Positions 1 to 64,000 of a stretch of 64,000 bases of DNA are shown piece after piece; the first letter of the stretch is position 1, and every line of letters begins with the position of its first letter. Where the stretch lies: contig NZ_CP040908.1 of NCBI RefSeq assembly GCF_013488205.1, positions 2,085,876 through 2,149,875 of the forward strand. Direction: 5' to 3'. Position numbers and translations under genes: made by a program. The DNA is from Empedobacter falsenii (GTDB lineage: Bacteria > Bacteroidota > Bacteroidia > Flavobacteriales > Weeksellaceae). The notes beneath the pieces were generated by a model. The model saw only the letters and a program-made list of their open reading frames with translations. It did no database searches and was not told where the DNA came from.

Positions 1-320
1 GGAAAAATTCTTCTTTTTTAAAGAAAATAAACCCTAAAAATAATAAGTCAAAAGGTCGAATTTATAAAAATGACGTTCACAAAAGTGTGTTTTTTATAAA
101 AAATATAAAAAAATTAAAAAAACAGACACCATAAAACACTATTATTCAGTAAGTTATTTTACAAAAAAGACGAATTTATAAATTCTACCTTCCATTTATG
201 TTTTTGCTCCTCTTGTTTGCATTGAATCTCTTTTACAAAGTCTAATTTTATAAGAATCAATATTTTATCGCCAATAAATTATTGAATATGAGTTGAATTA
301 TTAAGATATAAATACAAAAA
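1..320. other. intergenic region upstream of the MauE-like gene
   Basis: AT-rich stretch with no convincing reading frame, RNA gene or terminator. It must hold the promoter of the plus-strand gene that starts at 321, but I found no clean TTTG/TAnnTTTG pair. The left part may belong to a gene outside the window. Confidence 0.4.
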
Positions 321-1772
321 ATGAAAAAAATAACTCCTATTATACAAACACTCATCTGCTACCTATTTATTGTTTTGTTTGTCTATGCTGCAGTCAGTAA
401 GCTCATCGATTTTGAAACCTTTCAAACCCAGCTGGGACAATCGCCAGTTATTAGTGCTTATGCAAGCATTGTTTCTTATGGAATATTAATTATTGAACTA
501 TTAATATCAATCCTACTGGGTATCAAAAAATATCAAAAATTGGGTTTATACTGTGCCTTATTTTTGATGAATGTATTCACCATATACATTATCATTATTC
601 TAAAATTTGCTCCATTTACACCATGTAGCTGTGGAGGTATTTTAGAAGATATGGGGTGGAACGAGCATTTGATTTTTAATCTTCTTTTTATTTTACTTGC
701 TATTTTAGGCATTATTTTAATGAATAGTAATTATCGTCTTACAGCATCTAAAATAGGTTTAATTTTTCTTGTAGGTATACTGTTCATGATAGGACTTTTT
801 CAAAAGAGTCGATTTGAAAAAAGCTATAACAATAGTTTTATTCGCGAATTTCTTCCTCATCATTCAAATCAATTATCTAAATTAAATTTAAAACAAGAAG
901 GTTTTACTATTTCAGGGTTTGATAGCTGTTATGTTTATCTATCTCATCCTTCTGCTCCTCTCTATCTATTGCAATATGATTATCATACAAATAAAATTGA
1001 CACGCTTCATCTAGAAATTAAGAAAAAAGAATTACCCTATAAGCGATTAATTACACAAGTCGATTACCCTACATATGTAATTGGTGATGGCTCTATTGGC
1101 ATACTTCAAATTGGTCAATTAAATGCTAAACCTACTCTCCTAACCTATTATCAAAATGTGTATTATAATTCATATGCTCTTGGAAATAATCATCATATTG
1201 GATTTGTAGCTGCAGAACCACAAACTAGATCAAATTTATTAGGTGTTATATATCCTAGCGAAAAAGGTGAAACTATAAAATTAAATAAGACTAGTCTAAA
1301 AAATCAAATCAACGGAACATTTGACACTGATGGCTTATTGATTTGGAACAAAGAAAATAATCATTTTTTGTATAGTTACTATTATCGAAATGAAGTGATA
1401 GTATTGGATACTATGATGAATGAACTATATCATTTGAATAGTATTGACACCATTACCACAGCACAAATTGATATGGCTTATTATCCAAAAACTGACCAGT
1501 ATAAAATAGGACCTCGCACAATCCGTGTGCACGAATACAGCGCTACATATGGGGATAAACTCTATATCTACAGTAGACGTTTTGGAAAATATGAAGAAGA
1601 AATAAGTGGTACAAGCATTATTGATGTATATGATTATCCTAATAAAAGTTATCTCTATAGTTTTTACCTGTATCATTTACCTCAAGAAAAATTAAGAAAT
1701 TTTAGAGTGTTCAAAAATTACATTTTCGCTGTAGTTAATAAAGAGCTCTATTTCTATAAATTAATAAAATAA
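321..1772 (+). CDS. MauE/DoxX-like membrane protein with a long extracytoplasmic domain
   Basis: The first ~165 residues hold about five hydrophobic segments and resemble the MauE/DoxX redox-associated membrane family; the loop around residues 100-106 has a CSCGG motif typical of these Bacteroidota proteins, suggesting thiol chemistry. Residues ~170-483 form a soluble, probably periplasmic or surface domain rich in Tyr and short beta-like segments, possibly a beta-propeller; I do not recognise a named family there. In this phylum such proteins often precede a DUF6520 peptide, as here (69-nt gap), and lie near TonB-dependent receptor operons. Role inferred: redox or maturation partner of small secreted cysteine-containing peptides. 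The family call for the N-terminus is fairly safe; the C-terminal function is unknown. Confidence 0.65.
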   Translation: MKKITPIIQTLICYLFIVLFVYAAVSKLIDFETFQTQLGQSPVISAYASIVSYGILIIELLISILLGIKKYQKLGLYCALFLMNVFTIYIIIILKFAPFTPCSCGGILEDMGWNEHLIFNLLFILLAILGIILMNSNYRLTASKIGLIFLVGILFMIGLFQKSRFEKSYNNSFIREFLPHHSNQLSKLNLKQEGFTISGFDSCYVYLSHPSAPLYLLQYDYHTNKIDTLHLEIKKKELPYKRLITQVDYPTYVIGDGSIGILQIGQLNAKPTLLTYYQNVYYNSYALGNNHHIGFVAAEPQTRSNLLGVIYPSEKGETIKLNKTSLKNQINGTFDTDGLLIWNKENNHFLYSYYYRNEVIVLDTMMNELYHLNSIDTITTAQIDMAYYPKTDQYKIGPRTIRVHEYSATYGDKLYIYSRRFGKYEEEISGTSIIDVYDYPNKSYLYSFYLYHLPQEKLRNFRVFKNYIFAVVNKELYFYKLIK

Positions 1773-1841
1773 CGTTGCAACGCAGGAGAAAGACCGAACA
1801 CCTGTAAAATATAGTAGGTCATCATTTTAAATCACAAAATT

Positions 1842-2111
1842 ATGAAAACACGTTTTTTAAACAAAATTTTACCTTTAGGAGTGGGTATGATGGCTGTTGC
1901 ATTTGCTTTTGCAACTGAAGGAAAATCATCAACTAAAGATGAAAGTTCAACACTTTACATCTACGATAATTTAGAATGTACAGAGGTAAGTACGGAATGT
2001 GACAATGTACAAAATTATCCTTGTACTTTTAACGGAGAACGCGTGCACTTAATCAAAGATTCGCAAACTTCGTGTAGTGTAGCGCTATTTAATAGCTTCC
2101 AAATGGATTAA
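1842..2111 (+). CDS. DUF6520-like small secreted protein
   Basis: 89 residues with a hydrophobic signal-like N-terminus ending near AFA (residues ~22-25), then a short mature part with four cysteines (residues ~46, 52, 60, 77). This matches the Bacteroidota DUF6520 type: small exported peptides of unknown function encoded next to MauE-like membrane proteins. The four cysteines and the neighbouring CSCGG-containing membrane protein suggest disulfide formation after export. It is followed by a strong hairpin terminator shared with the convergent S9 peptidase gene. Function unknown; family assignment from N-terminal style and context. Confidence 0.65.
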   Translation: MKTRFLNKILPLGVGMMAVAFAFATEGKSSTKDESSTLYIYDNLECTEVSTECDNVQNYPCTFNGERVHLIKDSQTSCSVALFNSFQMD

Positions 2112-2128
2112 TAAATTTAATAAAAACG

Positions 2129-2157
2129 GAAAAGATTGTCCTATGGACAATCTTTTC
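2129..2157. terminator. bidirectional terminator between DUF6520 gene and S9 peptidase
   Basis: Perfect 13-bp stem GAAAAGATTGTCC / GGACAATCTTTTC with a 3-nt loop, followed by T-rich sequence on the plus strand; the stop codon of the convergent peptidase gene lies directly beside it. Confidence 0.85.
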
Positions 2158-2158
2158 T

Positions 2159-4642
2159 TTATTTCAAATACTTATCAAACCAATTCTCAATTTCAATCGT
2201 TAATAATTTTTGATTGACTGGTGTAACAACACTATGCCCCTCTTTATTGAACAATAACATTTTTACAGGTTTATTTAATCTTCTTAAACCAGTATACAAA
2301 TAGGTGTTCTGATACCAGTTTGCATTATCATCTTCTTTGCCTGTCCATATTAGTACAGGTATTTTAATTTTGTCCAAATGATACAAAGTCGTATTATTGA
2401 TATACTCTTCTTTAAATTTATAAAAATCAGGACTCATCCTAAATTGTTGGTTTTCTATACGCCACATCTGTTCTTTTTTCATTGACCAAGAAATATCATG
2501 ATAATAAGTAACTAAATCTATTGTAGTAGAACCAATCACCGCTGTTTTAAAATAATTGCTCTGGGTAATTACAAATCCTGTTTGATAACCACCAAACGAA
2601 TGTCCTATTAATCCCACTCTATTTTTATCTATAGATTTATTTTCGAAAACTTTATCCAATGCAACTTCCAAAGATAACGTAGCTGCTTTTCCAGGGTTAT
2701 TTTTCAAATAGACAATATCAGGTAGTAAAATAAAATACTCTTTCGACAATAAATTTAAAATATTAAATCCCGTATAGTTACTAAAAGAAGGTGGATCAAA
2801 CAATTTTGCACTTTCTGAATTCTGTTCATAAACGGATACTATGAGTGGGTATTTTTTATCAGGATTATAGTTAATAGGATAAAGTAAAGCTCCTTTCAAT
2901 CGTTCATTATTTATTGGAACATCATAATAAACTAATTCTTCGTCTTTTACATGAAGGTTTTTAAGCTCTTTATTGGTTTCATAAACCACCCGTAAATTGT
3001 TTTGAAGATTATAATTATAAATAATTGGCGAAAGATTGAACTTACTTAGCTTAAAATAGATTTGGTTATTTTGATAGAAAAAATAGTCAATATTTCCTTT
3101 TAATTTATCATGTAGTTTCAAACCTTTACCTTTCTTCCAAGTTGCCCAAGAAGAGCTATGGTTTTCATAAGACACTTTTAAATAAATATAATCTTTTGGG
3201 TTTATACTTCCTCCACTAGCCACCAAATTAAAGTCATTAAAAATTCTGTATCTTGTTTTAGTATCTCCACTATTTGTTATCTTTTCAGTGCTGTTATTTT
3301 CTGTATTAAATAACCAAATATCATATTGACTATAAATCATTAGAAACTTCTCATCATCAGACCAAATTGGTCCAAATCGACTATAAGGCAACTTTAGTGT
3401 TGCTCCATCCACCCATTCGCTAAAAAACTTATCTTGAATATTTTGGGTTAAATTTCTTTTAGTTTTTGTTTTAATATGGTATAACCACCAATCCTTCTGA
3501 TCAAAATAGACGATATAATTCCCTTTAACTGAAAAATTAAAATTTCCTTCCTTCGTATAAATATGTTGAGCAATTAATGTTTGTGAATTATCATCGTGAG
3601 TTTTCAGGTATAAATCGCTAAAAGGAAATTCAAAAAACTCGGGTTCATATTGTAATTTATTATAAACAATAGAATTGTTCAATATAGGATTTGTTATATA
3701 GGAAGAGTATGCAGTATCAGTTAGTTCTTTAATTTGATTGTTTTCAATATTCCATTGGTAAAGAAAATTAAATTTTTCATTTTTTTCATACTCATTTTTT
3801 CTCGGAAAAATCCATTTATCTGCACCTTCCCATACTTCCATCATATTCTGATTTGAATGGCTATTATTTATCTTTTGATTAAAATATACAAATTTTCCAT
3901 CAACAGGTTTTTGAAGATTTAAGGTTGACGTATCAAAACTATTATTCATTGCTTTCTCAATACTTTTTTTACTATAAATGTTATAGTTCGTGAATAAATC
4001 TTTTTCCGAAAAGAATAGAGATTCACCATTATCAGCCCATTCTTGCCAATTTAAATCGATCACTGGTTTAGAAAAAATGATATCTATATCATTATTCTTT
4101 AATTGGATAAGTTTTAAATAGTCACTCCCTTCTTCATTTGTCGTTAATGAAAAAATGTTTGATATTGGATTCCAATTATTTACATACCCATTAAATTTTG
4201 CTATAACACTATAATTATCTAAATTGATTAAAACAGCTGATTCCTTATAATTAATTGCAATAACAGTATTAGTACTATTGAGTAAATAAGATTGACAATT
4301 AGCATATTTATAATCTTTTAACTGTTTTAAATCTTTTATCGTAAGATCTTTTTTATTATTTAAATAAATAAATTGGGTTTCTGTAAATTCTGGTTTTCTG
4401 ATTTCATTGAATTCAAAATCAATATTTTTTTGAGCATTCAATAACTTATATTTTCTTTCCATCCTATTATCAAGTTCGTCAAAAAATACCCAATCCCCTT
4501 TTGGACTAATTTTATTTAAAAAAATATCTTTTGTCCATAAAGAATCCGCAATATGTCTGGTATTATTTTTTTGAGCATTACAATAACTATGACTAAAAAT
4601 CAATATTAGTAGTACTCTTATAAAAGTATTAATTATTTTCAT
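2159..4642 (-). CDS. secreted S9 family prolyl oligopeptidase
   Basis: 827 residues: signal peptide (1-23, ending CNA|Q), a long central region of repeated short beta segments fitting the S9 beta-propeller (~50-580), and a C-terminal alpha/beta-hydrolase domain. The nucleophile motif GHSFGG is near residue 688; an Asp in the GKEDD stretch and the His in KEGHS near the C-terminus complete a plausible Ser-Asp-His triad. S9 enzymes cleave short peptides, often after proline. It is the last gene of a tight operon with susD (1-nt gap) and susC, so it likely trims peptides bound or imported by that outer-membrane pair, as in RagAB-type peptide uptake. Substrate specificity cannot be told from sequence. 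Confidence 0.9.
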   Translation of the reverse strand: MKIINTFIRVLLILIFSHSYCNAQKNNTRHIADSLWTKDIFLNKISPKGDWVFFDELDNRMERKYKLLNAQKNIDFEFNEIRKPEFTETQFIYLNNKKDLTIKDLKQLKDYKYANCQSYLLNSTNTVIAINYKESAVLINLDNYSVIAKFNGYVNNWNPISNIFSLTTNEEGSDYLKLIQLKNNDIDIIFSKPVIDLNWQEWADNGESLFFSEKDLFTNYNIYSKKSIEKAMNNSFDTSTLNLQKPVDGKFVYFNQKINNSHSNQNMMEVWEGADKWIFPRKNEYEKNEKFNFLYQWNIENNQIKELTDTAYSSYITNPILNNSIVYNKLQYEPEFFEFPFSDLYLKTHDDNSQTLIAQHIYTKEGNFNFSVKGNYIVYFDQKDWWLYHIKTKTKRNLTQNIQDKFFSEWVDGATLKLPYSRFGPIWSDDEKFLMIYSQYDIWLFNTENNSTEKITNSGDTKTRYRIFNDFNLVASGGSINPKDYIYLKVSYENHSSSWATWKKGKGLKLHDKLKGNIDYFFYQNNQIYFKLSKFNLSPIIYNYNLQNNLRVVYETNKELKNLHVKDEELVYYDVPINNERLKGALLYPINYNPDKKYPLIVSVYEQNSESAKLFDPPSFSNYTGFNILNLLSKEYFILLPDIVYLKNNPGKAATLSLEVALDKVFENKSIDKNRVGLIGHSFGGYQTGFVITQSNYFKTAVIGSTTIDLVTYYHDISWSMKKEQMWRIENQQFRMSPDFYKFKEEYINNTTLYHLDKIKIPVLIWTGKEDDNANWYQNTYLYTGLRRLNKPVKMLLFNKEGHSVVTPVNQKLLTIEIENWFDKYLK

Positions 4643-4643
4643 T

Positions 4644-5999
4644 TTAATATCCTTGATTTTGAGGTAGTAAATTTTGATTCAATATTATTTCCGATTCTGG
4701 AATTGGAAAATATTGATGAAAATCTTGAAAAGAAGGTTTTAAAGGAAGCAAGGTCTGTGATAATAAACCAAAACGCTTTAAATCAAACCATCTGTTACCA
4801 TGTTCACAAAATAACTCATGTTGACGCTCATTGAGAATCGCTTCAAATAGATTTTCATTTGTGTTACTAATTCCATTTAGACCTGCTTTATTTCTAATTG
4901 AATTGATATCAGAAATGGCTTCATTTTTCTTATTGGTATTAACATATGCTTCAGCTCTTATTAAAAATATTTCTGGTAATCTAAAAACAATCGAATATTC
5001 GCTACTTGAAGCAAGCGTATTGATTTGTTTGTATTTAGAAGAAAAGAACCAATTACCATTACTAGATGATTTTACCCAATAAATTTTTCTCAAATCCCCA
5101 TTTTCAAAACTATTTAGAAAGTTCTTTGTTAAGGCAATATTATTAGGATTTTGCCCTGTAATCGTGAAGATTGGGGCTTCGTTTGTAGGACTTCCTTCTT
5201 TGGCAGTTTTTAATTGAAAAATAGTTGAAGTGCTATTTTTTAGAAATTCTGTATTTATATCATTCACCAATTGAAACCGATTAGAATGAATAATCAAATC
5301 CGAATAATTTATTGCCTTATTCCACTCCTTGTTATATAAATGAATTTTAGCTAATAAAGCATAAATTGTAAATTTGTTAATACGTGTATTGGTATTAATA
5401 TTAGCATCTTGTAATAAGACTAATGCATTTTCCAAATCTTCAATTAAGTTAGCATATATTTCCGATTGACTATTTTTATAACACTTACTATTTACCAAGT
5501 AATCAGTAGACTTTATGTAAGGAATTTCATTATAGATCGTATAAAGTGAAAAATGCATAAACGCCCTAAAAAATAATGCCTCAGCCATTAATGTATTTTT
5601 TGAACTAAAGTGAGAATTTTCTAAACCTTGAATACTGGCATTCGCCATGTAAATTAATTTATACGAATTTGTCCATATGGTTTTTACTTCTGTATTATTT
5701 GTGTCTATATGATGCAAATAAATATCATTAAGACCCGAAGTAGGATTTCCATAATAATCAAGTTCATCTGCATATAATCCGAAGAGGATACTACTGCTTG
5801 ATAGCTTACCATTGTAAATCGAATTATCCCTAAGTTCGGAATACAAATTGAGTATGGCTCCATTAGCTGTCGTTTCATTTTCAAAAACATATAAACTTGG
5901 CAATTGATTCGTTGGAAAATCAACTTCAACAAAATCATTACAGCTAAAAATTAAAAAGAATAAAAGGAGGATATTAAATTTAAGTATACTTGTTTTCAT
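4644..5999 (-). CDS. RagB/SusD family outer-membrane lipoprotein
   Basis: 451 residues with a lipoprotein signal peptide (lipobox LIFSC, Cys at residue 20) followed by Asn-Asp, and the TPR-like helical architecture of SusD proteins. The C-terminal region has the family hallmark 'NERQHELFCEHGNRWFDLKR' (residues ~387-406) and ends in a short tail with FPIPESEI. SusD proteins cap the SusC TonB-dependent channel and bind nutrient outside the cell. Gaps are 2 nt to susC upstream and 1 nt to the S9 peptidase downstream, so the three are co-expressed. A peptide ligand is inferred from the peptidase neighbour. Confidence 0.93.
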   Translation of the reverse strand: MKTSILKFNILLLFFLIFSCNDFVEVDFPTNQLPSLYVFENETTANGAILNLYSELRDNSIYNGKLSSSSILFGLYADELDYYGNPTSGLNDIYLHHIDTNNTEVKTIWTNSYKLIYMANASIQGLENSHFSSKNTLMAEALFFRAFMHFSLYTIYNEIPYIKSTDYLVNSKCYKNSQSEIYANLIEDLENALVLLQDANINTNTRINKFTIYALLAKIHLYNKEWNKAINYSDLIIHSNRFQLVNDINTEFLKNSTSTIFQLKTAKEGSPTNEAPIFTITGQNPNNIALTKNFLNSFENGDLRKIYWVKSSSNGNWFFSSKYKQINTLASSSEYSIVFRLPEIFLIRAEAYVNTNKKNEAISDINSIRNKAGLNGISNTNENLFEAILNERQHELFCEHGNRWFDLKRFGLLSQTLLPLKPSFQDFHQYFPIPESEIILNQNLLPQNQGY

Positions 6000-6001
6000 A
6001 A

Positions 6002-9001
6002 TTAAAAGTTTATAGTTGTACCAATAGATAACCTTTTTAATGGAGGTAAATAGCCAGATGTTTGCTCTGGATCTCCACCTTTAAAAGGTGTAATTGTAAA
6101 TAAATTCATCCCTTGTAAATAGACTTTAGCTTTAATCGATTGATCTTTTTTTGAAGGGATTTGATAAGAGATTGCAATATTTCTTAATCGAATAAAATCC
6201 GCTTTACTGAATACAGCATCACTTTGTTTAAACTGGCTACTTGCGCTTACAGCTGCTGCATTCGTACCAGAAGTTGGTTTTTGATGTGAAGCATTAGGAT
6301 TATCCACACTCCAATAATCTAAACTAGCAATAGGCATATTATTAAAAGTTCCCATCGTAGATGTACCTGCCCATTCGTTATAGGCTATTTTTTTACTCCA
6401 ATAGAACGTAAAATTAAAATTCCAGTTTTTATATTTCATATCGTTTGTAAGGCTACCATACCATTTTGGTGTTAAGTCGACTATAGCCTGTTTATCGTCG
6501 GTAGACGTTATTTTACCATCCTTATTAAAATCTTCAAACGTATATAAACCCGTCACACTATCTACACCTGTGTACTTATAAAATTTATAGATGGATAATG
6601 GATATCCTATCTGATATAAATTGCGATAACTAGAAGTTTCTAAATTTGGAAATTTTTTAAGGTAAGTTGTAGGAAAAGTCCATTGCATATTTACATTCCA
6701 CGAAAAATGAGAAGAATTAATCACATTAGATGATAGCAGAAACTCAAAACCTTTGTTCACAACATCCGCATCTAAATTTGCTTGAATTGAATTAAACCCT
6801 GTTGTAGCAGGTAAACTATACCCTACCAATTGATTAGATGAAGTATTATAATAGAAAGAAGATTCGAGATGTAACTTTTTAAAAAGGTCTATTTCGAATG
6901 CGATTTCTCTTTTTATATTTTTTTCCCAAGAGAAATTCGGGTTATATAATCTCGAAGGATTAAGACTTACATTCCCTTCGTATAAACCATCACTGATGGA
7001 ATACGTATCTAAATATTGGTAGTTACCAATTTGGTCGTTTCCAGTTACTCCGACACTTCCTCTTAATTTACCAAACGACAACCAATTCGAATTACTGAAT
7101 GCGTTTTCTTTTGAGAATATCCATGCTGCTCCTACTGCACCAAAATTAGAAAATCTATTTTCTGGCGAAAATCGACTAGAACCATCTCGTCTCCCTGTTA
7201 AATTAATGAAGTATTTATTCTTAAAAGAATAATTGATTCTAAGATATGTCGCCATATAATTGTAAAAAGAATTGGCTTCATTTAAAATACGTAATGTCTT
7301 CGCTGCACTTAATCTTTTTAGTAAAGAATTATCTAAAAACCCAAATCCATATAAACTCAAATCTTCAGTTTCTGCTTTTGAGAATGTAAAACCATACGAT
7401 AAGTCGATCTTATTTTCCTTAAAAGTCTTATTGAAGTTAAGTTGAGGTTCAATAATCCAACTATTTCTTTTCCCTAAATTTTGATAACTATTCGATGATT
7501 CTAAGCTTGACGCATTGGAAGCAGGATTAAGCCTAGTATGTGGGTTAATTTGAAACTCTGTGAGTTCAGTCTGATTAAAACCTAGGTTAATCTTAGCGGA
7601 TAGTTCGTCTGTGATTTTATAATTTAAATTTGAACCAAGATTTAATAAATAGGTTTTGTTATTGTAAACACTTTCCAAAGCAGCAATCGGATTATTCCAT
7701 GTATTATTTTCCCAATTTATTCTCCCATCATTCGTATAAATAGAAGGACTATTGGGGGCTAACGATCGCGATACTCGTGTTAAATCTGTTTGTGGCAGTT
7801 TATTACGATCAAATCCGAAAGAAGTATTCAAATTAAAATTAAAACGTTTATCAGTTGAAGTATGATTTAAATTTGAGTAAATCGACGTTTTATTGTAATA
7901 AAAATCACCAAAATAAACAGACGATTCCTTTACTAGATTAACACCAACCATAAAAGAAGTATATTCAGAACCTCCATTCACCATAAATCGAGCTGTTTGA
8001 TTACTCCCTATATTTCCAATTAGCATACGTTGCCAATCCGTATATCTTGTCTGATCCCATGTCCCATTCACATCATAGGCATTAAATGGAAAAGTGGTGA
8101 TTCCATCATTACTAAATGCTTGTTTTCTTAACTTAATATATTTTTCTGTATTTAAAAGATTGACGTATTTAGTTATATGATTAATACTGCTATTGAAATC
8201 TACATTAAAACTTGTTTTATTTTTAGTTCCTTTTTTAGTCGTTATCAAAATCACCCCATTTGCACCACGTGATCCATAAATAGCGGTAGCATCTGCATCT
8301 TTTAACACCTCTATACTTTCAATAGATTGTGGGTCTATAGTATTCAAAGGATTTACTTTACCACTTGGTATAACCGAACCACTAACAGTTGCACTACTTG
8401 AACTACCTATATCAAACGGAACTCCATCTATTATAAACAAAGGATCATTCCCCGCATTTATACTATTCTGCCCCCTTAACCGAATGGTATAACCACCGCC
8501 TGCTGTTCCTATAGTTGGGGTAATTTCTAAACCTGCTACTCTACCCTGCAACGCATCCAGCACATTATTCACCGGCTGATTTTCTATTTCCTTTGCGGTA
8601 ACACGTGCAATTGACCCCGTACGTTCTTTGTCTTTTACGGAATAGTATCCTGCATTCACCACCACATCTTTCAGCTGAATACCTTCCTCCTCCTGTGTGA
8701 AACTTACATTTATCACGCTTCTATTCAACACTTCTTCTTCTCGAATAGGAAAATCCAATTGCTCAAAAATTAACCTTGCATCATCATGTTGTAAAGTCAA
8801 CGAGTAGTTTCCATTATCATCGGTAAAGGTGGAATTATCGGTTCCCTCCTCTTTTACCATTACACCCACTAGCGGGACTTGAAGTTCTTTTACCGTTCCA
8901 GTCACGGTTTTTCCTGTTTGTGCCAACAAGGGTGTTGCACAAAACAATCCCAATAATACAGCAAATGACTGCCTACTGAGTTTGAAGTAAAATTTTTTCA
9001 T
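6002..9001 (-). CDS. SusC/RagA family TonB-dependent outer-membrane receptor
   Basis: I place the start at 9001, giving 999 residues beginning MKKFYFKLSR with a clear signal peptide ending LLAQ; the frame is open for 23 more codons upstream but those encode no signal-like sequence. Domains: carboxypeptidase-regulatory-like domain (~30-105), plug with the SusC motif around IESIEVLKDADATAIYGSRG (~225-245), and a 22-strand-type barrel ending in Phe. It forms the channel under the SusD lid and imports nutrient using TonB energy. First gene of susC-susD-S9 peptidase. Its leader sequence is duplicated about 850 bp upstream. Confidence 0.93.
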   Translation of the reverse strand: MKKFYFKLSRQSFAVLLGLFCATPLLAQTGKTVTGTVKELQVPLVGVMVKEEGTDNSTFTDDNGNYSLTLQHDDARLIFEQLDFPIREEEVLNRSVINVSFTQEEEGIQLKDVVVNAGYYSVKDKERTGSIARVTAKEIENQPVNNVLDALQGRVAGLEITPTIGTAGGGYTIRLRGQNSINAGNDPLFIIDGVPFDIGSSSSATVSGSVIPSGKVNPLNTIDPQSIESIEVLKDADATAIYGSRGANGVILITTKKGTKNKTSFNVDFNSSINHITKYVNLLNTEKYIKLRKQAFSNDGITTFPFNAYDVNGTWDQTRYTDWQRMLIGNIGSNQTARFMVNGGSEYTSFMVGVNLVKESSVYFGDFYYNKTSIYSNLNHTSTDKRFNFNLNTSFGFDRNKLPQTDLTRVSRSLAPNSPSIYTNDGRINWENNTWNNPIAALESVYNNKTYLLNLGSNLNYKITDELSAKINLGFNQTELTEFQINPHTRLNPASNASSLESSNSYQNLGKRNSWIIEPQLNFNKTFKENKIDLSYGFTFSKAETEDLSLYGFGFLDNSLLKRLSAAKTLRILNEANSFYNYMATYLRINYSFKNKYFINLTGRRDGSSRFSPENRFSNFGAVGAAWIFSKENAFSNSNWLSFGKLRGSVGVTGNDQIGNYQYLDTYSISDGLYEGNVSLNPSRLYNPNFSWEKNIKREIAFEIDLFKKLHLESSFYYNTSSNQLVGYSLPATTGFNSIQANLDADVVNKGFEFLLSSNVINSSHFSWNVNMQWTFPTTYLKKFPNLETSSYRNLYQIGYPLSIYKFYKYTGVDSVTGLYTFEDFNKDGKITSTDDKQAIVDLTPKWYGSLTNDMKYKNWNFNFTFYWSKKIAYNEWAGTSTMGTFNNMPIASLDYWSVDNPNASHQKPTSGTNAAAVSASSQFKQSDAVFSKADFIRLRNIAISYQIPSKKDQSIKAKVYLQGMNLFTITPFKGGDPEQTSGYLPPLKRLSIGTTINF

Positions 9002-9133
9002 AATTTTACATAAGTTTTTTAATTCAACATTAGTTTTAAAAGCCACTCCTTTTCCTGTACATCGCGCCAACTTTGTTTTAGGGAAAGGGGTTTTGTTTTT
9101 ACGTTATAAGTTCTACGCTTAACGTTCTACGTC
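8999..9133 (-). promoter_or_regulatory. susC leader/upstream segment (copy 1 of a duplicated block)
   Basis: The sequence running upstream from the susC start codon through ACATCGCGCCAACTTTG and the ACGTTATAAG/CTACG stretch recurs in the same orientation at 9847-9972. It likely contains the susC 5' leader and promoter; no exact TAnnTTTG element is clear. Confidence 0.45.
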
Positions 9134-9183
9134 TTTATTCTTATTAATATTCAAATTCGTTATCTCTTTCAAGAACGAATTCT

Positions 9184-9324
9184 AAAACCGTCATTGCTGA
9201 AAAGTCGAGCGTCAATTCGGCGTAAGGAGCGTTAAAAATGATTTACTGTTCGCATTTCATATGCGAATGATTCAAAGCATTTAGCGAGTAGCCATTATTG
9301 ACCGACTTGTAAGCACAGACTTGA
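9184..9324. repeat. foldback repeat type 1, copy 1
   Basis: 141 nt, matching 32464-32604 with 6 differences by eye, same orientation. It can fold: AAGTCG 9202-9207 with CGACTT 9303-9308, GTCAAT 9211-9216 with ATTGAC 9297-9302, with AGC 9208-9210 unpaired; GGC/GCC; CGTTAAA 9230-9236 with TTTAGCG 9280-9286; apical TTCGCAT/ATGCGAA 9249-9267. Confidence 0.85.
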
Positions 9325-9326
9325 CT

Positions 9327-9416
9327 TTTTTGGTTCGTTTTTGTGTCAAGACTTCCCCGAAGGGTATATGAATTCATTTGAAAACAATAATATCTCATGA
9401 ATAAAAATGAACATAT
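9327..9416. repeat. dispersed repeat type 2, copy 1
   Basis: 90 nt matching 30237-30326 with 3 differences by eye, same orientation. It contains a CCCCGAAGGG mini-hairpin and the downstream ATATGAATTC stretch. A shorter relative lies at 9507-9572 and an inverted one at 32208-32275. Confidence 0.85.
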
Positions 9417-9506
9417 AATTATTAATCAACTTGTAACAATTTTTACCTAAGCTCCACTGGAGCTTCTCCTTTTAATTTCAAATTCTTAATCTCAAATGTT
9501 TTTTTA

Positions 9507-9572
9507 TCAAGATTCCCCGTAGGGCATATGAATTCAAATGAAAACAATAATAACCCATGAATAAAAAAATGA
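9507..9572. repeat. dispersed repeat type 2, shorter variant
   Basis: Starts TCAAGATTCCCCGTAGGG and continues with ATATGAATTC and a CCATGAATAAA tail; about 66 nt similar to 9347-9411 with several substitutions. Confidence 0.7.
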
Positions 9573-9659
9573 ATAATCTTAATCATACTTTCAACTTTTT
9601 GACACTCGCCTCCAAATCATATGACATTTTTATGATCCTTTTTCAATACTCAAATCCAC

Positions 9660-10110
9660 TTTTTAACAACGAATTTTGTCATTTTGGGCTAGTCTCAGAA
9701 TCGCATCCTTTATAAATCCCCCGATATAGACAAGTTTTAAAAATTACATTAATAAATGAAAAAAATTAACACTAATCATTTTATGAAGATCATTTATACT
9801 CTTTGTGTTGTCTTCGGGGGATAGAGTGTGAATCTGTTTACTCTTTCATAATTTTACATTAGTTTTTTAATTCAACATTAGTTTTAAAATCAACTACTTT
9901 CCGTGTACATCGCGCCAACTTTGTTTTTGGGAAAGAGGTTTATTTTTACGTTGTAAGCTTAACGCTCTACGTGTTTTTTCTTTCTCGTTGTAACATTGAG
10001 TGATTTTCGTTTCATAGAAAAAGAAAATAGTATCGAAATGTCTTTTCTGTCATTCTGGGCTTGTCTCAGAACCACATTCAATATGTCATTTCGAGGTATT
10101 GAGAAATCTA
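9660..10110. repeat. short GTCATTCTG-type hairpin repeats
   Basis: Two copies of a GTCATTYTGGGCTWGTCTCAGAA motif (about 9677-9700 and 10051-10073) and a relative, GTCATTTCGAGGTATTGAGAAATC, at about 10086-10109. Arms such as TTCTG/CAGAA are self-complementary. Elements of this look are widespread in intergenic DNA of Flavobacteriia; function unknown. Confidence 0.6.
9847..9972 (-). repeat. second copy of the susC leader segment, without a gene
   Basis: Same block as 8999-9133, including an ATG in the equivalent place (minus strand, 9847-9849). Here the ATG runs into a stop after three codons (ATG AAA GAG TAA), so no receptor gene follows. It looks like the remnant of a second susC-type locus, or a copied leader left by recombination. 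Confidence 0.6.
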
Positions 10111-10323
10111 TTACTATCACTTTTCAATTCTATTAGAATCGAATAACCATCTTTGCATTTCTATTTTAAGAAATACATATTTATAGAGAGTGTATTTCAC
10201 TTGATTTGTAGAGGAATAAAACCAAGTGTATTGTATGAAGTTCAGTGCTATTTGTAATGGAAGAAACGACCAAAAACAAAAAGGCATGGAACTTACAAAT
10301 CCGAATAGAGGTACTGCCATACC

Positions 10324-10385
10324 AGGAACGAATAAGTAAGCCCACGCCCTAAGACGTGAGCAAAGATACTTATTTTCCCGTTCCT
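10324..10385. repeat. 62-nt imperfect palindrome
   Basis: Arms AGGAACG / CGTTCCT at the ends, AATAAGTA / TACTTATT next, and CACG / CGTG at the top around an 8-nt loop CCCTAAGA. Reads as a long hairpin from either strand. On the minus strand it also includes TATCTTTGC, a match to the Bacteroidota -7 element TAnnTTTG. Confidence 0.75.
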
Positions 10386-10501
10386 ATTGAAAATTGGCAG
10401 TTTTCTATTCAGGAAAAAATAAGACTAAGCTTATATATTTATTTTAATAAAATTCTCTGTATTAATTTTATACATTCAAAAGTACAAATTAAAATCGAAT
10501 A

Positions 10502-10517
10502 GTACAATATATTGTAC
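10502..10517. promoter_or_regulatory. perfect 16-bp palindromic operator ahead of the XRE gene
   Basis: GTACAATATATTGTAC is a perfect palindrome 48 bp before the regulator start at 10566. A further AGTACAA half-site lies at 10481-10487, exactly 20 bp (two helical turns) before the AGTACAA at 10501-10507. This spacing fits autoregulation by a dimeric helix-turn-helix protein (inference). Confidence 0.65.
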
Positions 10518-10565
10518 CATTATTTTATTCAAATAGTTACAATTTTATTTTTAACTAAGAATAAA

Positions 10566-10844
10566 ATGACAGAAAAAGAGAAATTAGGTATTTATTTAAC
10601 CTCTTTGAGAAAGGATATAAAAAGTTCAGATTATATTGATAGAAGTATATCACAACAAGAATTAGCTGATAAAACTAAAGGACTTTCCAAAAATACTTTA
10701 TTATCAATTGAAAATGGAAGTGCTAATCCAACTCTAGATTCACTAATTATTTTAGCTAATGCTTTAAATCAAGATCAATTAAATATTTTTAATATATCAA
10801 TAGATGTTAAGAAATATATTAAAGAGAATAATCTTGATTTTTAG
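10566..10844 (+). CDS. small XRE-family helix-turn-helix regulator
   Basis: I choose the ATG at 10566 (92 residues) over an in-frame ATG at 10512, because the earlier one sits inside the 16-bp operator palindrome and adds a hydrophobic stretch foreign to the family. Residues ~28-75 form a Cro/C1-type helix-turn-helix: ISQQELADKT, then LSKNTLLSIENG as recognition helix, then NPTLDSLIILANAL. Small stand-alone proteins of this type control restriction genes, toxin-antitoxin genes or phage genes. The gene has its own strong terminators, so it is monocistronic; its target is probably itself and perhaps the nuclease-like gene 370 bp downstream. Confidence 0.85.
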   Translation: MTEKEKLGIYLTSLRKDIKSSDYIDRSISQQELADKTKGLSKNTLLSIENGSANPTLDSLIILANALNQDQLNIFNISIDVKKYIKENNLDF

Positions 10845-10947
10845 TTTAAAAAAATATAAGATATTAAGTAATTAAAAACGTTTTGTTTAAAATCAATATA
10901 CTAAATTAGTTGTGTTAACTTGTAGGCATGGTTAAAGTTAGTAATAG

Positions 10948-10987
10948 TACTCTGGAGTTAGTTTTAGGTTTGTATAACTCCAGAGTA
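10948..10987 (+). terminator. terminator after the XRE gene
   Basis: 13-bp perfect stem TACTCTGGAGTTA / TAACTCCAGAGTA with a 14-nt loop, followed by TTTTATTTT. Confidence 0.75.
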
Positions 10988-11013
10988 TTTTATTTTACAT
11001 AAATACATCAGAT

Positions 11014-11057
11014 TAATATAAAGAAAGGGTTCTATAAAGAACCCTTTCTTTATATTA
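11014..11057. terminator. second long hairpin, bidirectional terminator
   Basis: 19-bp perfect stem (arms 11014-11032 and 11039-11057, core AAAGAAAGGGTTC) around a 6-nt loop TATAAA. AT-rich ends on both sides make it usable in both directions. It insulates the XRE gene from the gene at 11214. The 10845-11213 gap holds nothing else I can name. Confidence 0.75.
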
Positions 11058-11213
11058 CACAATAATGGTTATAAATTAGATTATTTTATATATTTGTTAT
11101 TTATACGAAGTACAGATGTAGATGTTTTTTAAAAAATAAATGCAATAGTAGTTTCGTGAATAAACAATGTTAGCTGTCATTCTAAAACCACACACTATAA
11201 CAAATTTCAAAAT

Positions 11214-12332
11214 ATGAGTTATTTTTCAGAAGAAAGTATTGAAGAAGATGAAAGAAGAAATGAAGCCTTTCAATTACTTTGTGGAATTCGAGAAGCTGTT
11301 AGTATCGCTAAAAGAACAAAACAATCAATTCCATATAGAAAAGCTCTTGAATTAGCGTATGACTTATCACCTGAATTACATAAAGAACTGTCAGATTTAT
11401 TAACCAAAGCAAATGAAAGTGATTTAGTTAAATATTATAAGCAAAAAGCGGAGTTAATTTCAACTGAAGAAGGAATTATAGTATTTCCAGAAGATATTAT
11501 AACTAAAGACTTAGATGCAGAAAAGAAACTTTTGATAATTGGAGAAAACACTAACTTAATTCAACGAAAAATTTTTGAACTCGAAGCTGCTTTAGAATAT
11601 TTTCAGCCTGAAGATATTTCTGAAAATTTTATATTAAATCATGATTTTTCTTTAACATCTAAACATCCATTTTTTGAAAAAACACTTTATAATAACGCGA
11701 AAGTTAAAGATTATGAGCTTAGTGATAAACGTATTTTACGTTTGAGATTATTGCATCCAGATAAGGCTGAAAGAGTTATTGGTTCAGACTTAGTATATGA
11801 GCAATTTAATCTACGAACCAATAAAGTAAGATTTATTCATTTACAATATAAAACATGGAATAATAAAGTCTTATATTTTTCAAATGGAAATATTTTAGAC
11901 CAAATAGATAAACTAGATAAACATATATGTAAATCTGGTTATTGCAATAATGAAAACGGAAATAAACATTCAAGTAATTATCGTTTACCATATTGCGCAG
12001 CATTTTTACGACCAACTAATTTTTTAACGAAACCAGACGCAAACTTGGTTTCTTCAGGAATACATTTGCCAATTTGTATGGTAAATAAAATTAAAGAATC
12101 TGATAATAAAATTTCAAATAAAAATGTAATAGGTAAAAACATTGGTCATCGTGTATTTGAAGAATTATTTATAGAAAATCTAATTGGCTCTAATTGGATA
12201 CCTATTGATCAATTAGAAAAATTCTACATTGAAAAAGGAATAACTAGTCAAACTGCAAGAATTAGAGTTCATGCTCAAGAAGTAATCGAAGATAATCGTA
12301 GTGAAGCTGAAAAAGTAAAGAACGACAACTAA
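11214..12332 (+). CDS. unknown protein with a candidate QxK-type nuclease core and four cysteines
   Basis: 372 residues, not recognised. N-terminal part (~1-140) is charged and helical. The middle has GSDLVYEQF (residues 190-198) followed by a strand HLQYKTW (209-215), a D...QxK arrangement like the Mrr-type variant of the PD-(D/E)xK nuclease core, with D192 and Q211-x-K213 as candidate catalytic residues. C239, C244, C261 and C288 could bind zinc, in CKSGYC, LPYC and PIC contexts. The C-terminus (~312-360) is helical and could be a small DNA-binding domain (GITSQTARIRVHAQEV). It lies between the XRE regulator and the type I restriction operon, so a defence role is likely, but nuclease activity is an inference from motif spacing only. 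Confidence 0.5.
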   Translation: MSYFSEESIEEDERRNEAFQLLCGIREAVSIAKRTKQSIPYRKALELAYDLSPELHKELSDLLTKANESDLVKYYKQKAELISTEEGIIVFPEDIITKDLDAEKKLLIIGENTNLIQRKIFELEAALEYFQPEDISENFILNHDFSLTSKHPFFEKTLYNNAKVKDYELSDKRILRLRLLHPDKAERVIGSDLVYEQFNLRTNKVRFIHLQYKTWNNKVLYFSNGNILDQIDKLDKHICKSGYCNNENGNKHSSNYRLPYCAAFLRPTNFLTKPDANLVSSGIHLPICMVNKIKESDNKISNKNVIGKNIGHRVFEELFIENLIGSNWIPIDQLEKFYIEKGITSQTARIRVHAQEVIEDNRSEAEKVKNDN

Positions 12333-12378
12333 TAACTAAGCTTTCGTCTTGCCACCTATTGGATTGATAGTAGATATA

Positions 12379-12402
12379 AAAAGCTCCAAAAAGGAGCCTT
12401 TT
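12379..12402. terminator. terminator between convergent genes
   Basis: AAAAGCTCC / GGAGCCTTTT hairpin with a 5-A loop and one bulged base, between the unknown plus-strand gene and hsdM on the minus strand. Confidence 0.6.
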
Positions 12403-12417
12403 ATATATTGTTTTTTA

Positions 12418-13926
12418 TTAACCTAAGTCATTAATAACCTCTCTGAAACTACCTAAAGCAGATTCTATATTATCTACAATTTCTTGTGCTAAAATATCTG
12501 GTTCAGGTAGATTGTCTAAATCCGTTAGAGATTGATCTTTTATCCAGAAAATATCCAATGATGTTTTGTCTCTTGCGATGATTTCATCATAGGTATATTT
12601 TCTCCAACGACCATCAGGATTTTCCTCCGACCAAGTTTCCGCACGGTTGTAAACATTCTCTGAATTGTAACATTTCACGAAGTCTTGTAAATCAGCTTCG
12701 CTTAATGGCTTTTTCTTTAAGGTATGGTGTACATTCGTGCGGTAATCGTAAATCCACACTTCTTTCGTTTGTGTTTCTTTCGAAGCAGCTTTATTCGTGA
12801 AGAATAGTACATTAGCCTTTACTCCATTGGCATAGAAAATACCAGTAGGTAAACGTAAAATCGTATGTAACTCTGTAGTTTCTAATAATCGCTTACGAAT
12901 TTCTTCTCCTGCACCACCTTCAAACAATACATTATCGGGTAAAACGACTGCTGCTTCCCCATTAATCTTTAATAGGGTTTTGATGTGCTGCAAAAAGTTT
13001 AACTGCTTGTTTGATGTTGTCTCCCAAAAGTCTTGACGGTTGTAACTCATATCGTCACGCTCTACTTCGCCTTCTTCATTGGTTACCGTATACGAACTTT
13101 TCTTCCCAAAAGGTGGGTTTGCTAAGACATAATCATAAGCATTAGCATCAGATGATATTAAGGCATCCGACGACTTAATTAATGGTTCTCCATCAATTTC
13201 ACCAATACCGTGTAAATACAAATTCATTAAACACATACGACGCGTACTTGCTACGATTTCGTTTCCGTGGAATGTTGCATCTTTTAAGAATTTCTTCTCA
13301 TCCCGGTCTAGAGATTGCTTGCTTAGGTAATCATAAGCCGCTAAAAAGAAACCACCCGAACCACAAGCAGGATCGATGATGGTTTTCATAGGCTTCGGTT
13401 GTACACATTGCACCATAATATTAATTAGTGGACGCGGTGTAAAATATTGCCCAGCTCCTGATTTGGTGTCTTCTGCGTTTTTCTCTAATAAACCTTCGTA
13501 GATTTTCCCTTTGATATCCGACCCCATTGATGTCCAATCTTCTTGATCAATTAGGTTGAGGATACGCAATAATTTAGCAGGATCTTGAATCTTATTCTGG
13601 CTCTTGGCATAGATTTGGCCTAACATTCCTTTTTCTGAAGAAAGCGTACGTAATAACTGCGTGTAGAAACTTTCTAATTCGGCACCATTTTTAGCACGTA
13701 AACTTTCCCAATCGCATAAATCACCGTTGGGGATTTCATTTCCATCTATGTCTTTGATTCGCGGTAATTGAATGTTTTTGCTATACGGTGGTTTGTTTAA
13801 TTCATCCACCATTTTAAGGAACAATAAATAGGTAATTTGTTCCAAGTAATCTCCGTAACCTACGCCATCATCACGCATGACATTGGCAAGGTTCCATATT
13901 TTTGATATAATTGCTGACTCAGTCAT
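12418..13926 (-). CDS. hsdM: type I restriction-modification DNA methyltransferase subunit HsdM
   Basis: 502 residues. N-terminal helical HsdM domain (~1-145, with LFLKMVDEL), then an N6-adenine methyltransferase: SAM-binding motif DPACGSGG at 185-192 and catalytic NPPF at 270-273, followed by GEAAVVLPDNVLFEGG. It methylates adenine in the sequence chosen by HsdS and is also needed for restriction by HsdR. It is the last gene of a seven-gene operon (2-nt gap from the DUF262 gene upstream), while hsdS and hsdR are at the other end; five to six kilobases of other defence genes separate hsdM from hsdS. Length is normal for the family. Confidence 0.95.
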   Translation of the reverse strand: MTESAIISKIWNLANVMRDDGVGYGDYLEQITYLLFLKMVDELNKPPYSKNIQLPRIKDIDGNEIPNGDLCDWESLRAKNGAELESFYTQLLRTLSSEKGMLGQIYAKSQNKIQDPAKLLRILNLIDQEDWTSMGSDIKGKIYEGLLEKNAEDTKSGAGQYFTPRPLINIMVQCVQPKPMKTIIDPACGSGGFFLAAYDYLSKQSLDRDEKKFLKDATFHGNEIVASTRRMCLMNLYLHGIGEIDGEPLIKSSDALISSDANAYDYVLANPPFGKKSSYTVTNEEGEVERDDMSYNRQDFWETTSNKQLNFLQHIKTLLKINGEAAVVLPDNVLFEGGAGEEIRKRLLETTELHTILRLPTGIFYANGVKANVLFFTNKAASKETQTKEVWIYDYRTNVHHTLKKKPLSEADLQDFVKCYNSENVYNRAETWSEENPDGRWRKYTYDEIIARDKTSLDIFWIKDQSLTDLDNLPEPDILAQEIVDNIESALGSFREVINDLG

Positions 13927-13928
13927 CT

Positions 13929-16250
13929 TTAACTTTTATATTCTGGAATTAAATTTTCATTTTTTAAATTGAATATTAAATCCTTTATTAATTTATTTAA
14001 TTGCTCTAAGTTTTCTTTTAATGATTTATTTGTATCATAACTATAGCAATTTGATTTTCTATATTTTATAAAATCATTTTCTTTCCATTCATTGTAAGAA
14101 TTTGCAATTGCAAACTTTCTTAAATTTATCGTATCTCCCTTTTTATAAAAAATATCAATTGACCATATTCCTTGTTTTTCATAGACTAAATCAATACAAA
14201 CTCTATCTGTATCTTCTAATTTTGTAATGATCTCATTATTCTCTACCACAAGATCTGTAAATGCAATTGAGTCTCCAAAATTATTAAAACTAATGCTCTC
14301 GGTCTTTGAAATTTCTATAAAAATTTTAGTTACTAAATAAACATCCCATTGTGAAGGATTTATGTTATTTAATAATTTAATATCATAAAAACTATCTGAC
14401 CAAATGAATTGATTTGATTGTGTATGTTCTAAAACCGATTTGAATTTTATGAAATAATATCTCCAATCTCGCTCGTCATTGAATAAAGCTAATCTATCTT
14501 TATACGCATCCTTCAAAGATGTGTATCGCTTAGTTTCCCAATCCTTAATTATATTTAAAAATTCATCTTTATTCACTACTGAATTTAACCAAGCCCTTGA
14601 ATCGTGCATCAAAGCCCATTTTTCTTTACCTGCTGAATTTCCTGTATGAGTTGAAAAATCAAAATAACTTAGAATATATTTTCTAAGCATTTTGGATCTT
14701 AAATCATCAAACAGAATTTCTAAAATTTTGATTACAGCATTCGCTTTATCCTTTGGAAAATCAGATTTTAAATTAAAATCAATTAGCTTAAATAAAATAT
14801 CTGTTCTGCCTTCTAAAAACCTGTTTAATTTATCATCATAATACAATTCTTCAATTGGATGATTAATACTTTCTTCAAGTGAATCTTTGATGTAATTTAT
14901 TTTATTGATTTCATGTTCTTTTCTAGGAATCTGTAAATGATTTAAAATACCAACTACATCATGCCCTTCACTTTTACTAATCCCTTCAAGAATTTGGTTT
15001 AAACGAACGGTAGGTTCATCTGCTACTTCTCTCGTATGCGAATAGTTTATTAAGAAATTTCGGAATAAACATAATTCTTTATCATTTATCTTTTGAGCAT
15101 TTAAATTCCCTTTCAAATACCAAAACCATAATGGTAAAACTCGAATTCTTAAATTCAAAGTTTTTAATGACTTGGTAAAGAAATCTTCAATAAAATGAAT
15201 TGGATTATCAATTTCAATTAGTACTTTTTTTAACGCTGAGAATGCTTTTGATAAAAAATCAATATCAAGATTTTCTATTTCATATATTTTTAATTTCTCC
15301 GATTGATATTCTATTTCCTTGTCAAAATTGCCCTCCAAATATTGTTTTAATACACTAGCATAATAAAGAAATAATTCAAAGCCTTGATCCGCATTTTCAT
15401 TAGTGAATTTATATTCAAAGAAAAAGTCTTGCCATTCTTCCCATAAGGCTCCTGCTTCCTTTTTACCTTCATTAGAACATTTTTCAATTAAATTCGCTCT
15501 CAACTTTTCCTGATGTGATAAATGGTATCCGCGACTGTTCATATACAGGTACAAACGTTCTCCCTGTGCACTAAGCTCAGTATCGAAATAATTGAACTCT
15601 ACATAAATTTCTACAAAATCAATTAAATCAATTAATTGATCATTCGAAAAACCAACTAATTGCTTCTCTAAAAATTCGAAATTATTTCTCAAATTCTGAA
15701 CCGTAATATCGTTGGTATATTCGATCTCAAAAAAGTTTTTATTTTGTCTATAATCTTTTCCTTGCAAAGTATCTTCAATAAAAAGACGCATAAATTCGTA
15801 AGCTGATTCACGAACTTTATAATCTACTTTAGGAAAATTATTATAATAATAAAGTTTTCTAAATACCTCTGTTTTTCCTGCCTTTGTGTACAACACTAAT
15901 AACAACAAATAAAACGTTGTGATACGTTGTTGCCCATCAATTAAAAAAAATTGTCCAGGTAATTGCTTATCGTGATAAGCGTATATAAACCCCATTTTTT
16001 GTTTAAAATGTAGCGTACTATACACTTGTTGTAAATGTTGAAGAATTGTATTATTAACTAATGTATCTCCATTTATACTAACAGATAGTTCAGCATTTTC
16101 TTTTTTATTCCAACGTTTCATTAATGATTCCCAAACCCTATTTACTTGATCTTCTTCCCAAACATAATCACGTTGTAACTCAGGAATTACTAATTGATCT
16201 ATTTCATTATGCGTTAGCAATTCTTTTAGACTGTATCTACCTGTTTTCAT
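13929..16250 (-). CDS. DUF262 (GmrS-like) protein without the HNH domain
   Basis: 773 residues. N-terminal DUF262 fold, related to ParB/sulfiredoxin nucleotide-binding domains: PELQRDYVW at 23-31 and the hallmark DGQQR at 105-109. The remaining ~600 residues are helix-rich; I see no DUF1524 HxxP-type HNH motif. DUF262 is the S half of GmrSD, a type IV enzyme that cuts modified phage DNA, where the domain binds and hydrolyses NTP. It overlaps the preceding DUF262-DUF1524 gene by 14 nt, so the two are translationally coupled and probably form one complex. Similar genes sit inside type I loci elsewhere (the rlo genes of Campylobacter jejuni). Confidence 0.8.
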   Translation of the reverse strand: MKTGRYSLKELLTHNEIDQLVIPELQRDYVWEEDQVNRVWESLMKRWNKKENAELSVSINGDTLVNNTILQHLQQVYSTLHFKQKMGFIYAYHDKQLPGQFFLIDGQQRITTFYLLLLVLYTKAGKTEVFRKLYYYNNFPKVDYKVRESAYEFMRLFIEDTLQGKDYRQNKNFFEIEYTNDITVQNLRNNFEFLEKQLVGFSNDQLIDLIDFVEIYVEFNYFDTELSAQGERLYLYMNSRGYHLSHQEKLRANLIEKCSNEGKKEAGALWEEWQDFFFEYKFTNENADQGFELFLYYASVLKQYLEGNFDKEIEYQSEKLKIYEIENLDIDFLSKAFSALKKVLIEIDNPIHFIEDFFTKSLKTLNLRIRVLPLWFWYLKGNLNAQKINDKELCLFRNFLINYSHTREVADEPTVRLNQILEGISKSEGHDVVGILNHLQIPRKEHEINKINYIKDSLEESINHPIEELYYDDKLNRFLEGRTDILFKLIDFNLKSDFPKDKANAVIKILEILFDDLRSKMLRKYILSYFDFSTHTGNSAGKEKWALMHDSRAWLNSVVNKDEFLNIIKDWETKRYTSLKDAYKDRLALFNDERDWRYYFIKFKSVLEHTQSNQFIWSDSFYDIKLLNNINPSQWDVYLVTKIFIEISKTESISFNNFGDSIAFTDLVVENNEIITKLEDTDRVCIDLVYEKQGIWSIDIFYKKGDTINLRKFAIANSYNEWKENDFIKYRKSNCYSYDTNKSLKENLEQLNKLIKDLIFNLKNENLIPEYKS

Positions 16251-18069
16251 TTACAAATTCGATTAAAGCATTATATGTATTTTTTATCCATAGTGAATTA
16301 GCATCCATATCCTCTGTTTCCCAAAACGTTAGGTTTTTAGAAAAAGTTAATGGTTCATCAGAAAGATTATGCAATATTTTCGCAACTGCGTTTACCGTAT
16401 GTGTAGGTACAAAAGACCCCATACTCATTAGACCTAATAATAATTCTCTTTTTTTGGGAAAAATATAGTTTTTTAACGTGCTATTATTTCCTCCTTCTAA
16501 TAAAGCTAAATTACCTAACTGATGTTCAGAAACATCATGTGAAACGATCGTTTTAATCTCTTCATCTGTTAATAAAATATTATGCTTAATCTTTTGGTTT
16601 AATTCTGGTAAATCACTTGATTTTTCAATAAACCATTCTTTATACTTGCTTACATCTTCTTCTGTCGCATCTGAGTTTTGTGGGTATATATGTTCAATAC
16701 TCCACTTGTTGTTGCGATAGGTATGAAAATCAAAACGATTCGACCAATCAATTACATGGATATCAAAACCTTTACTATCTTTTATTTTTACTAACGGGAA
16801 TACATTTAGCGCTAAAAATATTTTATCTAATTTAGATTTATCTTTTGGGACATTATAAACTAAATCTTGGATCTTTTTATTTTTAATAAAAAGCTGGTTA
16901 TAAAGATGTTGATATAATTTTTCTTTTAGATCTGAAACACCTAACGATAATATGTTATCTATGTTTCCACCAGTACAGGTATAAAAGCCCAATAAATTAT
17001 ACAATTCATTGTTCTTAAACCAGTTTCTTAATCGTTTACTAGTAAGGTAAATTTGATCTAATTGAATGTTTGCTTCTTCAAAATTTTGTAACCCTTCATT
17101 GTATAAATTAAATAGTTTATAGGTGTCGTTTTGCTCTTTTGTAATAGACAAATTATCATGAAATTTGTTAATGTGATCTAAACGTTCATCATTACCCTCT
17201 TTTACATTAGGTTTCAACGCATTTAATAAAGGATTTAACCCTAAAAAACCTTCCTTACTATTAACTAATTTATAATTATAAAAAAACAATTGATTTTGTT
17301 GTTCTGAACGAAGCCAATTGTCCATGTCATCCCAATTACGAGCTATTCTATTTCTCTTTTCTTGAATATGAATAAAATTATCGTCACCATTATCCTTTCT
17401 AGTTGATTTAGTAAACAATAATCCTTTGATTAGATAGAGGTTGTTTAATTCTACTTTATTATCATTAAGATTAGAAAATATTTCTTCAGCTGCTGTTGTA
17501 TCATCTTCTAAATTGATAATTATTTTTACTTTTTGACGGTAATAATTATAAAAAGCTTCTGCTTCCACCTTATCTAGTAATTCTAAAAAATTAAGAATAC
17601 ATTTTTTGGCGTGGTATAAATAAAAGATGTCTTGTTTTTTCTTTAAAATCTCATTTTCTTCATCGCTATCTTCGTCCATCAATATGATTTCCTCAAAAAT
17701 TCGACGATTGTTGTAACGTTCGTATTGAACAATATCTTTCGTTATATTATAAAAACCAAATGCTTTTTCAAAACAATAGAATAAAATACTAATTGTGGTT
17801 AGCCTTTGCTGTCCATCAATTACTTCAAGTAAATCCTTACATTCATCGTTACGTTTGATCGTAATGTATTGTAGGTAATATTCCTCTTGATTTTCAATAA
17901 ATGCTTCGTAAACGTCTGTTAAGAATAACGGAACTTGGTCATGTGCAGCATTCGATTTCCACTTATACCCTCTTTGATAAGCCCCAATGTAGTAATTAGT
18001 AGCTGCTAAAGTTTCTAATAACCCATCGGAAACAAATAACTCTTCCAGGTTATAAATAAATTCTTTCAT
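16237..18069 (-). CDS. DUF262-DUF1524 (GmrSD-like) modification-dependent endonuclease
   Basis: 610 residues. DUF262 N-terminus with YQRGYKW (31-37) and DGQQRLTT (85-92); C-terminal DUF1524 nuclease of the HNH superfamily with IEHIYPQ (458-464) and HQLGNLALLEGGNNSTLKN (516-534). Proteins with both domains are single-chain GmrSD types, which restrict phage DNA carrying modified bases, using the DUF262 part as NTP-dependent sensor and the HNH part as nuclease. The gene follows the Septu HNH gene by 34 nt and overlaps the next DUF262 gene by 14 nt. Both key motifs are intact, so it should be active. Confidence 0.88.
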   Translation of the reverse strand: MKEFIYNLEELFVSDGLLETLAATNYYIGAYQRGYKWKSNAAHDQVPLFLTDVYEAFIENQEEYYLQYITIKRNDECKDLLEVIDGQQRLTTISILFYCFEKAFGFYNITKDIVQYERYNNRRIFEEIILMDEDSDEENEILKKKQDIFYLYHAKKCILNFLELLDKVEAEAFYNYYRQKVKIIINLEDDTTAAEEIFSNLNDNKVELNNLYLIKGLLFTKSTRKDNGDDNFIHIQEKRNRIARNWDDMDNWLRSEQQNQLFFYNYKLVNSKEGFLGLNPLLNALKPNVKEGNDERLDHINKFHDNLSITKEQNDTYKLFNLYNEGLQNFEEANIQLDQIYLTSKRLRNWFKNNELYNLLGFYTCTGGNIDNILSLGVSDLKEKLYQHLYNQLFIKNKKIQDLVYNVPKDKSKLDKIFLALNVFPLVKIKDSKGFDIHVIDWSNRFDFHTYRNNKWSIEHIYPQNSDATEEDVSKYKEWFIEKSSDLPELNQKIKHNILLTDEEIKTIVSHDVSEHQLGNLALLEGGNNSTLKNYIFPKKRELLLGLMSMGSFVPTHTVNAVAKILHNLSDEPLTFSKNLTFWETEDMDANSLWIKNTYNALIEFVNENR

Positions 18070-18103
18070 AATAGTTTAATTGGAGGTTATTGTATTCTTA
18101 AAT

Positions 18104-18886
18104 TTATTTTAACCATCCTAATCCTGAGCTATAAATACAAGATTGTGCTACTGCTGAAAATGGTTGTGATTTATCTTTTAATTGAGCAATTTGATTAATT
18201 TTTTCTACAAAAAGTGTTTGTAAATGTACACTCACTTCTGTTTCTTCATTAGAAGCAATTTCTTGTGCTTCTTTAATTAGTTTGTCACATTTCTTCCAAA
18301 CTTTTGCCCTCTCTTCTATTAGTAATTGAAAATTCAAATTCAAAGTATCAATAGTATATACAACTCTCTTTTGATTCCATTCACTTAAATCTGAACAGTA
18401 AATAACTTCTCCATTTTCAATGAAATTTAAAAATCCGACATCACTTATTTTACATGGATCAAGTAAATAAATAATTTCATCACCAATAGGGCTTCTTTCA
18501 TCCAAACAAGGATATCTTCTAACAGCAAACTTATCATTTTTCCTTACATTCCCTGCACCACCACAATAGCGATAATTCAAATATTCAAAAGCTAACCACC
18601 AATAACCCGTCCGAGTAGTTCTATCGATTTCTTTAATCCTTCCCTTAGGTCGAAAATGATCAATATGCGCATGGGCAAAAGCATCTGCTGCTTCAGAATA
18701 CCAACATTTATTATTAGATAATGCTCTCAGATCATCTTTTAATTCTGTCCAAAGATTTGAATTATTATTTATTATTTGAAGTTTTTCCTCAAAATCTACT
18801 TCTGCACTAACTAAATCTTTAACAGCTTGGGCTCTTTCTAACCATTCATCAGAAGGCCTATAATTACTTAAATCAATAAATATCAT
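18104..18886 (-). CDS. ptuB: Septu-like HNH endonuclease PtuB (TIGR02646 type)
   Basis: 260 residues with the pattern of the TIGR02646 / retron-associated HNH family: Cys61-Trp-Tyr, then HIDHFRPKG at 74-82, and a downstream WLAFEYLNYRYCGG stretch. In Septu systems PtuB is the nuclease and is activated or released by the ATPase PtuA when phage attack. Here the start codon overlaps the end of the upstream ATPase gene by 4 nt (ATGA-type), the normal ptuA-ptuB order. The pair sits within the type I restriction operon. HNH residues are present; the exact Septu subtype cannot be told by eye. Confidence 0.85.
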   Translation of the reverse strand: MIFIDLSNYRPSDEWLERAQAVKDLVSAEVDFEEKLQIINNNSNLWTELKDDLRALSNNKCWYSEAADAFAHAHIDHFRPKGRIKEIDRTTRTGYWWLAFEYLNYRYCGGAGNVRKNDKFAVRRYPCLDERSPIGDEIIYLLDPCKISDVGFLNFIENGEVIYCSDLSEWNQKRVVYTIDTLNLNFQLLIEERAKVWKKCDKLIKEAQEIASNEETEVSVHLQTLFVEKINQIAQLKDKSQPFSAVAQSCIYSSGLGWLK

Positions 18887-20445
18887 AGTTGCCCTTTTTC
18901 TATTTTATCAATAATACTTAAGGCTATTTCTTCTTGCTTTTTAAGTTGCTCGTAACTGTATATTGTACTATGCTCTTCTTGTTCGTATTTTTGATAAGCT
19001 ACAGCAAACTTTTGATACAGTGGATCGTTAAATGGATTTGTAAAGCCTAATGTTTGTAATTCGTTATGTAATTGATTTAATTCGAACAATTCTTCTTCTG
19101 AAGCTTCATTATTAGCATTCTTAATTGCTAAACGGTTACGTTTTTCAATTTTTTGCAATGTTGGTTCATCCAGAGTAGATGGTAAACCAAATAATTCACT
19201 CTTTAAAATATTATCTACCCCCAAACCTTTAGGATCTACATCAGGTTGATTGGTAATGGTTCCATTCTCCGTTTTTGTAAAAATGCGAACTTCTTCTTTC
19301 ACTAAAGATCCAATTACTAACGGATCGTGTGTATTAATGAATATTTGTGTAGATTCAGGTTTTTGTACCACTTCTTCCAAATATTTCATATAATGCCACT
19401 TCCATAATGGATTTAGATGTGTATCTGGTTCATCTAACAAGATCAATGAATCTTCATCTTTTGTAAACTTTAATAAGCCTAGTACAGTCAGTAATTGCTG
19501 CTCACCCTCACTTAAATCTCTAAATGTAATGGATTGATCTACATTACGCTTTTGTACACGTATACGAACCTCTTCTAAAAGTTTAGAGATGTATGTACTT
19601 TCTAAGGCTTTAAATAATTCTACATTGGTGTTGTAATGATTCGCTAAACTTTCGATTTCTTGTTCCCCTTTTAAGTACAAGTATAATCGGTCTTGTGAAT
19701 CGTACTCTCTGAAATCTTTTCTGATTCTTTCAGCATTATAGATTGGAGCAAAACTTAAGTCCCATAAAATATTTAAAAATTCACGAACTAAACCTTTTGC
19801 TCCCCAAAATACATCTTCATTATCTTTTGCCCATTCTGGTTTTTTAAGAATGAATAGAACTGAATTAATATCTTCGATCCCTAACACATCCTTTAAGAAA
19901 TTATTAGTTGATTCGGTTTTATGCGTATAAAATCCTAAAAGAACAAAGTAAGAGTGCACTAATTGTACATAAAATAATTTACGTAACTCATCAATTTCAC
20001 TTTTGTTGAAATCTTCTCTAATTATTTTATCGTAAAATGTGTTTTGATGGTCCCAAAAATGTTCTTTTAATTTATTACTGATACCTGAATAGTAGGTAAA
20101 TACATATTTAGGCTGAAACTGTTTTTTATTTTCTACAGTGAAAAATTCTTTTAAACTTAATGATTTACCATCGACAGTAATGGCATATTTTTTATTTTCA
20201 AATACCACCTCAATCATTGTATTTTTTATTTGGTATTTGATTTTGTATTCAAAATTAGGATATGAGCGTTTTGTCTCTGTATTTAAATCTAAATGTTTGA
20301 ATATAAGAACAAGCGCTTCGATGAAGTTAGATTTTCCAGTAGCATTCTGCCCTAGCAGTACCGTAATCATCTTCTCTTCGTCTATATCAATTTCAAAATC
20401 GGTTAAATTTTTATATGCTTTAATTTGAACCTTATCAATTCTCAT
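18883..20445 (-). CDS. ptuA: Septu-like AAA ATPase PtuA
   Basis: 520 residues, SMC/ABC-type AAA ATPase. Walker A GQNATGKS at 32-39, signature LSEGEQQ at 311-317, Walker B LILLDEPD at 334-341, and switch His in THD at 372-374. The region between Walker A and the signature is an all-helical insertion of ~150 residues. Together with the following HNH gene (4-nt overlap) this matches Septu, in which PtuA senses infection and controls PtuB. AAA genes of the same look in type I loci of Campylobacter are called rloA. Start is 3 nt after the hsdS stop codon. Confidence 0.87.
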   Translation of the reverse strand: MRIDKVQIKAYKNLTDFEIDIDEEKMITVLLGQNATGKSNFIEALVLIFKHLDLNTETKRSYPNFEYKIKYQIKNTMIEVVFENKKYAITVDGKSLSLKEFFTVENKKQFQPKYVFTYYSGISNKLKEHFWDHQNTFYDKIIREDFNKSEIDELRKLFYVQLVHSYFVLLGFYTHKTESTNNFLKDVLGIEDINSVLFILKKPEWAKDNEDVFWGAKGLVREFLNILWDLSFAPIYNAERIRKDFREYDSQDRLYLYLKGEQEIESLANHYNTNVELFKALESTYISKLLEEVRIRVQKRNVDQSITFRDLSEGEQQLLTVLGLLKFTKDEDSLILLDEPDTHLNPLWKWHYMKYLEEVVQKPESTQIFINTHDPLVIGSLVKEEVRIFTKTENGTITNQPDVDPKGLGVDNILKSELFGLPSTLDEPTLQKIEKRNRLAIKNANNEASEEELFELNQLHNELQTLGFTNPFNDPLYQKFAVAYQKYEQEEHSTIYSYEQLKKQEEIALSIIDKIEKGQL

Positions 20446-20448
20446 GGA

Positions 20449-22143
20449 TTAGATTAATTTAATGGATACCTTTTTTCCATTCTTCACTTCAGTAATTTTA
20501 CCTTCCTCAGCTAATTCTTTTAACTTTAAATAAAAAGCATCGATATCCTCTCCATAAACAGAATTCTTCCATAATTGGGCGACAAGCATTTCATTGTTAT
20601 TTTCTGCTAAGAGTTGTAAAATTTCTTTCTTCTCCATCTTCTTTTTAGGTTTTCCTTTTATTATTTTCTTACTTGATTTATTAGCTTCTTTCTCGGCCTT
20701 AATCTTCTCCAACAACACAGCAGCCGGCTCGTAATCGGGTTCTTGCTGACAAGCTTTTATCTCTTCTTCAGTAAGTAATTTACCCTCAAACGCTTTCTTT
20801 AAGATAGATTGGCGCAAAGCTTCTGCTTGGCTAAGGCTATCTTTTATTTGCTGCTCTACCGCATCACAAACCGATAAACGAGCTTCTATTTCTTTGACGA
20901 TTTGGGCTTGTTCTTCGAGAGAACACAATGATAAATGAATACTTCTAATAGATTTTTTATCTATTGTCGGATTACCTACACCTTTTACATAACTATTAAT
21001 TTCTTGTACTTGCCTATTATTTTTTAAATGATAAGAAAGGTATTTATTATTAATATAGGTCGTTAATGAAAATAAATTCATAGCTAGCGAACAGGGTCTA
21101 TTAAGATGAGGCATTAAATAAGATTTGCCTGCATTACCAATTTTACCAAATAAAATTTCACCACCATATAATTTAGTTTTACTCAAAAAATTATACGCTT
21201 GTTCTGAAATAAATTTAACATCATTTCTAAAATCATTCTTTTCAAAATTTGTAGCTCTAATCATCAAAGCGTAACCTTCTTCATCTAATAGTTCAACATT
21301 ATCACGTAATGTTTCATATCCACCATTGGCGTGATAATCTGTTAAGAATTTTAAAATATCAGAAATTTGAACTAATTTCCACGAGTTTGGAAGTTCTTCA
21401 GAATCTATAAAATCATTTTTTGACAAATCACTTTTTGCAAGTTTTTTAGGTTTCTTACCTTCCTTTCCATTCTTTTCCCAAATAGTTACAGCTTCTTTCC
21501 AATCTTCTATTTGTTTTTCATAGTAAGCTTGACGCTGTTCTTCTATTTGAACTAACAACTCCTCCGCAGTCGGTAAATTCGTTTGCTTTTCTCTCCATTC
21601 TTTCGTCAACTCCCCCTCAAACGCTTTTTTCAAAACGGCTTGGCGGTAGATTTTGAGTTGCTCTTGTGCTTTTTTAAGGTCTGCAATTCCCGCATCCAAA
21701 CTCGAAAACAAGGCTTCGATTTTTTTGACGATAGCACGTTGCTCGGGAAGTGGTGGAAGTCCAAATCTTATCTGTGAATATTCAGAAATCCAATATCTTT
21801 TATGTGTTTCGGAACGGACTTTACATACTTGCATTACATTGAATAAAAATTTCAAATTAACCAAACTACTAGTAGGATTTAAAATTTTCATCGCAGAAGA
21901 TTTAACTTTAAACTTAAAGTTTACATATTGACTTGCTGTAGTAAAATCATCAAATATGATTGTCGGTAATTTATCAAATACTCCAAATTCTTCATTAGTA
22001 TAACCTTTGATAAATCCTTTACCTGCCGTCAAAACAGGAATAGGTAAACTATCACTATAGTTTTCCTCCTTAATTATATAATTAGTTGGTTGTTCGTAAT
22101 CAAGTAAATCTTCAAATTTACATTCTACCCAATCTTCTCTCAT
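20449..22143 (-). CDS. hsdS: type I restriction specificity subunit HsdS with a C-terminal extension
   Basis: 564 residues: target-recognition domain 1 (~1-130), conserved helical region with LPPLPEQRAIVKKIEALF (~131-180), linker rich in Lys/Glu (~190-245), target-recognition domain 2 (~250-415), and a second conserved region (EEQAQIVKEIEARL onward, ~417-470). After it comes a Lys-rich linker and a ~60-residue helix-helix-strand tail (EILQLLAENN...GKKVSIKLI) that looks like a winged helix and is not part of standard HsdS. The two recognition domains define a bipartite DNA target. Start codon overlaps the hsdR stop by one base (TAATG), so translation is coupled. Confidence 0.93.
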   Translation of the reverse strand: MREDWVECKFEDLLDYEQPTNYIIKEENYSDSLPIPVLTAGKGFIKGYTNEEFGVFDKLPTIIFDDFTTASQYVNFKFKVKSSAMKILNPTSSLVNLKFLFNVMQVCKVRSETHKRYWISEYSQIRFGLPPLPEQRAIVKKIEALFSSLDAGIADLKKAQEQLKIYRQAVLKKAFEGELTKEWREKQTNLPTAEELLVQIEEQRQAYYEKQIEDWKEAVTIWEKNGKEGKKPKKLAKSDLSKNDFIDSEELPNSWKLVQISDILKFLTDYHANGGYETLRDNVELLDEEGYALMIRATNFEKNDFRNDVKFISEQAYNFLSKTKLYGGEILFGKIGNAGKSYLMPHLNRPCSLAMNLFSLTTYINNKYLSYHLKNNRQVQEINSYVKGVGNPTIDKKSIRSIHLSLCSLEEQAQIVKEIEARLSVCDAVEQQIKDSLSQAEALRQSILKKAFEGKLLTEEEIKACQQEPDYEPAAVLLEKIKAEKEANKSSKKIIKGKPKKKMEKKEILQLLAENNNEMLVAQLWKNSVYGEDIDAFYLKLKELAEEGKITEVKNGKKVSIKLI

Positions 22144-24959
22144 TATGCTGCTAAAGCTTCGTTTAAATCATTAATAATTGTTTGCATCTCGTTGCCAAAG
22201 AGTTGGTACATTTTGCCACGTCCACCGTGTACATCAAAGGGGTTGTAATCCAGATCATCCATTTCCAAATGATAGGAATTTACGATATGTTCCTTGATCA
22301 TACGAAGCCAATCCATTTGCTCGGGCGTAAAACGGTTGTGCTGTCCGGCATTTTGCGCAAATATCCATTGCTTAAAATTGTCGTCCACCGTTTTGTCGTA
22401 GGCTTTTAGTTCGCTGTCAATCCCACACACGGCACGGATTAAAGATACTAAAGCTGTTAATTCATCTTTTGGCGCATCACTGTTGGTTTTACCCAAACTT
22501 TTGTAAGCATCCCAAATATGCAAAGGTGCAAATATCGGCTTTTCTAAGCGTATCTTCTCCATCAATTCCTTAATCATCTTGAAAGTAATTTCCCTTCTAC
22601 GATAAGGCTGATCGAAGAAAATAGATAAGGCCGTGATTTCGTTTTTGTTAGCTAACAGATATTCTTCAAAATCTTGTACCAAGGCATTTGCTTTATCGAT
22701 GGTGGTGGTATCCCATTCGGATTTTATAACCGTATCGATGTTGATATGGTCAATGATTTGCTCGTGTTGCTTACGTACATTATCGATGTACTCGTTTAAT
22801 TCACCATTGAAACTTAAAGATGCTTGTCGAATTAAATTTTCTTGGGCTTCTTCTCGAGCTTTTTCTTGCAAGAATGGCGTTTGCTCATCGACAGGTGTCT
22901 GCTGTAAGATGAGTAGCGCTGCGGTTTCTATTGCATCTGGATCAAAAGCATTAATTAATTCTTTAGTGATTTGCTTTAAGCTTTTACCCCCCGAAAGCTC
23001 CTTTATTTTAGCTCCTTCTTTTTCGGTAATTTGTTTATCCAAACGAATTAAACGATTGGCCAAAGAAAGGAATACATCTTCCTCGGCTACACCCATGGTT
23101 ACCGCACCTAATAACTCTTTCAGTGCTACTGTAGGTTTACGCTCTAGCGGACGGCTATCTGTTTTCTTGGATTTGGTCGCGCCTACTGCATCTATGATGA
23201 CAAAGTGATTTTTTACTCGTGCTTGCTTACTCACCAATTGCAATTTATCCGCATTGATCGTACGTGTACCACGCCCCTTCATCTGCTCAAAGTAATTGAT
23301 ACTCTTCACATCACGCATAAAGAGTAACACCTCCAAAGGTTTTACATCCGTACCCGTGGCAATCATATCTACAGTAACGGCAATACGTGGGTTGTAATCG
23401 TTTCGGAAACGATTCAGAACTGATTTTGGGTCTTCGTCAATTTTATAAGTAACCTTTTTACAAAAATCATTGCCTTCGCCAAACTCTTCACGTACAATAT
23501 TGATGATATCATCTGCGTGAGAATCTGTTTTAGCAAAGATTAATGTTTTAGGCACTTCGTATTCCGTACGATCGGCATTCCAACGGTCTGGATAAATAAC
23601 CTGTTCTAAAGCACGTTTGTATTCTTTGACAATGGTACGAATCTGCGAAACATTCACCACCGCTTTGTCCAAGTCGTTGCGTTTGTATTCCGTATCCTCG
23701 TCTTCTTGTTGCCAACGTTTGGCACGAGAGAGTTTATCACGACGATCTACATACCATCCCGATTCTATCAGTCCACCCTTTTGAGAAATTTCGGTTTCGA
23801 TCGTATATACTTCATAGGGTACGTTCACGCCATCTAATACCGATTCTTCGTAGGTATATTGACTGACTACATTTTCATTGAAGAAACCAAAGGTGCGTTT
23901 GTCAGGAGTAGCGGTAAGTCCTATCAAAAATGCATCAAAATAGTCCAAGACTTGTTTCCAAAGGTTGTAAATGGAACGGTGACATTCGTCTATGATAATG
24001 AAGTCGAATTGTTCTATGGGAACTTGCTCGTTGTATTCTACAGGAACAGCTTCTTTCTTGGCTAATTTTTGTTGTAACCAAGAAGATTGCTCGTTAGGGT
24101 TTTCTATATCGGCATTCTCGTCCATTTCTTCCCCTCGTAAAATAGAGTACATACGCTGAATGGTAGAAATACAGACCTGACTATCCGATGCGATAAAGCT
24201 AGAACTTAATCGCTGCACGTTATATAATTCTGTAAACTTACGATTATCGTCATTCGGTTGAAAAGCCATGAATTCTTGTTCGGCTTGTTCGCCCAAGTTT
24301 TTGGTATCCACTAAAAAGAGAACACGCTTCGCTTTGGCAAACTTCAACAAACGGTATATAAAGGTAGCTGCCGTAAAGGTTTTACCTGCACCGGTAGCCA
24401 TTTGAATTAAGGCTTTAGGTTTTGCTTGTTTGAAAGATTTTTCTAGATTATTAATCGCCATAATCTGAGCAGGTCGTAAATCTGTTTCATCTAAGGCAGG
24501 AATATCCAGAAGTCGACCACGCAATGATTTGTCTTTCTTTACCCATTCCAATAAGGTTTCGGGTTTATGAAAATAAAAGATTTCTCTACTACGAGCATTA
24601 GGATCACGGTAATCCGTAAAACGCGTAATGGTTCCTGTGCTTTCATAGACAAAAGGAATTGCTTCAGCCGAATTGAAGAACTTTAGCTTTGCTTCAGCAT
24701 AGCCTCTAGATTGATCTTCAGCCACCGTTAAACGATGTCCTTCATCTTCCCTTTTCGCTTCAATAATGCCCACAGGTTTTTGATTCACAAAAAGCACATA
24801 ATCAGCAGGACCTACTGAAGTAGTATATTCACGAACCGCAATACCTTTAGCAGCATTGAAGTTGATTTTATCTTTAGACTGAACCGCCCATCCCGCTTGA
24901 CGAAGCATTTCATCAATACGATCACGAGCAACTTGTTCTGGATTTTGGTTTATTGTCAT
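22143..24959 (-). CDS. hsdR: type I restriction endonuclease subunit HsdR
   Basis: 938 residues. N-terminal PD-(D/E)xK nuclease: D53 in PADYVLF and E67-A-K69 in GIIEAKR. Then superfamily 2 translocase: Walker A MATGAGKT at 187-194, DECH box in FIIIDECHRS (~320), LTATP motif, and helicase C with MKGRGTR (~565). C-terminal helical region (~650-938) binds the methyltransferase. The enzyme pulls DNA through while held at the HsdMS site and cuts far away. It is the first gene of the operon, so the upstream region 24960-25191 holds the promoter. All catalytic motifs appear intact. Confidence 0.95.
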   Translation of the reverse strand: MTINQNPEQVARDRIDEMLRQAGWAVQSKDKINFNAAKGIAVREYTTSVGPADYVLFVNQKPVGIIEAKREDEGHRLTVAEDQSRGYAEAKLKFFNSAEAIPFVYESTGTITRFTDYRDPNARSREIFYFHKPETLLEWVKKDKSLRGRLLDIPALDETDLRPAQIMAINNLEKSFKQAKPKALIQMATGAGKTFTAATFIYRLLKFAKAKRVLFLVDTKNLGEQAEQEFMAFQPNDDNRKFTELYNVQRLSSSFIASDSQVCISTIQRMYSILRGEEMDENADIENPNEQSSWLQQKLAKKEAVPVEYNEQVPIEQFDFIIIDECHRSIYNLWKQVLDYFDAFLIGLTATPDKRTFGFFNENVVSQYTYEESVLDGVNVPYEVYTIETEISQKGGLIESGWYVDRRDKLSRAKRWQQEDEDTEYKRNDLDKAVVNVSQIRTIVKEYKRALEQVIYPDRWNADRTEYEVPKTLIFAKTDSHADDIINIVREEFGEGNDFCKKVTYKIDEDPKSVLNRFRNDYNPRIAVTVDMIATGTDVKPLEVLLFMRDVKSINYFEQMKGRGTRTINADKLQLVSKQARVKNHFVIIDAVGATKSKKTDSRPLERKPTVALKELLGAVTMGVAEEDVFLSLANRLIRLDKQITEKEGAKIKELSGGKSLKQITKELINAFDPDAIETAALLILQQTPVDEQTPFLQEKAREEAQENLIRQASLSFNGELNEYIDNVRKQHEQIIDHINIDTVIKSEWDTTTIDKANALVQDFEEYLLANKNEITALSIFFDQPYRRREITFKMIKELMEKIRLEKPIFAPLHIWDAYKSLGKTNSDAPKDELTALVSLIRAVCGIDSELKAYDKTVDDNFKQWIFAQNAGQHNRFTPEQMDWLRMIKEHIVNSYHLEMDDLDYNPFDVHGGRGKMYQLFGNEMQTIINDLNEALAA

Positions 24960-25034
24960 CTAAACAAAGTGTTGTTATTACAATTGGTTAATTGTTGTTA
25001 AAATTAACAAATTAAATGGCAAAAGCAATTGAAA

Positions 25035-25060
25035 AAGTAACCTAAGTAACCTAAGTAACC
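25035..25060. repeat. 9-bp tandem repeat upstream of hsdR
   Basis: AAGTAACCT repeated twice and followed by AAGTAACC, 76-101 bp upstream of the hsdR start codon. A repeat-number change would alter promoter spacing; it could also be a protein-binding array. Both are inference. Confidence 0.7.
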
Positions 25061-25191
25061 AAATTTCGGGAAAAATATTTTTTGTTTTTTGAATTTCTGA
25101 AAAAACTGTTTCAAACGAAGATAGTAACGCAATAAGGAGAACTGAGTATTCTCCTTTCAAGTAACAAAATGTTAATTTTTAAATTCTTAAT

Positions 25192-26235
25192 TTATCTATC
25201 CTCAAACTCATAGTTTAAATTTTTGATTGTAATAAATGTCGAATCTACACAAACAAATGATTCGTCCGTAAATACTGCTAAATTATACCCCCCAATATGC
25301 ATAGCACTTTTATACTCTATCGCATCAAATCCTTTTAGTTTGATAAATTCGCACAAATATTGCGTTGGGAGATAATCAAGTAAAGAATCCTGTTTACGAA
25401 TAGGTTTTGATAATTCTGCTTGTAACTTAAGCAAATAAGGACGGATATTAATAAATTCTTCTAATTCAAAACCTTTTTCTTTGACCTCAAAAGGGCTTAA
25501 TTCTTCTATTTTATGTAAGGAGATAACTTGCAATGGACGATTCAGTTGAAAACTACCTACCGTTAAACAATCGTACAGGGATGATCGTGTTTCGTATATG
25601 GTTGTTTCTATACTATCAGACAAATAAAGGTATGGTATTCCTTGGGGATTTGCTCTACCCGATGTCGCATATTCTTTAGGAGGTCTACCCAACTCATTTA
25701 TTGGAAACCTAGTATTTCCAATTCTCGATCGATAAAAAATAGTCTCAGGATAATAGGTTTTCGCTAAACGCTCTAAAATACCTTCTATAAATTCTAAATC
25801 GATGGTTTTATTCAAGAAAAAACGATTTTTCTCCTTCAATTCATTGGCAAAAGTTTCCCATTGTAAAGCCAATGTTGCGGCACTTTCATCTGTAATATGA
25901 GTCTGAAAATCGACTGGCTGTTCAAATAATTCAGTAGAATATAATATACTCGTTCTACCAATTGCATAAACCAAATGCTTGATTGAAGTAAGATTCAAAT
26001 CTGGAGAGAACAATCCCTCCCAATAATGCTTCAAATGTTCATGCAATAGCATTTCACCCGACGAATTAGGTGCATACAACTCCAGTATTTCATCAAAAAG
26101 TTCTGTGAGTGTTTCACAATTGATTAAAGAAACAAAAGTACTTAAACAAAAATCACAATTACCTACTCCTACTTTATTCTTTAGTATATAATCTTGTAAG
26201 TAGGTATCTGAAAAGCAATTTACACAACAATTCAT
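25192..26235 (-). CDS. RES-domain protein with zinc-ribbon-like N-terminus
   Basis: 347 residues. N-terminus has C4-x2-C7 and C27-x2-C30, a likely zinc ribbon, then a helical region (~45-155) like the HEPN/RES N-terminal domains. The C-terminal half is a RES fold: FYRSR (R169/R171), IYETRSSL with E215, and EYKSAMHIGGYNLAVF with S310. RES proteins are related to ADP-ribosyltransferases; known members such as the Xre-RES toxins break down NAD+. It is the third gene after sce7726 and sce7725 (5-nt gap), which suggests a toxic effector of that operon. No Xre antitoxin is adjacent, so a plain toxin-antitoxin pair is unlikely. Confidence 0.75.
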   Translation of the reverse strand: MNCCVNCFSDTYLQDYILKNKVGVGNCDFCLSTFVSLINCETLTELFDEILELYAPNSSGEMLLHEHLKHYWEGLFSPDLNLTSIKHLVYAIGRTSILYSTELFEQPVDFQTHITDESAATLALQWETFANELKEKNRFFLNKTIDLEFIEGILERLAKTYYPETIFYRSRIGNTRFPINELGRPPKEYATSGRANPQGIPYLYLSDSIETTIYETRSSLYDCLTVGSFQLNRPLQVISLHKIEELSPFEVKEKGFELEEFINIRPYLLKLQAELSKPIRKQDSLLDYLPTQYLCEFIKLKGFDAIEYKSAMHIGGYNLAVFTDESFVCVDSTFITIKNLNYEFEDR

Positions 26236-26240
26236 ATCGT

Positions 26241-27173
26241 TTAAATTAAACCTTGTATTAACTGAATATGGTGCATAATACTTAATTTCTTTACAACACC
26301 TAACCCCGGATAAGCTTGAGTGTTATAATAGTCCCTAAATTTATCAATGGCAAAACTCGTTAATTGTTTTTGATCAACAAAAGCGATTAATTTTTCTAAT
26401 GCTTCAAAAAATTTACCCGCAGGATTCTCGCGTCCTTCATTACTATCTGATACAAAATGAGCAACTTTTATATCATCGCTTCCTTCTTCTTTATATGTTA
26501 AATGGATAGCTACTGCAAATGCAGCTCCTCCAGTCTCAGAATAATCTTTTCCTATTACTTGATAATCAGAAAATCCTACACAACCTTCGTCTTGATAATA
26601 CATATAATCAGAAGAAAAGACTTCGAAAGAAATATCAAGATAAGCTTTATTGTTCGATAAACGATTAAAATAATCATTCAACATACAGACATTTCCCCTC
26701 AATTTTCTTCTCATAGCAAACAAATGAGCAATTTGCACTACATGATAAAGACAATGATTAGAACTAGAAAAAGAGTGTAACGCATCTAAATCACTCACTT
26801 TATTGAGATGGACAAAACTAAAACCATTTGTATCATAATGATTATCTGCAATAATTGTTTTTATTCTATCAAACGCCCTATCACTAGATATTATAAAAGA
26901 AGGAATAAGATTTGTATAACCTTGAGCTTGTAATTGATTAAAAAAAGTAATTAAAGAAGAGTTATTTGATTTGAAATCACCTACTTCTGGATTCAAAATA
27001 ACCTGAACTTTAATATTATTCTTTGCTAATACATCTATTGCTGTTTTGAGAGAAGCTGTATTCATTTTTACAGGTTCTATCAAAGGAATTATTTTTGAAG
27101 AATCTAATATCGGAGCGAGCTCCCTTAAGGCTAATAATTCAAATTGTTTACCTCGTAAATATGGGAAATACAT
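26241..27173 (-). CDS. sce7725 family protein (beta-protein-like)
   Basis: 310 residues; the start YFPYLRGKQFELLALRELA and the following IIPLIEPV are hallmarks of the sce7725 family, whose members usually sit directly after an sce7726 gene, as here (11-nt gap). The protein looks like an alpha/beta barrel-type fold with repeated beta strands (QVILNPE, SFIISSDRA, SFVHL). Function is not established. The recurrent pairing with a predicted nuclease and, here, a RES protein points to defence or DNA/NAD processing, by inference. Family call is fairly safe; role unknown. Confidence 0.75.
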   Translation of the reverse strand: MYFPYLRGKQFELLALRELAPILDSSKIIPLIEPVKMNTASLKTAIDVLAKNNIKVQVILNPEVGDFKSNNSSLITFFNQLQAQGYTNLIPSFIISSDRAFDRIKTIIADNHYDTNGFSFVHLNKVSDLDALHSFSSSNHCLYHVVQIAHLFAMRRKLRGNVCMLNDYFNRLSNNKAYLDISFEVFSSDYMYYQDEGCVGFSDYQVIGKDYSETGGAAFAVAIHLTYKEEGSDDIKVAHFVSDSNEGRENPAGKFFEALEKLIAFVDQKQLTSFAIDKFRDYYNTQAYPGLGVVKKLSIMHHIQLIQGLI

Positions 27174-27184
27174 ACTACAAAATT

Positions 27185-28066
27185 TTATACCTTTTTCATC
27201 AGGTTGTTCTGTAGTGTAAGATAAGAATTTTTTGTTAATTTTTGATGATAATAAGAGTAGTTGTAAAACTTGGGAAATGCCCCTTCTTCTATCTCTATAT
27301 TTTTTGCAAACGAAATACGTTCTTTAAGAATTTTATGATACTGCTTTTGTACTTCTTGCTGTGTAAAATTCAATAAAACATCTAAACATGCTGTATACAA
27401 ATAAACTGGAGTTGCATCTGGAACAAACCCTACCATATTTTTTACGAGTTTTATGTATTCTGGCTTGCGCAAGGTTGCCATCATAGTAGGAATATCAAGC
27501 AATTCATCCACAAAAGTAGCTTTTCTATACTCTACCAATTTTAACTCATCTGTAAGCGCAATGATACCAACTGTCTCTTCTATTTTGCTCGAATATTTTT
27601 CGATCAAAGTATAATGGGTAACTAAATAAACCTCTGTAAATGCTTTATAATAATTTTCTATTTGCGATTGAAAACGTTCTAAACTATCTAACTCTGTTTT
27701 AATTTCAAAAACTTTATTTGTTCCGTTCACAATCACCATATCAGCAATTGAATCTTGTATTCTAAATTCGTTTAATAAAACAGTGTCATCTAATGAATAG
27801 TGATGAAGTACAAAATCATTTAATAAACTTGTTTTATATATATATTCGTGACGATAGTCTTGTTCTAATATAGAATAACCATAAGCAATAAGCTCACTTA
27901 ATGTAGTTGGTTGTTCTTGTACAATAGAATCCCATTCAATATATTTTTTCATTTGTCGAATATAAGACGACTGATTACTATCCAAAGCTATTTTCTTAAA
28001 AGCAGCATGGTTAATTAATCGAGCGATTCCTCTTAAATTCGAAATATGTAAAGGATGAGATTGCAT
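27185..28066 (-). CDS. sce7726 family protein, PD-(D/E)xK nuclease-like
   Basis: I set the start at 28066 (MQSHPLHISN, 293 residues). An in-frame ATG at 28105 lies upstream of a good promoter -7 element and is less likely. The middle holds a PD-(D/E)xK core: E100 in LLNEFRIQDS, D109 in IADMVIV, and E121-I-K123 in VFEIKTE, followed by a helix RFQSQIENYYKAF, which is the usual order for this fold. Family members pair with sce7725 genes. First gene of the minus-strand operon sce7726-sce7725-RES. Nuclease activity is predicted from intact motif residues. Confidence 0.8.
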   Translation of the reverse strand: MQSHPLHISNLRGIARLINHAAFKKIALDSNQSSYIRQMKKYIEWDSIVQEQPTTLSELIAYGYSILEQDYRHEYIYKTSLLNDFVLHHYSLDDTVLLNEFRIQDSIADMVIVNGTNKVFEIKTELDSLERFQSQIENYYKAFTEVYLVTHYTLIEKYSSKIEETVGIIALTDELKLVEYRKATFVDELLDIPTMMATLRKPEYIKLVKNMVGFVPDATPVYLYTACLDVLLNFTQQEVQKQYHKILKERISFAKNIEIEEGAFPKFYNYSYYHQKLTKNSYLTLQNNLMKKV

Positions 28067-28106
28067 AAGACAAAGGTAAAAAAACCTTACATATTTGGTA
28101 AACAAA
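28066..28106 (-). promoter_or_regulatory. promoter of the sce7726 operon, possibly leaderless
   Basis: On the minus strand TACCTTTG (28071-28078) matches the Bacteroidota -7 consensus TAnnTTTG exactly; a TTTG lies at 28103-28106, with a 24-nt spacer that is longer than usual. The ATG at 28066 is 4 nt after the -7 element, so transcription would begin at or next to the start codon. Confidence 0.5.
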
Positions 28107-28225
28107 GTTTACATTTTATCAAAATCAAACTCCTATCCAAAAATATTTACGGAACTTAAAATTGCTTTTCATTAATCAATAAACTAATTTAGTTCATTCC
28201 AATACAACAACATATAATCTAGAAA

Positions 28226-29215
28226 ATGATTGAAACTTCTATCACATTATTAATTAATCGCAAAACTGATCTTGATTTAATTCAAAATATAATCATAAAT
28301 AGTAGAATTGATGTTCCAATTTATATGGTTGAGTACGAATTTCACATTCAAATTAACTTTACAAGCGACTATGAACAATGGGAACTTGAAACAGAAATAG
28401 TAAAAGCATTGCCTGATTATGAGTTTAGTTATGGCCCTGATAAAGGACATAAAGAAGCGAGAATTCAGCTATCAAGATATCAATCTAGTTTTTCTACTGA
28501 TGGCTGGGGACGAAGAATTGAAGATCCTCTTGATGAGACGAAATACCTTGTTAAGAAATCGAAAACAAAATCAGAAAGATTTAACTCAAAAATGAAAATT
28601 TTATTTGACAATGTTGAACAAACATATTATATCAATATTGTTGAGGGGATAAACGAAAAAACAAATGAAGAAGGTTATATACTTTTAAATGAATTTAAAA
28701 ACCGTGTAACCGAAGGAGATATATTAATTCATAAATTATATAAATCACGTCACGATGCATTTCTGATTGGACAGCAACAAATGCAAAAAACTGTTAACGT
28801 GGATTATGAAAATTTTAAAGCTGAAAAAAAGAAAATAATCAGAGCTGAACAGAGAATTCCTAGAAAAATAGTTAGAAATTTCATTAATTCTTGTAATAAA
28901 AATGATTGTACTACAATACTCAATAATCTTTCTGAAAATATATATTATGAAAAAAGAAAAAAATGGAGAGCAGAATATAGTGTTGAAAATCTAACAAATT
29001 TCAAAGAATATATTCTTTCATCTGAACAAGATATTTGTTCCAAAAATTTCATAATTAGATCAAGTTGGGAAATCAAGTTACCTTTTATAAAAATTGGCGT
29101 AAAGTTTTTTCCCCACCCAAATGACAATAATTTCAATTCACTTGAATATAGAAATTTTACTTTTAAAGTAGAGAACGAAAAAATCACACAAATAATTGAA
29201 GAAAAAAATGGATAA
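28226..29215 (+). CDS. hypothetical protein, possible NTF2-like C-terminus
   Basis: 329 residues, not recognised. The first ~90 residues alternate strand and helix and contain a conserved-looking LPDYEFSYGPDKGHKEARIQL stretch. The middle is charged, with a KSRHDAFLIGQQQ segment. Residues ~212-325 (IPRKIVRNFINSCNKNDC ... EYRNFTFKVENEKITQIIEE) have the helix, long curved sheet and length of an NTF2/SnoaL-like domain. No signal peptide or membrane segment. It is transcribed away from the sce7726 operon. Base use is as AT-rich as its neighbours. Function unknown. Confidence 0.55.
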   Translation: MIETSITLLINRKTDLDLIQNIIINSRIDVPIYMVEYEFHIQINFTSDYEQWELETEIVKALPDYEFSYGPDKGHKEARIQLSRYQSSFSTDGWGRRIEDPLDETKYLVKKSKTKSERFNSKMKILFDNVEQTYYINIVEGINEKTNEEGYILLNEFKNRVTEGDILIHKLYKSRHDAFLIGQQQMQKTVNVDYENFKAEKKKIIRAEQRIPRKIVRNFINSCNKNDCTTILNNLSENIYYEKRKKWRAEYSVENLTNFKEYILSSEQDICSKNFIIRSSWEIKLPFIKIGVKFFPHPNDNNFNSLEYRNFTFKVENEKITQIIEEKNG

Positions 29216-29263
29216 TATTTCATCTAAAACAAAATAATAAAAATAATAAAATCATTACATTCT

Positions 29264-29758
29264 ATGAAAAATAAATTATTAATCCTATCATTCTTGCTTA
29301 GCTATACTATTTTTGCACAGAGCTGCGAGGAAATTCAAAAAGAGAATGATTATTTAAAACAAATCCTTCATATCAATACAGCCGAATACAAAACAGAATT
29401 TGATAAAACAGAGTTCTCAATCACTAAAATAGAAGGCGATACAAAGCAACAAACTGTCACATTCACCATTTTAGTCAACAACAAAGATGTCAATAAGGTT
29501 ATAGCAATGGGGACTTTCAGTGCTATAGATTTGGAAGGAAATGAATACAAAAAACAAGATTTTGCAGAAATCAAAGGTTTAAATTCTCTTGGTAGCGACA
29601 CTTTTAATACCAATGTACCAAAAAAGATAGAACCTATTCTAGTAAAAGTCCCTACAAACACACAACTAATAAAACTATTCAAATTCAATTATTATTCGGA
29701 CATTCTACATGATTACAAAACAATCGAATTTCGAGATCTAAAAATAAAGTGGAAGTAA
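29264..29758 (+). CDS. hypothetical secreted protein
   Basis: 164 residues with a clear signal peptide (hydrophobic 4-17, cleavage after FAQ), a short coiled-coil-like stretch (CEEIQKENDYLKQIL) and then an immunoglobulin-like all-beta region (~45-164). It follows the 329-residue gene by 48 nt in the same direction. Probably periplasmic or surface-exposed. No family recognised; it marks the right edge of the accessory region before the repeat array. Confidence 0.6.
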   Translation: MKNKLLILSFLLSYTIFAQSCEEIQKENDYLKQILHINTAEYKTEFDKTEFSITKIEGDTKQQTVTFTILVNNKDVNKVIAMGTFSAIDLEGNEYKKQDFAEIKGLNSLGSDTFNTNVPKKIEPILVKVPTNTQLIKLFKFNYYSDILHDYKTIEFRDLKIKWK

Positions 29759-29805
29759 ACTCGATAAAACTTACCTCAATATTAGACTCAACCTCATTTC
29801 CACAC

Positions 29806-29898
29806 TCGTCTATGTCCTCGATACAACGTTTTGCTAACGTTACTCTGACTGACGAATCAAGCCTCCTGAGCGAAATCGAAGGGTAATTCAGCTTAACT
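29806..29898. repeat. dispersed repeat type 4, copy 1
   Basis: Contains TCGATACAACGTT, a small hairpin AACGTT-TTGCT-AACGTT (29825-29841), then ACTCTGACTGACGA and CCTGAGCGAAATCGAAGGG. Other copies at 31663-31722 (partial) and 32722-32819, same orientation. Confidence 0.8.
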
Positions 29899-30024
29899 AC
29901 ACATTATTATTATTATTAAGATAATCGCATTTACTAAATGTCATCTTGAACTCGTTTCAAGATCTCATCCTAAAATACATAACACTTAGAACTCAAAACT
30001 TATTACTTATAACTCAAAAAAACC

Positions 30025-30180
30025 GTCATTGCTGAAAATATAAGTTTTAAAAGGCGACATACGATTTGCAGACGAGCTTCAATCCATTGAAACAAACGTA
30101 AAAAAGATTAGTGAGCGTATGCGAATCGTTTAATCTTTTTAGTGAGTGAAATGATGATTGAACGTCGAAAATCGCGGTCT
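30025..30180. repeat. foldback repeat type 3, full copy
   Basis: Its first 93 nt match 32048-32140 with 4 differences by eye. It folds: CGATTT 30062-30067 with AAATCG 30169-30174; GACG 30071-30074 with CGTC 30163-30166; unpaired AGC 30075-30077; TTCAATC 30078-30084 with GATTGAA 30156-30162; CATT/AATG; and a perfect 10-bp AAAAAGATTA 30101-30110 with TAATCTTTTT 30131-30140. Confidence 0.85.
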
Positions 30181-30236
30181 TGTAATGCTTTGTATTCATG
30201 AATACCTTAAAAATAATAATAAATCATATGAATAAC

Positions 30237-30326
30237 TTTTTGGTTCGTTTTTGTGTCAAGACTTCCCCGAAGGGCATATGAATTCATTTAAAAACAATAA
30301 TAACTCATGAATAAAAATGAACATAT
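30237..30326. repeat. dispersed repeat type 2, copy 2
   Basis: 90 nt with 3 differences from 9327-9416. It is followed by TACCTAAGCTCCACTGGAGC (inner hairpin AAGCTCCA/TGGAGCTT), also present at about 9446-9466. The tail of the array, about 30438-30490, is a 3' half-copy of foldback type 1. The rest of 29759-30542 has no gene. Confidence 0.85.
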
Positions 30327-30542
30327 GTACCTAAGCTCCACTGGAGCTTCTCCTCTTAATGTCAAATTCTTAATCTTAAATTTTTAATTTCAAATGTTGT
30401 TTTTTATCAAGAAAAAAAATGAATAAATAAAGCATTTAGCAAATAGCCGTTATTGACCAACTTGGAAGCATAGACTTTGCATTAAGGTAAAAGTTTTAAA
30501 AAAAATAACCTCCTACAGTAAAACTCTGCAAGAGGTTTGAAA

Positions 30543-31409
30543 TTATTTGTTTCTTAATGAAATAAATGTTTGTAATACGACAGAAAGTATCACAAAAAAT
30601 AATCCAATATAAAATGAAATATTAAGTTGTTTTCCTTCGTCAAAAAGCCAAAATGCTAGTATAATCGCATATATAGGTTCTAGATTAAGACTTAGATTAA
30701 TCGTAAAGGCGGATAACTTTTTTAATATTTCGGTAATTGAAACATACACTCCTACTGTGCAAAAAAGTGCCAGTATAATCAAATAGAATGTATCTTTTCT
30801 AGTAGGAAAAATATTTTCTACTGGAAATAAATATAAATAGGCGGGCAATAAAATGCCTAGACCAATGGTTCCTCCAATCATTTGGTAGTAATTGATAAGC
30901 TTAGTATCGTAATAAATTGTCAACTTTTCATTATAAATGGTATAAAGCGAAGCAAACAAAGGTGAAATAATACCCAATACAATTCCTAGCCGATAAGAAG
31001 CATCAAAACTAAAAATCAAGCTGATTCCAAATAAAGTCAATAAACTTAAAAGTAATTCTGATAATTTGAATTTCTTTTTATTGATAATAGGTTCAAGTAT
31101 AGCAGTGAAAAAACTTGCCATACAATAACATACAACGCCAATTGAGATGTTGGAATATTTGATACTTCCGTAAAATAAAACCCAAGAGAAAGTAATGAAT
31201 ATACCAACTTTAGCAATTTTAAATTTTTCTTTTAGGGTGATATTGGTATTAATCTTAAACAGTTTGATTATAAAAAATAAGATGATTGCAGAAAAAAAGA
31301 CTCTGTACCATGTTAACAAGCCTTCGTTCAAAGAAATAAGCTTTCCGAATACACCTGAAAAGCCAAGTAATATCACACTAAGGTGTAATAATAAATATGA
31401 ATTTTTCAT
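30543..31409 (-). CDS. EamA family transporter (DMT superfamily)
   Basis: 288 residues from the ATG at 31409, which has GGAGAG nine bases upstream; an in-frame ATG at 31427 would add six residues. About ten hydrophobic segments in two similar halves, with the EamA sequence features SGVFGKLISL near the start, ISIGVVCYCMASFFTAILEPI in the first half and LEPIYAIILAFWLFDEG in the second. EamA carriers export amino acids or other metabolites through the inner membrane. It lies alone between two repeat arrays, with a structured leader upstream that contains a 12-codon frame. Substrate unknown; the leader may respond to it. Confidence 0.88.
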   Translation of the reverse strand: MKNSYLLLHLSVILLGFSGVFGKLISLNEGLLTWYRVFFSAIILFFIIKLFKINTNITLKEKFKIAKVGIFITFSWVLFYGSIKYSNISIGVVCYCMASFFTAILEPIINKKKFKLSELLLSLLTLFGISLIFSFDASYRLGIVLGIISPLFASLYTIYNEKLTIYYDTKLINYYQMIGGTIGLGILLPAYLYLFPVENIFPTRKDTFYLIILALFCTVGVYVSITEILKKLSAFTINLSLNLEPIYAIILAFWLFDEGKQLNISFYIGLFFVILSVVLQTFISLRNK

Positions 31410-31481
31410 AAAAAATTGTCTCTCCATTCCTTTTGGTAGAAATGAGAATTTATAATATTAAAATTTAATTGAGAATTTGAG

Positions 31482-31520
31482 GTACAGCGAAACAACTGAC
31501 TAAATTAGCCAGCGCTGTAC
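31482..31520 (-). promoter_or_regulatory. folded leader element ahead of the EamA gene
   Basis: On the minus strand GTACAGCG (31513-31520) pairs with CGCTGTAC (31482-31489), and directly inside it CTGGCTA pairs with TAGTCAG (one G-U) around a 3-nt loop; the only unpaired bases besides the loop are TTGTTT on the 3' side. This gives a 15-bp two-part hairpin between the short frame at 31544-31582 and the transporter start. No U-run follows, so it is not a simple terminator. Confidence 0.6.
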
Positions 31521-31543
31521 TTCTGTATAATCTTGAAGTAATA

Positions 31544-31582
31544 TTAAACTCTTGGAGGAGGAAGACAACCTAGTCTGTTCAT
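31544..31582 (-). CDS. possible 12-residue leader peptide MNRLGCLPPPRV
   Basis: A complete small frame, ATG to TAA, encoding MNRLGCLPPPRV, lies ~135 nt upstream of the EamA start and ends 24 nt before the folded element. The three consecutive prolines and the single cysteine are codons at which ribosomes can be slowed or made to respond to supply, so an attenuation or stalling role is conceivable. Translation is not shown by the sequence alone and a frame this short can occur by chance. Confidence 0.35.
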   Translation of the reverse strand: MNRLGCLPPPRV

Positions 31583-31662
31583 ATCTTGTTATTGTAGTTG
31601 TAAATATAATAAATTATAAGTAATAAAATAAAATCATTGATTGTCATTTTTATAATTCGTTA

Positions 31663-31722
31663 TTTATCGTCTAAGTCTTCGATACAACGTTTTACAAACG
31701 CCACTCTGACTGACGATAATAG
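31663..31722. repeat. dispersed repeat type 4, partial copy 2
   Basis: TTTATCGTCTAAGTCTTCGATACAACG then hairpin CGTTT-TAC-AAACG (31688-31700) and ACTCTGACTGACGA. The hairpin arms differ from the other copies but remain complementary. Confidence 0.75.
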
Positions 31723-31759
31723 CTTGATAACTCGTTATTAGTACTTTTTATGTTTTACA

Positions 31760-32060
31760 ACCCTCTCAATACTCATATCTAAAATCTCAACCTAATCCTA
31801 AAATACTTAGAACTCAAAACACATTACTTATAACTTTAAAAACTGTCATTGCTGAAAAGTCAGCTTGACGTTTTTTTATTTTAGTACTTTTTACATACGA
31901 CTTTATACATTTTACATCTTAACATTTTACAATCCTCTCAATACTCATATCTCAATACTCATATCTCATATCTAAAATCTAAAATCTCAACTTGATCCTA
32001 AAATACTTAAAACTCGAAACTTATTACTTACAACTTTTAAAAAAACTGTCATTGCTGAAA
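31760..32060. repeat. duplicated AT-rich block with short tandem units
   Basis: CTCAATACTCATAT occurs at about 31938-31951 and again directly after, with earlier single copies near 31766. The block ATCCTAAAATACTTA...ACTGTCATTGCTGAAAA appears twice here (to ~31858 and ~32060) and again around 29968-30037. Looks like local duplication by slippage or recombination. Confidence 0.65.
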
Positions 32061-32140
32061 ATACAAGTTTTAAAAGCCGACATACGATTTGCAGACGAGC
32101 TTCAATCCATTGAAACTAACGCAAAAAAGATTAGTGAGCG
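32048..32140. repeat. foldback repeat type 3, 5' half only
   Basis: 93 nt matching 30025-30117 with 4 differences. The 3' arm is missing; instead the sequence runs into an inverted copy of the AAGCTCC-type element (32149-32186) and an inverted type 2 repeat (32208-32275). Confidence 0.8.
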
Positions 32141-32207
32141 ATAGCATTTGAAATTAAAAGGAGGATCCACGGTGTGGCTTAGGTATTCCTTTTCTTTAAT
32201 GTCACTT

Positions 32208-32275
32208 TTTTTATTCATTAATTTTAAATTTTAATTATCGGTATTCATATACCCTATGGGGAACGGTCAAAAAAA
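32208..32275 (-). repeat. dispersed repeat type 2, inverted variant
   Basis: Read on the minus strand it gives GACCGTTCCCCATAGGGTAT, ATGAATACC and an AT-rich tail like 9347-9411. The mini-hairpin is CCCC-ATA-GGGT instead of CCCC-GAA-GGG. Confidence 0.6.
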
Positions 32276-32463
32276 CTAACGAAAAAAGACTTGGCTGTAA
32301 ACCTCTCTACTAAAAATGTCTTCACTCCACTAAAGATTTAAAAAACCCTACGGGCTAAAATCTTTTTAACGTTGCTCTCAAACATTTTCTTAACGTGAGA
32401 GTTTTAATGCCGGTTTCTACATCCTTTTTCAATATTCAAATTAACTTTTTAACAACGAATTTC

Positions 32464-32604
32464 AAAACCGTCATTGCTGAAAAGTCGAGCGTCAATTCGG
32501 CATAAAGAGCGTTAAAAATGATTTACTGTTCGCATTTTATATGCGAATGATTTAAAGCATTTAGCGAGTAGCCGCTATTGACCGACTTGTAAGCACAGAC
32601 TTGA
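32464..32604. repeat. foldback repeat type 1, copy 2
   Basis: 141 nt with 6 differences from 9184-9324 in the same orientation, 23.3 kb away. The pairing arms AAGTCG/CGACTT, GTCAAT/ATTGAC and TTCGCAT/ATGCGAA are unchanged except in loops and junctions. Confidence 0.85.
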
Positions 32605-32721
32605 TGTTTTGTAATCACATACTCTGTTAGCACAGACTTTGCATTAAGGTAAAAGTTTAAAAATGTACCTAAGCTCCACTAACTCCTTTCAAGAAGGGAA
32701 TTATCTCCTTGATTTTGTATA

Positions 32722-32819
32722 TTTATCGTCTAAGTCTTCGATACAACGGTTTGTTAACCGTCACTCTGACTGACGAATCAAGCCACCTGAGCAAAATCGA
32801 AGGATAATTCTGCTTAACT
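32722..32819. repeat. dispersed repeat type 4, copy 3
   Basis: Same order as 29806-29898; its small hairpin is ACGGTT-TGTT-AACCGT (32746-32761), with both arms changed relative to copy 1. Followed by CCTGAGCAAAATCGAAGGA. Confidence 0.8.
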
Positions 32820-32843
32820 TATACGTTATTATTAACATAATTG

Positions 32844-32894
32844 TATTTACTAAATGTCATCTTGAAACGAGTTCAAGATGACATTTAGTAAATA
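32844..32894. repeat. 23-bp perfect hairpin
   Basis: Arms 32844-32866 and 32872-32894 are perfect reverse complements around the 5-nt loop ACGAG. The related site at 29943-29963 keeps only 8 bp (ATCTTGAA/TTCAAGAT) and has the loop CTCGT, the reverse complement of this loop. Confidence 0.85.
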
Positions 32895-32915
32895 ATCCAG
32901 ACTTATATAAATTAT

Positions 32916-32946
32916 AAAAAATCCAGACTTATCGTCTGGATTTTTA
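32916..32946. terminator. terminator downstream of the large surface protein
   Basis: AAATCCAGAC / GTCTGGATTT stem, 5-nt loop TTATC, with A-run and T-run on the two sides, so active in both directions. The left arm is also present as a direct repeat at 32894-32904. Confidence 0.75.
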
Positions 32947-32962
32947 TGATCAATTTTTAAAT

Positions 32963-35900
32963 TTAATTAGATAATCTAATAACTGGATTAACTAAAGCTT
33001 CTTGACAATTTTGAAGCTTTACTCTTAAATATTGTGGATTACCATAATTTACTCCTTGTCGTTTGGTTTGTACTTTAACAAGAATAATTCCTTCATTTTC
33101 GAATTCTGTATATAATCTGTCTATGTTATAATACATAACTCCTGCTCCTGAATGACTATATTTTAACTGAGAATTTAGAATATCTTCTACCTCTAAAATT
33201 TCTTTGATTGGATTTCCATCTTTATCTAATAAAGGTAAATTATTATCCGGATCCTCATCTTCGTCAGGAAGCGTATAAATACCACCAAACTTAACTACTT
33301 TTGCAAAAGAAATTTCATATTCTGTACAAAAATCGGGACTTTTAATTGCTAAAAAGTCTGCTGCACAAATTTTTGTCACTTCTTTTGAATCTTCTTGTCC
33401 TTCGAATAACATCATTGGCGCAACACGAATATCATGAACATGTAAACCATCTCCTAAGTTTACAGAAACCGTATTAAATTGCTGAATTTCGAAAGAATCG
33501 AATGGGATTGTAATTGGTTTAGATATTACAGCTCTACGTTTATTTTTAAAGTTAAACAAACCTATATCTAAAATTCTAAATTTCTCCATATTCTCTTCTC
33601 CTACTTTTGTATCACCTAAATAATAAACAATTTTAAAATTTCCTAATTGTAATAAACTTAAGTTTAAGACATTAATATTTGGATAAGCCAATGTTACTTG
33701 AATTTGATCTCCAGGTCGAGCAGCTTGTCTCAAATGTGTACGTAAAAATTGTTGATTCAACACCCCTGCCGTTGCATTAAATAAGGTGTAACTATCATAA
33801 TTATCATCTACAGCATAATAAGGATGTACTACAGAAGATAAACCACTTGCAACATTCAACACTTCTGAACGGTTACCCCAAGTGACATCATGTGTAAATT
33901 CATTCAACTTAATATCTACATTTTTGATACCTGTTAAATCTGTTCCATCTATATCTTTTTGTACTGTTGGATAGAGTAATGATGAAGGTGGGTTGACAGT
34001 AATATCCCCTAGCGGTTTATAATTTGGATCGGTTACAAGTTCCTCTTCTTCTATATATGCATGGAAGACAGTAGCCAAATCAGCTACAGAAAGTAAAGAA
34101 CCTAATTGTACACGAACCCCATTATAAGCTACATGAGTACCATTGCTTTTGGCAGGAATAAAAGAAAAATCGAATACATTATCTCCTTTCAATAAATCTA
34201 ATACGCCTCCTTTTACACCAAACGACGTTCCTGCATTCTCATTTGTAATGCCTATTGGGATACCGCTTGTTAATCCAATATCATTTGGATCAGTAGCACT
34301 AGTATATCGCCCTACTACCGATAAACCTCCAGCGACTTTAAGTCCAGAATATTGTTCACCTAATTTTATGGATACTTTTTTTCCTTTTAACTCTTCAGCC
34401 GTATATAAAACACGTTTAGATTTTGGATCATTTGGATCAGATAATTTTGTAAAGTATAAATCTACACCTACAGTACCAATTCCCAAAATAACAACACCTC
34501 CAGTAATTGTTGCATAATCAGCACGGTTTCCATTTACTGCTTTTTCTTTATTAGCAACACCACTTAATCCAGAACTCCAATCTCTAACATCTGTTGCAAA
34601 AATCTTTTTCTTAACAATATCACAATCTTTTAAATCATAAACAATCAATTTTATCGTTGTATATGTATTACATCCTACTCTAGCTCCACCTGTAGTAGTC
34701 GCTTTTATCGTAAACGAATAGTCGCCCTTCTTCAAATTAGATATTTTATATCCTACTTCTTTTCCTTCTGAATCATAAATAGTAATAGTAGAAGGGAATT
34801 TTGTTGACACAGTAGGAAAAGTAAAACTTGCTCCTTGTTCTGCTGCAAAAGCATTGATATTATCGGGTAGAGTAATTGTATTCTCTTCAGATGGTGTAAT
34901 CAATACAGGAGCTGTATAAGCATAACCACTTAAACCTATTCGTTTTACTTGCCTTCTTACTAAAATTGGCTTTTTTAAACCGTTAATTATTAATTTATCA
35001 CCTTTCTGAATAATTACATCTCCAACAGACTCATTTTCCTGATTTTCATTCTCGCTAATTGTTCCAAAATCACGCCAAGTTACACCGTTATCAATACTTG
35101 CTTGCCAATTATAAGACATAAGATAAGCCAAATAACTTGCTTTTTCTGTATTCACAACTTCTATTGTTCCATTATAACATGTTTCTCCTGTTGTAGATAT
35201 TTTTCCAGGATTAAAATCCCCTTCAACTCCCAAAAAAGTCACAGCAATATCTTGACAAACACCAACCATATTACATAGTGTATAATAAATAGCACCTGTT
35301 GGTTTCACTGCGGCAGCTGTAGTAGTAATTTCCCCTGTTGTAGTATTCAAACTAATTCCATTAGGCCAAGTTCCTTTTGGAGAGATCTTAGCATTCTGTT
35401 CTATTCCAGAAAAAATAAATCCTTGTCCAGCTATACCTCCATTATAAATATCATTTGAACTAACAGTTGAATATGTTTTAGGGCCAGCAACCCAATCATA
35501 AACATCAGTATTTCCTTTAATAGATACGCCTAAATCCTGTTTTACTGTAATTTTTGCAATTGAAGATACGCCTAACAAATTTGTAATTTGATATTCTAAC
35601 GGATTAGTTAATGCTGGGGCATTTGGTGTAATTACTAATTGTCCATTTGTATCAATTGAATAACCTGTAGGCCAAGTACCCAATGGAACTATTGATGAAT
35701 TTTTACCTGTTCCATTCAAAACAATATTTCCTACAACTTTAGAATACGAATCATTAACAATGATTGAATATACTCCTCCCTCTAATGTGGTTGTGATAGC
35801 ATCATCATTCGCTTTGATAATATCATCAATAACTCCATTTTGTGGATTACAATCTATTATATCAGCCGAAGGATCAACAACTTCTTCTAAAACGATGTCA

Positions 35901-36670
35901 TCTATATAAAAATCATTTCCTGTTTCACTCGTCGTATAGTTATTTCTTAAAGAAACAGCGATATCTGTATTACAATTTTGATCAGTCGGTGTAGTAAAAG
36001 TCCAAAATAACTGTTCCCATTTATTGGCTTCACTTAATTTCAAAGTCTTTTGATTATTCCCAGTTAAATTACTACCTAGAAGCTGTTCTGTAAGAATATT
36101 TTGCGCCTCCATTTTAAGGTCAAATACACTACTACCATTACCCATTACCCAAGCTGATAATTTGTATGTTGTACCTGTTTTCAGGGTAACAGCTCTGCGA
36201 TAATACTGATTTCTTATCGTACCAGCATTAACAACCATTACAGCTCCATTTGTATTGGCTGTATGATCCGAAACACTTAACCACCAACTTCCAGTTCCAG
36301 CTGTACCATTATCAAATACATCTTTCAAATTAGCTGGTGCGACTACAACATAATAACCATCACTGATATTTTTTAGCCATCCATTATAATTAGTTAATCC
36401 ATAGTTGCTTGCAGGTGTACCGATAGGATTATCCTTACAAGTTGGTCTTGTTGCAGCGACGTAATATGATGTTGCAGCCCTATAATAAGGTGTACATGTA
36501 TAAGGTGAAACTTCTAAATTTAAATCATTACCAGCTTGTGGTACATAAGGAGATGATTTTCGTGTAGTTGATTGTCCAAAATCTTCTTTAAAGATGATTT
36601 GTGCATTAGTTTGTTGTAAAGCAAACAACGCAAGTAAACCTATAAGATTCTTTTTTATATTTAATTCCAT
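32963..36670 (-). CDS. large secreted surface protein with Ig-like repeats
   Basis: 1235 residues. Signal peptide (1-23, ending TNA|Q); residues ~27-265 begin with FKEDFG and read like a carbohydrate-binding or MAM-like jelly roll (NDFYIDDIVLEE is its typical last strand). Residues ~285-375 and ~385-475 are two similar Ig/cadherin-like repeats sharing a GTWPTGYS / GTWPNGIS motif. The rest is beta-rich. I see no clear lipobox and no obvious type IX secretion C-terminal domain, so its anchoring is unclear. Downstream neighbour of the VGIGT protein (43-nt gap), probably co-expressed. Likely cell-surface adhesin or structural protein; function unproven. Confidence 0.65.
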   Translation of the reverse strand: MELNIKKNLIGLLALFALQQTNAQIIFKEDFGQSTTRKSSPYVPQAGNDLNLEVSPYTCTPYYRAATSYYVAATRPTCKDNPIGTPASNYGLTNYNGWLKNISDGYYVVVAPANLKDVFDNGTAGTGSWWLSVSDHTANTNGAVMVVNAGTIRNQYYRRAVTLKTGTTYKLSAWVMGNGSSVFDLKMEAQNILTEQLLGSNLTGNNQKTLKLSEANKWEQLFWTFTTPTDQNCNTDIAVSLRNNYTTSETGNDFYIDDIVLEEVVDPSADIIDCNPQNGVIDDIIKANDDAITTTLEGGVYSIIVNDSYSKVVGNIVLNGTGKNSSIVPLGTWPTGYSIDTNGQLVITPNAPALTNPLEYQITNLLGVSSIAKITVKQDLGVSIKGNTDVYDWVAGPKTYSTVSSNDIYNGGIAGQGFIFSGIEQNAKISPKGTWPNGISLNTTTGEITTTAAAVKPTGAIYYTLCNMVGVCQDIAVTFLGVEGDFNPGKISTTGETCYNGTIEVVNTEKASYLAYLMSYNWQASIDNGVTWRDFGTISENENQENESVGDVIIQKGDKLIINGLKKPILVRRQVKRIGLSGYAYTAPVLITPSEENTITLPDNINAFAAEQGASFTFPTVSTKFPSTITIYDSEGKEVGYKISNLKKGDYSFTIKATTTGGARVGCNTYTTIKLIVYDLKDCDIVKKKIFATDVRDWSSGLSGVANKEKAVNGNRADYATITGGVVILGIGTVGVDLYFTKLSDPNDPKSKRVLYTAEELKGKKVSIKLGEQYSGLKVAGGLSVVGRYTSATDPNDIGLTSGIPIGITNENAGTSFGVKGGVLDLLKGDNVFDFSFIPAKSNGTHVAYNGVRVQLGSLLSVADLATVFHAYIEEEELVTDPNYKPLGDITVNPPSSLLYPTVQKDIDGTDLTGIKNVDIKLNEFTHDVTWGNRSEVLNVASGLSSVVHPYYAVDDNYDSYTLFNATAGVLNQQFLRTHLRQAARPGDQIQVTLAYPNINVLNLSLLQLGNFKIVYYLGDTKVGEENMEKFRILDIGLFNFKNKRRAVISKPITIPFDSFEIQQFNTVSVNLGDGLHVHDIRVAPMMLFEGQEDSKEVTKICAADFLAIKSPDFCTEYEISFAKVVKFGGIYTLPDEDEDPDNNLPLLDKDGNPIKEILEVEDILNSQLKYSHSGAGVMYYNIDRLYTEFENEGIILVKVQTKRQGVNYGNPQYLRVKLQNCQEALVNPVIRLSN

Positions 36671-36713
36671 ATTGTAATTTCTAAAGATTCAACGAATCAT
36701 TAATCCCTGTTAA

Positions 36714-37400
36714 CTACTTAACCTTTAGCACAATATTCATAAAAGAACCATTTCTAATAATAGCATTAGGCGTTACTTTGTATGTAAGAATTCCATTATC
36801 ATCTACTTTTATATCTGTAAAAACAGTATTATCTGCATATGTTACAAAATATTCATAATGATCTGCTTTTAATACAATCTCTTGAAGACCATTGCTTGTC
36901 GTACTAGTTGCAATCGGAGTTTTAAATTGTTGTTGATACAAATCGTGTAACTTTACTGTAAAAATAGACGTTGTATTATCATAAGTATACGACAAATTTG
37001 ATGTATCAACTACTCTACTGTCTGTTACGACTGTAGGTAATACAATAGAAGGCATGTAAAAGAATCCTGAATTCCCATTTCCAGAAGATAATTTAACCCA
37101 AACAAGGCCATCAAAATAATAAAAACCTTCTGCATTTATATTAACAGCTGTACCTGTCTGAGAACCTGTACTAATATTATTAATAAAAACCATTGTAGAC
37201 TTATCTACATTAAGCATCGATTGTGCTCTCTCTCTATCAACTCTTGGAATTAAAACACCTTCTACAGTTTCTAAAGTTCCTGTTGAATTAACTGCTGTAA
37301 CATCTAATGTCGCTTTAGGATCATTAGTTCCAATACCTACCTGAGCCAAAACAAATACTGAGGGTGCAGCAAATGCAATAGCAAGTAAAACTTTTTTCAT
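36714..37400 (-). CDS. secreted VGIGT-type surface protein
   Basis: 228 residues with signal peptide (1-19, ending VLAQ) followed by VGIGTNDPKATLDV, a motif common at the start of mature exported proteins in Flavobacteriia and also seen in tail-fibre-like proteins. Later GFYYFDGLVWVKLSSG and a beta-rich C-terminus (~110-228). Probably folds as a beta-structured surface protein. It precedes the 1235-residue surface protein and likely forms a unit with it. No enzymatic motif seen. Confidence 0.7.
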   Translation of the reverse strand: MKKVLLAIAFAAPSVFVLAQVGIGTNDPKATLDVTAVNSTGTLETVEGVLIPRVDRERAQSMLNVDKSTMVFINNISTGSQTGTAVNINAEGFYYFDGLVWVKLSSGNGNSGFFYMPSIVLPTVVTDSRVVDTSNLSYTYDNTTSIFTVKLHDLYQQQFKTPIATSTTSNGLQEIVLKADHYEYFVTYADNTVFTDIKVDDNGILTYKVTPNAIIRNGSFMNIVLKVK

Positions 37401-37960
37401 AATTTTTTTATTAATTAAACCAACTTAAAACTACAAAGTATAATAGGAAGACATGATGATATTTATCAAATACAGACATTTATAAATAACTTAATTCTTT
37501 ATAAAAAGAATAATTCCTTATGTCCCATACAATTAAAAACAAACTCATTTTAAATGACTTAAATCAATATGATTTTTAACACTTTATAGGTTAGTTGTGA
37601 AAAATCATATAATCTTCATTTTTTTTTGGATTAAATAAAATTTCAAATAAATAAAATAGAAATAACATAAATTTTCATTTACCAAACCTCTTTTTATTAA
37701 TTTTAAATTGGAAATAACAGATTATTTTCATATGATATTGTAAGTAAGGTCGTAAGTTGAATACGTTTTCTATTTATAAAGTATCCCGTTTGTACTTTAG
37801 CTGAGTACAAATTATTCTCAGTTAGATTAGAAGTTTCTAATTGTTTTATAAGTAATGATTAAAATATAAAAACTAACTCAGCTAAGCAAACAGAACATTA
37901 TATTTCAAAATTTTTAATAACAACTTTACCTTTTCATTTTTAAAATAGTATTTTGCATAG
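37401..37960. other. divergent intergenic region with alternative hairpins
   Basis: 560 bp, AT-rich, no reading frame. TTAGCTGAGT (37797-37806) can pair with ACTCAGCTAA (37876-37885) perfectly, or its TTAGCTGAG can pair with CTCAGTTAG (37817-37825) with two G-U pairs. Near the right end GTATTTTGCATAG just before the start codon resembles a -7 element. Confidence 0.5.
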
Positions 37961-38671
37961 ATGAATGTTTTCTCTTATCATATCGCAAAGCTTAGTCATT
38001 TTCAAGCCTTTAAATTGATGCTTTTTCCTTTGAAAACAAGTGAAATTATTGGATTGAGTCATTCCGAAACGATGTCTGCTATGAAATTAGGTTCGCCTAT
38101 TTTTTCGAAAACGAGAATTTTTAACCAAACTATTGTTGTATTTGCACAATGGGAAGATGAAAAATCTTTAGAAAACTTTCTAAAAAATAATTCATATGGT
38201 AAACTTTTAGCGAGAGGCTGGCATGTTCGATTAGATTTTTTAAGACAATGGGGAAATATTTCTGGTTTTCAAATTCCGACAGAAAAAATGGAGGAAAACA
38301 GGAAAAATGAGCCTGTTGTTGCGGTAACAATTGCACGAATGAAATACACAGAAATTCCTCGTTTTCTACGCTGGGGAAGACCTGTTGAGAAGTTAGTTCG
38401 AGATCACAAAGGCACTACACTTTCGTTGGCTTCTATTCGATATCCCAATATTATTTCGACATTTTCGATTTGGAAATCTCAATCAGAAATGACGGATATG
38501 GTGAATGGACATAGCAAAATGCCTGATCCAAAAAGACATGCTAACGCAATGAAAGAGCGTAATCGAAAGGATTTTCATTTTGAATTTACAACTCTTCGTT
38601 TTAAGCCAATTTCTGAACATGGACAATGGAATAATTGCAATTCTTTTCTTCCTAAAATTAAAAATATTTAG
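37961..38671 (+). CDS. CrtA-like (spheroidene monooxygenase-like) protein
   Basis: 236 residues resembling the CrtA family: repeated ferredoxin-like halves with FSIWKSQSEMTDMV (~165-178), a KMPDPKRHANAMKERNRKDFHFEFTTLRFKP C-terminal pattern (His188 and following), as in heme-containing CrtA, which adds oxygen to carotenoids. Many CrtA-like proteins occur in non-photosynthetic bacteria where the substrate is unknown. The stop codon touches the next start (ATG directly after TAG), so it is coupled with the unknown 287-residue gene. The neighbouring flavoprotein and desaturase suggest lipid or pigment oxidation. Confidence 0.7.
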   Translation: MNVFSYHIAKLSHFQAFKLMLFPLKTSEIIGLSHSETMSAMKLGSPIFSKTRIFNQTIVVFAQWEDEKSLENFLKNNSYGKLLARGWHVRLDFLRQWGNISGFQIPTEKMEENRKNEPVVAVTIARMKYTEIPRFLRWGRPVEKLVRDHKGTTLSLASIRYPNIISTFSIWKSQSEMTDMVNGHSKMPDPKRHANAMKERNRKDFHFEFTTLRFKPISEHGQWNNCNSFLPKIKNI

Positions 38672-39535
38672 ATGAATTTAGCTTTTACAATGCAAAAATT
38701 TCAGGATTGGTTTACACAACAATGGGTGATTCTTTGGGGAAGAAAAATTAATCCAACTGATTTTCCGTGGTTGATTGCTCCTTTCGGTGAATTGTACGGA
38801 ATTGGTGAAGAGTTTATGTATCAATTAGCAAAAAAAGAGAATTTAATTATCGCTCGAAATTCAACTTCAAAAGGATTATTAAGTTCTATTCATGAATTAA
38901 ATTTAACAGATCATCAGCTAGAAAATCTATCAAAAAAAGTGATTGCTTTTTATGAAGCTACAGCAAATTACGATTTAGAATTTAATGTAAAATGGAATCC
39001 TTATTTTTCATTTTTTGGTTATTTGGTCAACCGATTATTTAGCCAACGGATTAATCAATTAAATATTCCGACAAAAAATATTGCGCAATCCGAAGATTTG
39101 GTAAGTGAAATTATTACGCTAAATCACCCGCAAAACAATAAAACTATTTACACCATTTGGTTGAGAAAATTCAAAACTTCAGGTAAAGTGATTTATTCGG
39201 GAATTTACGGAACCTGTACACTTCCTTCTGGAAAAACGTGTATCAAAGCTGTTTTTCCTTTACCAAAAGGTAATGCAACGGTTATTATGAAACCAAGCGT
39301 TGGTCTTGAAAATGAATTGATTTTAGATTCGAGTGGAAAACAATTTGGCGATGCTGGTTTCTACTTTTTATTGAATGATGCTAAACACAATTATTGGGCA
39401 CAATTTATTTCTTCGTTTACTGATCAATTAATTGTAAAAGAAAAAGATAATCATTTACGAGCAATTCAGACACTAAAACTTTGGGGATGTAAAGTTTCAC
39501 AATTTACATATCGCATTCAGAAGAAACCCAAATAA
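38672..39535 (+). CDS. hypothetical protein coupled to the CrtA-like gene
   Basis: 287 residues, no family recognised. N-terminus has DWFTQQWVILWGRKINPTDFPWLIAPFGELYGIGEEFM, and the C-terminal half is beta-rich with GIYGTCTLPSGKTCIKAVFPLPKGNATVIM and SGKQFGDAGFYFLL, which reads like a lipocalin-like or DUF-type fold with conserved Gly/Trp. No signal peptide or membrane segment. It starts immediately after the CrtA-like stop codon and is followed 49 nt later by a flavoprotein gene. Probably acts in the same pathway. Confidence 0.5.
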   Translation: MNLAFTMQKFQDWFTQQWVILWGRKINPTDFPWLIAPFGELYGIGEEFMYQLAKKENLIIARNSTSKGLLSSIHELNLTDHQLENLSKKVIAFYEATANYDLEFNVKWNPYFSFFGYLVNRLFSQRINQLNIPTKNIAQSEDLVSEIITLNHPQNNKTIYTIWLRKFKTSGKVIYSGIYGTCTLPSGKTCIKAVFPLPKGNATVIMKPSVGLENELILDSSGKQFGDAGFYFLLNDAKHNYWAQFISSFTDQLIVKEKDNHLRAIQTLKLWGCKVSQFTYRIQKKPK

Positions 39536-39584
39536 AACCATTTCTTCACATAAATTTACAAATAGTTTTAATTAGCTTTATATT

Positions 39585-40670
39585 ATGAATCATTCAGAAA
39601 TATTTTACAAAGTTGATATCGTTGTGATTGGTGCTGGACAAGCTGGTTTATCTGCGGCCTATCATCTCAAAAAAAGAGGAATAAACCCCGGAAAAGGTTT
39701 TGTGATTTTAGATGACGAACCACATGCTGGCGGTGCTTGGCAACATAGATGGGATTCGTTGACATTGAGTATAGTGAATGGAATTAATGATTTACCAGGC
39801 TTGACTTTTTCTGAAGCTGTACATATACAAGACAAGGAATTGCAAGCGAATAAAGCTGTTCCTGCTTATTACGAAAAGTATGAAAAAGAATATGATTTTC
39901 CCATTATTAGACCATTGCGCGTTGATAAAGTAGAAGAAAATAATGGTCGATTTCTTATCCGAACAAATGGTGTTCAATTTAGTGCAAGAGGAATTGTAAA
40001 TGCAACAGGAACATGGAAAACGCCTAATATTCCTCATTATCCTGGAATCGAAAAGTTTGAAGGAAGACAATTGCATACCAATCAATATAAAAATGCCGAA
40101 GAATTTATTGGACAACATGTGATTATTGTGGGAGGTGGAATCTCTGCCGTTCAATTATTAGGCGAAATCTCAAAAGTTACCGAAACAACTTGGGTAACAA
40201 GAAGACCGCCCGATTTTAGAGATAACAAATTCACCGAAGAATTAAGACGAGAAGCCGTAGCAATGGTAGATAAACGCGTGAGAGAAGGATTACCTACTCA
40301 ATCGGTGGTGTCTGTTACCGGTTTACCTATCACTCCTGCAATCGAAAGTTTGTTACATACAGATGTTTTAAATCGCAAACCAATGTTTGATGAAATTATA
40401 GAAACAGGCGTTAAATGGAACGATGGAACAGTTTTGAATGCTGATGTAATCTTCTGGAATACTGGTTTTCGACATTCATTGGATCATCTTGAACCTCTTC
40501 ATTTACAAAATGAGAAAGGCGGAATCGAAATGAGTGGAAAATTAGCCACGCAAGTTGCAAAAGACCCAAGAATTCATTTAACAGGATATGGACCATCTGC
40601 CTCTACAATTGGTGCAAATAGAGCTGGTGCAGCAGTCGCAAGAGAAATAATTGCTTATTTAGGTTTATAA
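39585..40670 (+). CDS. FAD/NAD(P)-binding monooxygenase-like oxidoreductase
   Basis: 361 residues. FAD-binding Rossmann motif VVIGAGQAGLSAAYHL at ~12-27, second dinucleotide motif IIVGGGISAVQLLGE at ~178-192, and the ATGTWKTPNIPHYPG region (~139-153) typical of flavin-dependent monooxygenases (CzcO/FMO-like). C-terminal LTGYGPSASTIGANRAG is the FAD-contacting end. It probably oxidises a small organic or lipid substrate with NADPH. In the plus-strand cluster of CrtA-like protein, unknown protein and fatty acid desaturase. Substrate cannot be named. Confidence 0.85.
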   Translation: MNHSEIFYKVDIVVIGAGQAGLSAAYHLKKRGINPGKGFVILDDEPHAGGAWQHRWDSLTLSIVNGINDLPGLTFSEAVHIQDKELQANKAVPAYYEKYEKEYDFPIIRPLRVDKVEENNGRFLIRTNGVQFSARGIVNATGTWKTPNIPHYPGIEKFEGRQLHTNQYKNAEEFIGQHVIIVGGGISAVQLLGEISKVTETTWVTRRPPDFRDNKFTEELRREAVAMVDKRVREGLPTQSVVSVTGLPITPAIESLLHTDVLNRKPMFDEIIETGVKWNDGTVLNADVIFWNTGFRHSLDHLEPLHLQNEKGGIEMSGKLATQVAKDPRIHLTGYGPSASTIGANRAGAAVAREIIAYLGL

Positions 40671-40801
40671 CTTTAACATTTATTTAATCAACGCATTTAG
40701 TATTAAATAATTACACATAAAAACCTAATATTAAATGGATAATTTAGTTGATTAGAGCGGATTATAATTAAATTTTTTCATTATAAATAATCAATAATTT
40801 T

Positions 40802-41629
40802 ATGAGTTCTATGATTTTAATTAGTGGAATTCACAATCCTAACGATTATATTTGTAAAAATTTAAAATTAGTAATGACAGCAGTAATCATTATCTTTGTT
40901 ATACATTGGTATGCTTCTTTATTTTTCCAAACTTTTTTTCATCACCGATATGCATCACATGCAATGTTTACGATGTCAAGAGCTTGGGAAAAAATCTTTC
41001 ACGTTTTAGCGTGGATTTTTCAAGGTTCATCTTATCTAAGTCCCTACACATACGGGGTTATGCACAGACATCATCACGCGTATGCAGACACAGAAAAGGA
41101 TCCACATTCGCCACAATATGATCCAAATTTCTTTGCGATGATGTGGAGAACACGTATTGTTTACAACGAAATTGACCACGATAAAACACAAGTTTTAGAA
41201 AAATTCAAAAAAGGTGTTCCTTCTTGGCGTTCTTGGGATAGATTTGCTGGAAATAATGCTGTACGTTTAGCTTGGGTAATCATTTACATATTAATTTATG
41301 TTGCTGTTGATGCACCACTTTGGACGTATTTTGTATTCATTCCAATGCAAGTTTTAATGAGCCCACTACATGGTGTAATCATCAACTGGTTTTCACACAA
41401 ATTAGGTTATCGCAATTACGATGTTGGAGACACTTCGACAAACTTGATGCCGATTGACTGGTTAATGTGGGGAGAATGTTTGCATAACAATCACCATAAA
41501 TTTGGTGGACGTCCTAATTTCGCTGTTAAGAAATGGGAATTCGATCCGATGTATCCATGCATTTGGACAATGAATAAACTGAATATCATTCAATTCAAAA
41601 AAGGTAAATTAGACACCGATTATATGTAA
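40802..41629 (+). CDS. acyl-CoA/acyl-lipid desaturase
   Basis: 275 residues. Three histidine boxes for the di-iron centre: HHRYASH (~46-52), HRHHHAY (~82-88) and HNNHH (~226-230), with hydrophobic segments at ~20-45, ~155-180 and ~182-205. This is the integral membrane fatty acid desaturase pattern, delta-9-like, used to adjust membrane fluidity. The 131-bp upstream gap contains TAATCAAC (40685-40692) facing GTTGATTA (40747-40754), a weak dyad. Own terminator follows. Positional specificity is not visible. Confidence 0.9.
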   Translation: MSSMILISGIHNPNDYICKNLKLVMTAVIIIFVIHWYASLFFQTFFHHRYASHAMFTMSRAWEKIFHVLAWIFQGSSYLSPYTYGVMHRHHHAYADTEKDPHSPQYDPNFFAMMWRTRIVYNEIDHDKTQVLEKFKKGVPSWRSWDRFAGNNAVRLAWVIIYILIYVAVDAPLWTYFVFIPMQVLMSPLHGVIINWFSHKLGYRNYDVGDTSTNLMPIDWLMWGECLHNNHHKFGGRPNFAVKKWEFDPMYPCIWTMNKLNIIQFKKGKLDTDYM

Positions 41630-41633
41630 AATG

Positions 41634-41665
41634 AAAGCGATTCAATAAATTGAATCGCTTTTTTT
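41634..41665. terminator. bidirectional terminator
   Basis: 12-bp perfect stem AAAGCGATTCAA / TTGAATCGCTTT, TAAA loop, then T-run; between the desaturase gene and the convergent methyltransferase gene. Confidence 0.85.
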
Positions 41666-42272
41666 ATTTCTTTTGATAAACGATACTTTCTATATATTTC
41701 TTGAAAAAGAATTTGTGTTCGACGATTTTAAAATACGACAGAAAACTTTGATGCATTTTAGGCAATTGATAAATATCCAAACCAATAACAATTCGAAAAA
41801 AACTCAACATTACATTCGTCACACTTTTTTGCCAACCTTTCTGATTTTGTACAAAATCAACATAAAACCACAATCCTCCTACTTTCAAATACGAATTTAA
41901 TTGGTTAAATAATTCTTCTGCTTTAGGTTGATTAAAATGATCGAACAAAAATGTTGTCATCACTACATCATATTTTTTATCCGTTTCGAAATCAAAAATA
42001 TCAGCAACAATAAAATTGATATTTAAATTTGACGTTTTTTCTTTTTGGGCTAAATCAATCATTCTCGAAGAAAAATCAACATAATCTATTTCCAATTTTA
42101 GATTTAATTTTTCTATTTCAGCGATAAATTTTCCCGCTCCTCCTCCAACCCACAAGATTTTATCATTCTCTTTCAAATGTTTCAAAATAACAAAATGAGC
42201 TTGATGTTGACGATTCAAAAAAATCAACTGGCTTAACGAATGATAATATGGCGCGATAAAATTATAGTTCAT
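41664..42272 (-). CDS. class I SAM-dependent methyltransferase
   Basis: I choose the ATG at 42272 (202 residues, MNYNFIAPYY), which overlaps the UbiA stop codon by one base (TAATG); an earlier in-frame ATG at 42305 lies inside the UbiA gene. Motif I ILWVGGGAGKFIAEI (~38-52) is a slightly variant SAM-binding loop (VGGGAG), motif II has D in IDYVDFSSRMI, and motif IV VVMTTFLFDHF. Such enzymes beside UbiA prenyltransferases often methylate quinone-type rings, but here no other quinone gene is near. Last gene of an eight-gene minus-strand operon. Confidence 0.82.
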   Translation of the reverse strand: MNYNFIAPYYHSLSQLIFLNRQHQAHFVILKHLKENDKILWVGGGAGKFIAEIEKLNLKLEIDYVDFSSRMIDLAQKEKTSNLNINFIVADIFDFETDKKYDVVMTTFLFDHFNQPKAEELFNQLNSYLKVGGLWFYVDFVQNQKGWQKSVTNVMLSFFRIVIGLDIYQLPKMHQSFLSYFKIVEHKFFFKKYIESIVYQKK

Positions 42273-43183
42273 TATTCGAATAAAATTACGCTTAAAATTC
42301 CACAAATTGCTTTCAATAAAATCATTCCATCAATCGCAATTAAATAATATAAAATGGCTTTTGGACGATTGAGTTTAAAGGCAAAAATAGCTAAACAAAC
42401 AATCGGAATTAACATAAACAAAATGCGGTGAAGTGGCAATCCATACCATATTCCGAAGATTAAAAAGCTCAAAAATCCTAAAAATATTAAAGGTAAAATA
42501 ATGCGGTTTAACGTAAAATGATAACCATATTTTACAACAAAGGTTTTTAAATTTCGGTTACTGTCATCTTCATAATCTTTCAAATCAAACAAAATCGCAT
42601 TCACAACGCAATACATGAAGGTTTGAGAAAATAGAAAATAGAATTTTGCATCTATGACATAATGTGTTTCATTCTTCAACATCAAAAATAAAACAGGTAA
42701 AAAAACGGTTGTAATTGCCCAAGTCCAGCCAATTAAAAATGGCTTTAACAACATCGTTTTACGCAACGAAATACCTAATTTTAAATCATAATAGCCAAAG
42801 GATAAAACTGTCGTAAAAAATAAAACAGCCAACCATTTCCAAGTTAATATTTCGTAATTTGGTAAACAATTTAGTGCTAAAATAATTACAGAAATTAAAG
42901 CGATTACAGCTAAAATAACGGTGTAAATACGAACAGATTTACGATGCGTAATGTAAAACTGAGTTCTGGGATTATTGGAAGATTTTAAAGATTTTGGAAT
43001 TCTGTAGGCATACAAATAAAACAATACAGTAATGGTGCTAATAAAAGCATAATACGCAATCGAATTAAATGGTAAACCAATTTTGATATTCGTCTCGATA
43101 TTGAGCGCAATAGAAAGTAGAATTAAAAAAAAATTGGAAAAAAAAATGTTTACGATAAATCGACTAATCACTTTTTTCCCCAT
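42272..43183 (-). CDS. UbiA-like prenyltransferase
   Basis: 303 residues, about eight or nine membrane helices. The Asp-rich motif NAILFDLKDYEDDSNRNLKTF (~193-213) fits the UbiA superfamily metal/diphosphate site; the usual second motif near the N-terminus is hard to see, where only SSNNPRTQFYI (~66-76) appears. UbiA enzymes attach isoprenoid chains to aromatic or other acceptors. It lies 12 nt after the LytTR regulator and overlaps the methyltransferase start. Possibly a divergent member with altered acceptor. Involved probably in a membrane lipid or quinone-like pathway. Confidence 0.75.
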   Translation of the reverse strand: MGKKVISRFIVNIFFSNFFLILLSIALNIETNIKIGLPFNSIAYYAFISTITVLFYLYAYRIPKSLKSSNNPRTQFYITHRKSVRIYTVILAVIALISVIILALNCLPNYEILTWKWLAVLFFTTVLSFGYYDLKLGISLRKTMLLKPFLIGWTWAITTVFLPVLFLMLKNETHYVIDAKFYFLFSQTFMYCVVNAILFDLKDYEDDSNRNLKTFVVKYGYHFTLNRIILPLIFLGFLSFLIFGIWYGLPLHRILFMLIPIVCLAIFAFKLNRPKAILYYLIAIDGMILLKAICGILSVILFE

Positions 43184-43195
43184 TTCCCCTAATCT

Positions 43196-43882
43196 TTAAA
43201 CTTTGAAAAATTCTAGAATGACATTTTTGTACGTTTCGCCAATCGGAATTTCTTCTTCTTTCAAATATAAGACTTTATTTTGAATTGATTTCACTTTTTT
43301 TATCGAAACAATATAAGATCGATGAACACGCACAAAAAGTTGATCGGGCAGTTTTTCTAAAATAGATTTCATCGATATTCGAGCCGTAATTCGCTTTCCA
43401 TTTTCGAGATGAATTTTTACATAATCATCCAAACCTTCGATAAAATCAATTTCGTCGTAGGCGATTTTATTCAATTTGTAATCAGCTCGAATCGTCAAAA
43501 ACTCTTTGTCTTCATTCAGTTTTTTATCCACCAAAATCAGCACCGCTTTATTCACCGCTTCCTCAAATCTATCGTAATCTATCGGTTTCAACAAATAATC
43601 TATCGCCGCAACATTAAAGCCATCAACCGCATATTCCGCAAAAGCTGTGGTAAAAATAACGGGAATTTTCTTCTCCATATTTTTGTAAAATTCCATTCCA
43701 TTTGTACGCGAAATTTGAATATCCAAAAACATCAAATCGATTGGAAATTGATTGATATATTTCTGCGCATCTTTCAAATTTGAGAAGGTTTTTACTAACT
43801 CAACATATTCATTTCTAGAACAATAATTTTCGATGACCATCAATGCCAACGGTTCGTCATCTATCGCAATTACTTTAATCAT
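43196..43882 (-). CDS. LytTR family response regulator
   Basis: 228 residues. Receiver domain with acidic pair D8-D9, phosphoacceptor D54 in LMFLDIQ, and Lys in LLKPIDY (~98). C-terminal LytTR DNA-binding domain (~125-228) with FIEGLDDYVKIHLENGKRI and LPDQLFVRVHRSYIVS. Phosphorylated by the kinase encoded just upstream; the genes overlap by 8 nt. LytTR regulators bind direct repeats; I could not single out such sites in the window. Target genes probably include this operon. Confidence 0.93.
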   Translation of the reverse strand: MIKVIAIDDEPLALMVIENYCSRNEYVELVKTFSNLKDAQKYINQFPIDLMFLDIQISRTNGMEFYKNMEKKIPVIFTTAFAEYAVDGFNVAAIDYLLKPIDYDRFEEAVNKAVLILVDKKLNEDKEFLTIRADYKLNKIAYDEIDFIEGLDDYVKIHLENGKRITARISMKSILEKLPDQLFVRVHRSYIVSIKKVKSIQNKVLYLKEEEIPIGETYKNVILEFFKV

Positions 43883-44915
43883 TCAAGAAAATTTTTAGTT
43901 CAACAATAAATTTAGATAAATCATTATGAATAGCTAATTTATAATGATTTGAGTAAAAATAATCTAATCTCTTTTTCGTGTTCTTCAAACCAATTTCACT
44001 TTTCTCAGTTTCAGGGTTTACCTCTTTCGAAATGGTATTTTCTACTCTCAAAAATAATGTTTGTTGCTCAACTTTTATCGAAATAATGACAGGTTGCGAA
44101 GCTTCATCAATTACACCATATTTGAATGCATTTTCGATAAAATTAATTAAAATTAATGGCGAAATTCTTAAATCCGCAGGATTTCCTTCAACTTCAAAAA
44201 TAACAGAATCTTTGTGCGTTAATCTCAATTTTTGTAACTCAATATAATTCTTGATATAATCTAAATCTTGTTGCAACGGCACAAAATCTTTGGAAGAATC
44301 CGAAACCACAAATCGCATCATTTTGGATAATTTCATCACAGCATCCGAAGCAGAATCTGACTTTTGAAGCGTTAAAGCATAAATATTATTCAACGTATTG
44401 AACAAAAAATGTGGATTAATTTGCGCTCTTAAATAAGCAATTTCCGACAATTGTTTTTCATATTTCACCTCTTGATAACGCTTATTTTGACGAATAAAAA
44501 GTGAAACAATCGCCATCATCGAGAACATAATAATTTTCGGACTCCACATCATAAAATCACGTGGCGGTTTTCGAGGTTGAAATTGATCAAAAGGTGGCTT
44601 TTTCGGAGGCATTTTATTGAAATGAAACGCCCATTCTGGAAATTTATACACCACAAAAAAGAAAATTATAAGAATGACGATGTAGAAAAAATAACGTTTC
44701 TGAAAATATAATTTTGGAATTAATACAAAATAATTCACCAAAAAGAACACTAACAATAAGATGTTTTCGAAAAGCATTCGCTTGAAAAAACCTGTTTTGA
44801 AAATGGATTGATCGCTCGAAAAATTTGGCGCAGCAATAAAAGGAATCAACAGAAATATGATTGAAACTATGCTGAAAATAACGATTTCTCTCTTTGTAAT
44901 TTTTACTTTATTCAT
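43875..44915 (-). CDS. LytS/YehU-type sensor histidine kinase
   Basis: 346 residues with about four N-terminal membrane helices (~13-130) separated by a Pro/Lys/Phe-rich loop (KMPPKKPPFDQFQPRKPP), then the HisKA-like phosphoacceptor region AQINPHFLFNTLNNIYALT (~165-183) with His, and an ATPase domain with NFIENAFKYG (N-box) and GLKNTKKRL near the C-terminus. This is the membrane kinase of a LytTR two-component pair. Overlaps by 8 nt on both sides with neighbouring genes, showing tight coupling. The signal sensed is unknown; the catechol-like chemistry of neighbours hints at an aromatic. Confidence 0.92.
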   Translation of the reverse strand: MNKVKITKREIVIFSIVSIIFLLIPFIAAPNFSSDQSIFKTGFFKRMLFENILLLVFFLVNYFVLIPKLYFQKRYFFYIVILIIFFFVVYKFPEWAFHFNKMPPKKPPFDQFQPRKPPRDFMMWSPKIIMFSMMAIVSLFIRQNKRYQEVKYEKQLSEIAYLRAQINPHFLFNTLNNIYALTLQKSDSASDAVMKLSKMMRFVVSDSSKDFVPLQQDLDYIKNYIELQKLRLTHKDSVIFEVEGNPADLRISPLILINFIENAFKYGVIDEASQPVIISIKVEQQTLFLRVENTISKEVNPETEKSEIGLKNTKKRLDYFYSNHYKLAIHNDLSKFIVELKIFLND

Positions 44916-45420
44916 CTTCTAACTCAATTGAAACAATAGAAAAATGTTGTCTATTTGGAATCATCAATGTTTTTATATTAGTTTTTAATTCTTCATCCGA
45001 AGAAATTAAATAATGATTGTTCACTTCTCCAAAATAGAAATATTGTTTGGTATAAAATGTAAGCGCAACCTTGTGATTTGTGTGATTTTGATTAGATGAA
45101 TTTATAATATCCAACTCGAAATCTACAAAATTAAGGTGGGTTTTGTTCAAGTTATCTGTGATTTGATACAAATTTCCTTCCAATTGTTCGATATACGGAA
45201 TCGCCGCCATTCCCACCAAATAATTCAATTGCTCAGCTTTTTTATTTTGGCGCAACAATTCTCGAAAAGTTTCTACTTTATTCGTTTCTTGCTGAAAAAG
45301 CTGCTCTTGCAAATAATACTCTTTGTACGTCGCATCAAAAACATATTTCTCCCAAATTGAAGTTGTTGTAGCATCAATCACTAAACGATAAGCAAACTGA
45401 ACCTTTTTAATTGTTTTCAT
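44908..45420 (-). CDS. hypothetical protein of the dioxygenase/two-component operon
   Basis: Start at 45420 (170 residues, MKTIKKVQFAYRL); it overlaps the dioxygenase gene by 14 nt. An ATG further upstream at 45453 would lie deeper inside that gene. No signal peptide, membrane helix or recognised domain; sequence is a mix of charged helices and strands (VALTFYTKQYFYFGEVNNHYL). It could be a small cytoplasmic partner of the kinase, as it overlaps it by 8 nt. Function unknown. Confidence 0.55.
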   Translation of the reverse strand: MKTIKKVQFAYRLVIDATTTSIWEKYVFDATYKEYYLQEQLFQQETNKVETFRELLRQNKKAEQLNYLVGMAAIPYIEQLEGNLYQITDNLNKTHLNFVDFELDIINSSNQNHTNHKVALTFYTKQYFYFGEVNNHYLISSDEELKTNIKTLMIPNRQHFSIVSIELEDE

Positions 45421-46213
45421 CTTTTGGTTTTCTATCAAAAGGAGGCATTCCATCTGGAGGTGGTGGCATTCCTGGTCCTCCGCCTATCGGCTCTTTTGCT
45501 TCCTCTATATTTTCTGTAGAAATTACAATATTTGCTTCAATTGTATAGCCTTTTTCTAAACTTCCACTCACTTTTGCCAATTGATTTCCGTCTGTATCAT
45601 CCGAAAAAACATTATCATTCGCATTATACGTATAACCATTCAAACCTTTTGTATAACCATATTCTTTGGCTGAATTTACAATTTTTACAGCAGAATTTTC
45701 ACCTTCTGGAAAAGCAATTTGAGTCACTTTTAATGATTTCCCTTTTTGATCGTAAATATGAACATGGATATGCGTTGCGCGACTTTCGTACCAACCAGGA
45801 AAAATAGAATTGAATTCAACATTTCCATTTTCATCGGTTACTTGTCTACCTCTCAAAAATTTATATGATTTATAATCGGTTGGTTGCATACGCATTCCGC
45901 CATATTGCGAATAATTTCCATCTTTATCACAATGCCAAATATCAACAATCGCGCCTATTAAAGGTTGACAGCTTTCATCAACATTTGTTACATTAATTTT
46001 AATTGTCGCCTCTACTCCTGTTCGATCGCCTTTTATATTTTTAGATAAAAAATCTTCTGGCTTTTTTGTAGGAAATGGACCTTCTGTTTCAGAGGCCCAT
46101 ACTTCACAATCATTTACAACATTAGAGTCTTTGCAACTCATCAACACTTTTGGAACAATTAAACTTGCTCCTAATAATCCTAAACTATTTTTTATAAAAT
46201 CTTTTCTTTCCAT
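45407..46213 (-). CDS. secreted intradiol ring-cleavage dioxygenase-like protein (copy 2)
   Basis: 268 residues. N-terminus MERKDFIKNSLGLLGASLI with VPKVLMSC at ~20-27, likely a lipoprotein signal. The dioxygenase core has DIWHCDKDGNYSQYGG and, further on, FPGWYESRATHIHVHIYD, containing the Tyr, Tyr, His, His iron(III) ligand pattern of intradiol dioxygenases. C-terminal tail is Pro/Gly/Met-rich. Intradiol enzymes cleave catechol-type rings between the hydroxyls. Paralogue of the gene directly upstream (6-nt gap); the two share the first ~23 residues and most core motifs, so they arose by tandem duplication. Being exported, it may act on external catechols. Confidence 0.85.
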   Translation of the reverse strand: MERKDFIKNSLGLLGASLIVPKVLMSCKDSNVVNDCEVWASETEGPFPTKKPEDFLSKNIKGDRTGVEATIKINVTNVDESCQPLIGAIVDIWHCDKDGNYSQYGGMRMQPTDYKSYKFLRGRQVTDENGNVEFNSIFPGWYESRATHIHVHIYDQKGKSLKVTQIAFPEGENSAVKIVNSAKEYGYTKGLNGYTYNANDNVFSDDTDGNQLAKVSGSLEKGYTIEANIVISTENIEEAKEPIGGGPGMPPPPDGMPPFDRKPKDENN

Positions 46214-46219
46214 TTTCTT

Positions 46220-46960
46220 TTAAATTGAAACTTTAATATTGGATGAAATGGTGTATCCAGCACTCAAACTTCCTGAAACAGTTGCTATTTGCAACCCTTC
46301 TTTATCATCACTAAAAACATTATCCTTTGCATTATATGTATAACCCGTCAAGCCTTTTGTATAACCATAAGACGAAGCCGAATTTACCGTTGCAACTGCA
46401 CTACTTGTACCTTCTGGAAAAGCAATTTGCGTCACTTTTATCGAAACACCATTTGCGTTGTAAATGTGTACATGAATATGCGTTGCACGACCTGAATACC
46501 ATCCTGGGAAAATACTTGTAAACTTCACTTTTCCTTCAGAATCGGTGATTTGTCTACCTCTCAAAAAATTATAGGATTGATAATTGGTTTGTTGCATTTG
46601 CGTCCCTCCATATTGAGAATAATTTCCATCTTTGTCGCAATGCCAAATATCAACGATAATTCCTTCTACAGCAGAACAATTGTTACTCGCATTTTGCACC
46701 ACAATTTCTATCGTCGCATCAACACCCGTTCGGTCGCCTTTTACATCGCTTCTCATATAACTCGACGGAGTTTTTGTAGGAAAAGGTCCTTCTGTTTCGG
46801 TTGGCCAAACCGTACACGATTGATTGGTTCCACCTTCTGTTGTCGAAGTCGAAACATCATTTATTGCATCATCGCTCGAACAAGACGATATAACTTTCGG
46901 AACAATTAAACTTGCACCCAATAAACCCAAACTATTTTTGATAAAATCTTTTCTTTCCAT
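46220..46960 (-). CDS. secreted intradiol ring-cleavage dioxygenase-like protein (copy 1)
   Basis: I place the start at 46960 (246 residues, MERKDFIKN), matching the paralogue; an ATG seven codons earlier would add MLKIHNK. Signal with VPKVISSC lipobox. Core: DIWHCDKDGNYSQYGG, NFLRGRQITD and FPGWYSGRATHIHVHIYN with the same putative Fe ligands as the second copy. A Ser/Thr/Asn-rich linker follows the lipid-anchored Cys. Probably a surface or periplasmic enzyme for catechol-like compounds; 20 nt after the cupin-like gene. Confidence 0.85.
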   Translation of the reverse strand: MERKDFIKNSLGLLGASLIVPKVISSCSSDDAINDVSTSTTEGGTNQSCTVWPTETEGPFPTKTPSSYMRSDVKGDRTGVDATIEIVVQNASNNCSAVEGIIVDIWHCDKDGNYSQYGGTQMQQTNYQSYNFLRGRQITDSEGKVKFTSIFPGWYSGRATHIHVHIYNANGVSIKVTQIAFPEGTSSAVATVNSASSYGYTKGLTGYTYNAKDNVFSDDKEGLQIATVSGSLSAGYTISSNIKVSI

Positions 46961-46980
46961 TTTGTTATGTATTTTTAGCA

Positions 46981-47616
46981 TTAGTAATCAATTACCATTA
47001 ACAAAGAATTTTCGCTCAACGATTCAAATTCGACGTGTTCATCTGACTTAATTTCCAATAAATCTCTTGATTCAATTAAACGATTATGAATCTCAAAAAT
47101 TCCTGTTAACGAAATGACTAACCAATTTCTTTCAACTTTTTTCATTGGTATTTCTGATTCTCTTCTCAAATCAAATTTTCCTAAAAAGACATTAAACAAA
47201 TCATGGCGAATAATTTTCTCTAATCTATTTTCACGTTCAAAATCAATTGGAACAATCATTTTAGCAATTTGCTGTTTTTCTTTTACCAAAAACAACGAAT
47301 AGAAATACGAATAATCGTTGCTGTATTCACCTTCGATATCGATAATGGTTCCTTTTTCTAAATAATAAATAAACGATTGATTGACTTCAATTTTCCAATT
47401 AAAACCATTCATATTCAAGCGAATATTATTCATCAAAGGCAACAATATCAAATAACCACTTTCTTTAATTACTTTTTGATAAGTACCTTGACCGTTCACA
47501 GCAACATCATCAATAAAAGCAAAATCAGAAATAGAATTATCATCATTTAATGCATTAATTCTGATATATTTATTCTCAAATAAATTTCGATTCTCGGCTT
47601 TACACAACTTTATCAT
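46981..47616 (-). CDS. cupin-like protein, first gene of the operon
   Basis: 211 residues, beta-rich, with no signal peptide. Segments such as GQGTYQKVIKESGYLILLPLMNNIRLNMNG and SFIYYLEKGTIIDIEGEYSNDYSYFYSLFLV read like a cupin or pirin-like barrel, but the metal-binding HxH-type motif is not evident. It could be a small sensor or regulator for the aromatic pathway, as cupin proteins often are. Opens the eight-gene minus-strand operon, with a dyad in the divergent gap upstream. Family call tentative. Confidence 0.45.
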   Translation of the reverse strand: MIKLCKAENRNLFENKYIRINALNDDNSISDFAFIDDVAVNGQGTYQKVIKESGYLILLPLMNNIRLNMNGFNWKIEVNQSFIYYLEKGTIIDIEGEYSNDYSYFYSLFLVKEKQQIAKMIVPIDFERENRLEKIIRHDLFNVFLGKFDLRRESEIPMKKVERNWLVISLTGIFEIHNRLIESRDLLEIKSDEHVEFESLSENSLLMVIDY

Positions 47617-47655
47617 ACTTCATATTATCTTGAAACAAATGTAATTTATCATGTT

Positions 47656-47708
47656 AATTCAACTAAATTTTAGAGGTTAACCCAAGATTTTTGTAGGTTA
47701 ATTGAATT
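47656..47708. promoter_or_regulatory. dyad in the divergent cupin/scoA gap
   Basis: AATTCAACTAA (47656-47666) faces TTAATTGAATT (47698-47708), one mismatch, with a GGTTAACC palindrome at about 47676-47683 between them. A possible operator controlling both the eight-gene operon and scoAB. Confidence 0.35.
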
Positions 47709-47765
47709 ATGATTCGATTTTATTTATCTTTAGCAATAGAATTTATACGATCAAACACAACAAAA

Positions 47766-48479
47766 ATGATAAACAAAAAAGTAAACAGCATCGAAGAAGC
47801 ACTGCAAGGTGTAGAAAGCGGAATGACGCTGGCTGTTGGAGGCTTTGGACTTTCTGGAATTCCCGAAAATCTTATTCAAGGTTTAGTGGACAAAAAAATC
47901 AATAATCTTACCTGTATTAGTAATAATGCTGGTGTTGATGATTTTGGTTTGGGATTATTATTACAAGGACGACAGATCAAAAAAATGATTTCTTCTTATG
48001 TTGGAGAAAATGCAGAATTTGAACGTCAAATGCTTTCGGGTGAATTAGAGGTTGAATTGATTCCGCAAGGAACTTTAGCTACTCGCTTGATGGCTGCTGG
48101 TTATGGAATGCCTGCAATTTTTACGCCTGCTGGAGTTGGAACTGAAGTTGCTGAAGGAAAAGAAATCAGAAAGTTTACCTTTCACGGCATTGAAAAAGAA
48201 TATTTGTTAGAATATGCTTTCGAGCCTGATTTTGCAATTGTAAAAGCGTGGAAAGGTGATACTGCAGGGAATTTAGTTTTCCGCGGTGCAACAGCAAATT
48301 TCAATCATCCAGCTGCTATGTGCGGAAAAATTACAATTGCCGAAGTGGAAGAATTGGTAGAAATTGGAGAATTAGATCCAAATCAAATTCATACGCCTGG
48401 TGTTTATGTAAATCGAATTATTCAAGGTGCGAAATACGAGAAACGTATCGAAAATAGAACTGTTCAACCTAAATCATAA
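47766..48479 (+). CDS. scoA: 3-oxoacid CoA-transferase subunit A
   Basis: Start at 47766 (237 residues, MINKKVNSIEEALQGV); an upstream in-frame ATG at 47709 adds an unrelated hydrophobic stretch. Glycine-rich GMTLAVGGFGLSGIPENLI near the start, GVGTEVAEGKE (~134), and C-terminal AFEPDFAIVKAWKGDTAGNLVFRGATANFNHPAA are class I CoA-transferase A-subunit hallmarks. Together with subunit B (6-nt gap) it swaps CoA between succinyl-CoA and acetoacetate or other 3-oxoacids, including 3-oxoadipate from aromatic breakdown. The divergent intradiol dioxygenase operon makes the last option attractive but not proven. Confidence 0.93.
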   Translation: MINKKVNSIEEALQGVESGMTLAVGGFGLSGIPENLIQGLVDKKINNLTCISNNAGVDDFGLGLLLQGRQIKKMISSYVGENAEFERQMLSGELEVELIPQGTLATRLMAAGYGMPAIFTPAGVGTEVAEGKEIRKFTFHGIEKEYLLEYAFEPDFAIVKAWKGDTAGNLVFRGATANFNHPAAMCGKITIAEVEELVEIGELDPNQIHTPGVYVNRIIQGAKYEKRIENRTVQPKS

Positions 48480-48485
48480 GAAAAA

Positions 48486-49142
48486 ATGTTAGATAAAAAT
48501 GGAATTGCAAAACGTATTGCAAAAGAAGTACAAGACGGATTTTATGTGAATTTAGGGATTGGAATTCCGACATTGGTTGCCAATTATATTCCCGAAAATG
48601 TAAATGTTGTTTTACAATCAGAAAATGGTTTATTAGGAATGGGACCTTTCCCTATCGAAGGTGAAGAAGATCCTGATTTTATCAATGCAGGTAAACAAAC
48701 GATTACAACTTTACCTGGTTCAGTTTTCTTTGATTCGGCGATGAGTTTTGGAATGATTCGCGCACGAAAAATCAATTTAACAATTCTTGGTGCAATGGAA
48801 GTTTCGGAAAATGGTGATATTGCCAACTGGAAAATTCCTGGAAAAATGGTGAAAGGAATGGGCGGCGCAATGGATTTGGTTGCTTCGGCTGATAATATTA
48901 TTGTAGCAATGCAACATGTGAACAAAGCAGGAGAATCTAAACTTCTAAAAGAATGTACACTTCCTTTGACTGGAATAAAATGTGTCAAAAAAATTGTGAC
49001 TGAATTAGCTGTTTTAGAAGTCTTACCAGAAGGTGGTTTCAAATTATTGGAGCGAGCACCTGGAATTTCTGTGGAAGACATCAAAAATGCAACCGAAGGA
49101 AAATTAATTATTGAAGGAGAAATTCCGGAAATGGTTTTATAA
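48486..49142 (+). CDS. scoB: 3-oxoacid CoA-transferase subunit B
   Basis: 218 residues with the active-site glutamate in LQSENGLLGMGPFP (E47 region), GIGIPTLVANYIPE near the N-terminus and GAMDLVASADNIIVAMQHVNKAG in the middle, all typical of subunit B. The Glu forms the covalent CoA thioester. Follows subunit A closely and ends at a strong terminator. Length normal. Confidence 0.94.
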   Translation: MLDKNGIAKRIAKEVQDGFYVNLGIGIPTLVANYIPENVNVVLQSENGLLGMGPFPIEGEEDPDFINAGKQTITTLPGSVFFDSAMSFGMIRARKINLTILGAMEVSENGDIANWKIPGKMVKGMGGAMDLVASADNIIVAMQHVNKAGESKLLKECTLPLTGIKCVKKIVTELAVLEVLPEGGFKLLERAPGISVEDIKNATEGKLIIEGEIPEMVL

Positions 49143-49156
49143 AAAATAAAGATTAG

Positions 49157-49187
49157 AAAGGAAAGTTGAAAAGCTTTCCTTTTTTTA
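49157..49187 (+). terminator. terminator after scoB
   Basis: AAAGGAAAG / CTTTCCTTT stem with an 8-nt loop and a following T-run. Confidence 0.8.
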
Positions 49188-49231
49188 TGCTCGATTTGTT
49201 TAACTTTATTCAAATTAATACTTAAAAATCG

Positions 49232-51517
49232 ATGCAAACAAAATTAGTAATCGCTCTACTTTCACTAAATTCTCTTGCTTTTGCGCAGCAACAGAATTTA
49301 GTGAAATACGTCAGTCCTATGATTGGAACAGAGAAAATGGGACACACTTTCCCTGGCGCAACTGTTCCTTTTGGCTCTGTACAATTAAGTCCTGAAACGG
49401 ATTCTATTCCTTATGCTATCAATCACAAATACAATCCAAAAGTTTATGATTATTGTGCGGGTTATCGTTTTGAAGATAAAACAATAACAGGATTTAGTCA
49501 TACACATTTTAATGGAACAGGACATTCTGATTTGGGTGATTTTTTGATTATGCCAACCGTTGGAAAATTAAAACTGAATCCCGGAACTGCTCAAAATCCT
49601 GAGAGTGGTTATCGTTCTCGATTTTCGCATCAAAACGAAACTGCCGAAGCGGGATATTACAAAGTGAAACTGGATGATTACAATATTTGGGCAGAAATGA
49701 CCGCTTCTACGCGAGTTGGTTTTCATCAATATACATTTCCAAAATCAGTTGATTCACATATTATTTTGGATTTGAATGCTGGAATTTATAATTACGATGA
49801 CAAAAATACGTGGACATATGTTCGCGTGGTGAATGATACGTTGATTACTGGTTATCGACAGACACGAGGTTGGGCTAGAAATAGAACGGTTTATTTTGCG
49901 ATGACTTTTTCGAAACCATTCAAAAATTATGGTCAGAAAAATGAAGATGGTCAAGTTGATTACAAAGGTTTTTGGAGAAAATGGAACGAAACGCAGAATT
50001 TTCCTTTAATTGAAGGAAAAAAGATTAAAATGTATTTTGACTTTGATACAGAAAAAGATGAAAAAGTAAAAATAAAATTTGCAATTTCTCCAGTTAGTCA
50101 AACTAATGCGTTAGAAAATTTGACAACAGAAATTCCACATTGGAATTTTGAACAAGTGCGCAATGAAGCAAAGAAAAATTGGAACAAAGAATTGAATCGA
50201 ATTCAGATCAAAGCGTCAGAAAATGATAAAATAAATTTCTACACAGCGATGTATCACACCTTCATCAATCCAACAACTTATATGGATGTGAATGGGCAAT
50301 ACAAAGGTTTGGATCAAGAAATTTATCAAGCCAAAGATTTTACAAATTACACCACTTTTTCGCTTTGGGATACCTATCGTGCACTGCATCCGTTGTTCAA
50401 TATCATTCAGCCAAAACGCAACAATGATATGGTAAAATCGATGATGAAACATTATGAGCAAAATCCAATCAAAATGTTGCCAATTTGGTCGCATTACGCC
50501 AACGAAAACTGGTGTATGAGCGGTTATCATTCGGTTACAGTAATCGCAGATGCAATTGTAAAAGGAATTTATAATGGAGATGCAAATGCTGCTTTGGATG
50601 CGTGTATTGTCACAGCAAATAAGCATGATTATGAAGGAATTGGCGATTATATCGACAAAGGTTATATTCCAGCCGAGAAAAATGGAACTTCAATCTCGAA
50701 TACGTTAGAATATGCTTTCGATGATTGGTCGATTGCTCAAGCTGCTAAAAAATTGAATCGAATGGATGTCTATGAAACATTTATGAAGCGTTCTGAGAAT
50801 TGGAAAAACAATTACGATGCTTCGGTTGGATTTATGCGTCCTCGATTAACAGATGGAAGTTTCAAAAAAGAATTTGATCCGTTGAATACACATGGACAAG
50901 GTTTTATTGAAGGAAATTCGTGGAATTTCAGCTTTTTCGTTCCTCAAAATCCAAATGGACTAATTGAAGCTATGGGCGGAAAAAAGAAGTTTGGAGCGAA
51001 ATTGGACGAATTATTTACGATGCATTTACCTGACGAATATTTTGCGGATACAGAAGACATTACGCGTGAAGGTATAATTGGTGGTTATGTTCATGGAAAT
51101 GAGCCGGCACACCATGTTGCGTATTTGTATAATTGGGCTGGACAAGCGTGGAAAACACAAGAAAAAATCAGAATGATTTTGGATATGCAATACAAGCCAA
51201 CACCAGATGGTTTGGGCGGAAATGATGATACGGGACAAATGAGTGCTTGGTATATTTTTAGTGCATTAGGTTTTTATCCGGTTCAACAAGGATCGACTGA
51301 TTACGGAATTGGAAGTCCTTTAGTAGATCATGCTATATTGAATTTGGAAAATGGAAAACAATTTGAAATTGACGTTAAAAATCAATCGAAGAAGAATGTT
51401 TACATCCAGAAAATTGAGTTGAATGGAAAAACTTATTCATCTTTTAATTTGAATCATTTTGATATTGTGAATGGCGGAAAAATCACTTTCTACATGAGTG
51501 ATAAACCTAAAAAGTAA
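49232..51517 (+). CDS. secreted GH92 family alpha-mannosidase
   Basis: 761 residues with a signal peptide (1-18, ending AFAQ). N-terminal beta-sandwich with YVSPMIGT, HTFPGATVPFG and TGFSHTHFNGTGHSD (~85-98), then the (alpha/alpha)6 catalytic domain with GNEPAHHVAYLYNWAGQAW and GGNDDTGQMSAWYIFSALGFYPV (~662-684), conserved in GH92. These calcium-dependent exo-enzymes trim mannose from N-glycans or yeast mannan. No SusC/D pair is adjacent, so it may act alone in the periplasm. Length is typical. Confidence 0.93.
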   Translation: MQTKLVIALLSLNSLAFAQQQNLVKYVSPMIGTEKMGHTFPGATVPFGSVQLSPETDSIPYAINHKYNPKVYDYCAGYRFEDKTITGFSHTHFNGTGHSDLGDFLIMPTVGKLKLNPGTAQNPESGYRSRFSHQNETAEAGYYKVKLDDYNIWAEMTASTRVGFHQYTFPKSVDSHIILDLNAGIYNYDDKNTWTYVRVVNDTLITGYRQTRGWARNRTVYFAMTFSKPFKNYGQKNEDGQVDYKGFWRKWNETQNFPLIEGKKIKMYFDFDTEKDEKVKIKFAISPVSQTNALENLTTEIPHWNFEQVRNEAKKNWNKELNRIQIKASENDKINFYTAMYHTFINPTTYMDVNGQYKGLDQEIYQAKDFTNYTTFSLWDTYRALHPLFNIIQPKRNNDMVKSMMKHYEQNPIKMLPIWSHYANENWCMSGYHSVTVIADAIVKGIYNGDANAALDACIVTANKHDYEGIGDYIDKGYIPAEKNGTSISNTLEYAFDDWSIAQAAKKLNRMDVYETFMKRSENWKNNYDASVGFMRPRLTDGSFKKEFDPLNTHGQGFIEGNSWNFSFFVPQNPNGLIEAMGGKKKFGAKLDELFTMHLPDEYFADTEDITREGIIGGYVHGNEPAHHVAYLYNWAGQAWKTQEKIRMILDMQYKPTPDGLGGNDDTGQMSAWYIFSALGFYPVQQGSTDYGIGSPLVDHAILNLENGKQFEIDVKNQSKKNVYIQKIELNGKTYSSFNLNHFDIVNGGKITFYMSDKPKK

Positions 51518-51602
51518 ACGTTAAATATTTTATAATTAAACAAATAAGTTTGACTACTTGAGGAATAATGATTATTTTAAATCAAATTTAAAACCAAGAA
51601 AA

Positions 51603-51734
51603 ATGGCTAAAAAGGCAAAAAAAGAAGAAAATCATTTACAAGTTTTAGTGGATAAATTAAAAGATCCAAAACATAAACAATTAGTTCAAACGAATCGTTT
51701 AAAGAAAAAACGTCGCAATAACGCAAAAAATTAA
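51603..51734 (+). CDS. small basic protein, 43 residues
   Basis: Frame from ATG at 51603 to TAA at 51734. About one third of residues are Lys/Arg, clustered at both ends (MAKKAKKEE... and LKKKRRNNAKN). It sits directly before a strong terminator and has the usual spacing of a real gene. Could bind nucleic acid or ribosome. Conserved tiny Lys-rich proteins of this kind are common in Flavobacteriia; I do not know a function. Confidence 0.6.
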   Translation: MAKKAKKEENHLQVLVDKLKDPKHKQLVQTNRLKKKRRNNAKN

Positions 51735-51740
51735 ATATAA

Positions 51741-51769
51741 AAAAACCACTTCTTTCGAAGTGGTTTTTT
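51741..51769. terminator. bidirectional terminator
   Basis: AAAAACCACTTC / GAAGTGGTTTTT with loop TTTC and a T-run; shared by the small basic gene and convergent rimO. Confidence 0.85.
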
Positions 51770-51786
51770 GTTATATCTAAAATTGA

Positions 51787-53091
51787 TTAATCAATTACTT
51801 TTCCAATTAAATCGAATTCGTAAGCTTCGATAATTTCTACATTTACAAAATCACCAACTGGTAAATAGGTATCAATTGCTGAAATCAAAACTTCGTTATC
51901 AACGTCTGGCGAATCATATTCTGTACGTCCAATAAAATTCTCACCTTCTTTGCGATCAATCATTACTCTGAATTGTTTTCCAATTTTTTCTTGATTCAAA
52001 TCGTACGAAATCTGAGATTGAATTTCCATAATTTCTTCAACACGTTGTTGTTTCACTTCTTCAGGAACATCATCTTCTAAATTATAGGCATGCGTATTTT
52101 CTTCGTGAGAATAAGTAAAACATCCCAAACGATCAAATTTTTGCTCTTGTACCCACGCTTTCATTTCTTGGAAATCTTCTTCTGTTTCACCAGGATAACC
52201 ACAAATCAATGTTGTACGAATTGCCATATCAGGAACTTTTGTACGCATCGCATCTAATAATGCATTCGTTTTTTCGTGTGTTGTTCCACGACGCATTGAT
52301 TTTAATAATTTCGTTGAAATATGTTGTAACGGAATATCGATATAATTACAAACTTTAGGTTCTTCACGAATTACATCCAAAACATCTTGTGGGAAACCTG
52401 CTGGAAATGCGTAATGCAAACGAATCCATTCGATTCCTTCAATTTTCACTAATTCTTTTAATAAAGTCGCTAATTCACGTTTTTTATAAATATCTAATCC
52501 ATAATACGTTAAATCTTGCGCAATCAAAATCAATTCTTTCGTTCCATTTTTTGCTAATTTAGTAGCTTCTGTAACTAGATCTTCGATTGGACGAGAAACA
52601 TTTCCTCCACGCATCAAAGGAATTGCACAAAAAGAACAAGGACGATCACAACCTTCTGCAATTTTAAGATAAGCATAATGACGAGGGGTTGTTGTTAAAC
52701 GTTCTCCAACTAATTCATGCTTGTAATCTGCTCCTAAAGCTTTTAACAATAATGGTAACTCACGCGTACCAAAATATTGGTCAACATTTGGAATTTGCTC
52801 AATTAAATCTGGTTTGTATCGCTCTGACAAACATCCTGTCACGAAAACTTTTTCCACCAAACCATCTTCCTTACGTTGCACGTAATCTAAAATTGTATCA
52901 ACACTTTCCTCTTTTGCATTATCAATGAAACCACAAGTATTAATCACCACAATTTCCCCAGATTGCTCATGTACAACCTCTTTCCCATTGGCTTTCAGCT
53001 GTCCCATTAACACCTCAGAATCGTATACATTTTTAGAACATCCTAACGTAATTACATTAATTTTCTTTTTTCCAGTCGATTTTGTACGCAT
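51787..53091 (-). CDS. rimO: ribosomal protein S12 methylthiotransferase RimO
   Basis: 434 residues. N-terminal MTTase domain with ITLGCSKNVYDSE (cluster Cys near 19), further Cys in NTCGF and GCLSERY; radical SAM motif CDRPCSFC (~148-155) followed by MRGG; C-terminal TRAM domain (~370-434). RimO attaches a methylthio group to the conserved Asp of ribosomal protein S12. The SKNVYDSE and MRGG variants distinguish it from MiaB. Monocistronic; a TAATTTTG promoter element is 20-26 bp upstream. Confidence 0.95.
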   Translation of the reverse strand: MRTKSTGKKKINVITLGCSKNVYDSEVLMGQLKANGKEVVHEQSGEIVVINTCGFIDNAKEESVDTILDYVQRKEDGLVEKVFVTGCLSERYKPDLIEQIPNVDQYFGTRELPLLLKALGADYKHELVGERLTTTPRHYAYLKIAEGCDRPCSFCAIPLMRGGNVSRPIEDLVTEATKLAKNGTKELILIAQDLTYYGLDIYKKRELATLLKELVKIEGIEWIRLHYAFPAGFPQDVLDVIREEPKVCNYIDIPLQHISTKLLKSMRRGTTHEKTNALLDAMRTKVPDMAIRTTLICGYPGETEEDFQEMKAWVQEQKFDRLGCFTYSHEENTHAYNLEDDVPEEVKQQRVEEIMEIQSQISYDLNQEKIGKQFRVMIDRKEGENFIGRTEYDSPDVDNEVLISAIDTYLPVGDFVNVEIIEAYEFDLIGKVID

Positions 53092-53109
53092 TACTCTAAT
53101 TTAAGTTTG

Positions 53110-53117
53110 CAAAATTA
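53110..53117 (-). promoter_or_regulatory. -7 element of rimO
   Basis: Minus strand TAATTTTG fits TAnnTTTG exactly, ending 18 nt before the start codon. The -33 element is not clear. Confidence 0.45.
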
Positions 53118-53448
53118 CAAAATATTTGAGAGAACTAACCGAAAAGATTGAATGGAACAAGTATAAATAGCTAAAATAAAAATTTTTAAACCTAAATAAT
53201 CTTAAATAGAATAGATTTCTATACAACTAACTATTTTAGAAAATTAATCAATTCTTACGATGTTCTACTGAAAATTCGTTCAATAAATCTATTTTAACTA
53301 ATTGATTTACAAAATATAAGTAGTTAAAACACCTTAGAGTTTGATAAATAATATTAAATTTGAGTTTATTAGTATTTTAAGTTAGATGTCAAAGCAATGC
53401 TTTGAAATTAAGAAGGTCAAGAGAAATCTTGACCTTTATTTTTTATAT
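53118..53448. other. intergenic region with an orphan plus-strand terminator
   Basis: No gene on either strand. The only strong signal is the terminator at 53413-53442, which reads out on the plus strand although no plus-strand gene lies upstream; TAAATTTG, a -7-like sequence, lies at about 53354-53361. A short untranslated RNA is possible. Confidence 0.4.
53413..53442 (+). terminator. GAAA-tetraloop terminator
   Basis: Perfect 10-bp stem AAGGTCAAGA / TCTTGACCTT with GAAA loop and TATTTTTT tail on the plus strand. The minus strand lacks a matching T-run. Confidence 0.75.
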
Positions 53449-54486
53449 TTAATCGATATGATAATGACTCGGAAAAACTTTTTTAGGATTCTGTTTGAGA
53501 ATATTCAACCTGAATTGACTTTCTAAAAATCCATAACCATAATTGAAAAATTGAATTAAAGTTGTTTGAATCGACAATAAACCAACTACCGCTGATTTAA
53601 AACGAATAGTTGAGAAAATAAAAATCAAAAACATGTAAATTAACCACAAAACAAATGGAATTTGAAGAATAAATCGATGTTTTGGAAGAATAAAACTCAA
53701 CAATAAAAATAAAAATGCAACTAAAGTTCCGACAAAAAATAAGCTTGGAAACCAAAAAGTTGGTTTGATATAATTTGGATGTCGTTGATTAAGAATTGGG
53801 CGTGCAACTCCAAATTGATACACTTGTTTCGCAAATTTCTTTAACGAAGTTCTACGTTTATGTATCACTTTCGAATCTTGAAACAATCGTGTATCAAAAC
53901 CATTTTCCCACAAACGCATTGATAAATCTGGATCTTCTCCAACACGTAAATCAGCAAATCCACCCGTTTTTTCGTACGCTTTTCGTGAAATTCCCATATT
54001 AAAACTACGTGGCTGAAATTTACCAATTTGCTTTTTTCCTCCACGTATTCCTCCTGTTGTTAAGAAAGAAGTCATCGAAAAAGTAATTGCTTTTTGCAAA
54101 TCTGTAAACGAGTCATCTGCATCATCTGGTCCGCCAAAAGCATCAACAAAATTAGTTGTCAATTCTTTTTTAACCGATTCAATATAAGTTGAAGGAATAA
54201 TCGTATCAGAATCTAAGAAAATGAAATAATTTCCATTCGCTTTCTCCATTCCATAATTTCTCGATTTTCCTGGACCTGAATTTGTTTTGTAATAATAATG
54301 AAGATCTAATTGAGTTTCAAATTTAGCACAAACTGTAACCAATTTATTTTGAGAACCATCATCTACAATAATAATTTCGAATAACTTATCCGTTTGTTTC
54401 ACTAAACTTGACAATAATTCTGTCAATTCATCTTGACGTTCGTAAACGGCAATAATTATCGAAAGTTGCAAATCTTCTTTTCCCAA
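53449..54486 (-). CDS. family 2 glycosyltransferase with membrane anchor
   Basis: 345 residues. GT-A fold: LSIIIAVYERQDEL at the start, FEIIIVDDGSQN (~37-48), FLDSDTIIP (DxD, ~92-96) and VGEDPDLSMRLWENG (~182-196). C-terminal third has three hydrophobic segments (~245-330). It transfers a sugar from a nucleotide donor at the inner membrane, for a polysaccharide or glycolipid. The next genes, DUF2750 and a methyltransferase, lie 6 nt apart from each other, so they form one transcript. Acceptor unknown. Confidence 0.9.
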   Translation of the reverse strand: MGKEDLQLSIIIAVYERQDELTELLSSLVKQTDKLFEIIIVDDGSQNKLVTVCAKFETQLDLHYYYKTNSGPGKSRNYGMEKANGNYFIFLDSDTIIPSTYIESVKKELTTNFVDAFGGPDDADDSFTDLQKAITFSMTSFLTTGGIRGGKKQIGKFQPRSFNMGISRKAYEKTGGFADLRVGEDPDLSMRLWENGFDTRLFQDSKVIHKRRTSLKKFAKQVYQFGVARPILNQRHPNYIKPTFWFPSLFFVGTLVAFLFLLLSFILPKHRFILQIPFVLWLIYMFLIFIFSTIRFKSAVVGLLSIQTTLIQFFNYGYGFLESQFRLNILKQNPKKVFPSHYHID

Positions 54487-54492
54487 AATATA

Positions 54493-54927
54493 TTATTGAT
54501 TGAATGATTCTTTCAACTCTAATGTCACTTTCTGAATTTCATCTAAACTCTTAAAATGATTCAATTTGAAAGTTGATTTCGATTGATTCAATTCGTGAAC
54601 AATTGCCAAAATTGTATCCAATGGACTTTGCTCCTCTCCTTTCGAAGTTTCGTCAAAATTAATTCCAACCAAAGAAACTTCTTCAATCATTCCGAACAAC
54701 CATTCTTCTAAAAAAGTATTCAAATCTATCGAATCAATTTTATGATTTGCCCATTGATTTTGTTTCGCTTTTTCAGCTAAATCTGTATTCGACCAAAAAC
54801 AAATAACCTCTAAATTAGAGCTATCTTCATACTCAAATTCCTCTGAATACGAAACAGCAAAACCTTCTTCCGAAGTTAAAAGATATACTTTTTGATCTTG
54901 ACAAATTTCTTTTATAAATTGACTCAC
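54493..54927 (-). CDS. DUF2750-like protein
   Basis: 144 residues. Fits the DUF2750 pattern: VYLLTSEEGFAVSYSEEFE, VICFWSNTDLAEKAKQNQWANHKIDSIDLNTFLEEWL (~42-78) and VSLVGINFDE. DUF2750 proteins are small, soluble and of unknown function. Sits between a glycosyltransferase and an RNA methyltransferase (gaps 6 and 5 nt), probably co-transcribed. Confidence 0.8.
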   Translation of the reverse strand: MSQFIKEICQDQKVYLLTSEEGFAVSYSEEFEYEDSSNLEVICFWSNTDLAEKAKQNQWANHKIDSIDLNTFLEEWLFGMIEEVSLVGINFDETSKGEEQSPLDTILAIVHELNQSKSTFKLNHFKSLDEIQKVTLELKESFNQ

Positions 54928-54932
54928 TTCTC

Positions 54933-56084
54933 TTAATTTTGATTTTTAGCTTTTTTACTTCCTTCGTACATTTCGTATTGTAAAAAGTCGCATTCTAACT
55001 TACCGTTAAACACTTTTACTTTTTTCGAAGGACGTAAACCGACATATTTTTTGGCTTGTAAATCTGATGTGATAAACCACGCCAATGTATTTGGATAACT
55101 CGATTTTAACGTGTCACCAATTTGTTTGTAAAATTCTTGATTATTATTTTCGATACGCTCATCATAAGGCGGATTGAACACCAATAAAACTGGGAACAAT
55201 TCCTTTTTAGATGTAAAGAAATCTTGATTTCTAACTTCAATAAAATCCTCTAAATCAGCAGATTTTATATTCATCTGCGCAATTTTTACCATCATTGGAG
55301 AAATTTCGTAACCTACAATTTTATATTCAGATTCTTTGATACGATTTAAGCGCGTATTACGAATTTGTGTAAACAATGTTTCATCATAATCTGGCCAATT
55401 CTGAAAAGCAAAATGCTTACGATGAATTTGTGGCGGAATATTATTCGCAATCATCGCCGCTTCAATCAACATTGTTCCCGAACCACACATTGGATCAAGG
55501 TAATTTCCTTTTCCATCATAACCCGCTTGCAACAACAAACCTGCTGCTAAAACCTCGTTAATTGGAGCTGGACCAGTTTCTTCACGATAACCACGTTTGT
55601 GCAACGATTCTCCAGAAGAATCTAACGACAACGTAATTTTATCGTGCGAAATATGTAAGTTAAAACGTACATCTGGAAAATCTTTATCAATGCTTGGACG
55701 ACGACCATTTTTTTCTTTGAATCGATCTACAATAGCATCTTTCACTTTTAAAGCAGCATAATGCGAATGCGTAAAATAATCTGAATGAACAGTTGGATCA
55801 ATCATAAAAGTTTGATCGACATTTAGATAATTTTCCCAATGGAATTTTTTGAATTTCTCATACAATTGATGATCATTTTTCGCAGAAAACGAAAGAATTG
55901 GCTTCTGTATACGAAGTGCAGTACGCAAGCTGTAATTTGCTTTGTACATGAAACCTAAATCGCCATTAAATTCAACCATTCGGTTTTGGATTTTAACATC
56001 TGCCGCACCCAACGCTTTTAATTCTTGCGCTAATATTTCTTCGAAACCAAAAAAGGTTTTCGCAATCATTCTGAAATTTTCCAA
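54933..56084 (-). CDS. THUMP-domain class I RNA methyltransferase (RlmL-like)
   Basis: 383 residues. N-terminal ferredoxin-like/THUMP region (~1-155, with FGFEEILAQELKALG), then SAM-binding DPMCGSGTMLIEAAMIA (~197-213) and catalytic NPPYDERI (~305-312). This architecture corresponds to RlmL/YpsC-type enzymes that make N2-methylguanosine in 23S rRNA. Shorter than E. coli RlmKL, as it lacks the second methyltransferase. The family assignment is firm; the exact nucleotide is inferred. Confidence 0.9.
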   Translation of the reverse strand: MENFRMIAKTFFGFEEILAQELKALGAADVKIQNRMVEFNGDLGFMYKANYSLRTALRIQKPILSFSAKNDHQLYEKFKKFHWENYLNVDQTFMIDPTVHSDYFTHSHYAALKVKDAIVDRFKEKNGRRPSIDKDFPDVRFNLHISHDKITLSLDSSGESLHKRGYREETGPAPINEVLAAGLLLQAGYDGKGNYLDPMCGSGTMLIEAAMIANNIPPQIHRKHFAFQNWPDYDETLFTQIRNTRLNRIKESEYKIVGYEISPMMVKIAQMNIKSADLEDFIEVRNQDFFTSKKELFPVLLVFNPPYDERIENNNQEFYKQIGDTLKSSYPNTLAWFITSDLQAKKYVGLRPSKKVKVFNGKLECDFLQYEMYEGSKKAKNQN

Positions 56085-56188
56085 GGAAATAAAATTTTTA
56101 CAAAAGTACGGGAAATAAAGGAAATGGAGAAAGGAATAATTGTTTTTCGATATTCTAAACTAATTTATATCTTAACAAAAAATATTTC

Positions 56189-56662
56189 ATGGATCAAGAA
56201 ACTAAATATGAAAAAATATTGGTTCGATATTATAGTAAGGTTTTAGAAGAAGAAATAGTTGAAACACTTTGGACAGAAACCATAGACAAAGAAAAAGGAT
56301 TATATAAAATTGAAAATATTCCGTTCTATGGTCCATGTTTTTCAAGTGACGATATAGTATTTGCTGAATATGATAACGATGAAGAATGTTTGACTTTTAG
56401 AAAAGTAATTGAATTTTCTGGAAATTCGACAGTTCAAGTTATAATAATGAATGATGAAATTAATAGAGATGATATTAGAAATATTTTCAAGAATTTGAAT
56501 TGTGAAAGTGAAGCGCTGAATGAAAAATACTTTGTTCTAGAAATTCCTTTAAAAATAAATTATAAATCTGTTTTTGATAAATTAATCGAATTACAAGAAA
56601 ATGAATTTATTGCTTTTGCAGAACCTGTTTTATCAGAAAAACATCGTGATGAAACCAGATAA
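56189..56662 (+). CDS. DUF4265-like protein
   Basis: 157 residues. The order EKILVRYYSKVLEEEIVETLWTE, GLYKIENIPFYGPCFSSDDIVFAEYD and FRKVIEFSGNSTVQVII matches DUF4265. No signal peptide or membrane helix. Function unknown; members occur singly, as here. Monocistronic between the minus-strand methyltransferase and the M24 peptidase. Confidence 0.8.
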   Translation: MDQETKYEKILVRYYSKVLEEEIVETLWTETIDKEKGLYKIENIPFYGPCFSSDDIVFAEYDNDEECLTFRKVIEFSGNSTVQVIIMNDEINRDDIRNIFKNLNCESEALNEKYFVLEIPLKINYKSVFDKLIELQENEFIAFAEPVLSEKHRDETR

Positions 56663-56760
56663 TAATCTTAATAATATTTTTTAATTTCTATATTTTCCTT
56701 CATCGACATTCTTCGTACCTTTCGGCTATTAAAGTTTAATTTTTTAGAATTCGATATAAA

Positions 56761-58542
56761 ATGGAAAAAATCACAGATCGTCTTTCAGCTTTGAGAGAGG
56801 TTATGAAACAAAATGGAGTTAGCGCAACAATTATTCCTGGAACAGATCCGCACGGAAGCGAATATTTACCAAATCGTTGGAAAGAGCGTACATGGATTTC
56901 AGGTTTCAATGGATCGGCTGGAACTGCAGTTGTTACATTAGAAAAAGCGGCTGTTTGGACGGATTCGAGATATTTTATTCAGGCAGAAGATCAATTAAAA
57001 GACACGACTTTTGAGTTGATGAAAATGAGAATGCCAGAAACTCCTTCTATCAACGAATGGATTATTTCTCAATTAAAAGAAGGAGAAGTTGTAGGACTTA
57101 ATCCTCAAATGTTTGCACACAATGCTTTTGCAGAAAATTTTAATGAGTTTTCATTCAATCAACTTTCAGTTAAAAATATTGATTTAATTGATTTAGCTTG
57201 GCAAGATCGTCCTGCTTTACCAGAAAATCCGTTCTATATTTATGATGTAAAATTTGCTGGAAAATCTGCTTCAGAAAAAATTTCGGAAGTACGCAATGAG
57301 ATGAAAAAAGCGAATACAAATGTCTACATTATGAATTCGTTGGACGAAATTGCATGGTTGTTTAACATTCGTGGAAATGATGTTAACTATAATCCATTGA
57401 CAATTTCGTATGCTGCTGTAGATACAGAAAATGCGTATTTATTTATAGATGAAGCGAAAGTAACTCCAGAAACAAAAACTGCTTTAGCAAATGAAGGAAT
57501 TACAATTCAACCTTATTTAACGATTTATGATTATTTAAAGAAACAAAACGAAAAATCGCATGTATTGGTAGATGGAAATCGAATTAATCAATCGTTATAC
57601 GAAGCAATTTCTACTTCTTCAACTATTAATTTAGCTGCTTCTCCAGTAACAAACTTAAAATCGGTTAAAAATGAAATCGAGCAAGAAGGTTTCAGAAATG
57701 CTATGGTAAAAGATGGCGTTGCATTGACTAAATTTTTCATCTGGTTAGAAGAAAATATCGACAATAATATTAATGAAGTTACAGTTGATGAGCAATTGAA
57801 ATTTTTCCGTTTGCAACAGGAAAATTGTAAAGGTGCAAGTTTCGGAACAATCTGTGGTTACGCAGACCACGGCGCAATGAACCACTACTCTGCTTCACCT
57901 GAAACTGCTTATACATTAGGATGTAAAGAAATGTTGTTAATCGATTCTGGAGCTCAATTTTTGGAAGGAACAACAGACATTACACGCACATTGATGTTAG
58001 GAGAACCAACGGCGCAACAAAAAACAGATTATACCTTAGTTCTTAAAGGAAATATTGGTTTATCGGAAGCTATTTTTCCTGTTAATTCTCGTGGTTCTTT
58101 GTTAGATGTTTTGTCGCGTAAAGCGCTTTGGGAAAACGGTTTCAATTATGGGCACGGAACTGGACACGGAGTTGGTCATTTCTTATGTGTACACGAAGGG
58201 CCACAAAGCATTCGTTTAGAAGAGAATTTAACTCCACTAAAAGCTGGAATGGTGCTTTCTAACGAACCTGGTTTGTATCGCGATGGTGAATACGGAATCA
58301 GAATTGAGAATTTAATGATTGTTCAACCAGCGATGTCTACTCAATTTGGTGATTTCTTGAAGTTTGAAATTATTACAGTTTCCCCAATTGAGAAAAATTT
58401 GATTGATGTTAATTTAATGACAAACGAAGAAATTTCTTGGTTAAATAACTATCATCAATTTGTTTTCGAGAAAATTTCTCCATTCTTAGACGAAAAAGAA
58501 ACGGCTTGGTTGAAAGAAAAATGTGAAGCGATTTCTAAATAA
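56761..58542 (+). CDS. Xaa-Pro aminopeptidase (M24 family)
   Basis: 593 residues, three-domain aminopeptidase P type. Two N-terminal creatinase-like domains (~1-300, GTDPHGSEYLPNRWKERTWISGFNGSAGTAVV) and the pita-bread catalytic domain with metal ligands in LLIDSGAQFLEGTTDITRT (two Asp, ~396-414), GTGHGVGHFLCVHEGP (His, ~464), SNEPGLYRDGEYGIRIENL (two Glu, ~500-520). Binds two metal ions and removes the first residue from peptides with proline in second place. Cytoplasmic; no signal peptide. Length fits the larger eukaryote-like form. Confidence 0.94.
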   Translation: MEKITDRLSALREVMKQNGVSATIIPGTDPHGSEYLPNRWKERTWISGFNGSAGTAVVTLEKAAVWTDSRYFIQAEDQLKDTTFELMKMRMPETPSINEWIISQLKEGEVVGLNPQMFAHNAFAENFNEFSFNQLSVKNIDLIDLAWQDRPALPENPFYIYDVKFAGKSASEKISEVRNEMKKANTNVYIMNSLDEIAWLFNIRGNDVNYNPLTISYAAVDTENAYLFIDEAKVTPETKTALANEGITIQPYLTIYDYLKKQNEKSHVLVDGNRINQSLYEAISTSSTINLAASPVTNLKSVKNEIEQEGFRNAMVKDGVALTKFFIWLEENIDNNINEVTVDEQLKFFRLQQENCKGASFGTICGYADHGAMNHYSASPETAYTLGCKEMLLIDSGAQFLEGTTDITRTLMLGEPTAQQKTDYTLVLKGNIGLSEAIFPVNSRGSLLDVLSRKALWENGFNYGHGTGHGVGHFLCVHEGPQSIRLEENLTPLKAGMVLSNEPGLYRDGEYGIRIENLMIVQPAMSTQFGDFLKFEIITVSPIEKNLIDVNLMTNEEISWLNNYHQFVFEKISPFLDEKETAWLKEKCEAISK

Positions 58543-58637
58543 ATCAATTTTATTCAACAAAAATTCATTCTGAACTTGTTTCAAAATTAGAAATAAAAAT
58601 ATAGAAGCTAAAAATAAATTCTGCCTTACAAAAAAAA

Positions 58638-58666
58638 TCCTATTCACTTTCGAATAGGATTTTTTA
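58638..58666. terminator. terminator after the M24 peptidase
   Basis: ATCCTATTC / GAATAGGAT stem, ACTTTC loop, long A-run before and T-run after. Confidence 0.8.
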
Positions 58667-58684
58667 TTTCACATAAAATTTGTA

Positions 58685-58707
58685 TTATTGCAACATATTT
58701 GCATTAA
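58685..58707. promoter_or_regulatory. palindromic operator in front of the Fur-family gene
   Basis: TTATTGCAA-CATAT-TTGCATTAA, a 23-bp palindrome with one mismatched pair, ending 4 bp before the start codon. It overlaps a near -7 element (CATATTTG). Likely binding site for the encoded regulator. Confidence 0.55.
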
Positions 58708-58710
58708 GAA

Positions 58711-59091
58711 ATGAAAAGACGAAATACACCAACCAAACAAGCGGTTATTGATTTGTTCAATTCGTGTACGACTGCATTAAATCAGGAACAAATTGAAACG
58801 CAATTGCAAGGAAAAATGGACAGAGCAACGATTTATCGTATTCTGAATAATTTTTGCGAAGACGGAATGATGCATAAAGTTGTGGGAGATGATGGCGTAA
58901 ATTATTTTGCGATGTGCAAGACGTGTTGTGAGCATACACAGCATCACCACGATCATTTTCATTTTCGTTGCACGACTTGCAATCAACTTATTTGCTTGAA
59001 AGAAGAAATAAAAATTAATTTACCCGAAGGGTTTTCGATGCAAGATTGCAATTGCGTCATTACAGGAACTTGTCCAAATTGCCAAAAATAA
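58711..59091 (+). CDS. Fur-family metal regulator (Zur-like)
   Basis: 126 residues. Winged helix (~1-75, RATIYRILNNF recognition helix), then a His/Cys-rich segment CKTCCEHTQHHHDHFHF and structural zinc pairs CTTC (~91-94) and CPNC at the C-terminus. Fur-family repressors bind DNA when loaded with metal. The gene is followed within 5 nt by a methyltransferase and then a ZIP zinc/iron carrier, and has a TTGCAA-type palindrome at its own promoter, so a zinc-responsive Zur role is the best guess; Fur or PerR cannot be excluded. Confidence 0.88.
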   Translation: MKRRNTPTKQAVIDLFNSCTTALNQEQIETQLQGKMDRATIYRILNNFCEDGMMHKVVGDDGVNYFAMCKTCCEHTQHHHDHFHFRCTTCNQLICLKEEIKINLPEGFSMQDCNCVITGTCPNCQK

Positions 59092-59096
59092 CAACA

Positions 59097-59825
59097 ATGG
59101 ATTTACAATGGTTTGTAAAATGGTTTAACTCGCCATATTATCATATTTTATACAAGAACAGAAGTCTTACAGAAGCGGAAGATTTTATTCAAAAAATCAC
59201 GAATTATTTACAACTTCCGCAGCACGCAAAAGTGTTAGACTTGGCTTGTGGAAAGGGACGACACGCTATTACATTAAATAAATTAGGTTTTGATGTTTTA
59301 GGTATCGATTTATCTGAAGAAAGTATCAAGTACGCCAAACAATTTGAAAATGAATATTTAAAATTTGAAAAACATGATATGCGCGAGGTGTATCATCCAA
59401 ACGAATTTGATGCAGTTTTCAATCTTTTTACAAGTTTTGGTTATTTTGAGAATTATGAAGATAATTTTAAAGTTTTTGAAGCTGTAAAACAACAAATCAA
59501 ATCGCACGGAATCTTTGTTTTGGATTATCTGAATGCAGAAAAAGTAGTTTCGACAATGATTCCTTATGAAGAAAAACTGATTGATGGTATTTTATTCAAA
59601 ATCACAAAATCTGTCGAAAATGGTTTTATCAAAAAAGAAATAGATTTCAGAGATAAAGGTGAAATATTTCATTTTGAAGAATTTGTTCGTTTAATTTATT
59701 TCAACGATTTCAAAAAAATATACGAAACAGAAGGTTTTATTTTAGATAAAGTATTTGGAAATTATAATCTTGATGCTTTTGATGAACAAACTTCTGACCG
59801 ATTAATTTTAGTTTTAAACAAATGA
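59097..59825 (+). CDS. class I SAM-dependent methyltransferase
   Basis: Start at 59097 (242 residues, MDLQWFVKWFNSPYYH), 5 nt after the Fur-family stop; an ATG at 59046 lies inside that gene. Motif I VLDLACGKGRHAITLNKLGF (~43-62), acidic residue in GIDLSEESI, and FDAVFNLFTSFGYF. Small-molecule methyltransferase fold; substrate unknown. The 4-nt overlap with the ZIP gene shows co-translation, which is common in Flavobacteriia. Confidence 0.87.
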   Translation: MDLQWFVKWFNSPYYHILYKNRSLTEAEDFIQKITNYLQLPQHAKVLDLACGKGRHAITLNKLGFDVLGIDLSEESIKYAKQFENEYLKFEKHDMREVYHPNEFDAVFNLFTSFGYFENYEDNFKVFEAVKQQIKSHGIFVLDYLNAEKVVSTMIPYEEKLIDGILFKITKSVENGFIKKEIDFRDKGEIFHFEEFVRLIYFNDFKKIYETEGFILDKVFGNYNLDAFDEQTSDRLILVLNK

Positions 59826-60529
59826 AAGAAAGTTTAATCTTAATTTCAAGTGTGTTAATTGGAGTTTTATTTTCTCGAATATTACTCAAAAATAAACACA
59901 ATTCAAAACTGCTACTAACCTTTAGTGGAGCGTATTTCTTGGCGATGACTGTCTTAGAAATTTTGCCTCAAGTCTATGGACATCCATCTGAAAATCATAA
60001 TCATCATTCGATAGGATTGTTTGTTTTATTAGGTGTTGTTGTGCAATATATTTTAGAAACGATCAGTAAAGGCGTTGAGCACGGACATATTCATTTGCAC
60101 AAAAAAGAGCAATTTCCTTTCGGAATTTTTGGTGGATTGTTTTTACATTCAATTATCGAAGGAATCCCTGTTGCAAATGCAGAATCTCACAATTTTATGT
60201 GGGCAATTTTTGTTCATAATATTCCAGTTTCGATGATTTTATTTAGCGCATTATGTCAACATACAGAATCTAACGCAAAACGTTTTCTGTTTATGACTTT
60301 GTTTGCATTAGCTGCTCCAATGGGATATTTCTTAGGAAAACATACGATTATTTCTAATTATTCTTTGGAAATGAGCGCAATTGTTTCGGGAATATTTTTA
60401 CATATTTCAACCGTAATTTTGTTCGAAAGTAATGAAGGGCACAAATTTAATCTGAAAAAATTCGGTTCTATCTTAGTAGGGTTTATTCTCGCTTATCTCA
60501 CCGTTTCTATGCATGTACATTCACATTAA
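59822..60529 (+). CDS. ZIP family metal transporter
   Basis: 235 residues, about seven or eight membrane helices. ZIP signature in helices 4-5: HSIIEGIPVANAESHNFMWAIFVHNIPVSMIL (~112-143), with the metal-binding His/Glu. His-rich loop GHPSENHNHHSIG (~58-70) and GVEHGHIHLHKK (~88-99), and a HVHSH tail. Imports zinc or iron. Third gene of the Fur-family operon, so probably repressed when metal is plentiful. Confidence 0.9.
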   Translation: MKESLILISSVLIGVLFSRILLKNKHNSKLLLTFSGAYFLAMTVLEILPQVYGHPSENHNHHSIGLFVLLGVVVQYILETISKGVEHGHIHLHKKEQFPFGIFGGLFLHSIIEGIPVANAESHNFMWAIFVHNIPVSMILFSALCQHTESNAKRFLFMTLFALAAPMGYFLGKHTIISNYSLEMSAIVSGIFLHISTVILFESNEGHKFNLKKFGSILVGFILAYLTVSMHVHSH

Positions 60530-60537
60530 AAATATAA

Positions 60538-60564
60538 AAGCAACTTATTAAAGTTGCTTTTTTT
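60538..60564 (+). terminator. terminator after the ZIP gene
   Basis: AAGCAACTT / AAGTTGCTT stem with ATTA loop and T-run. Confidence 0.8.
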
Positions 60565-60603
60565 CATTTTAATCGTTTATATTTAGATAATTAACATCAA
60601 AAT

Positions 60604-61728
60604 ATGCGATTAATTATATTCTTCATTTTTCTAATAAGTATTATTAGTTGTAAAAATTCGTTTGATAAAGAAATAAAGGAACATTTACAAGGCGATTGGT
60701 CAAAAGAATTTTATGACAAAACAAATAATGACCCAAACGAATTACCATCAATCTTTTTCAATATAAATAACATATATAAATTCTCATCAGATACTATTTA
60801 TGACTCGAATCATTTTTCAATTTATAATGAAAAAACAAATGATTTTGAATATTTGGGTTACAAGACTAACTTTAAAATTAAAAATTCTGTAGTTTCTTGG
60901 TATAATACTGCGAGTAAAAAAAATATTGAATTTGGTAAAGTTGAAAAATTATCAAAAGATACCATTTACTTTGCGCATTTTATGTTAGTTCGCGACAAAG
61001 TAAAGCAGCAATTCAACAATGTTTTTGATGCTATTATTGTTACAAGTAGTGGCTGTTATGGTTCTTGTCCAATATATAATTATAGGTTAGAATCTAATGG
61101 TGATATAATTTATGCTGGAGAAAAATTTACGCAAATAAACGGAGTTTATGCTGGACAAATTAATAAAGAATATTTCAATTATTTTAAAAACAAGTTAAAT
61201 CAGATAGACCTTTATCAAACAGATGATCAATATTCAAATAATACAACTGATGGAAATTTTGAAGAAATTGTTTTTATAAAAAATAATAAAATCACTAAAA
61301 GAATTTCATTTTATATAAATGATGGTCCTCCAAAAGTGAAACAATTATTAGACATTTTGCGTGCTATGCATTATTATATTGAGGATAAAAAACCATATCA
61401 TTATAAAGATTATTTTTCTATTATAAATCCATTTACAAATGCTAAAGAAGTTAATTTAGAAGAATTTAGAGATTACCAGTCATTTTATTTATGGACAGAA
61501 TTAATGAAACATCCTTCAAAACCATTTCAGTTTAAACAAAAAACGTTCAAAATAAATAAATTTATATCTAAATTTTGGGATTCTAAGTATGAAGAAATTT
61601 CTCCTAAATCATTACAAACAATTGAAACAGATGGTCAACAATTTCAAATAAAATTTAAAGACTCTCCTATCCAATATTATGATTTAGGATATAATTTTTT
61701 AGAAAATAATGATTTAACATATAAATAA
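60604..61728 (+). CDS. DUF6438-like lipoprotein
   Basis: 374 residues. Lipoprotein signal with SIISC (Cys 16). Middle part SGCYGSCPIYNYRLESNGDIIYAGEKF (~150-176) followed by GVYAGQINKEYFNYFKNKL is the DUF6438 pattern. Flanking domains are unassigned; the C-terminal part (~265-374) is charged. Anchored in the periplasm or at the surface. Function unknown. Confidence 0.78.
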   Translation: MRLIIFFIFLISIISCKNSFDKEIKEHLQGDWSKEFYDKTNNDPNELPSIFFNINNIYKFSSDTIYDSNHFSIYNEKTNDFEYLGYKTNFKIKNSVVSWYNTASKKNIEFGKVEKLSKDTIYFAHFMLVRDKVKQQFNNVFDAIIVTSSGCYGSCPIYNYRLESNGDIIYAGEKFTQINGVYAGQINKEYFNYFKNKLNQIDLYQTDDQYSNNTTDGNFEEIVFIKNNKITKRISFYINDGPPKVKQLLDILRAMHYYIEDKKPYHYKDYFSIINPFTNAKEVNLEEFRDYQSFYLWTELMKHPSKPFQFKQKTFKINKFISKFWDSKYEEISPKSLQTIETDGQQFQIKFKDSPIQYYDLGYNFLENNDLTYK

Positions 61729-61731
61729 AAA

Positions 61732-61757
61732 AGAAGTTCAAAATTGAACTTCTTTTT
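61732..61757. terminator. bidirectional terminator
   Basis: AGAAGTTCAA / TTGAACTTCT with A-run and T-run on the outsides, between the convergent lipoprotein genes. Confidence 0.8.
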
Positions 61758-61763
61758 TGTTTA

Positions 61764-62357
61764 TTATAACATTTTTCGATGATCTAAAACTAAAATTTCT
61801 CCATTCGAAACAAATTTCCATTTTTGATCTTTCTTACATTCAGAATTTGGTGTTGCTGATTTAATATCAAATTCAACTTCTTTGTTTTTCATCAAAATTG
61901 AAGTATGATAATCGCATTCGCCAAGTTTTACATTGGTTGAAACATTATCATTTGCCAATAAATCCGTTTCTGGGATAGATTTTATTGCTTCATTTATAAT
62001 ATTCAAATCTAATTCATTGTAAATCAAATCAAAATTATCTGTGACTAAATTTGTCGATAATCGAAACGAATTTGCTTCAACATCTGTCCTAATCGCAGTA
62101 TTTTTGGTATTCAAATCTAATTCTTCGATACGTTTTGGACAATCCAAATAATCTGGAATTTTTTGCGCTTGTTTACTTTGTAAATCTTTCTGAAAAGCTT
62201 TAAGTTCAGAAAATAATTGTTTTTTTTCGGGTGAAGCTTCTTTAAATTCTGTTGTTTCTGTTAATTCTTGTTGAGTAAGCTTTTTGATTTCAGGTTTATT
62301 TTCTGAACAATTAAATAAAAGAAATAAAGTAAAAAATGAGTAAAAATAATGTTTCAT
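61764..62357 (-). CDS. hypothetical lipoprotein
   Basis: Start at 62357 (197 residues, MKHYFYSFFTLFLLFNCSEN); the ATG two codons before is less likely. Lipobox LFNC with Cys at 17, followed by Ser-Glu. Helical charged region (~25-75) then a beta-rich half with C145 and C168. No domain recognised. Lies 107 nt from the pseudouridine synthase gene. Confidence 0.6.
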   Translation of the reverse strand: MKHYFYSFFTLFLLFNCSENKPEIKKLTQQELTETTEFKEASPEKKQLFSELKAFQKDLQSKQAQKIPDYLDCPKRIEELDLNTKNTAIRTDVEANSFRLSTNLVTDNFDLIYNELDLNIINEAIKSIPETDLLANDNVSTNVKLGECDYHTSILMKNKEVEFDIKSATPNSECKKDQKWKFVSNGEILVLDHRKML

Positions 62358-62470
62358 AAGCAAGAGTTTTTGGTCTTACAATTTTACGAAATATTATTCT
62401 CAATTTCAATTATTTAACGTCTGAATTTTAAATTTTATATAAATGATAAATTGAAAAACATTAATTAAGA

Positions 62471-63169
62471 TTATTTATATTTTTCTAAATCCAAACCAAG
62501 AATATCTCCAACTTTAGAAAATTCTTCATTTATCTTAGCATTCAAAACGAGTTGTTCATTTGTCATTGGATGATTAAATACCAATTGATGCGCGTGAAGC
62601 ATCATTCCTTTCAATCCAAAATTCTCCAACCACAATTTATTTTGCTTATTACAACCATGCGGACGACTTCCCAAAATTGGATGAAAAATATGACGAAAAT
62701 GCTTGCGTAATTGATGCATACGACCAGTTTCGGGAATTGCTTCCACCAAACAATAACGTGAAGTCGGATGATTGTTATACTCTAAATCAATTTCGGCAAT
62801 TTGCAAACGATGAAAATAGGTAATTGCATTTTGCTTTACACCATCATCATTCGTCAAATCATAATCTATCGTCATTTCTTCGGGAGCCCAACCACGCAAA
62901 ATAGCCAAGTACTTTTTTTCGACTTCGCGTGTTGCAAATCGATCATTCATAATTTTTAAACTTTCTTTATCTAAAGCAAAAAGCAAAACTCCTGACGTTT
63001 TACGATCCAAACGATGAATAGGATAAACATGTTGCCCACCGATTTGATTACGTAATTCCTGAACTGCAAAAACAGACGCATCACGCGCATAAAAAGATTT
63101 GTGAACCAACAATCCGCTCGGTTTATTAATGGCAATAATATATTCGTCTTGATAAAGAATTTCTAACAT
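62471..63169 (-). CDS. truC: RluA-family pseudouridine synthase (TruC-like)
   Basis: 232 residues. The HRLDRKTSGVLLFA motif (~53-66) holds the catalytic Asp of the RluA family; IIAINKPSGLLVHKS near the start and EAIPETGRMHQLRKHF (~143-158) are typical. No S4 domain, as in TruC, which modifies tRNA position 65 in E. coli. The TruC assignment over other small RluA members is by length and lack of S4. Confidence 0.85.
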   Translation of the reverse strand: MLEILYQDEYIIAINKPSGLLVHKSFYARDASVFAVQELRNQIGGQHVYPIHRLDRKTSGVLLFALDKESLKIMNDRFATREVEKKYLAILRGWAPEEMTIDYDLTNDDGVKQNAITYFHRLQIAEIDLEYNNHPTSRYCLVEAIPETGRMHQLRKHFRHIFHPILGSRPHGCNKQNKLWLENFGLKGMMLHAHQLVFNHPMTNEQLVLNAKINEEFSKVGDILGLDLEKYK

Positions 63170-63173
63170 TTGG

Positions 63174-63181
63174 CAAAAATA
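63174..63181 (-). promoter_or_regulatory. -7 element of the pseudouridine synthase gene
   Basis: Minus strand TATTTTTG fits TAnnTTTG; 4 nt before the start codon, again a near leaderless arrangement. No clear -33 element. Confidence 0.4.
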
Positions 63182-63240
63182 GAAAGTTATTTTCGGTTAG
63201 AAAATAGAACAGTCTTATATTTATTGTTTAATAAAATTGA

Positions 63241-63984
63241 ATGAAAAAAGGATTGATTATTGGAAAAGGATGGTTAGGTTCAAGATTAGAAAAGTATTTA
63301 GAAAAGCAATTTTTGATTGAAACTACTAAACGAATTTCTGATGCAGAAAATTGTTTTTCAATCGATTTTGATCATTACAAATCTGAAAAAATTAAACACA
63401 ATTATGATTTTGTTATTGTGACAATTCCATTTGGAAGAAGAAATAATTTAGACGATTTACAGAAAAGATTTCAGCATTTAATTGACTTTTTAGGAGATTA
63501 TAATAATCAACTTATTCTGCTTAGTTCAACAGCAATTTATTCTGAAAATAATGAAATTATTTTTGAAAATCCAATTGAAACTATTCATTTAAATAATCCT
63601 TATTATTCAATTGAAAATCAATTAAAAGAAAAGTTCAATCAATTGATTATTTTACGCTTAGGTGGATTAATGGGAGACGATAGATTTCTTTCTAAATATA
63701 TAGATTTATATAGTCAAAATCTATCTCAAATGGTGAATCATATACATTATCTAGATATTTGTCAAGTGATTGAGAACTTGTTTAATTCAAATAAAAATTC
63801 ATCCATTTATAATGTTGTTGCACCAAAACATCCTACCAAAGAAGAAGTGTTAGAATATCAATTAAACAAGAAAATTATTTCCTCTACAAATCGAGAAGGA
63901 AAAATAATTTCAAGTCAAAAAATACAAGACGAATTTAATTATGAATTCATTTATCCAAACCCTATTTACTTTAAGGAAAACTAA
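63241..63984 (+). CDS. Rossmann-fold NAD(P)-binding protein (YeeZ-like)
   Basis: 247 residues, complete within the window. Starts with a dinucleotide-binding loop GLIIGKGWLGSRL (~4-16), then DFVIVTIPFGRRN, LLSSTAIYS (~91-99, Ser/Tyr of short-chain type) and LRLGGLMGDDR. Resembles small NAD-dependent epimerase-like proteins of the YeeZ type. Substrate unknown. Confidence 0.75.
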   Translation: MKKGLIIGKGWLGSRLEKYLEKQFLIETTKRISDAENCFSIDFDHYKSEKIKHNYDFVIVTIPFGRRNNLDDLQKRFQHLIDFLGDYNNQLILLSSTAIYSENNEIIFENPIETIHLNNPYYSIENQLKEKFNQLIILRLGGLMGDDRFLSKYIDLYSQNLSQMVNHIHYLDICQVIENLFNSNKNSSIYNVVAPKHPTKEEVLEYQLNKKIISSTNREGKIISSQKIQDEFNYEFIYPNPIYFKEN

Positions 63985-64000
63985 TTTCTTCGCTTTCGTT

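Follow-up and report, generated by a model that had tools for sequence, protein, structure and literature searches.

The gop-beta-cII module of satellite phage P4 protects E. coli against lambda and P1 (Rousset et al. 2022, PMC9122126). Gop is toxic in the absence of beta, and the two form a toxin-antitoxin pair (PMC9122126); a literature search for 'gop-beta' returned nothing beyond this P4-satellite paper. A protein related to the P4 antitoxin is found in another system, PD-lambda-2, where it is required for lambda defence and not for toxin neutralisation (Vassallo et al. 2022, PMC9519451). RES proteins, on the other side of the comparison made here, are mostly known as the toxins of toxin-antitoxin systems (PMC11535050). 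NatT, one such toxin, phosphorolyses NAD+, and a 2024 study of it stated that bacterial immunity had not been linked to any RES toxin-antitoxin system, the known NAD-targeting immunity using TIR and SIR2 domains (PMC11535050).

We analyzed a 64,000-nucleotide stretch of DNA from Empedobacter falsenii (hereafter, the window), which belongs to a genome of 3.76 Mb in two contigs. It contains a co-directional operon in which genes of the sce7726 and sce7725 families are followed by a RES gene. The relevant features are as follows.

27185..28066, minus strand: sce7726-family protein, 293 aa from an ATG at 28066, first gene of the operon
26241..27173, minus strand: sce7725-family protein, 310 aa, predicted TIM barrel, candidate sensor/antitoxin subunit
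25192..26235, minus strand: RES-domain protein, 347 aa, candidate effector
12418-24959: type I restriction operon adjoining the 3' side of the RES operon, a compact composite defence island
28098-28112, no strand assigned: perfect palindrome GTAAACTTTGTTTAC (GTAAAC-TTT-GTTTAC), 32-46 nt upstream of the sce7726 ATG

A preliminary description of this DNA had proposed a three-gene operon with gaps of 11 nt (sce7726/sce7725) and 5 nt (sce7725/RES) that adjoins a restriction operon. The coordinates of the minus-strand open reading frames confirmed the operon and both gaps, and hsdR was found to start at 24959 on the same strand, 232 bp downstream of the RES gene. Within the restriction operon, two genes of the GmrSD/DUF262 type, together with a Septu-like PtuA/PtuB pair (PADLOC E-values of 2e-184 and 7e-94), intervene between hsdM and hsdS/hsdR. 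Among the best 80 sce7725 loci that we collected (see below), the closest named relative was Empedobacter tilapiae, whose sce7725 is 96% identical to that of the window. Because the E. tilapiae locus (L020) bears two perfect copies of the palindrome (at 4063 and 4083, 20 bp apart) at the equivalent place, the palindrome upstream of sce7726 is possibly an operator for self-regulation, as far as its sequence and position can tell; it was not found at the other 79 genome loci searched. Divergent from the operon lies a gene for a 329-aa protein (28226-29215, plus strand) that gave no convincing family match. An open reading frame of 329 aa is also present at the equivalent place in E. tilapiae (L020, 2960-3949), and thus the window's protein may be part of the island.

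We then examined each of the three proteins. The sce7726 protein matched its family model NF033832 (NCBIfam) with an E-value of 9.3e-44 and 149.5 bits against a curated cut-off of 70. The PD-(D/E)xK residues proposed in the preliminary description held up in an alignment of 46 sce7726 proteins, in which D109, E121, and K123 do not vary and E100 hardly does; E74 and Q135 are likewise invariant. By these criteria sce7726 is a PD-(D/E)xK nuclease-like protein. It also matched the PADLOC model for cII (named 'cll') with an E-value of 1.7e-17, as did 46 of 46 relatives at the level of that model. Comparison of the sce7726 profile with P4 cII using hhalign gave a probability of 98.9 (E-value 1.4e-17), and tblastn detected the same relationship at 8e-6. 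The RefSeq record of P4 itself annotates cII as a sce7726 family protein and beta as a beta family protein. These comparisons indicate homology between sce7726 and the cII protein of satellite phage P4.

The link between sce7725 and beta was more distant. The window's protein clearly belongs to its own family (NCBIfam NF033831, E-value 8.6e-89; 298.3 bits against a curated cut-off of 60). Its profile gave a probability of only 0.6 against the single P4 beta sequence, a comparison in which no link was detected, and therefore an alignment of the Beta family was needed. Against such an alignment of seven members, hhalign returned a probability of 90.5 and an E-value of 1.3e-6 over 264 columns, with unrelated control profiles scoring 0.3 and 0.7. 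The Pfam model Beta_protein (PF14350) was matched by 7 of 48 sce7725 relatives, at best with 8.9e-6; the window's sce7725 by itself reached an E-value of 0.14 with this model and did not match the beta model of PADLOC. We regard sce7725 as a distant but reproducible homologue of the Beta family, which includes P4 beta and PD-lambda-2C, as judged from these profiles. The AlphaFold2 model of sce7725 (pLDDT 95.1) predicts a TIM barrel, and its structural neighbours are TIM barrels with Z scores of up to 11.8. A search of a viral structure library with this model did not find P4 beta; the best viral match was an uncharacterised protein of Gordonia phage Powerball (E-value 2e-8, TM 0.67), to which tblastn gave no identity. 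Sequence searches against solved structures yielded nothing useful for any of the three families.

The RES protein matched Pfam PF08808 with an E-value of 5.3e-16 and 59.5 bits (gathering score, 23.2). It is built of a Zn-ribbon-like CxxC..CxxC motif, a helical N-terminal region resembling HEPN/RES-NTD1, and a C-terminal NAD+ phosphorylase-like RES module spanning about residues 145-341. The HEPN_RES_NTD1 model (PF18870) aligned with the N-terminal region over residues 114-143 only and scored 18.8 bits, below its gathering score of 27.4. Among 46 RES proteins, R169, E215, and S310 are invariant, as are R171, Y204, and N318, and each of C4, C7, C27, and C30 is conserved in at least 90%, in agreement with the residues and the paired CxxC motifs that had been singled out beforehand. 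In the AlphaFold2 model (pLDDT 93.2), the nearest solved folds were MbcT (Z 13.6, rmsd 3.4, 156 aligned residues), NatT (Z 12.8), and other RES toxins. Alignment and model thus support an NAD+ phosphorylase fold with conserved residues for the predicted RES module. The genome of the window also encodes a separate short RES protein elsewhere.

We next compared the locus with the described systems. The preliminary description held that the sce7726-sce7725 pair had no assigned function, and the accessible portions of the literature naming sce7725 or sce7726 likewise yielded none. That statement overlooks a relative, because sce7726 belongs to the family of P4 cII and sce7725 is distantly related to P4 beta, and the P4 module was shown by experiment to be anti-phage (PMC9122126). 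Like gop-beta-cII, the operon has three genes, is carried by mobile elements, and includes a cII homologue and a probable, distant relative of beta. In the known system, however, the toxic partner that is restrained is Gop, of 133 aa, which here is replaced by a RES protein of 347 aa, and gop-beta faces a convergent cII gene in P4, whereas sce7726, sce7725, and RES are co-directional. The RES protein gave no PADLOC match, and no gop-like gene was present among the open reading frames listed around the operon. Since gop is absent, the gene orientation differs, and beta is matched only distantly (P4 beta has its own PADLOC model, to which the window's sce7725 does not respond), we did not assign the operon to gop-beta-cII; by analogy, it is a candidate for working like that module.

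PD-lambda-2 resembles the operon in that a Beta relative, PD-lambda-2C, is an essential defence component of this toxin-antitoxin-like system, and P4 beta matches the PD-Lambda-2_C models. PD-lambda-2 is otherwise composed of a HigB-like protein and an Xre-peptidase fusion, with neither sce7726/cII nor RES. The sce7726 protein, the RES protein, and the flanking genes tested did not match any PD-Lambda-2 model; identity with PD-lambda-2 was rejected on the basis of the unmatched HigB-like A and Xre-peptidase B components. The Xre-RES modules, such as MbcA-MbcT and NatR-NatT, share with the operon the RES effector fold, the conserved residues, and the predicted NAD+ phosphorolysis. They differ in that the RES protein here is extended N-terminally by a Zn-ribbon and a helical region and has two unrelated partner proteins. 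No Xre-type family (Xre/MbcA/ParS antitoxin) was matched among the adjacent genes scanned, and the partner is sce7725, of predicted TIM-barrel fold; thus, a type II toxin-antitoxin system of the Xre-RES kind was also rejected. A domain layout matching that of the RES protein, HEPN/RES-NTD1-RES with an N-terminal Zn ribbon, has been described (Anantharaman et al. 2013, PMC3710099). The proteins of this layout that we examined on other plasmids (L172-L174) are about 24-26% identical to the window's RES and are not accompanied by sce7725 or sce7726.

To see how regularly RES follows sce7725, we scanned GTDB species genomes with profiles and collected the best 80 sce7725 loci, nearly all of which have the order sce7726-sce7725-RES. 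Because this set favours close relatives, we also sampled whole phyla. In the Bacteroidota sample (395 genomes), RES followed sce7725 at 12 of 13 loci above the family cut-off, the window excluded. In Bacillota, the phylum of Drancourtella (398 genomes), an intact RES was present at 6 of 8 loci, the other two having a frameshifted RES in one case and a broken sce7725 without RES in the other, and in Actinomycetota, the phylum of Rothia (296 genomes), RES was present at both loci found; the starting genome was excluded from each count. Within the window's own family (148 genomes), 4 of the 7 other sce7725 loci had RES. A search of the same 395 Bacteroidota genomes that started from RES placed each of the 13 full-length subfamily members beside sce7725; the weaker matches were fragments or other RES types. 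The sce7725-RES unit was also found in E. coli, Salmonella, Moraxella, rhizobial mobile elements, and other phyla.

The three proteins have also diverged together. Pairwise distances among them were correlated across 64 loci (Mantel r of 0.85-0.87), a value that none of 500 permutations reached, and the loci lacking RES are scattered in a sce7725 tree dominated by RES-bearing loci, which forces at least four changes. Because of the phylum surveys, the search from the RES side, the distance correlation, and the tree, we regard RES as a regular, co-inherited component. The preliminary description had allowed for RES being a chance neighbour in this genome only; its recurrence in several phyla rejects that idea. 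Taken together, these data support the conclusion that sce7726-sce7725-RES is a real, recurrent, jointly inherited unit.

We also asked what happens to RES when sce7725 is damaged. Both genes were intact at 107 loci, and at 15 others sce7725 was intact but RES was missing or broken, whereas none of the five loci with a broken sce7725 kept an intact RES. The hypergeometric chance of this pattern is about 6e-5, a value to be read with the caution that the cases are dependent if whole loci decay. The pattern fits a RES protein that would be dangerous when unrestrained, and joint loss of sce7725 and RES could also reflect a locus that is decaying in general. A Glutamicibacter plasmid (L171, 3950-5053) carries an orphan RES gene of the same subfamily directly downstream of IS6100. 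It is full-length, its catalytic residues were checked, and it looks intact, and neither sce7725 nor sce7726 is nearby; this gene is therefore a counter-example to strict addiction.

Pairs of sce7726 and sce7725 without RES occur in prophages and in some chromosomes. Examples are L114, L115, L119, L122, and L127 on viral contigs, together with L016-L018, several of which lie beside phage genes. Since such pairs exist, the sce7726-sce7725 pair may carry a function of its own. One two-gene pair (L123, 6009-8322) adjoins a gene for a protein with an ATP-binding motif and a second gene, and these two neighbours look by eye like a PARIS-type pair. On a Listeria phage-labelled contig (L005) and an Enterococcus faecium plasmid (L009), sce7725 is followed by a GNAT gene, and the protein preceding sce7725 does not match the sce7726 profile; the contents of these two loci look alike, despite their phage and plasmid labels. 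At six further loci on plasmids and in Pasteurella phage Pmp11 (L165, L166, L167, L168, L169, and L175), a Beta gene faces a convergent sce7726/cII-like gene. The genes upstream of these differ, with a membrane protein and an ImmA/IrrE peptidase at L168, which hints at further effector swaps.

The unit is found in a mobile and defence-rich setting. Its Salmonella copy lies on an ICE, and other copies were found on conjugative, mobilizable, and other plasmids; in P. aeruginosa, one report places it on an integrative mobilizable element (PMC9394441). In E. coli the unit is chromosomal, present in 18 of 5,426 genomes, and about 97% identical to the Salmonella copy. Inspection of two E. coli strains placed it on an integrase-bearing island beside fim with a type I RM remnant alongside, and the island also carries a Kiwa-like KwaB or a SIR2/phospholipase-D pair. 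Chromosomal occurrence is frequent in Bacteroidota, and in the window's genus, Empedobacter, the unit is present in 2 of 14 genomes. Restriction and abortive-infection genes are among its neighbours in other genomes. The number of PADLOC families matched at an E-value of 1e-20 was 78 in 114 neighbour proteins and 28 in 114 control proteins from the genome of the window, an enrichment that is only suggestive because the families are non-independent and the control is a single genome.

The simplest reading, by analogy, would be that the control pair of the P4 module has been combined with an NAD+-destroying effector. We consider it probable that the operon is a three-part abortive-infection defence of toxin-antitoxin-like type, built on the beta/cII platform, in which RES replaces Gop as the killer. 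In this mechanism sce7725 and/or sce7726, as proposed here the two together, would hold RES inactive. The pair would detect infection, plausibly when sce7726 makes contact with the nucleic acid of the phage or cuts it, and the released RES would phosphorolyse NAD+; the loss of NAD+ would then be toxic and give suicide-type protection against the phage. The homology to an experimentally validated module, the fold and residues of the effector, the conservation of the unit, the breakage pattern, and the mobile, defence-rich setting argue for this mechanism, and the remote link of sce7725 to Beta, the pairs without RES, the orphan RES on the Glutamicibacter plasmid, and the non-neutralising Beta relative of PD-lambda-2 weigh against it. 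The idea put forward in the preliminary description, that of a candidate defence operon with NAD+ depletion as its outcome, is reasonable, and these results strengthen it.

Other readings share part of this evidence. The operon might be an addiction module for the maintenance of a plasmid or island, in which sce7725 and sce7726 neutralise RES and a cell that loses the element dies or stalls, without any sensing devoted to phage. Such a role would suit the carriage of the unit on plasmids, ICEs, and IMEs, the toxin-antitoxin membership of most known RES proteins (PMC11535050), and the failure of RES to persist intact where sce7725 is broken. However, addiction does not need two control proteins, let alone a nuclease-like one with an invariant catalytic-type constellation, and protection against phage is known from homologous modules that have this control pair or a relative of Beta; the frequent chromosomal occurrence in Bacteroidota also speaks against it, and we consider addiction unlikely. 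It is more doubtful still that the pair is itself the defence machine, with sce7726 cutting phage DNA under the guidance or licence of sce7725 and RES added as a second line should the first fail. The persistence of RES-less pairs in prophages and some Bacteroidota, the four or more changes that they require on the tree, the retention of the nuclease residues in an alignment that includes several such pairs, and the position of RES as the last gene, behind sce7726-sce7725, are what this reading would predict. But loci with RES form the great majority and are tightly co-inherited, and a toxin is already on record for this scaffold, since gop and beta of P4 are a toxin-antitoxin pair.

A role outside defence would lie in regulation or metabolism, with RES tuning NAD+ or ADP-ribose metabolites when DNA is damaged or the cell starves. 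RES proteins have been tied to persistence and stress (PMC11535050), and the Zn ribbon at the N-terminus might serve to bind nucleic acid or a regulator. We consider this role very improbable given the patchy, accessory distribution seen in Empedobacter and E. coli, the mobile-element and defence-island surroundings, and the homology to a tested anti-phage module, gop-beta-cII.

Returning to the abortive-infection reading, the operon would be related to the beta/cII defence platform but armed with RES, a candidate killer domain not yet credited with immunity. A broader proposal, which we put forward tentatively though with a chance not far from even, is that sce7726 and sce7725 form a multi-phylum infection-sensing platform that takes unrelated killers (the Gop membrane protein, RES, and perhaps others), and that the operon would be the first immune system shown to kill by NAD+ phosphorolysis of the RES type. 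The operon thus offers a concrete, testable candidate for RES immunity, one that is present in E. coli genomes. The placeholder names sce7725 and sce7726 are now tied to the little-studied gop-beta-cII, and therefore one experiment could inform both systems, including the roles of the Beta TIM barrel and of the nuclease-like cII.
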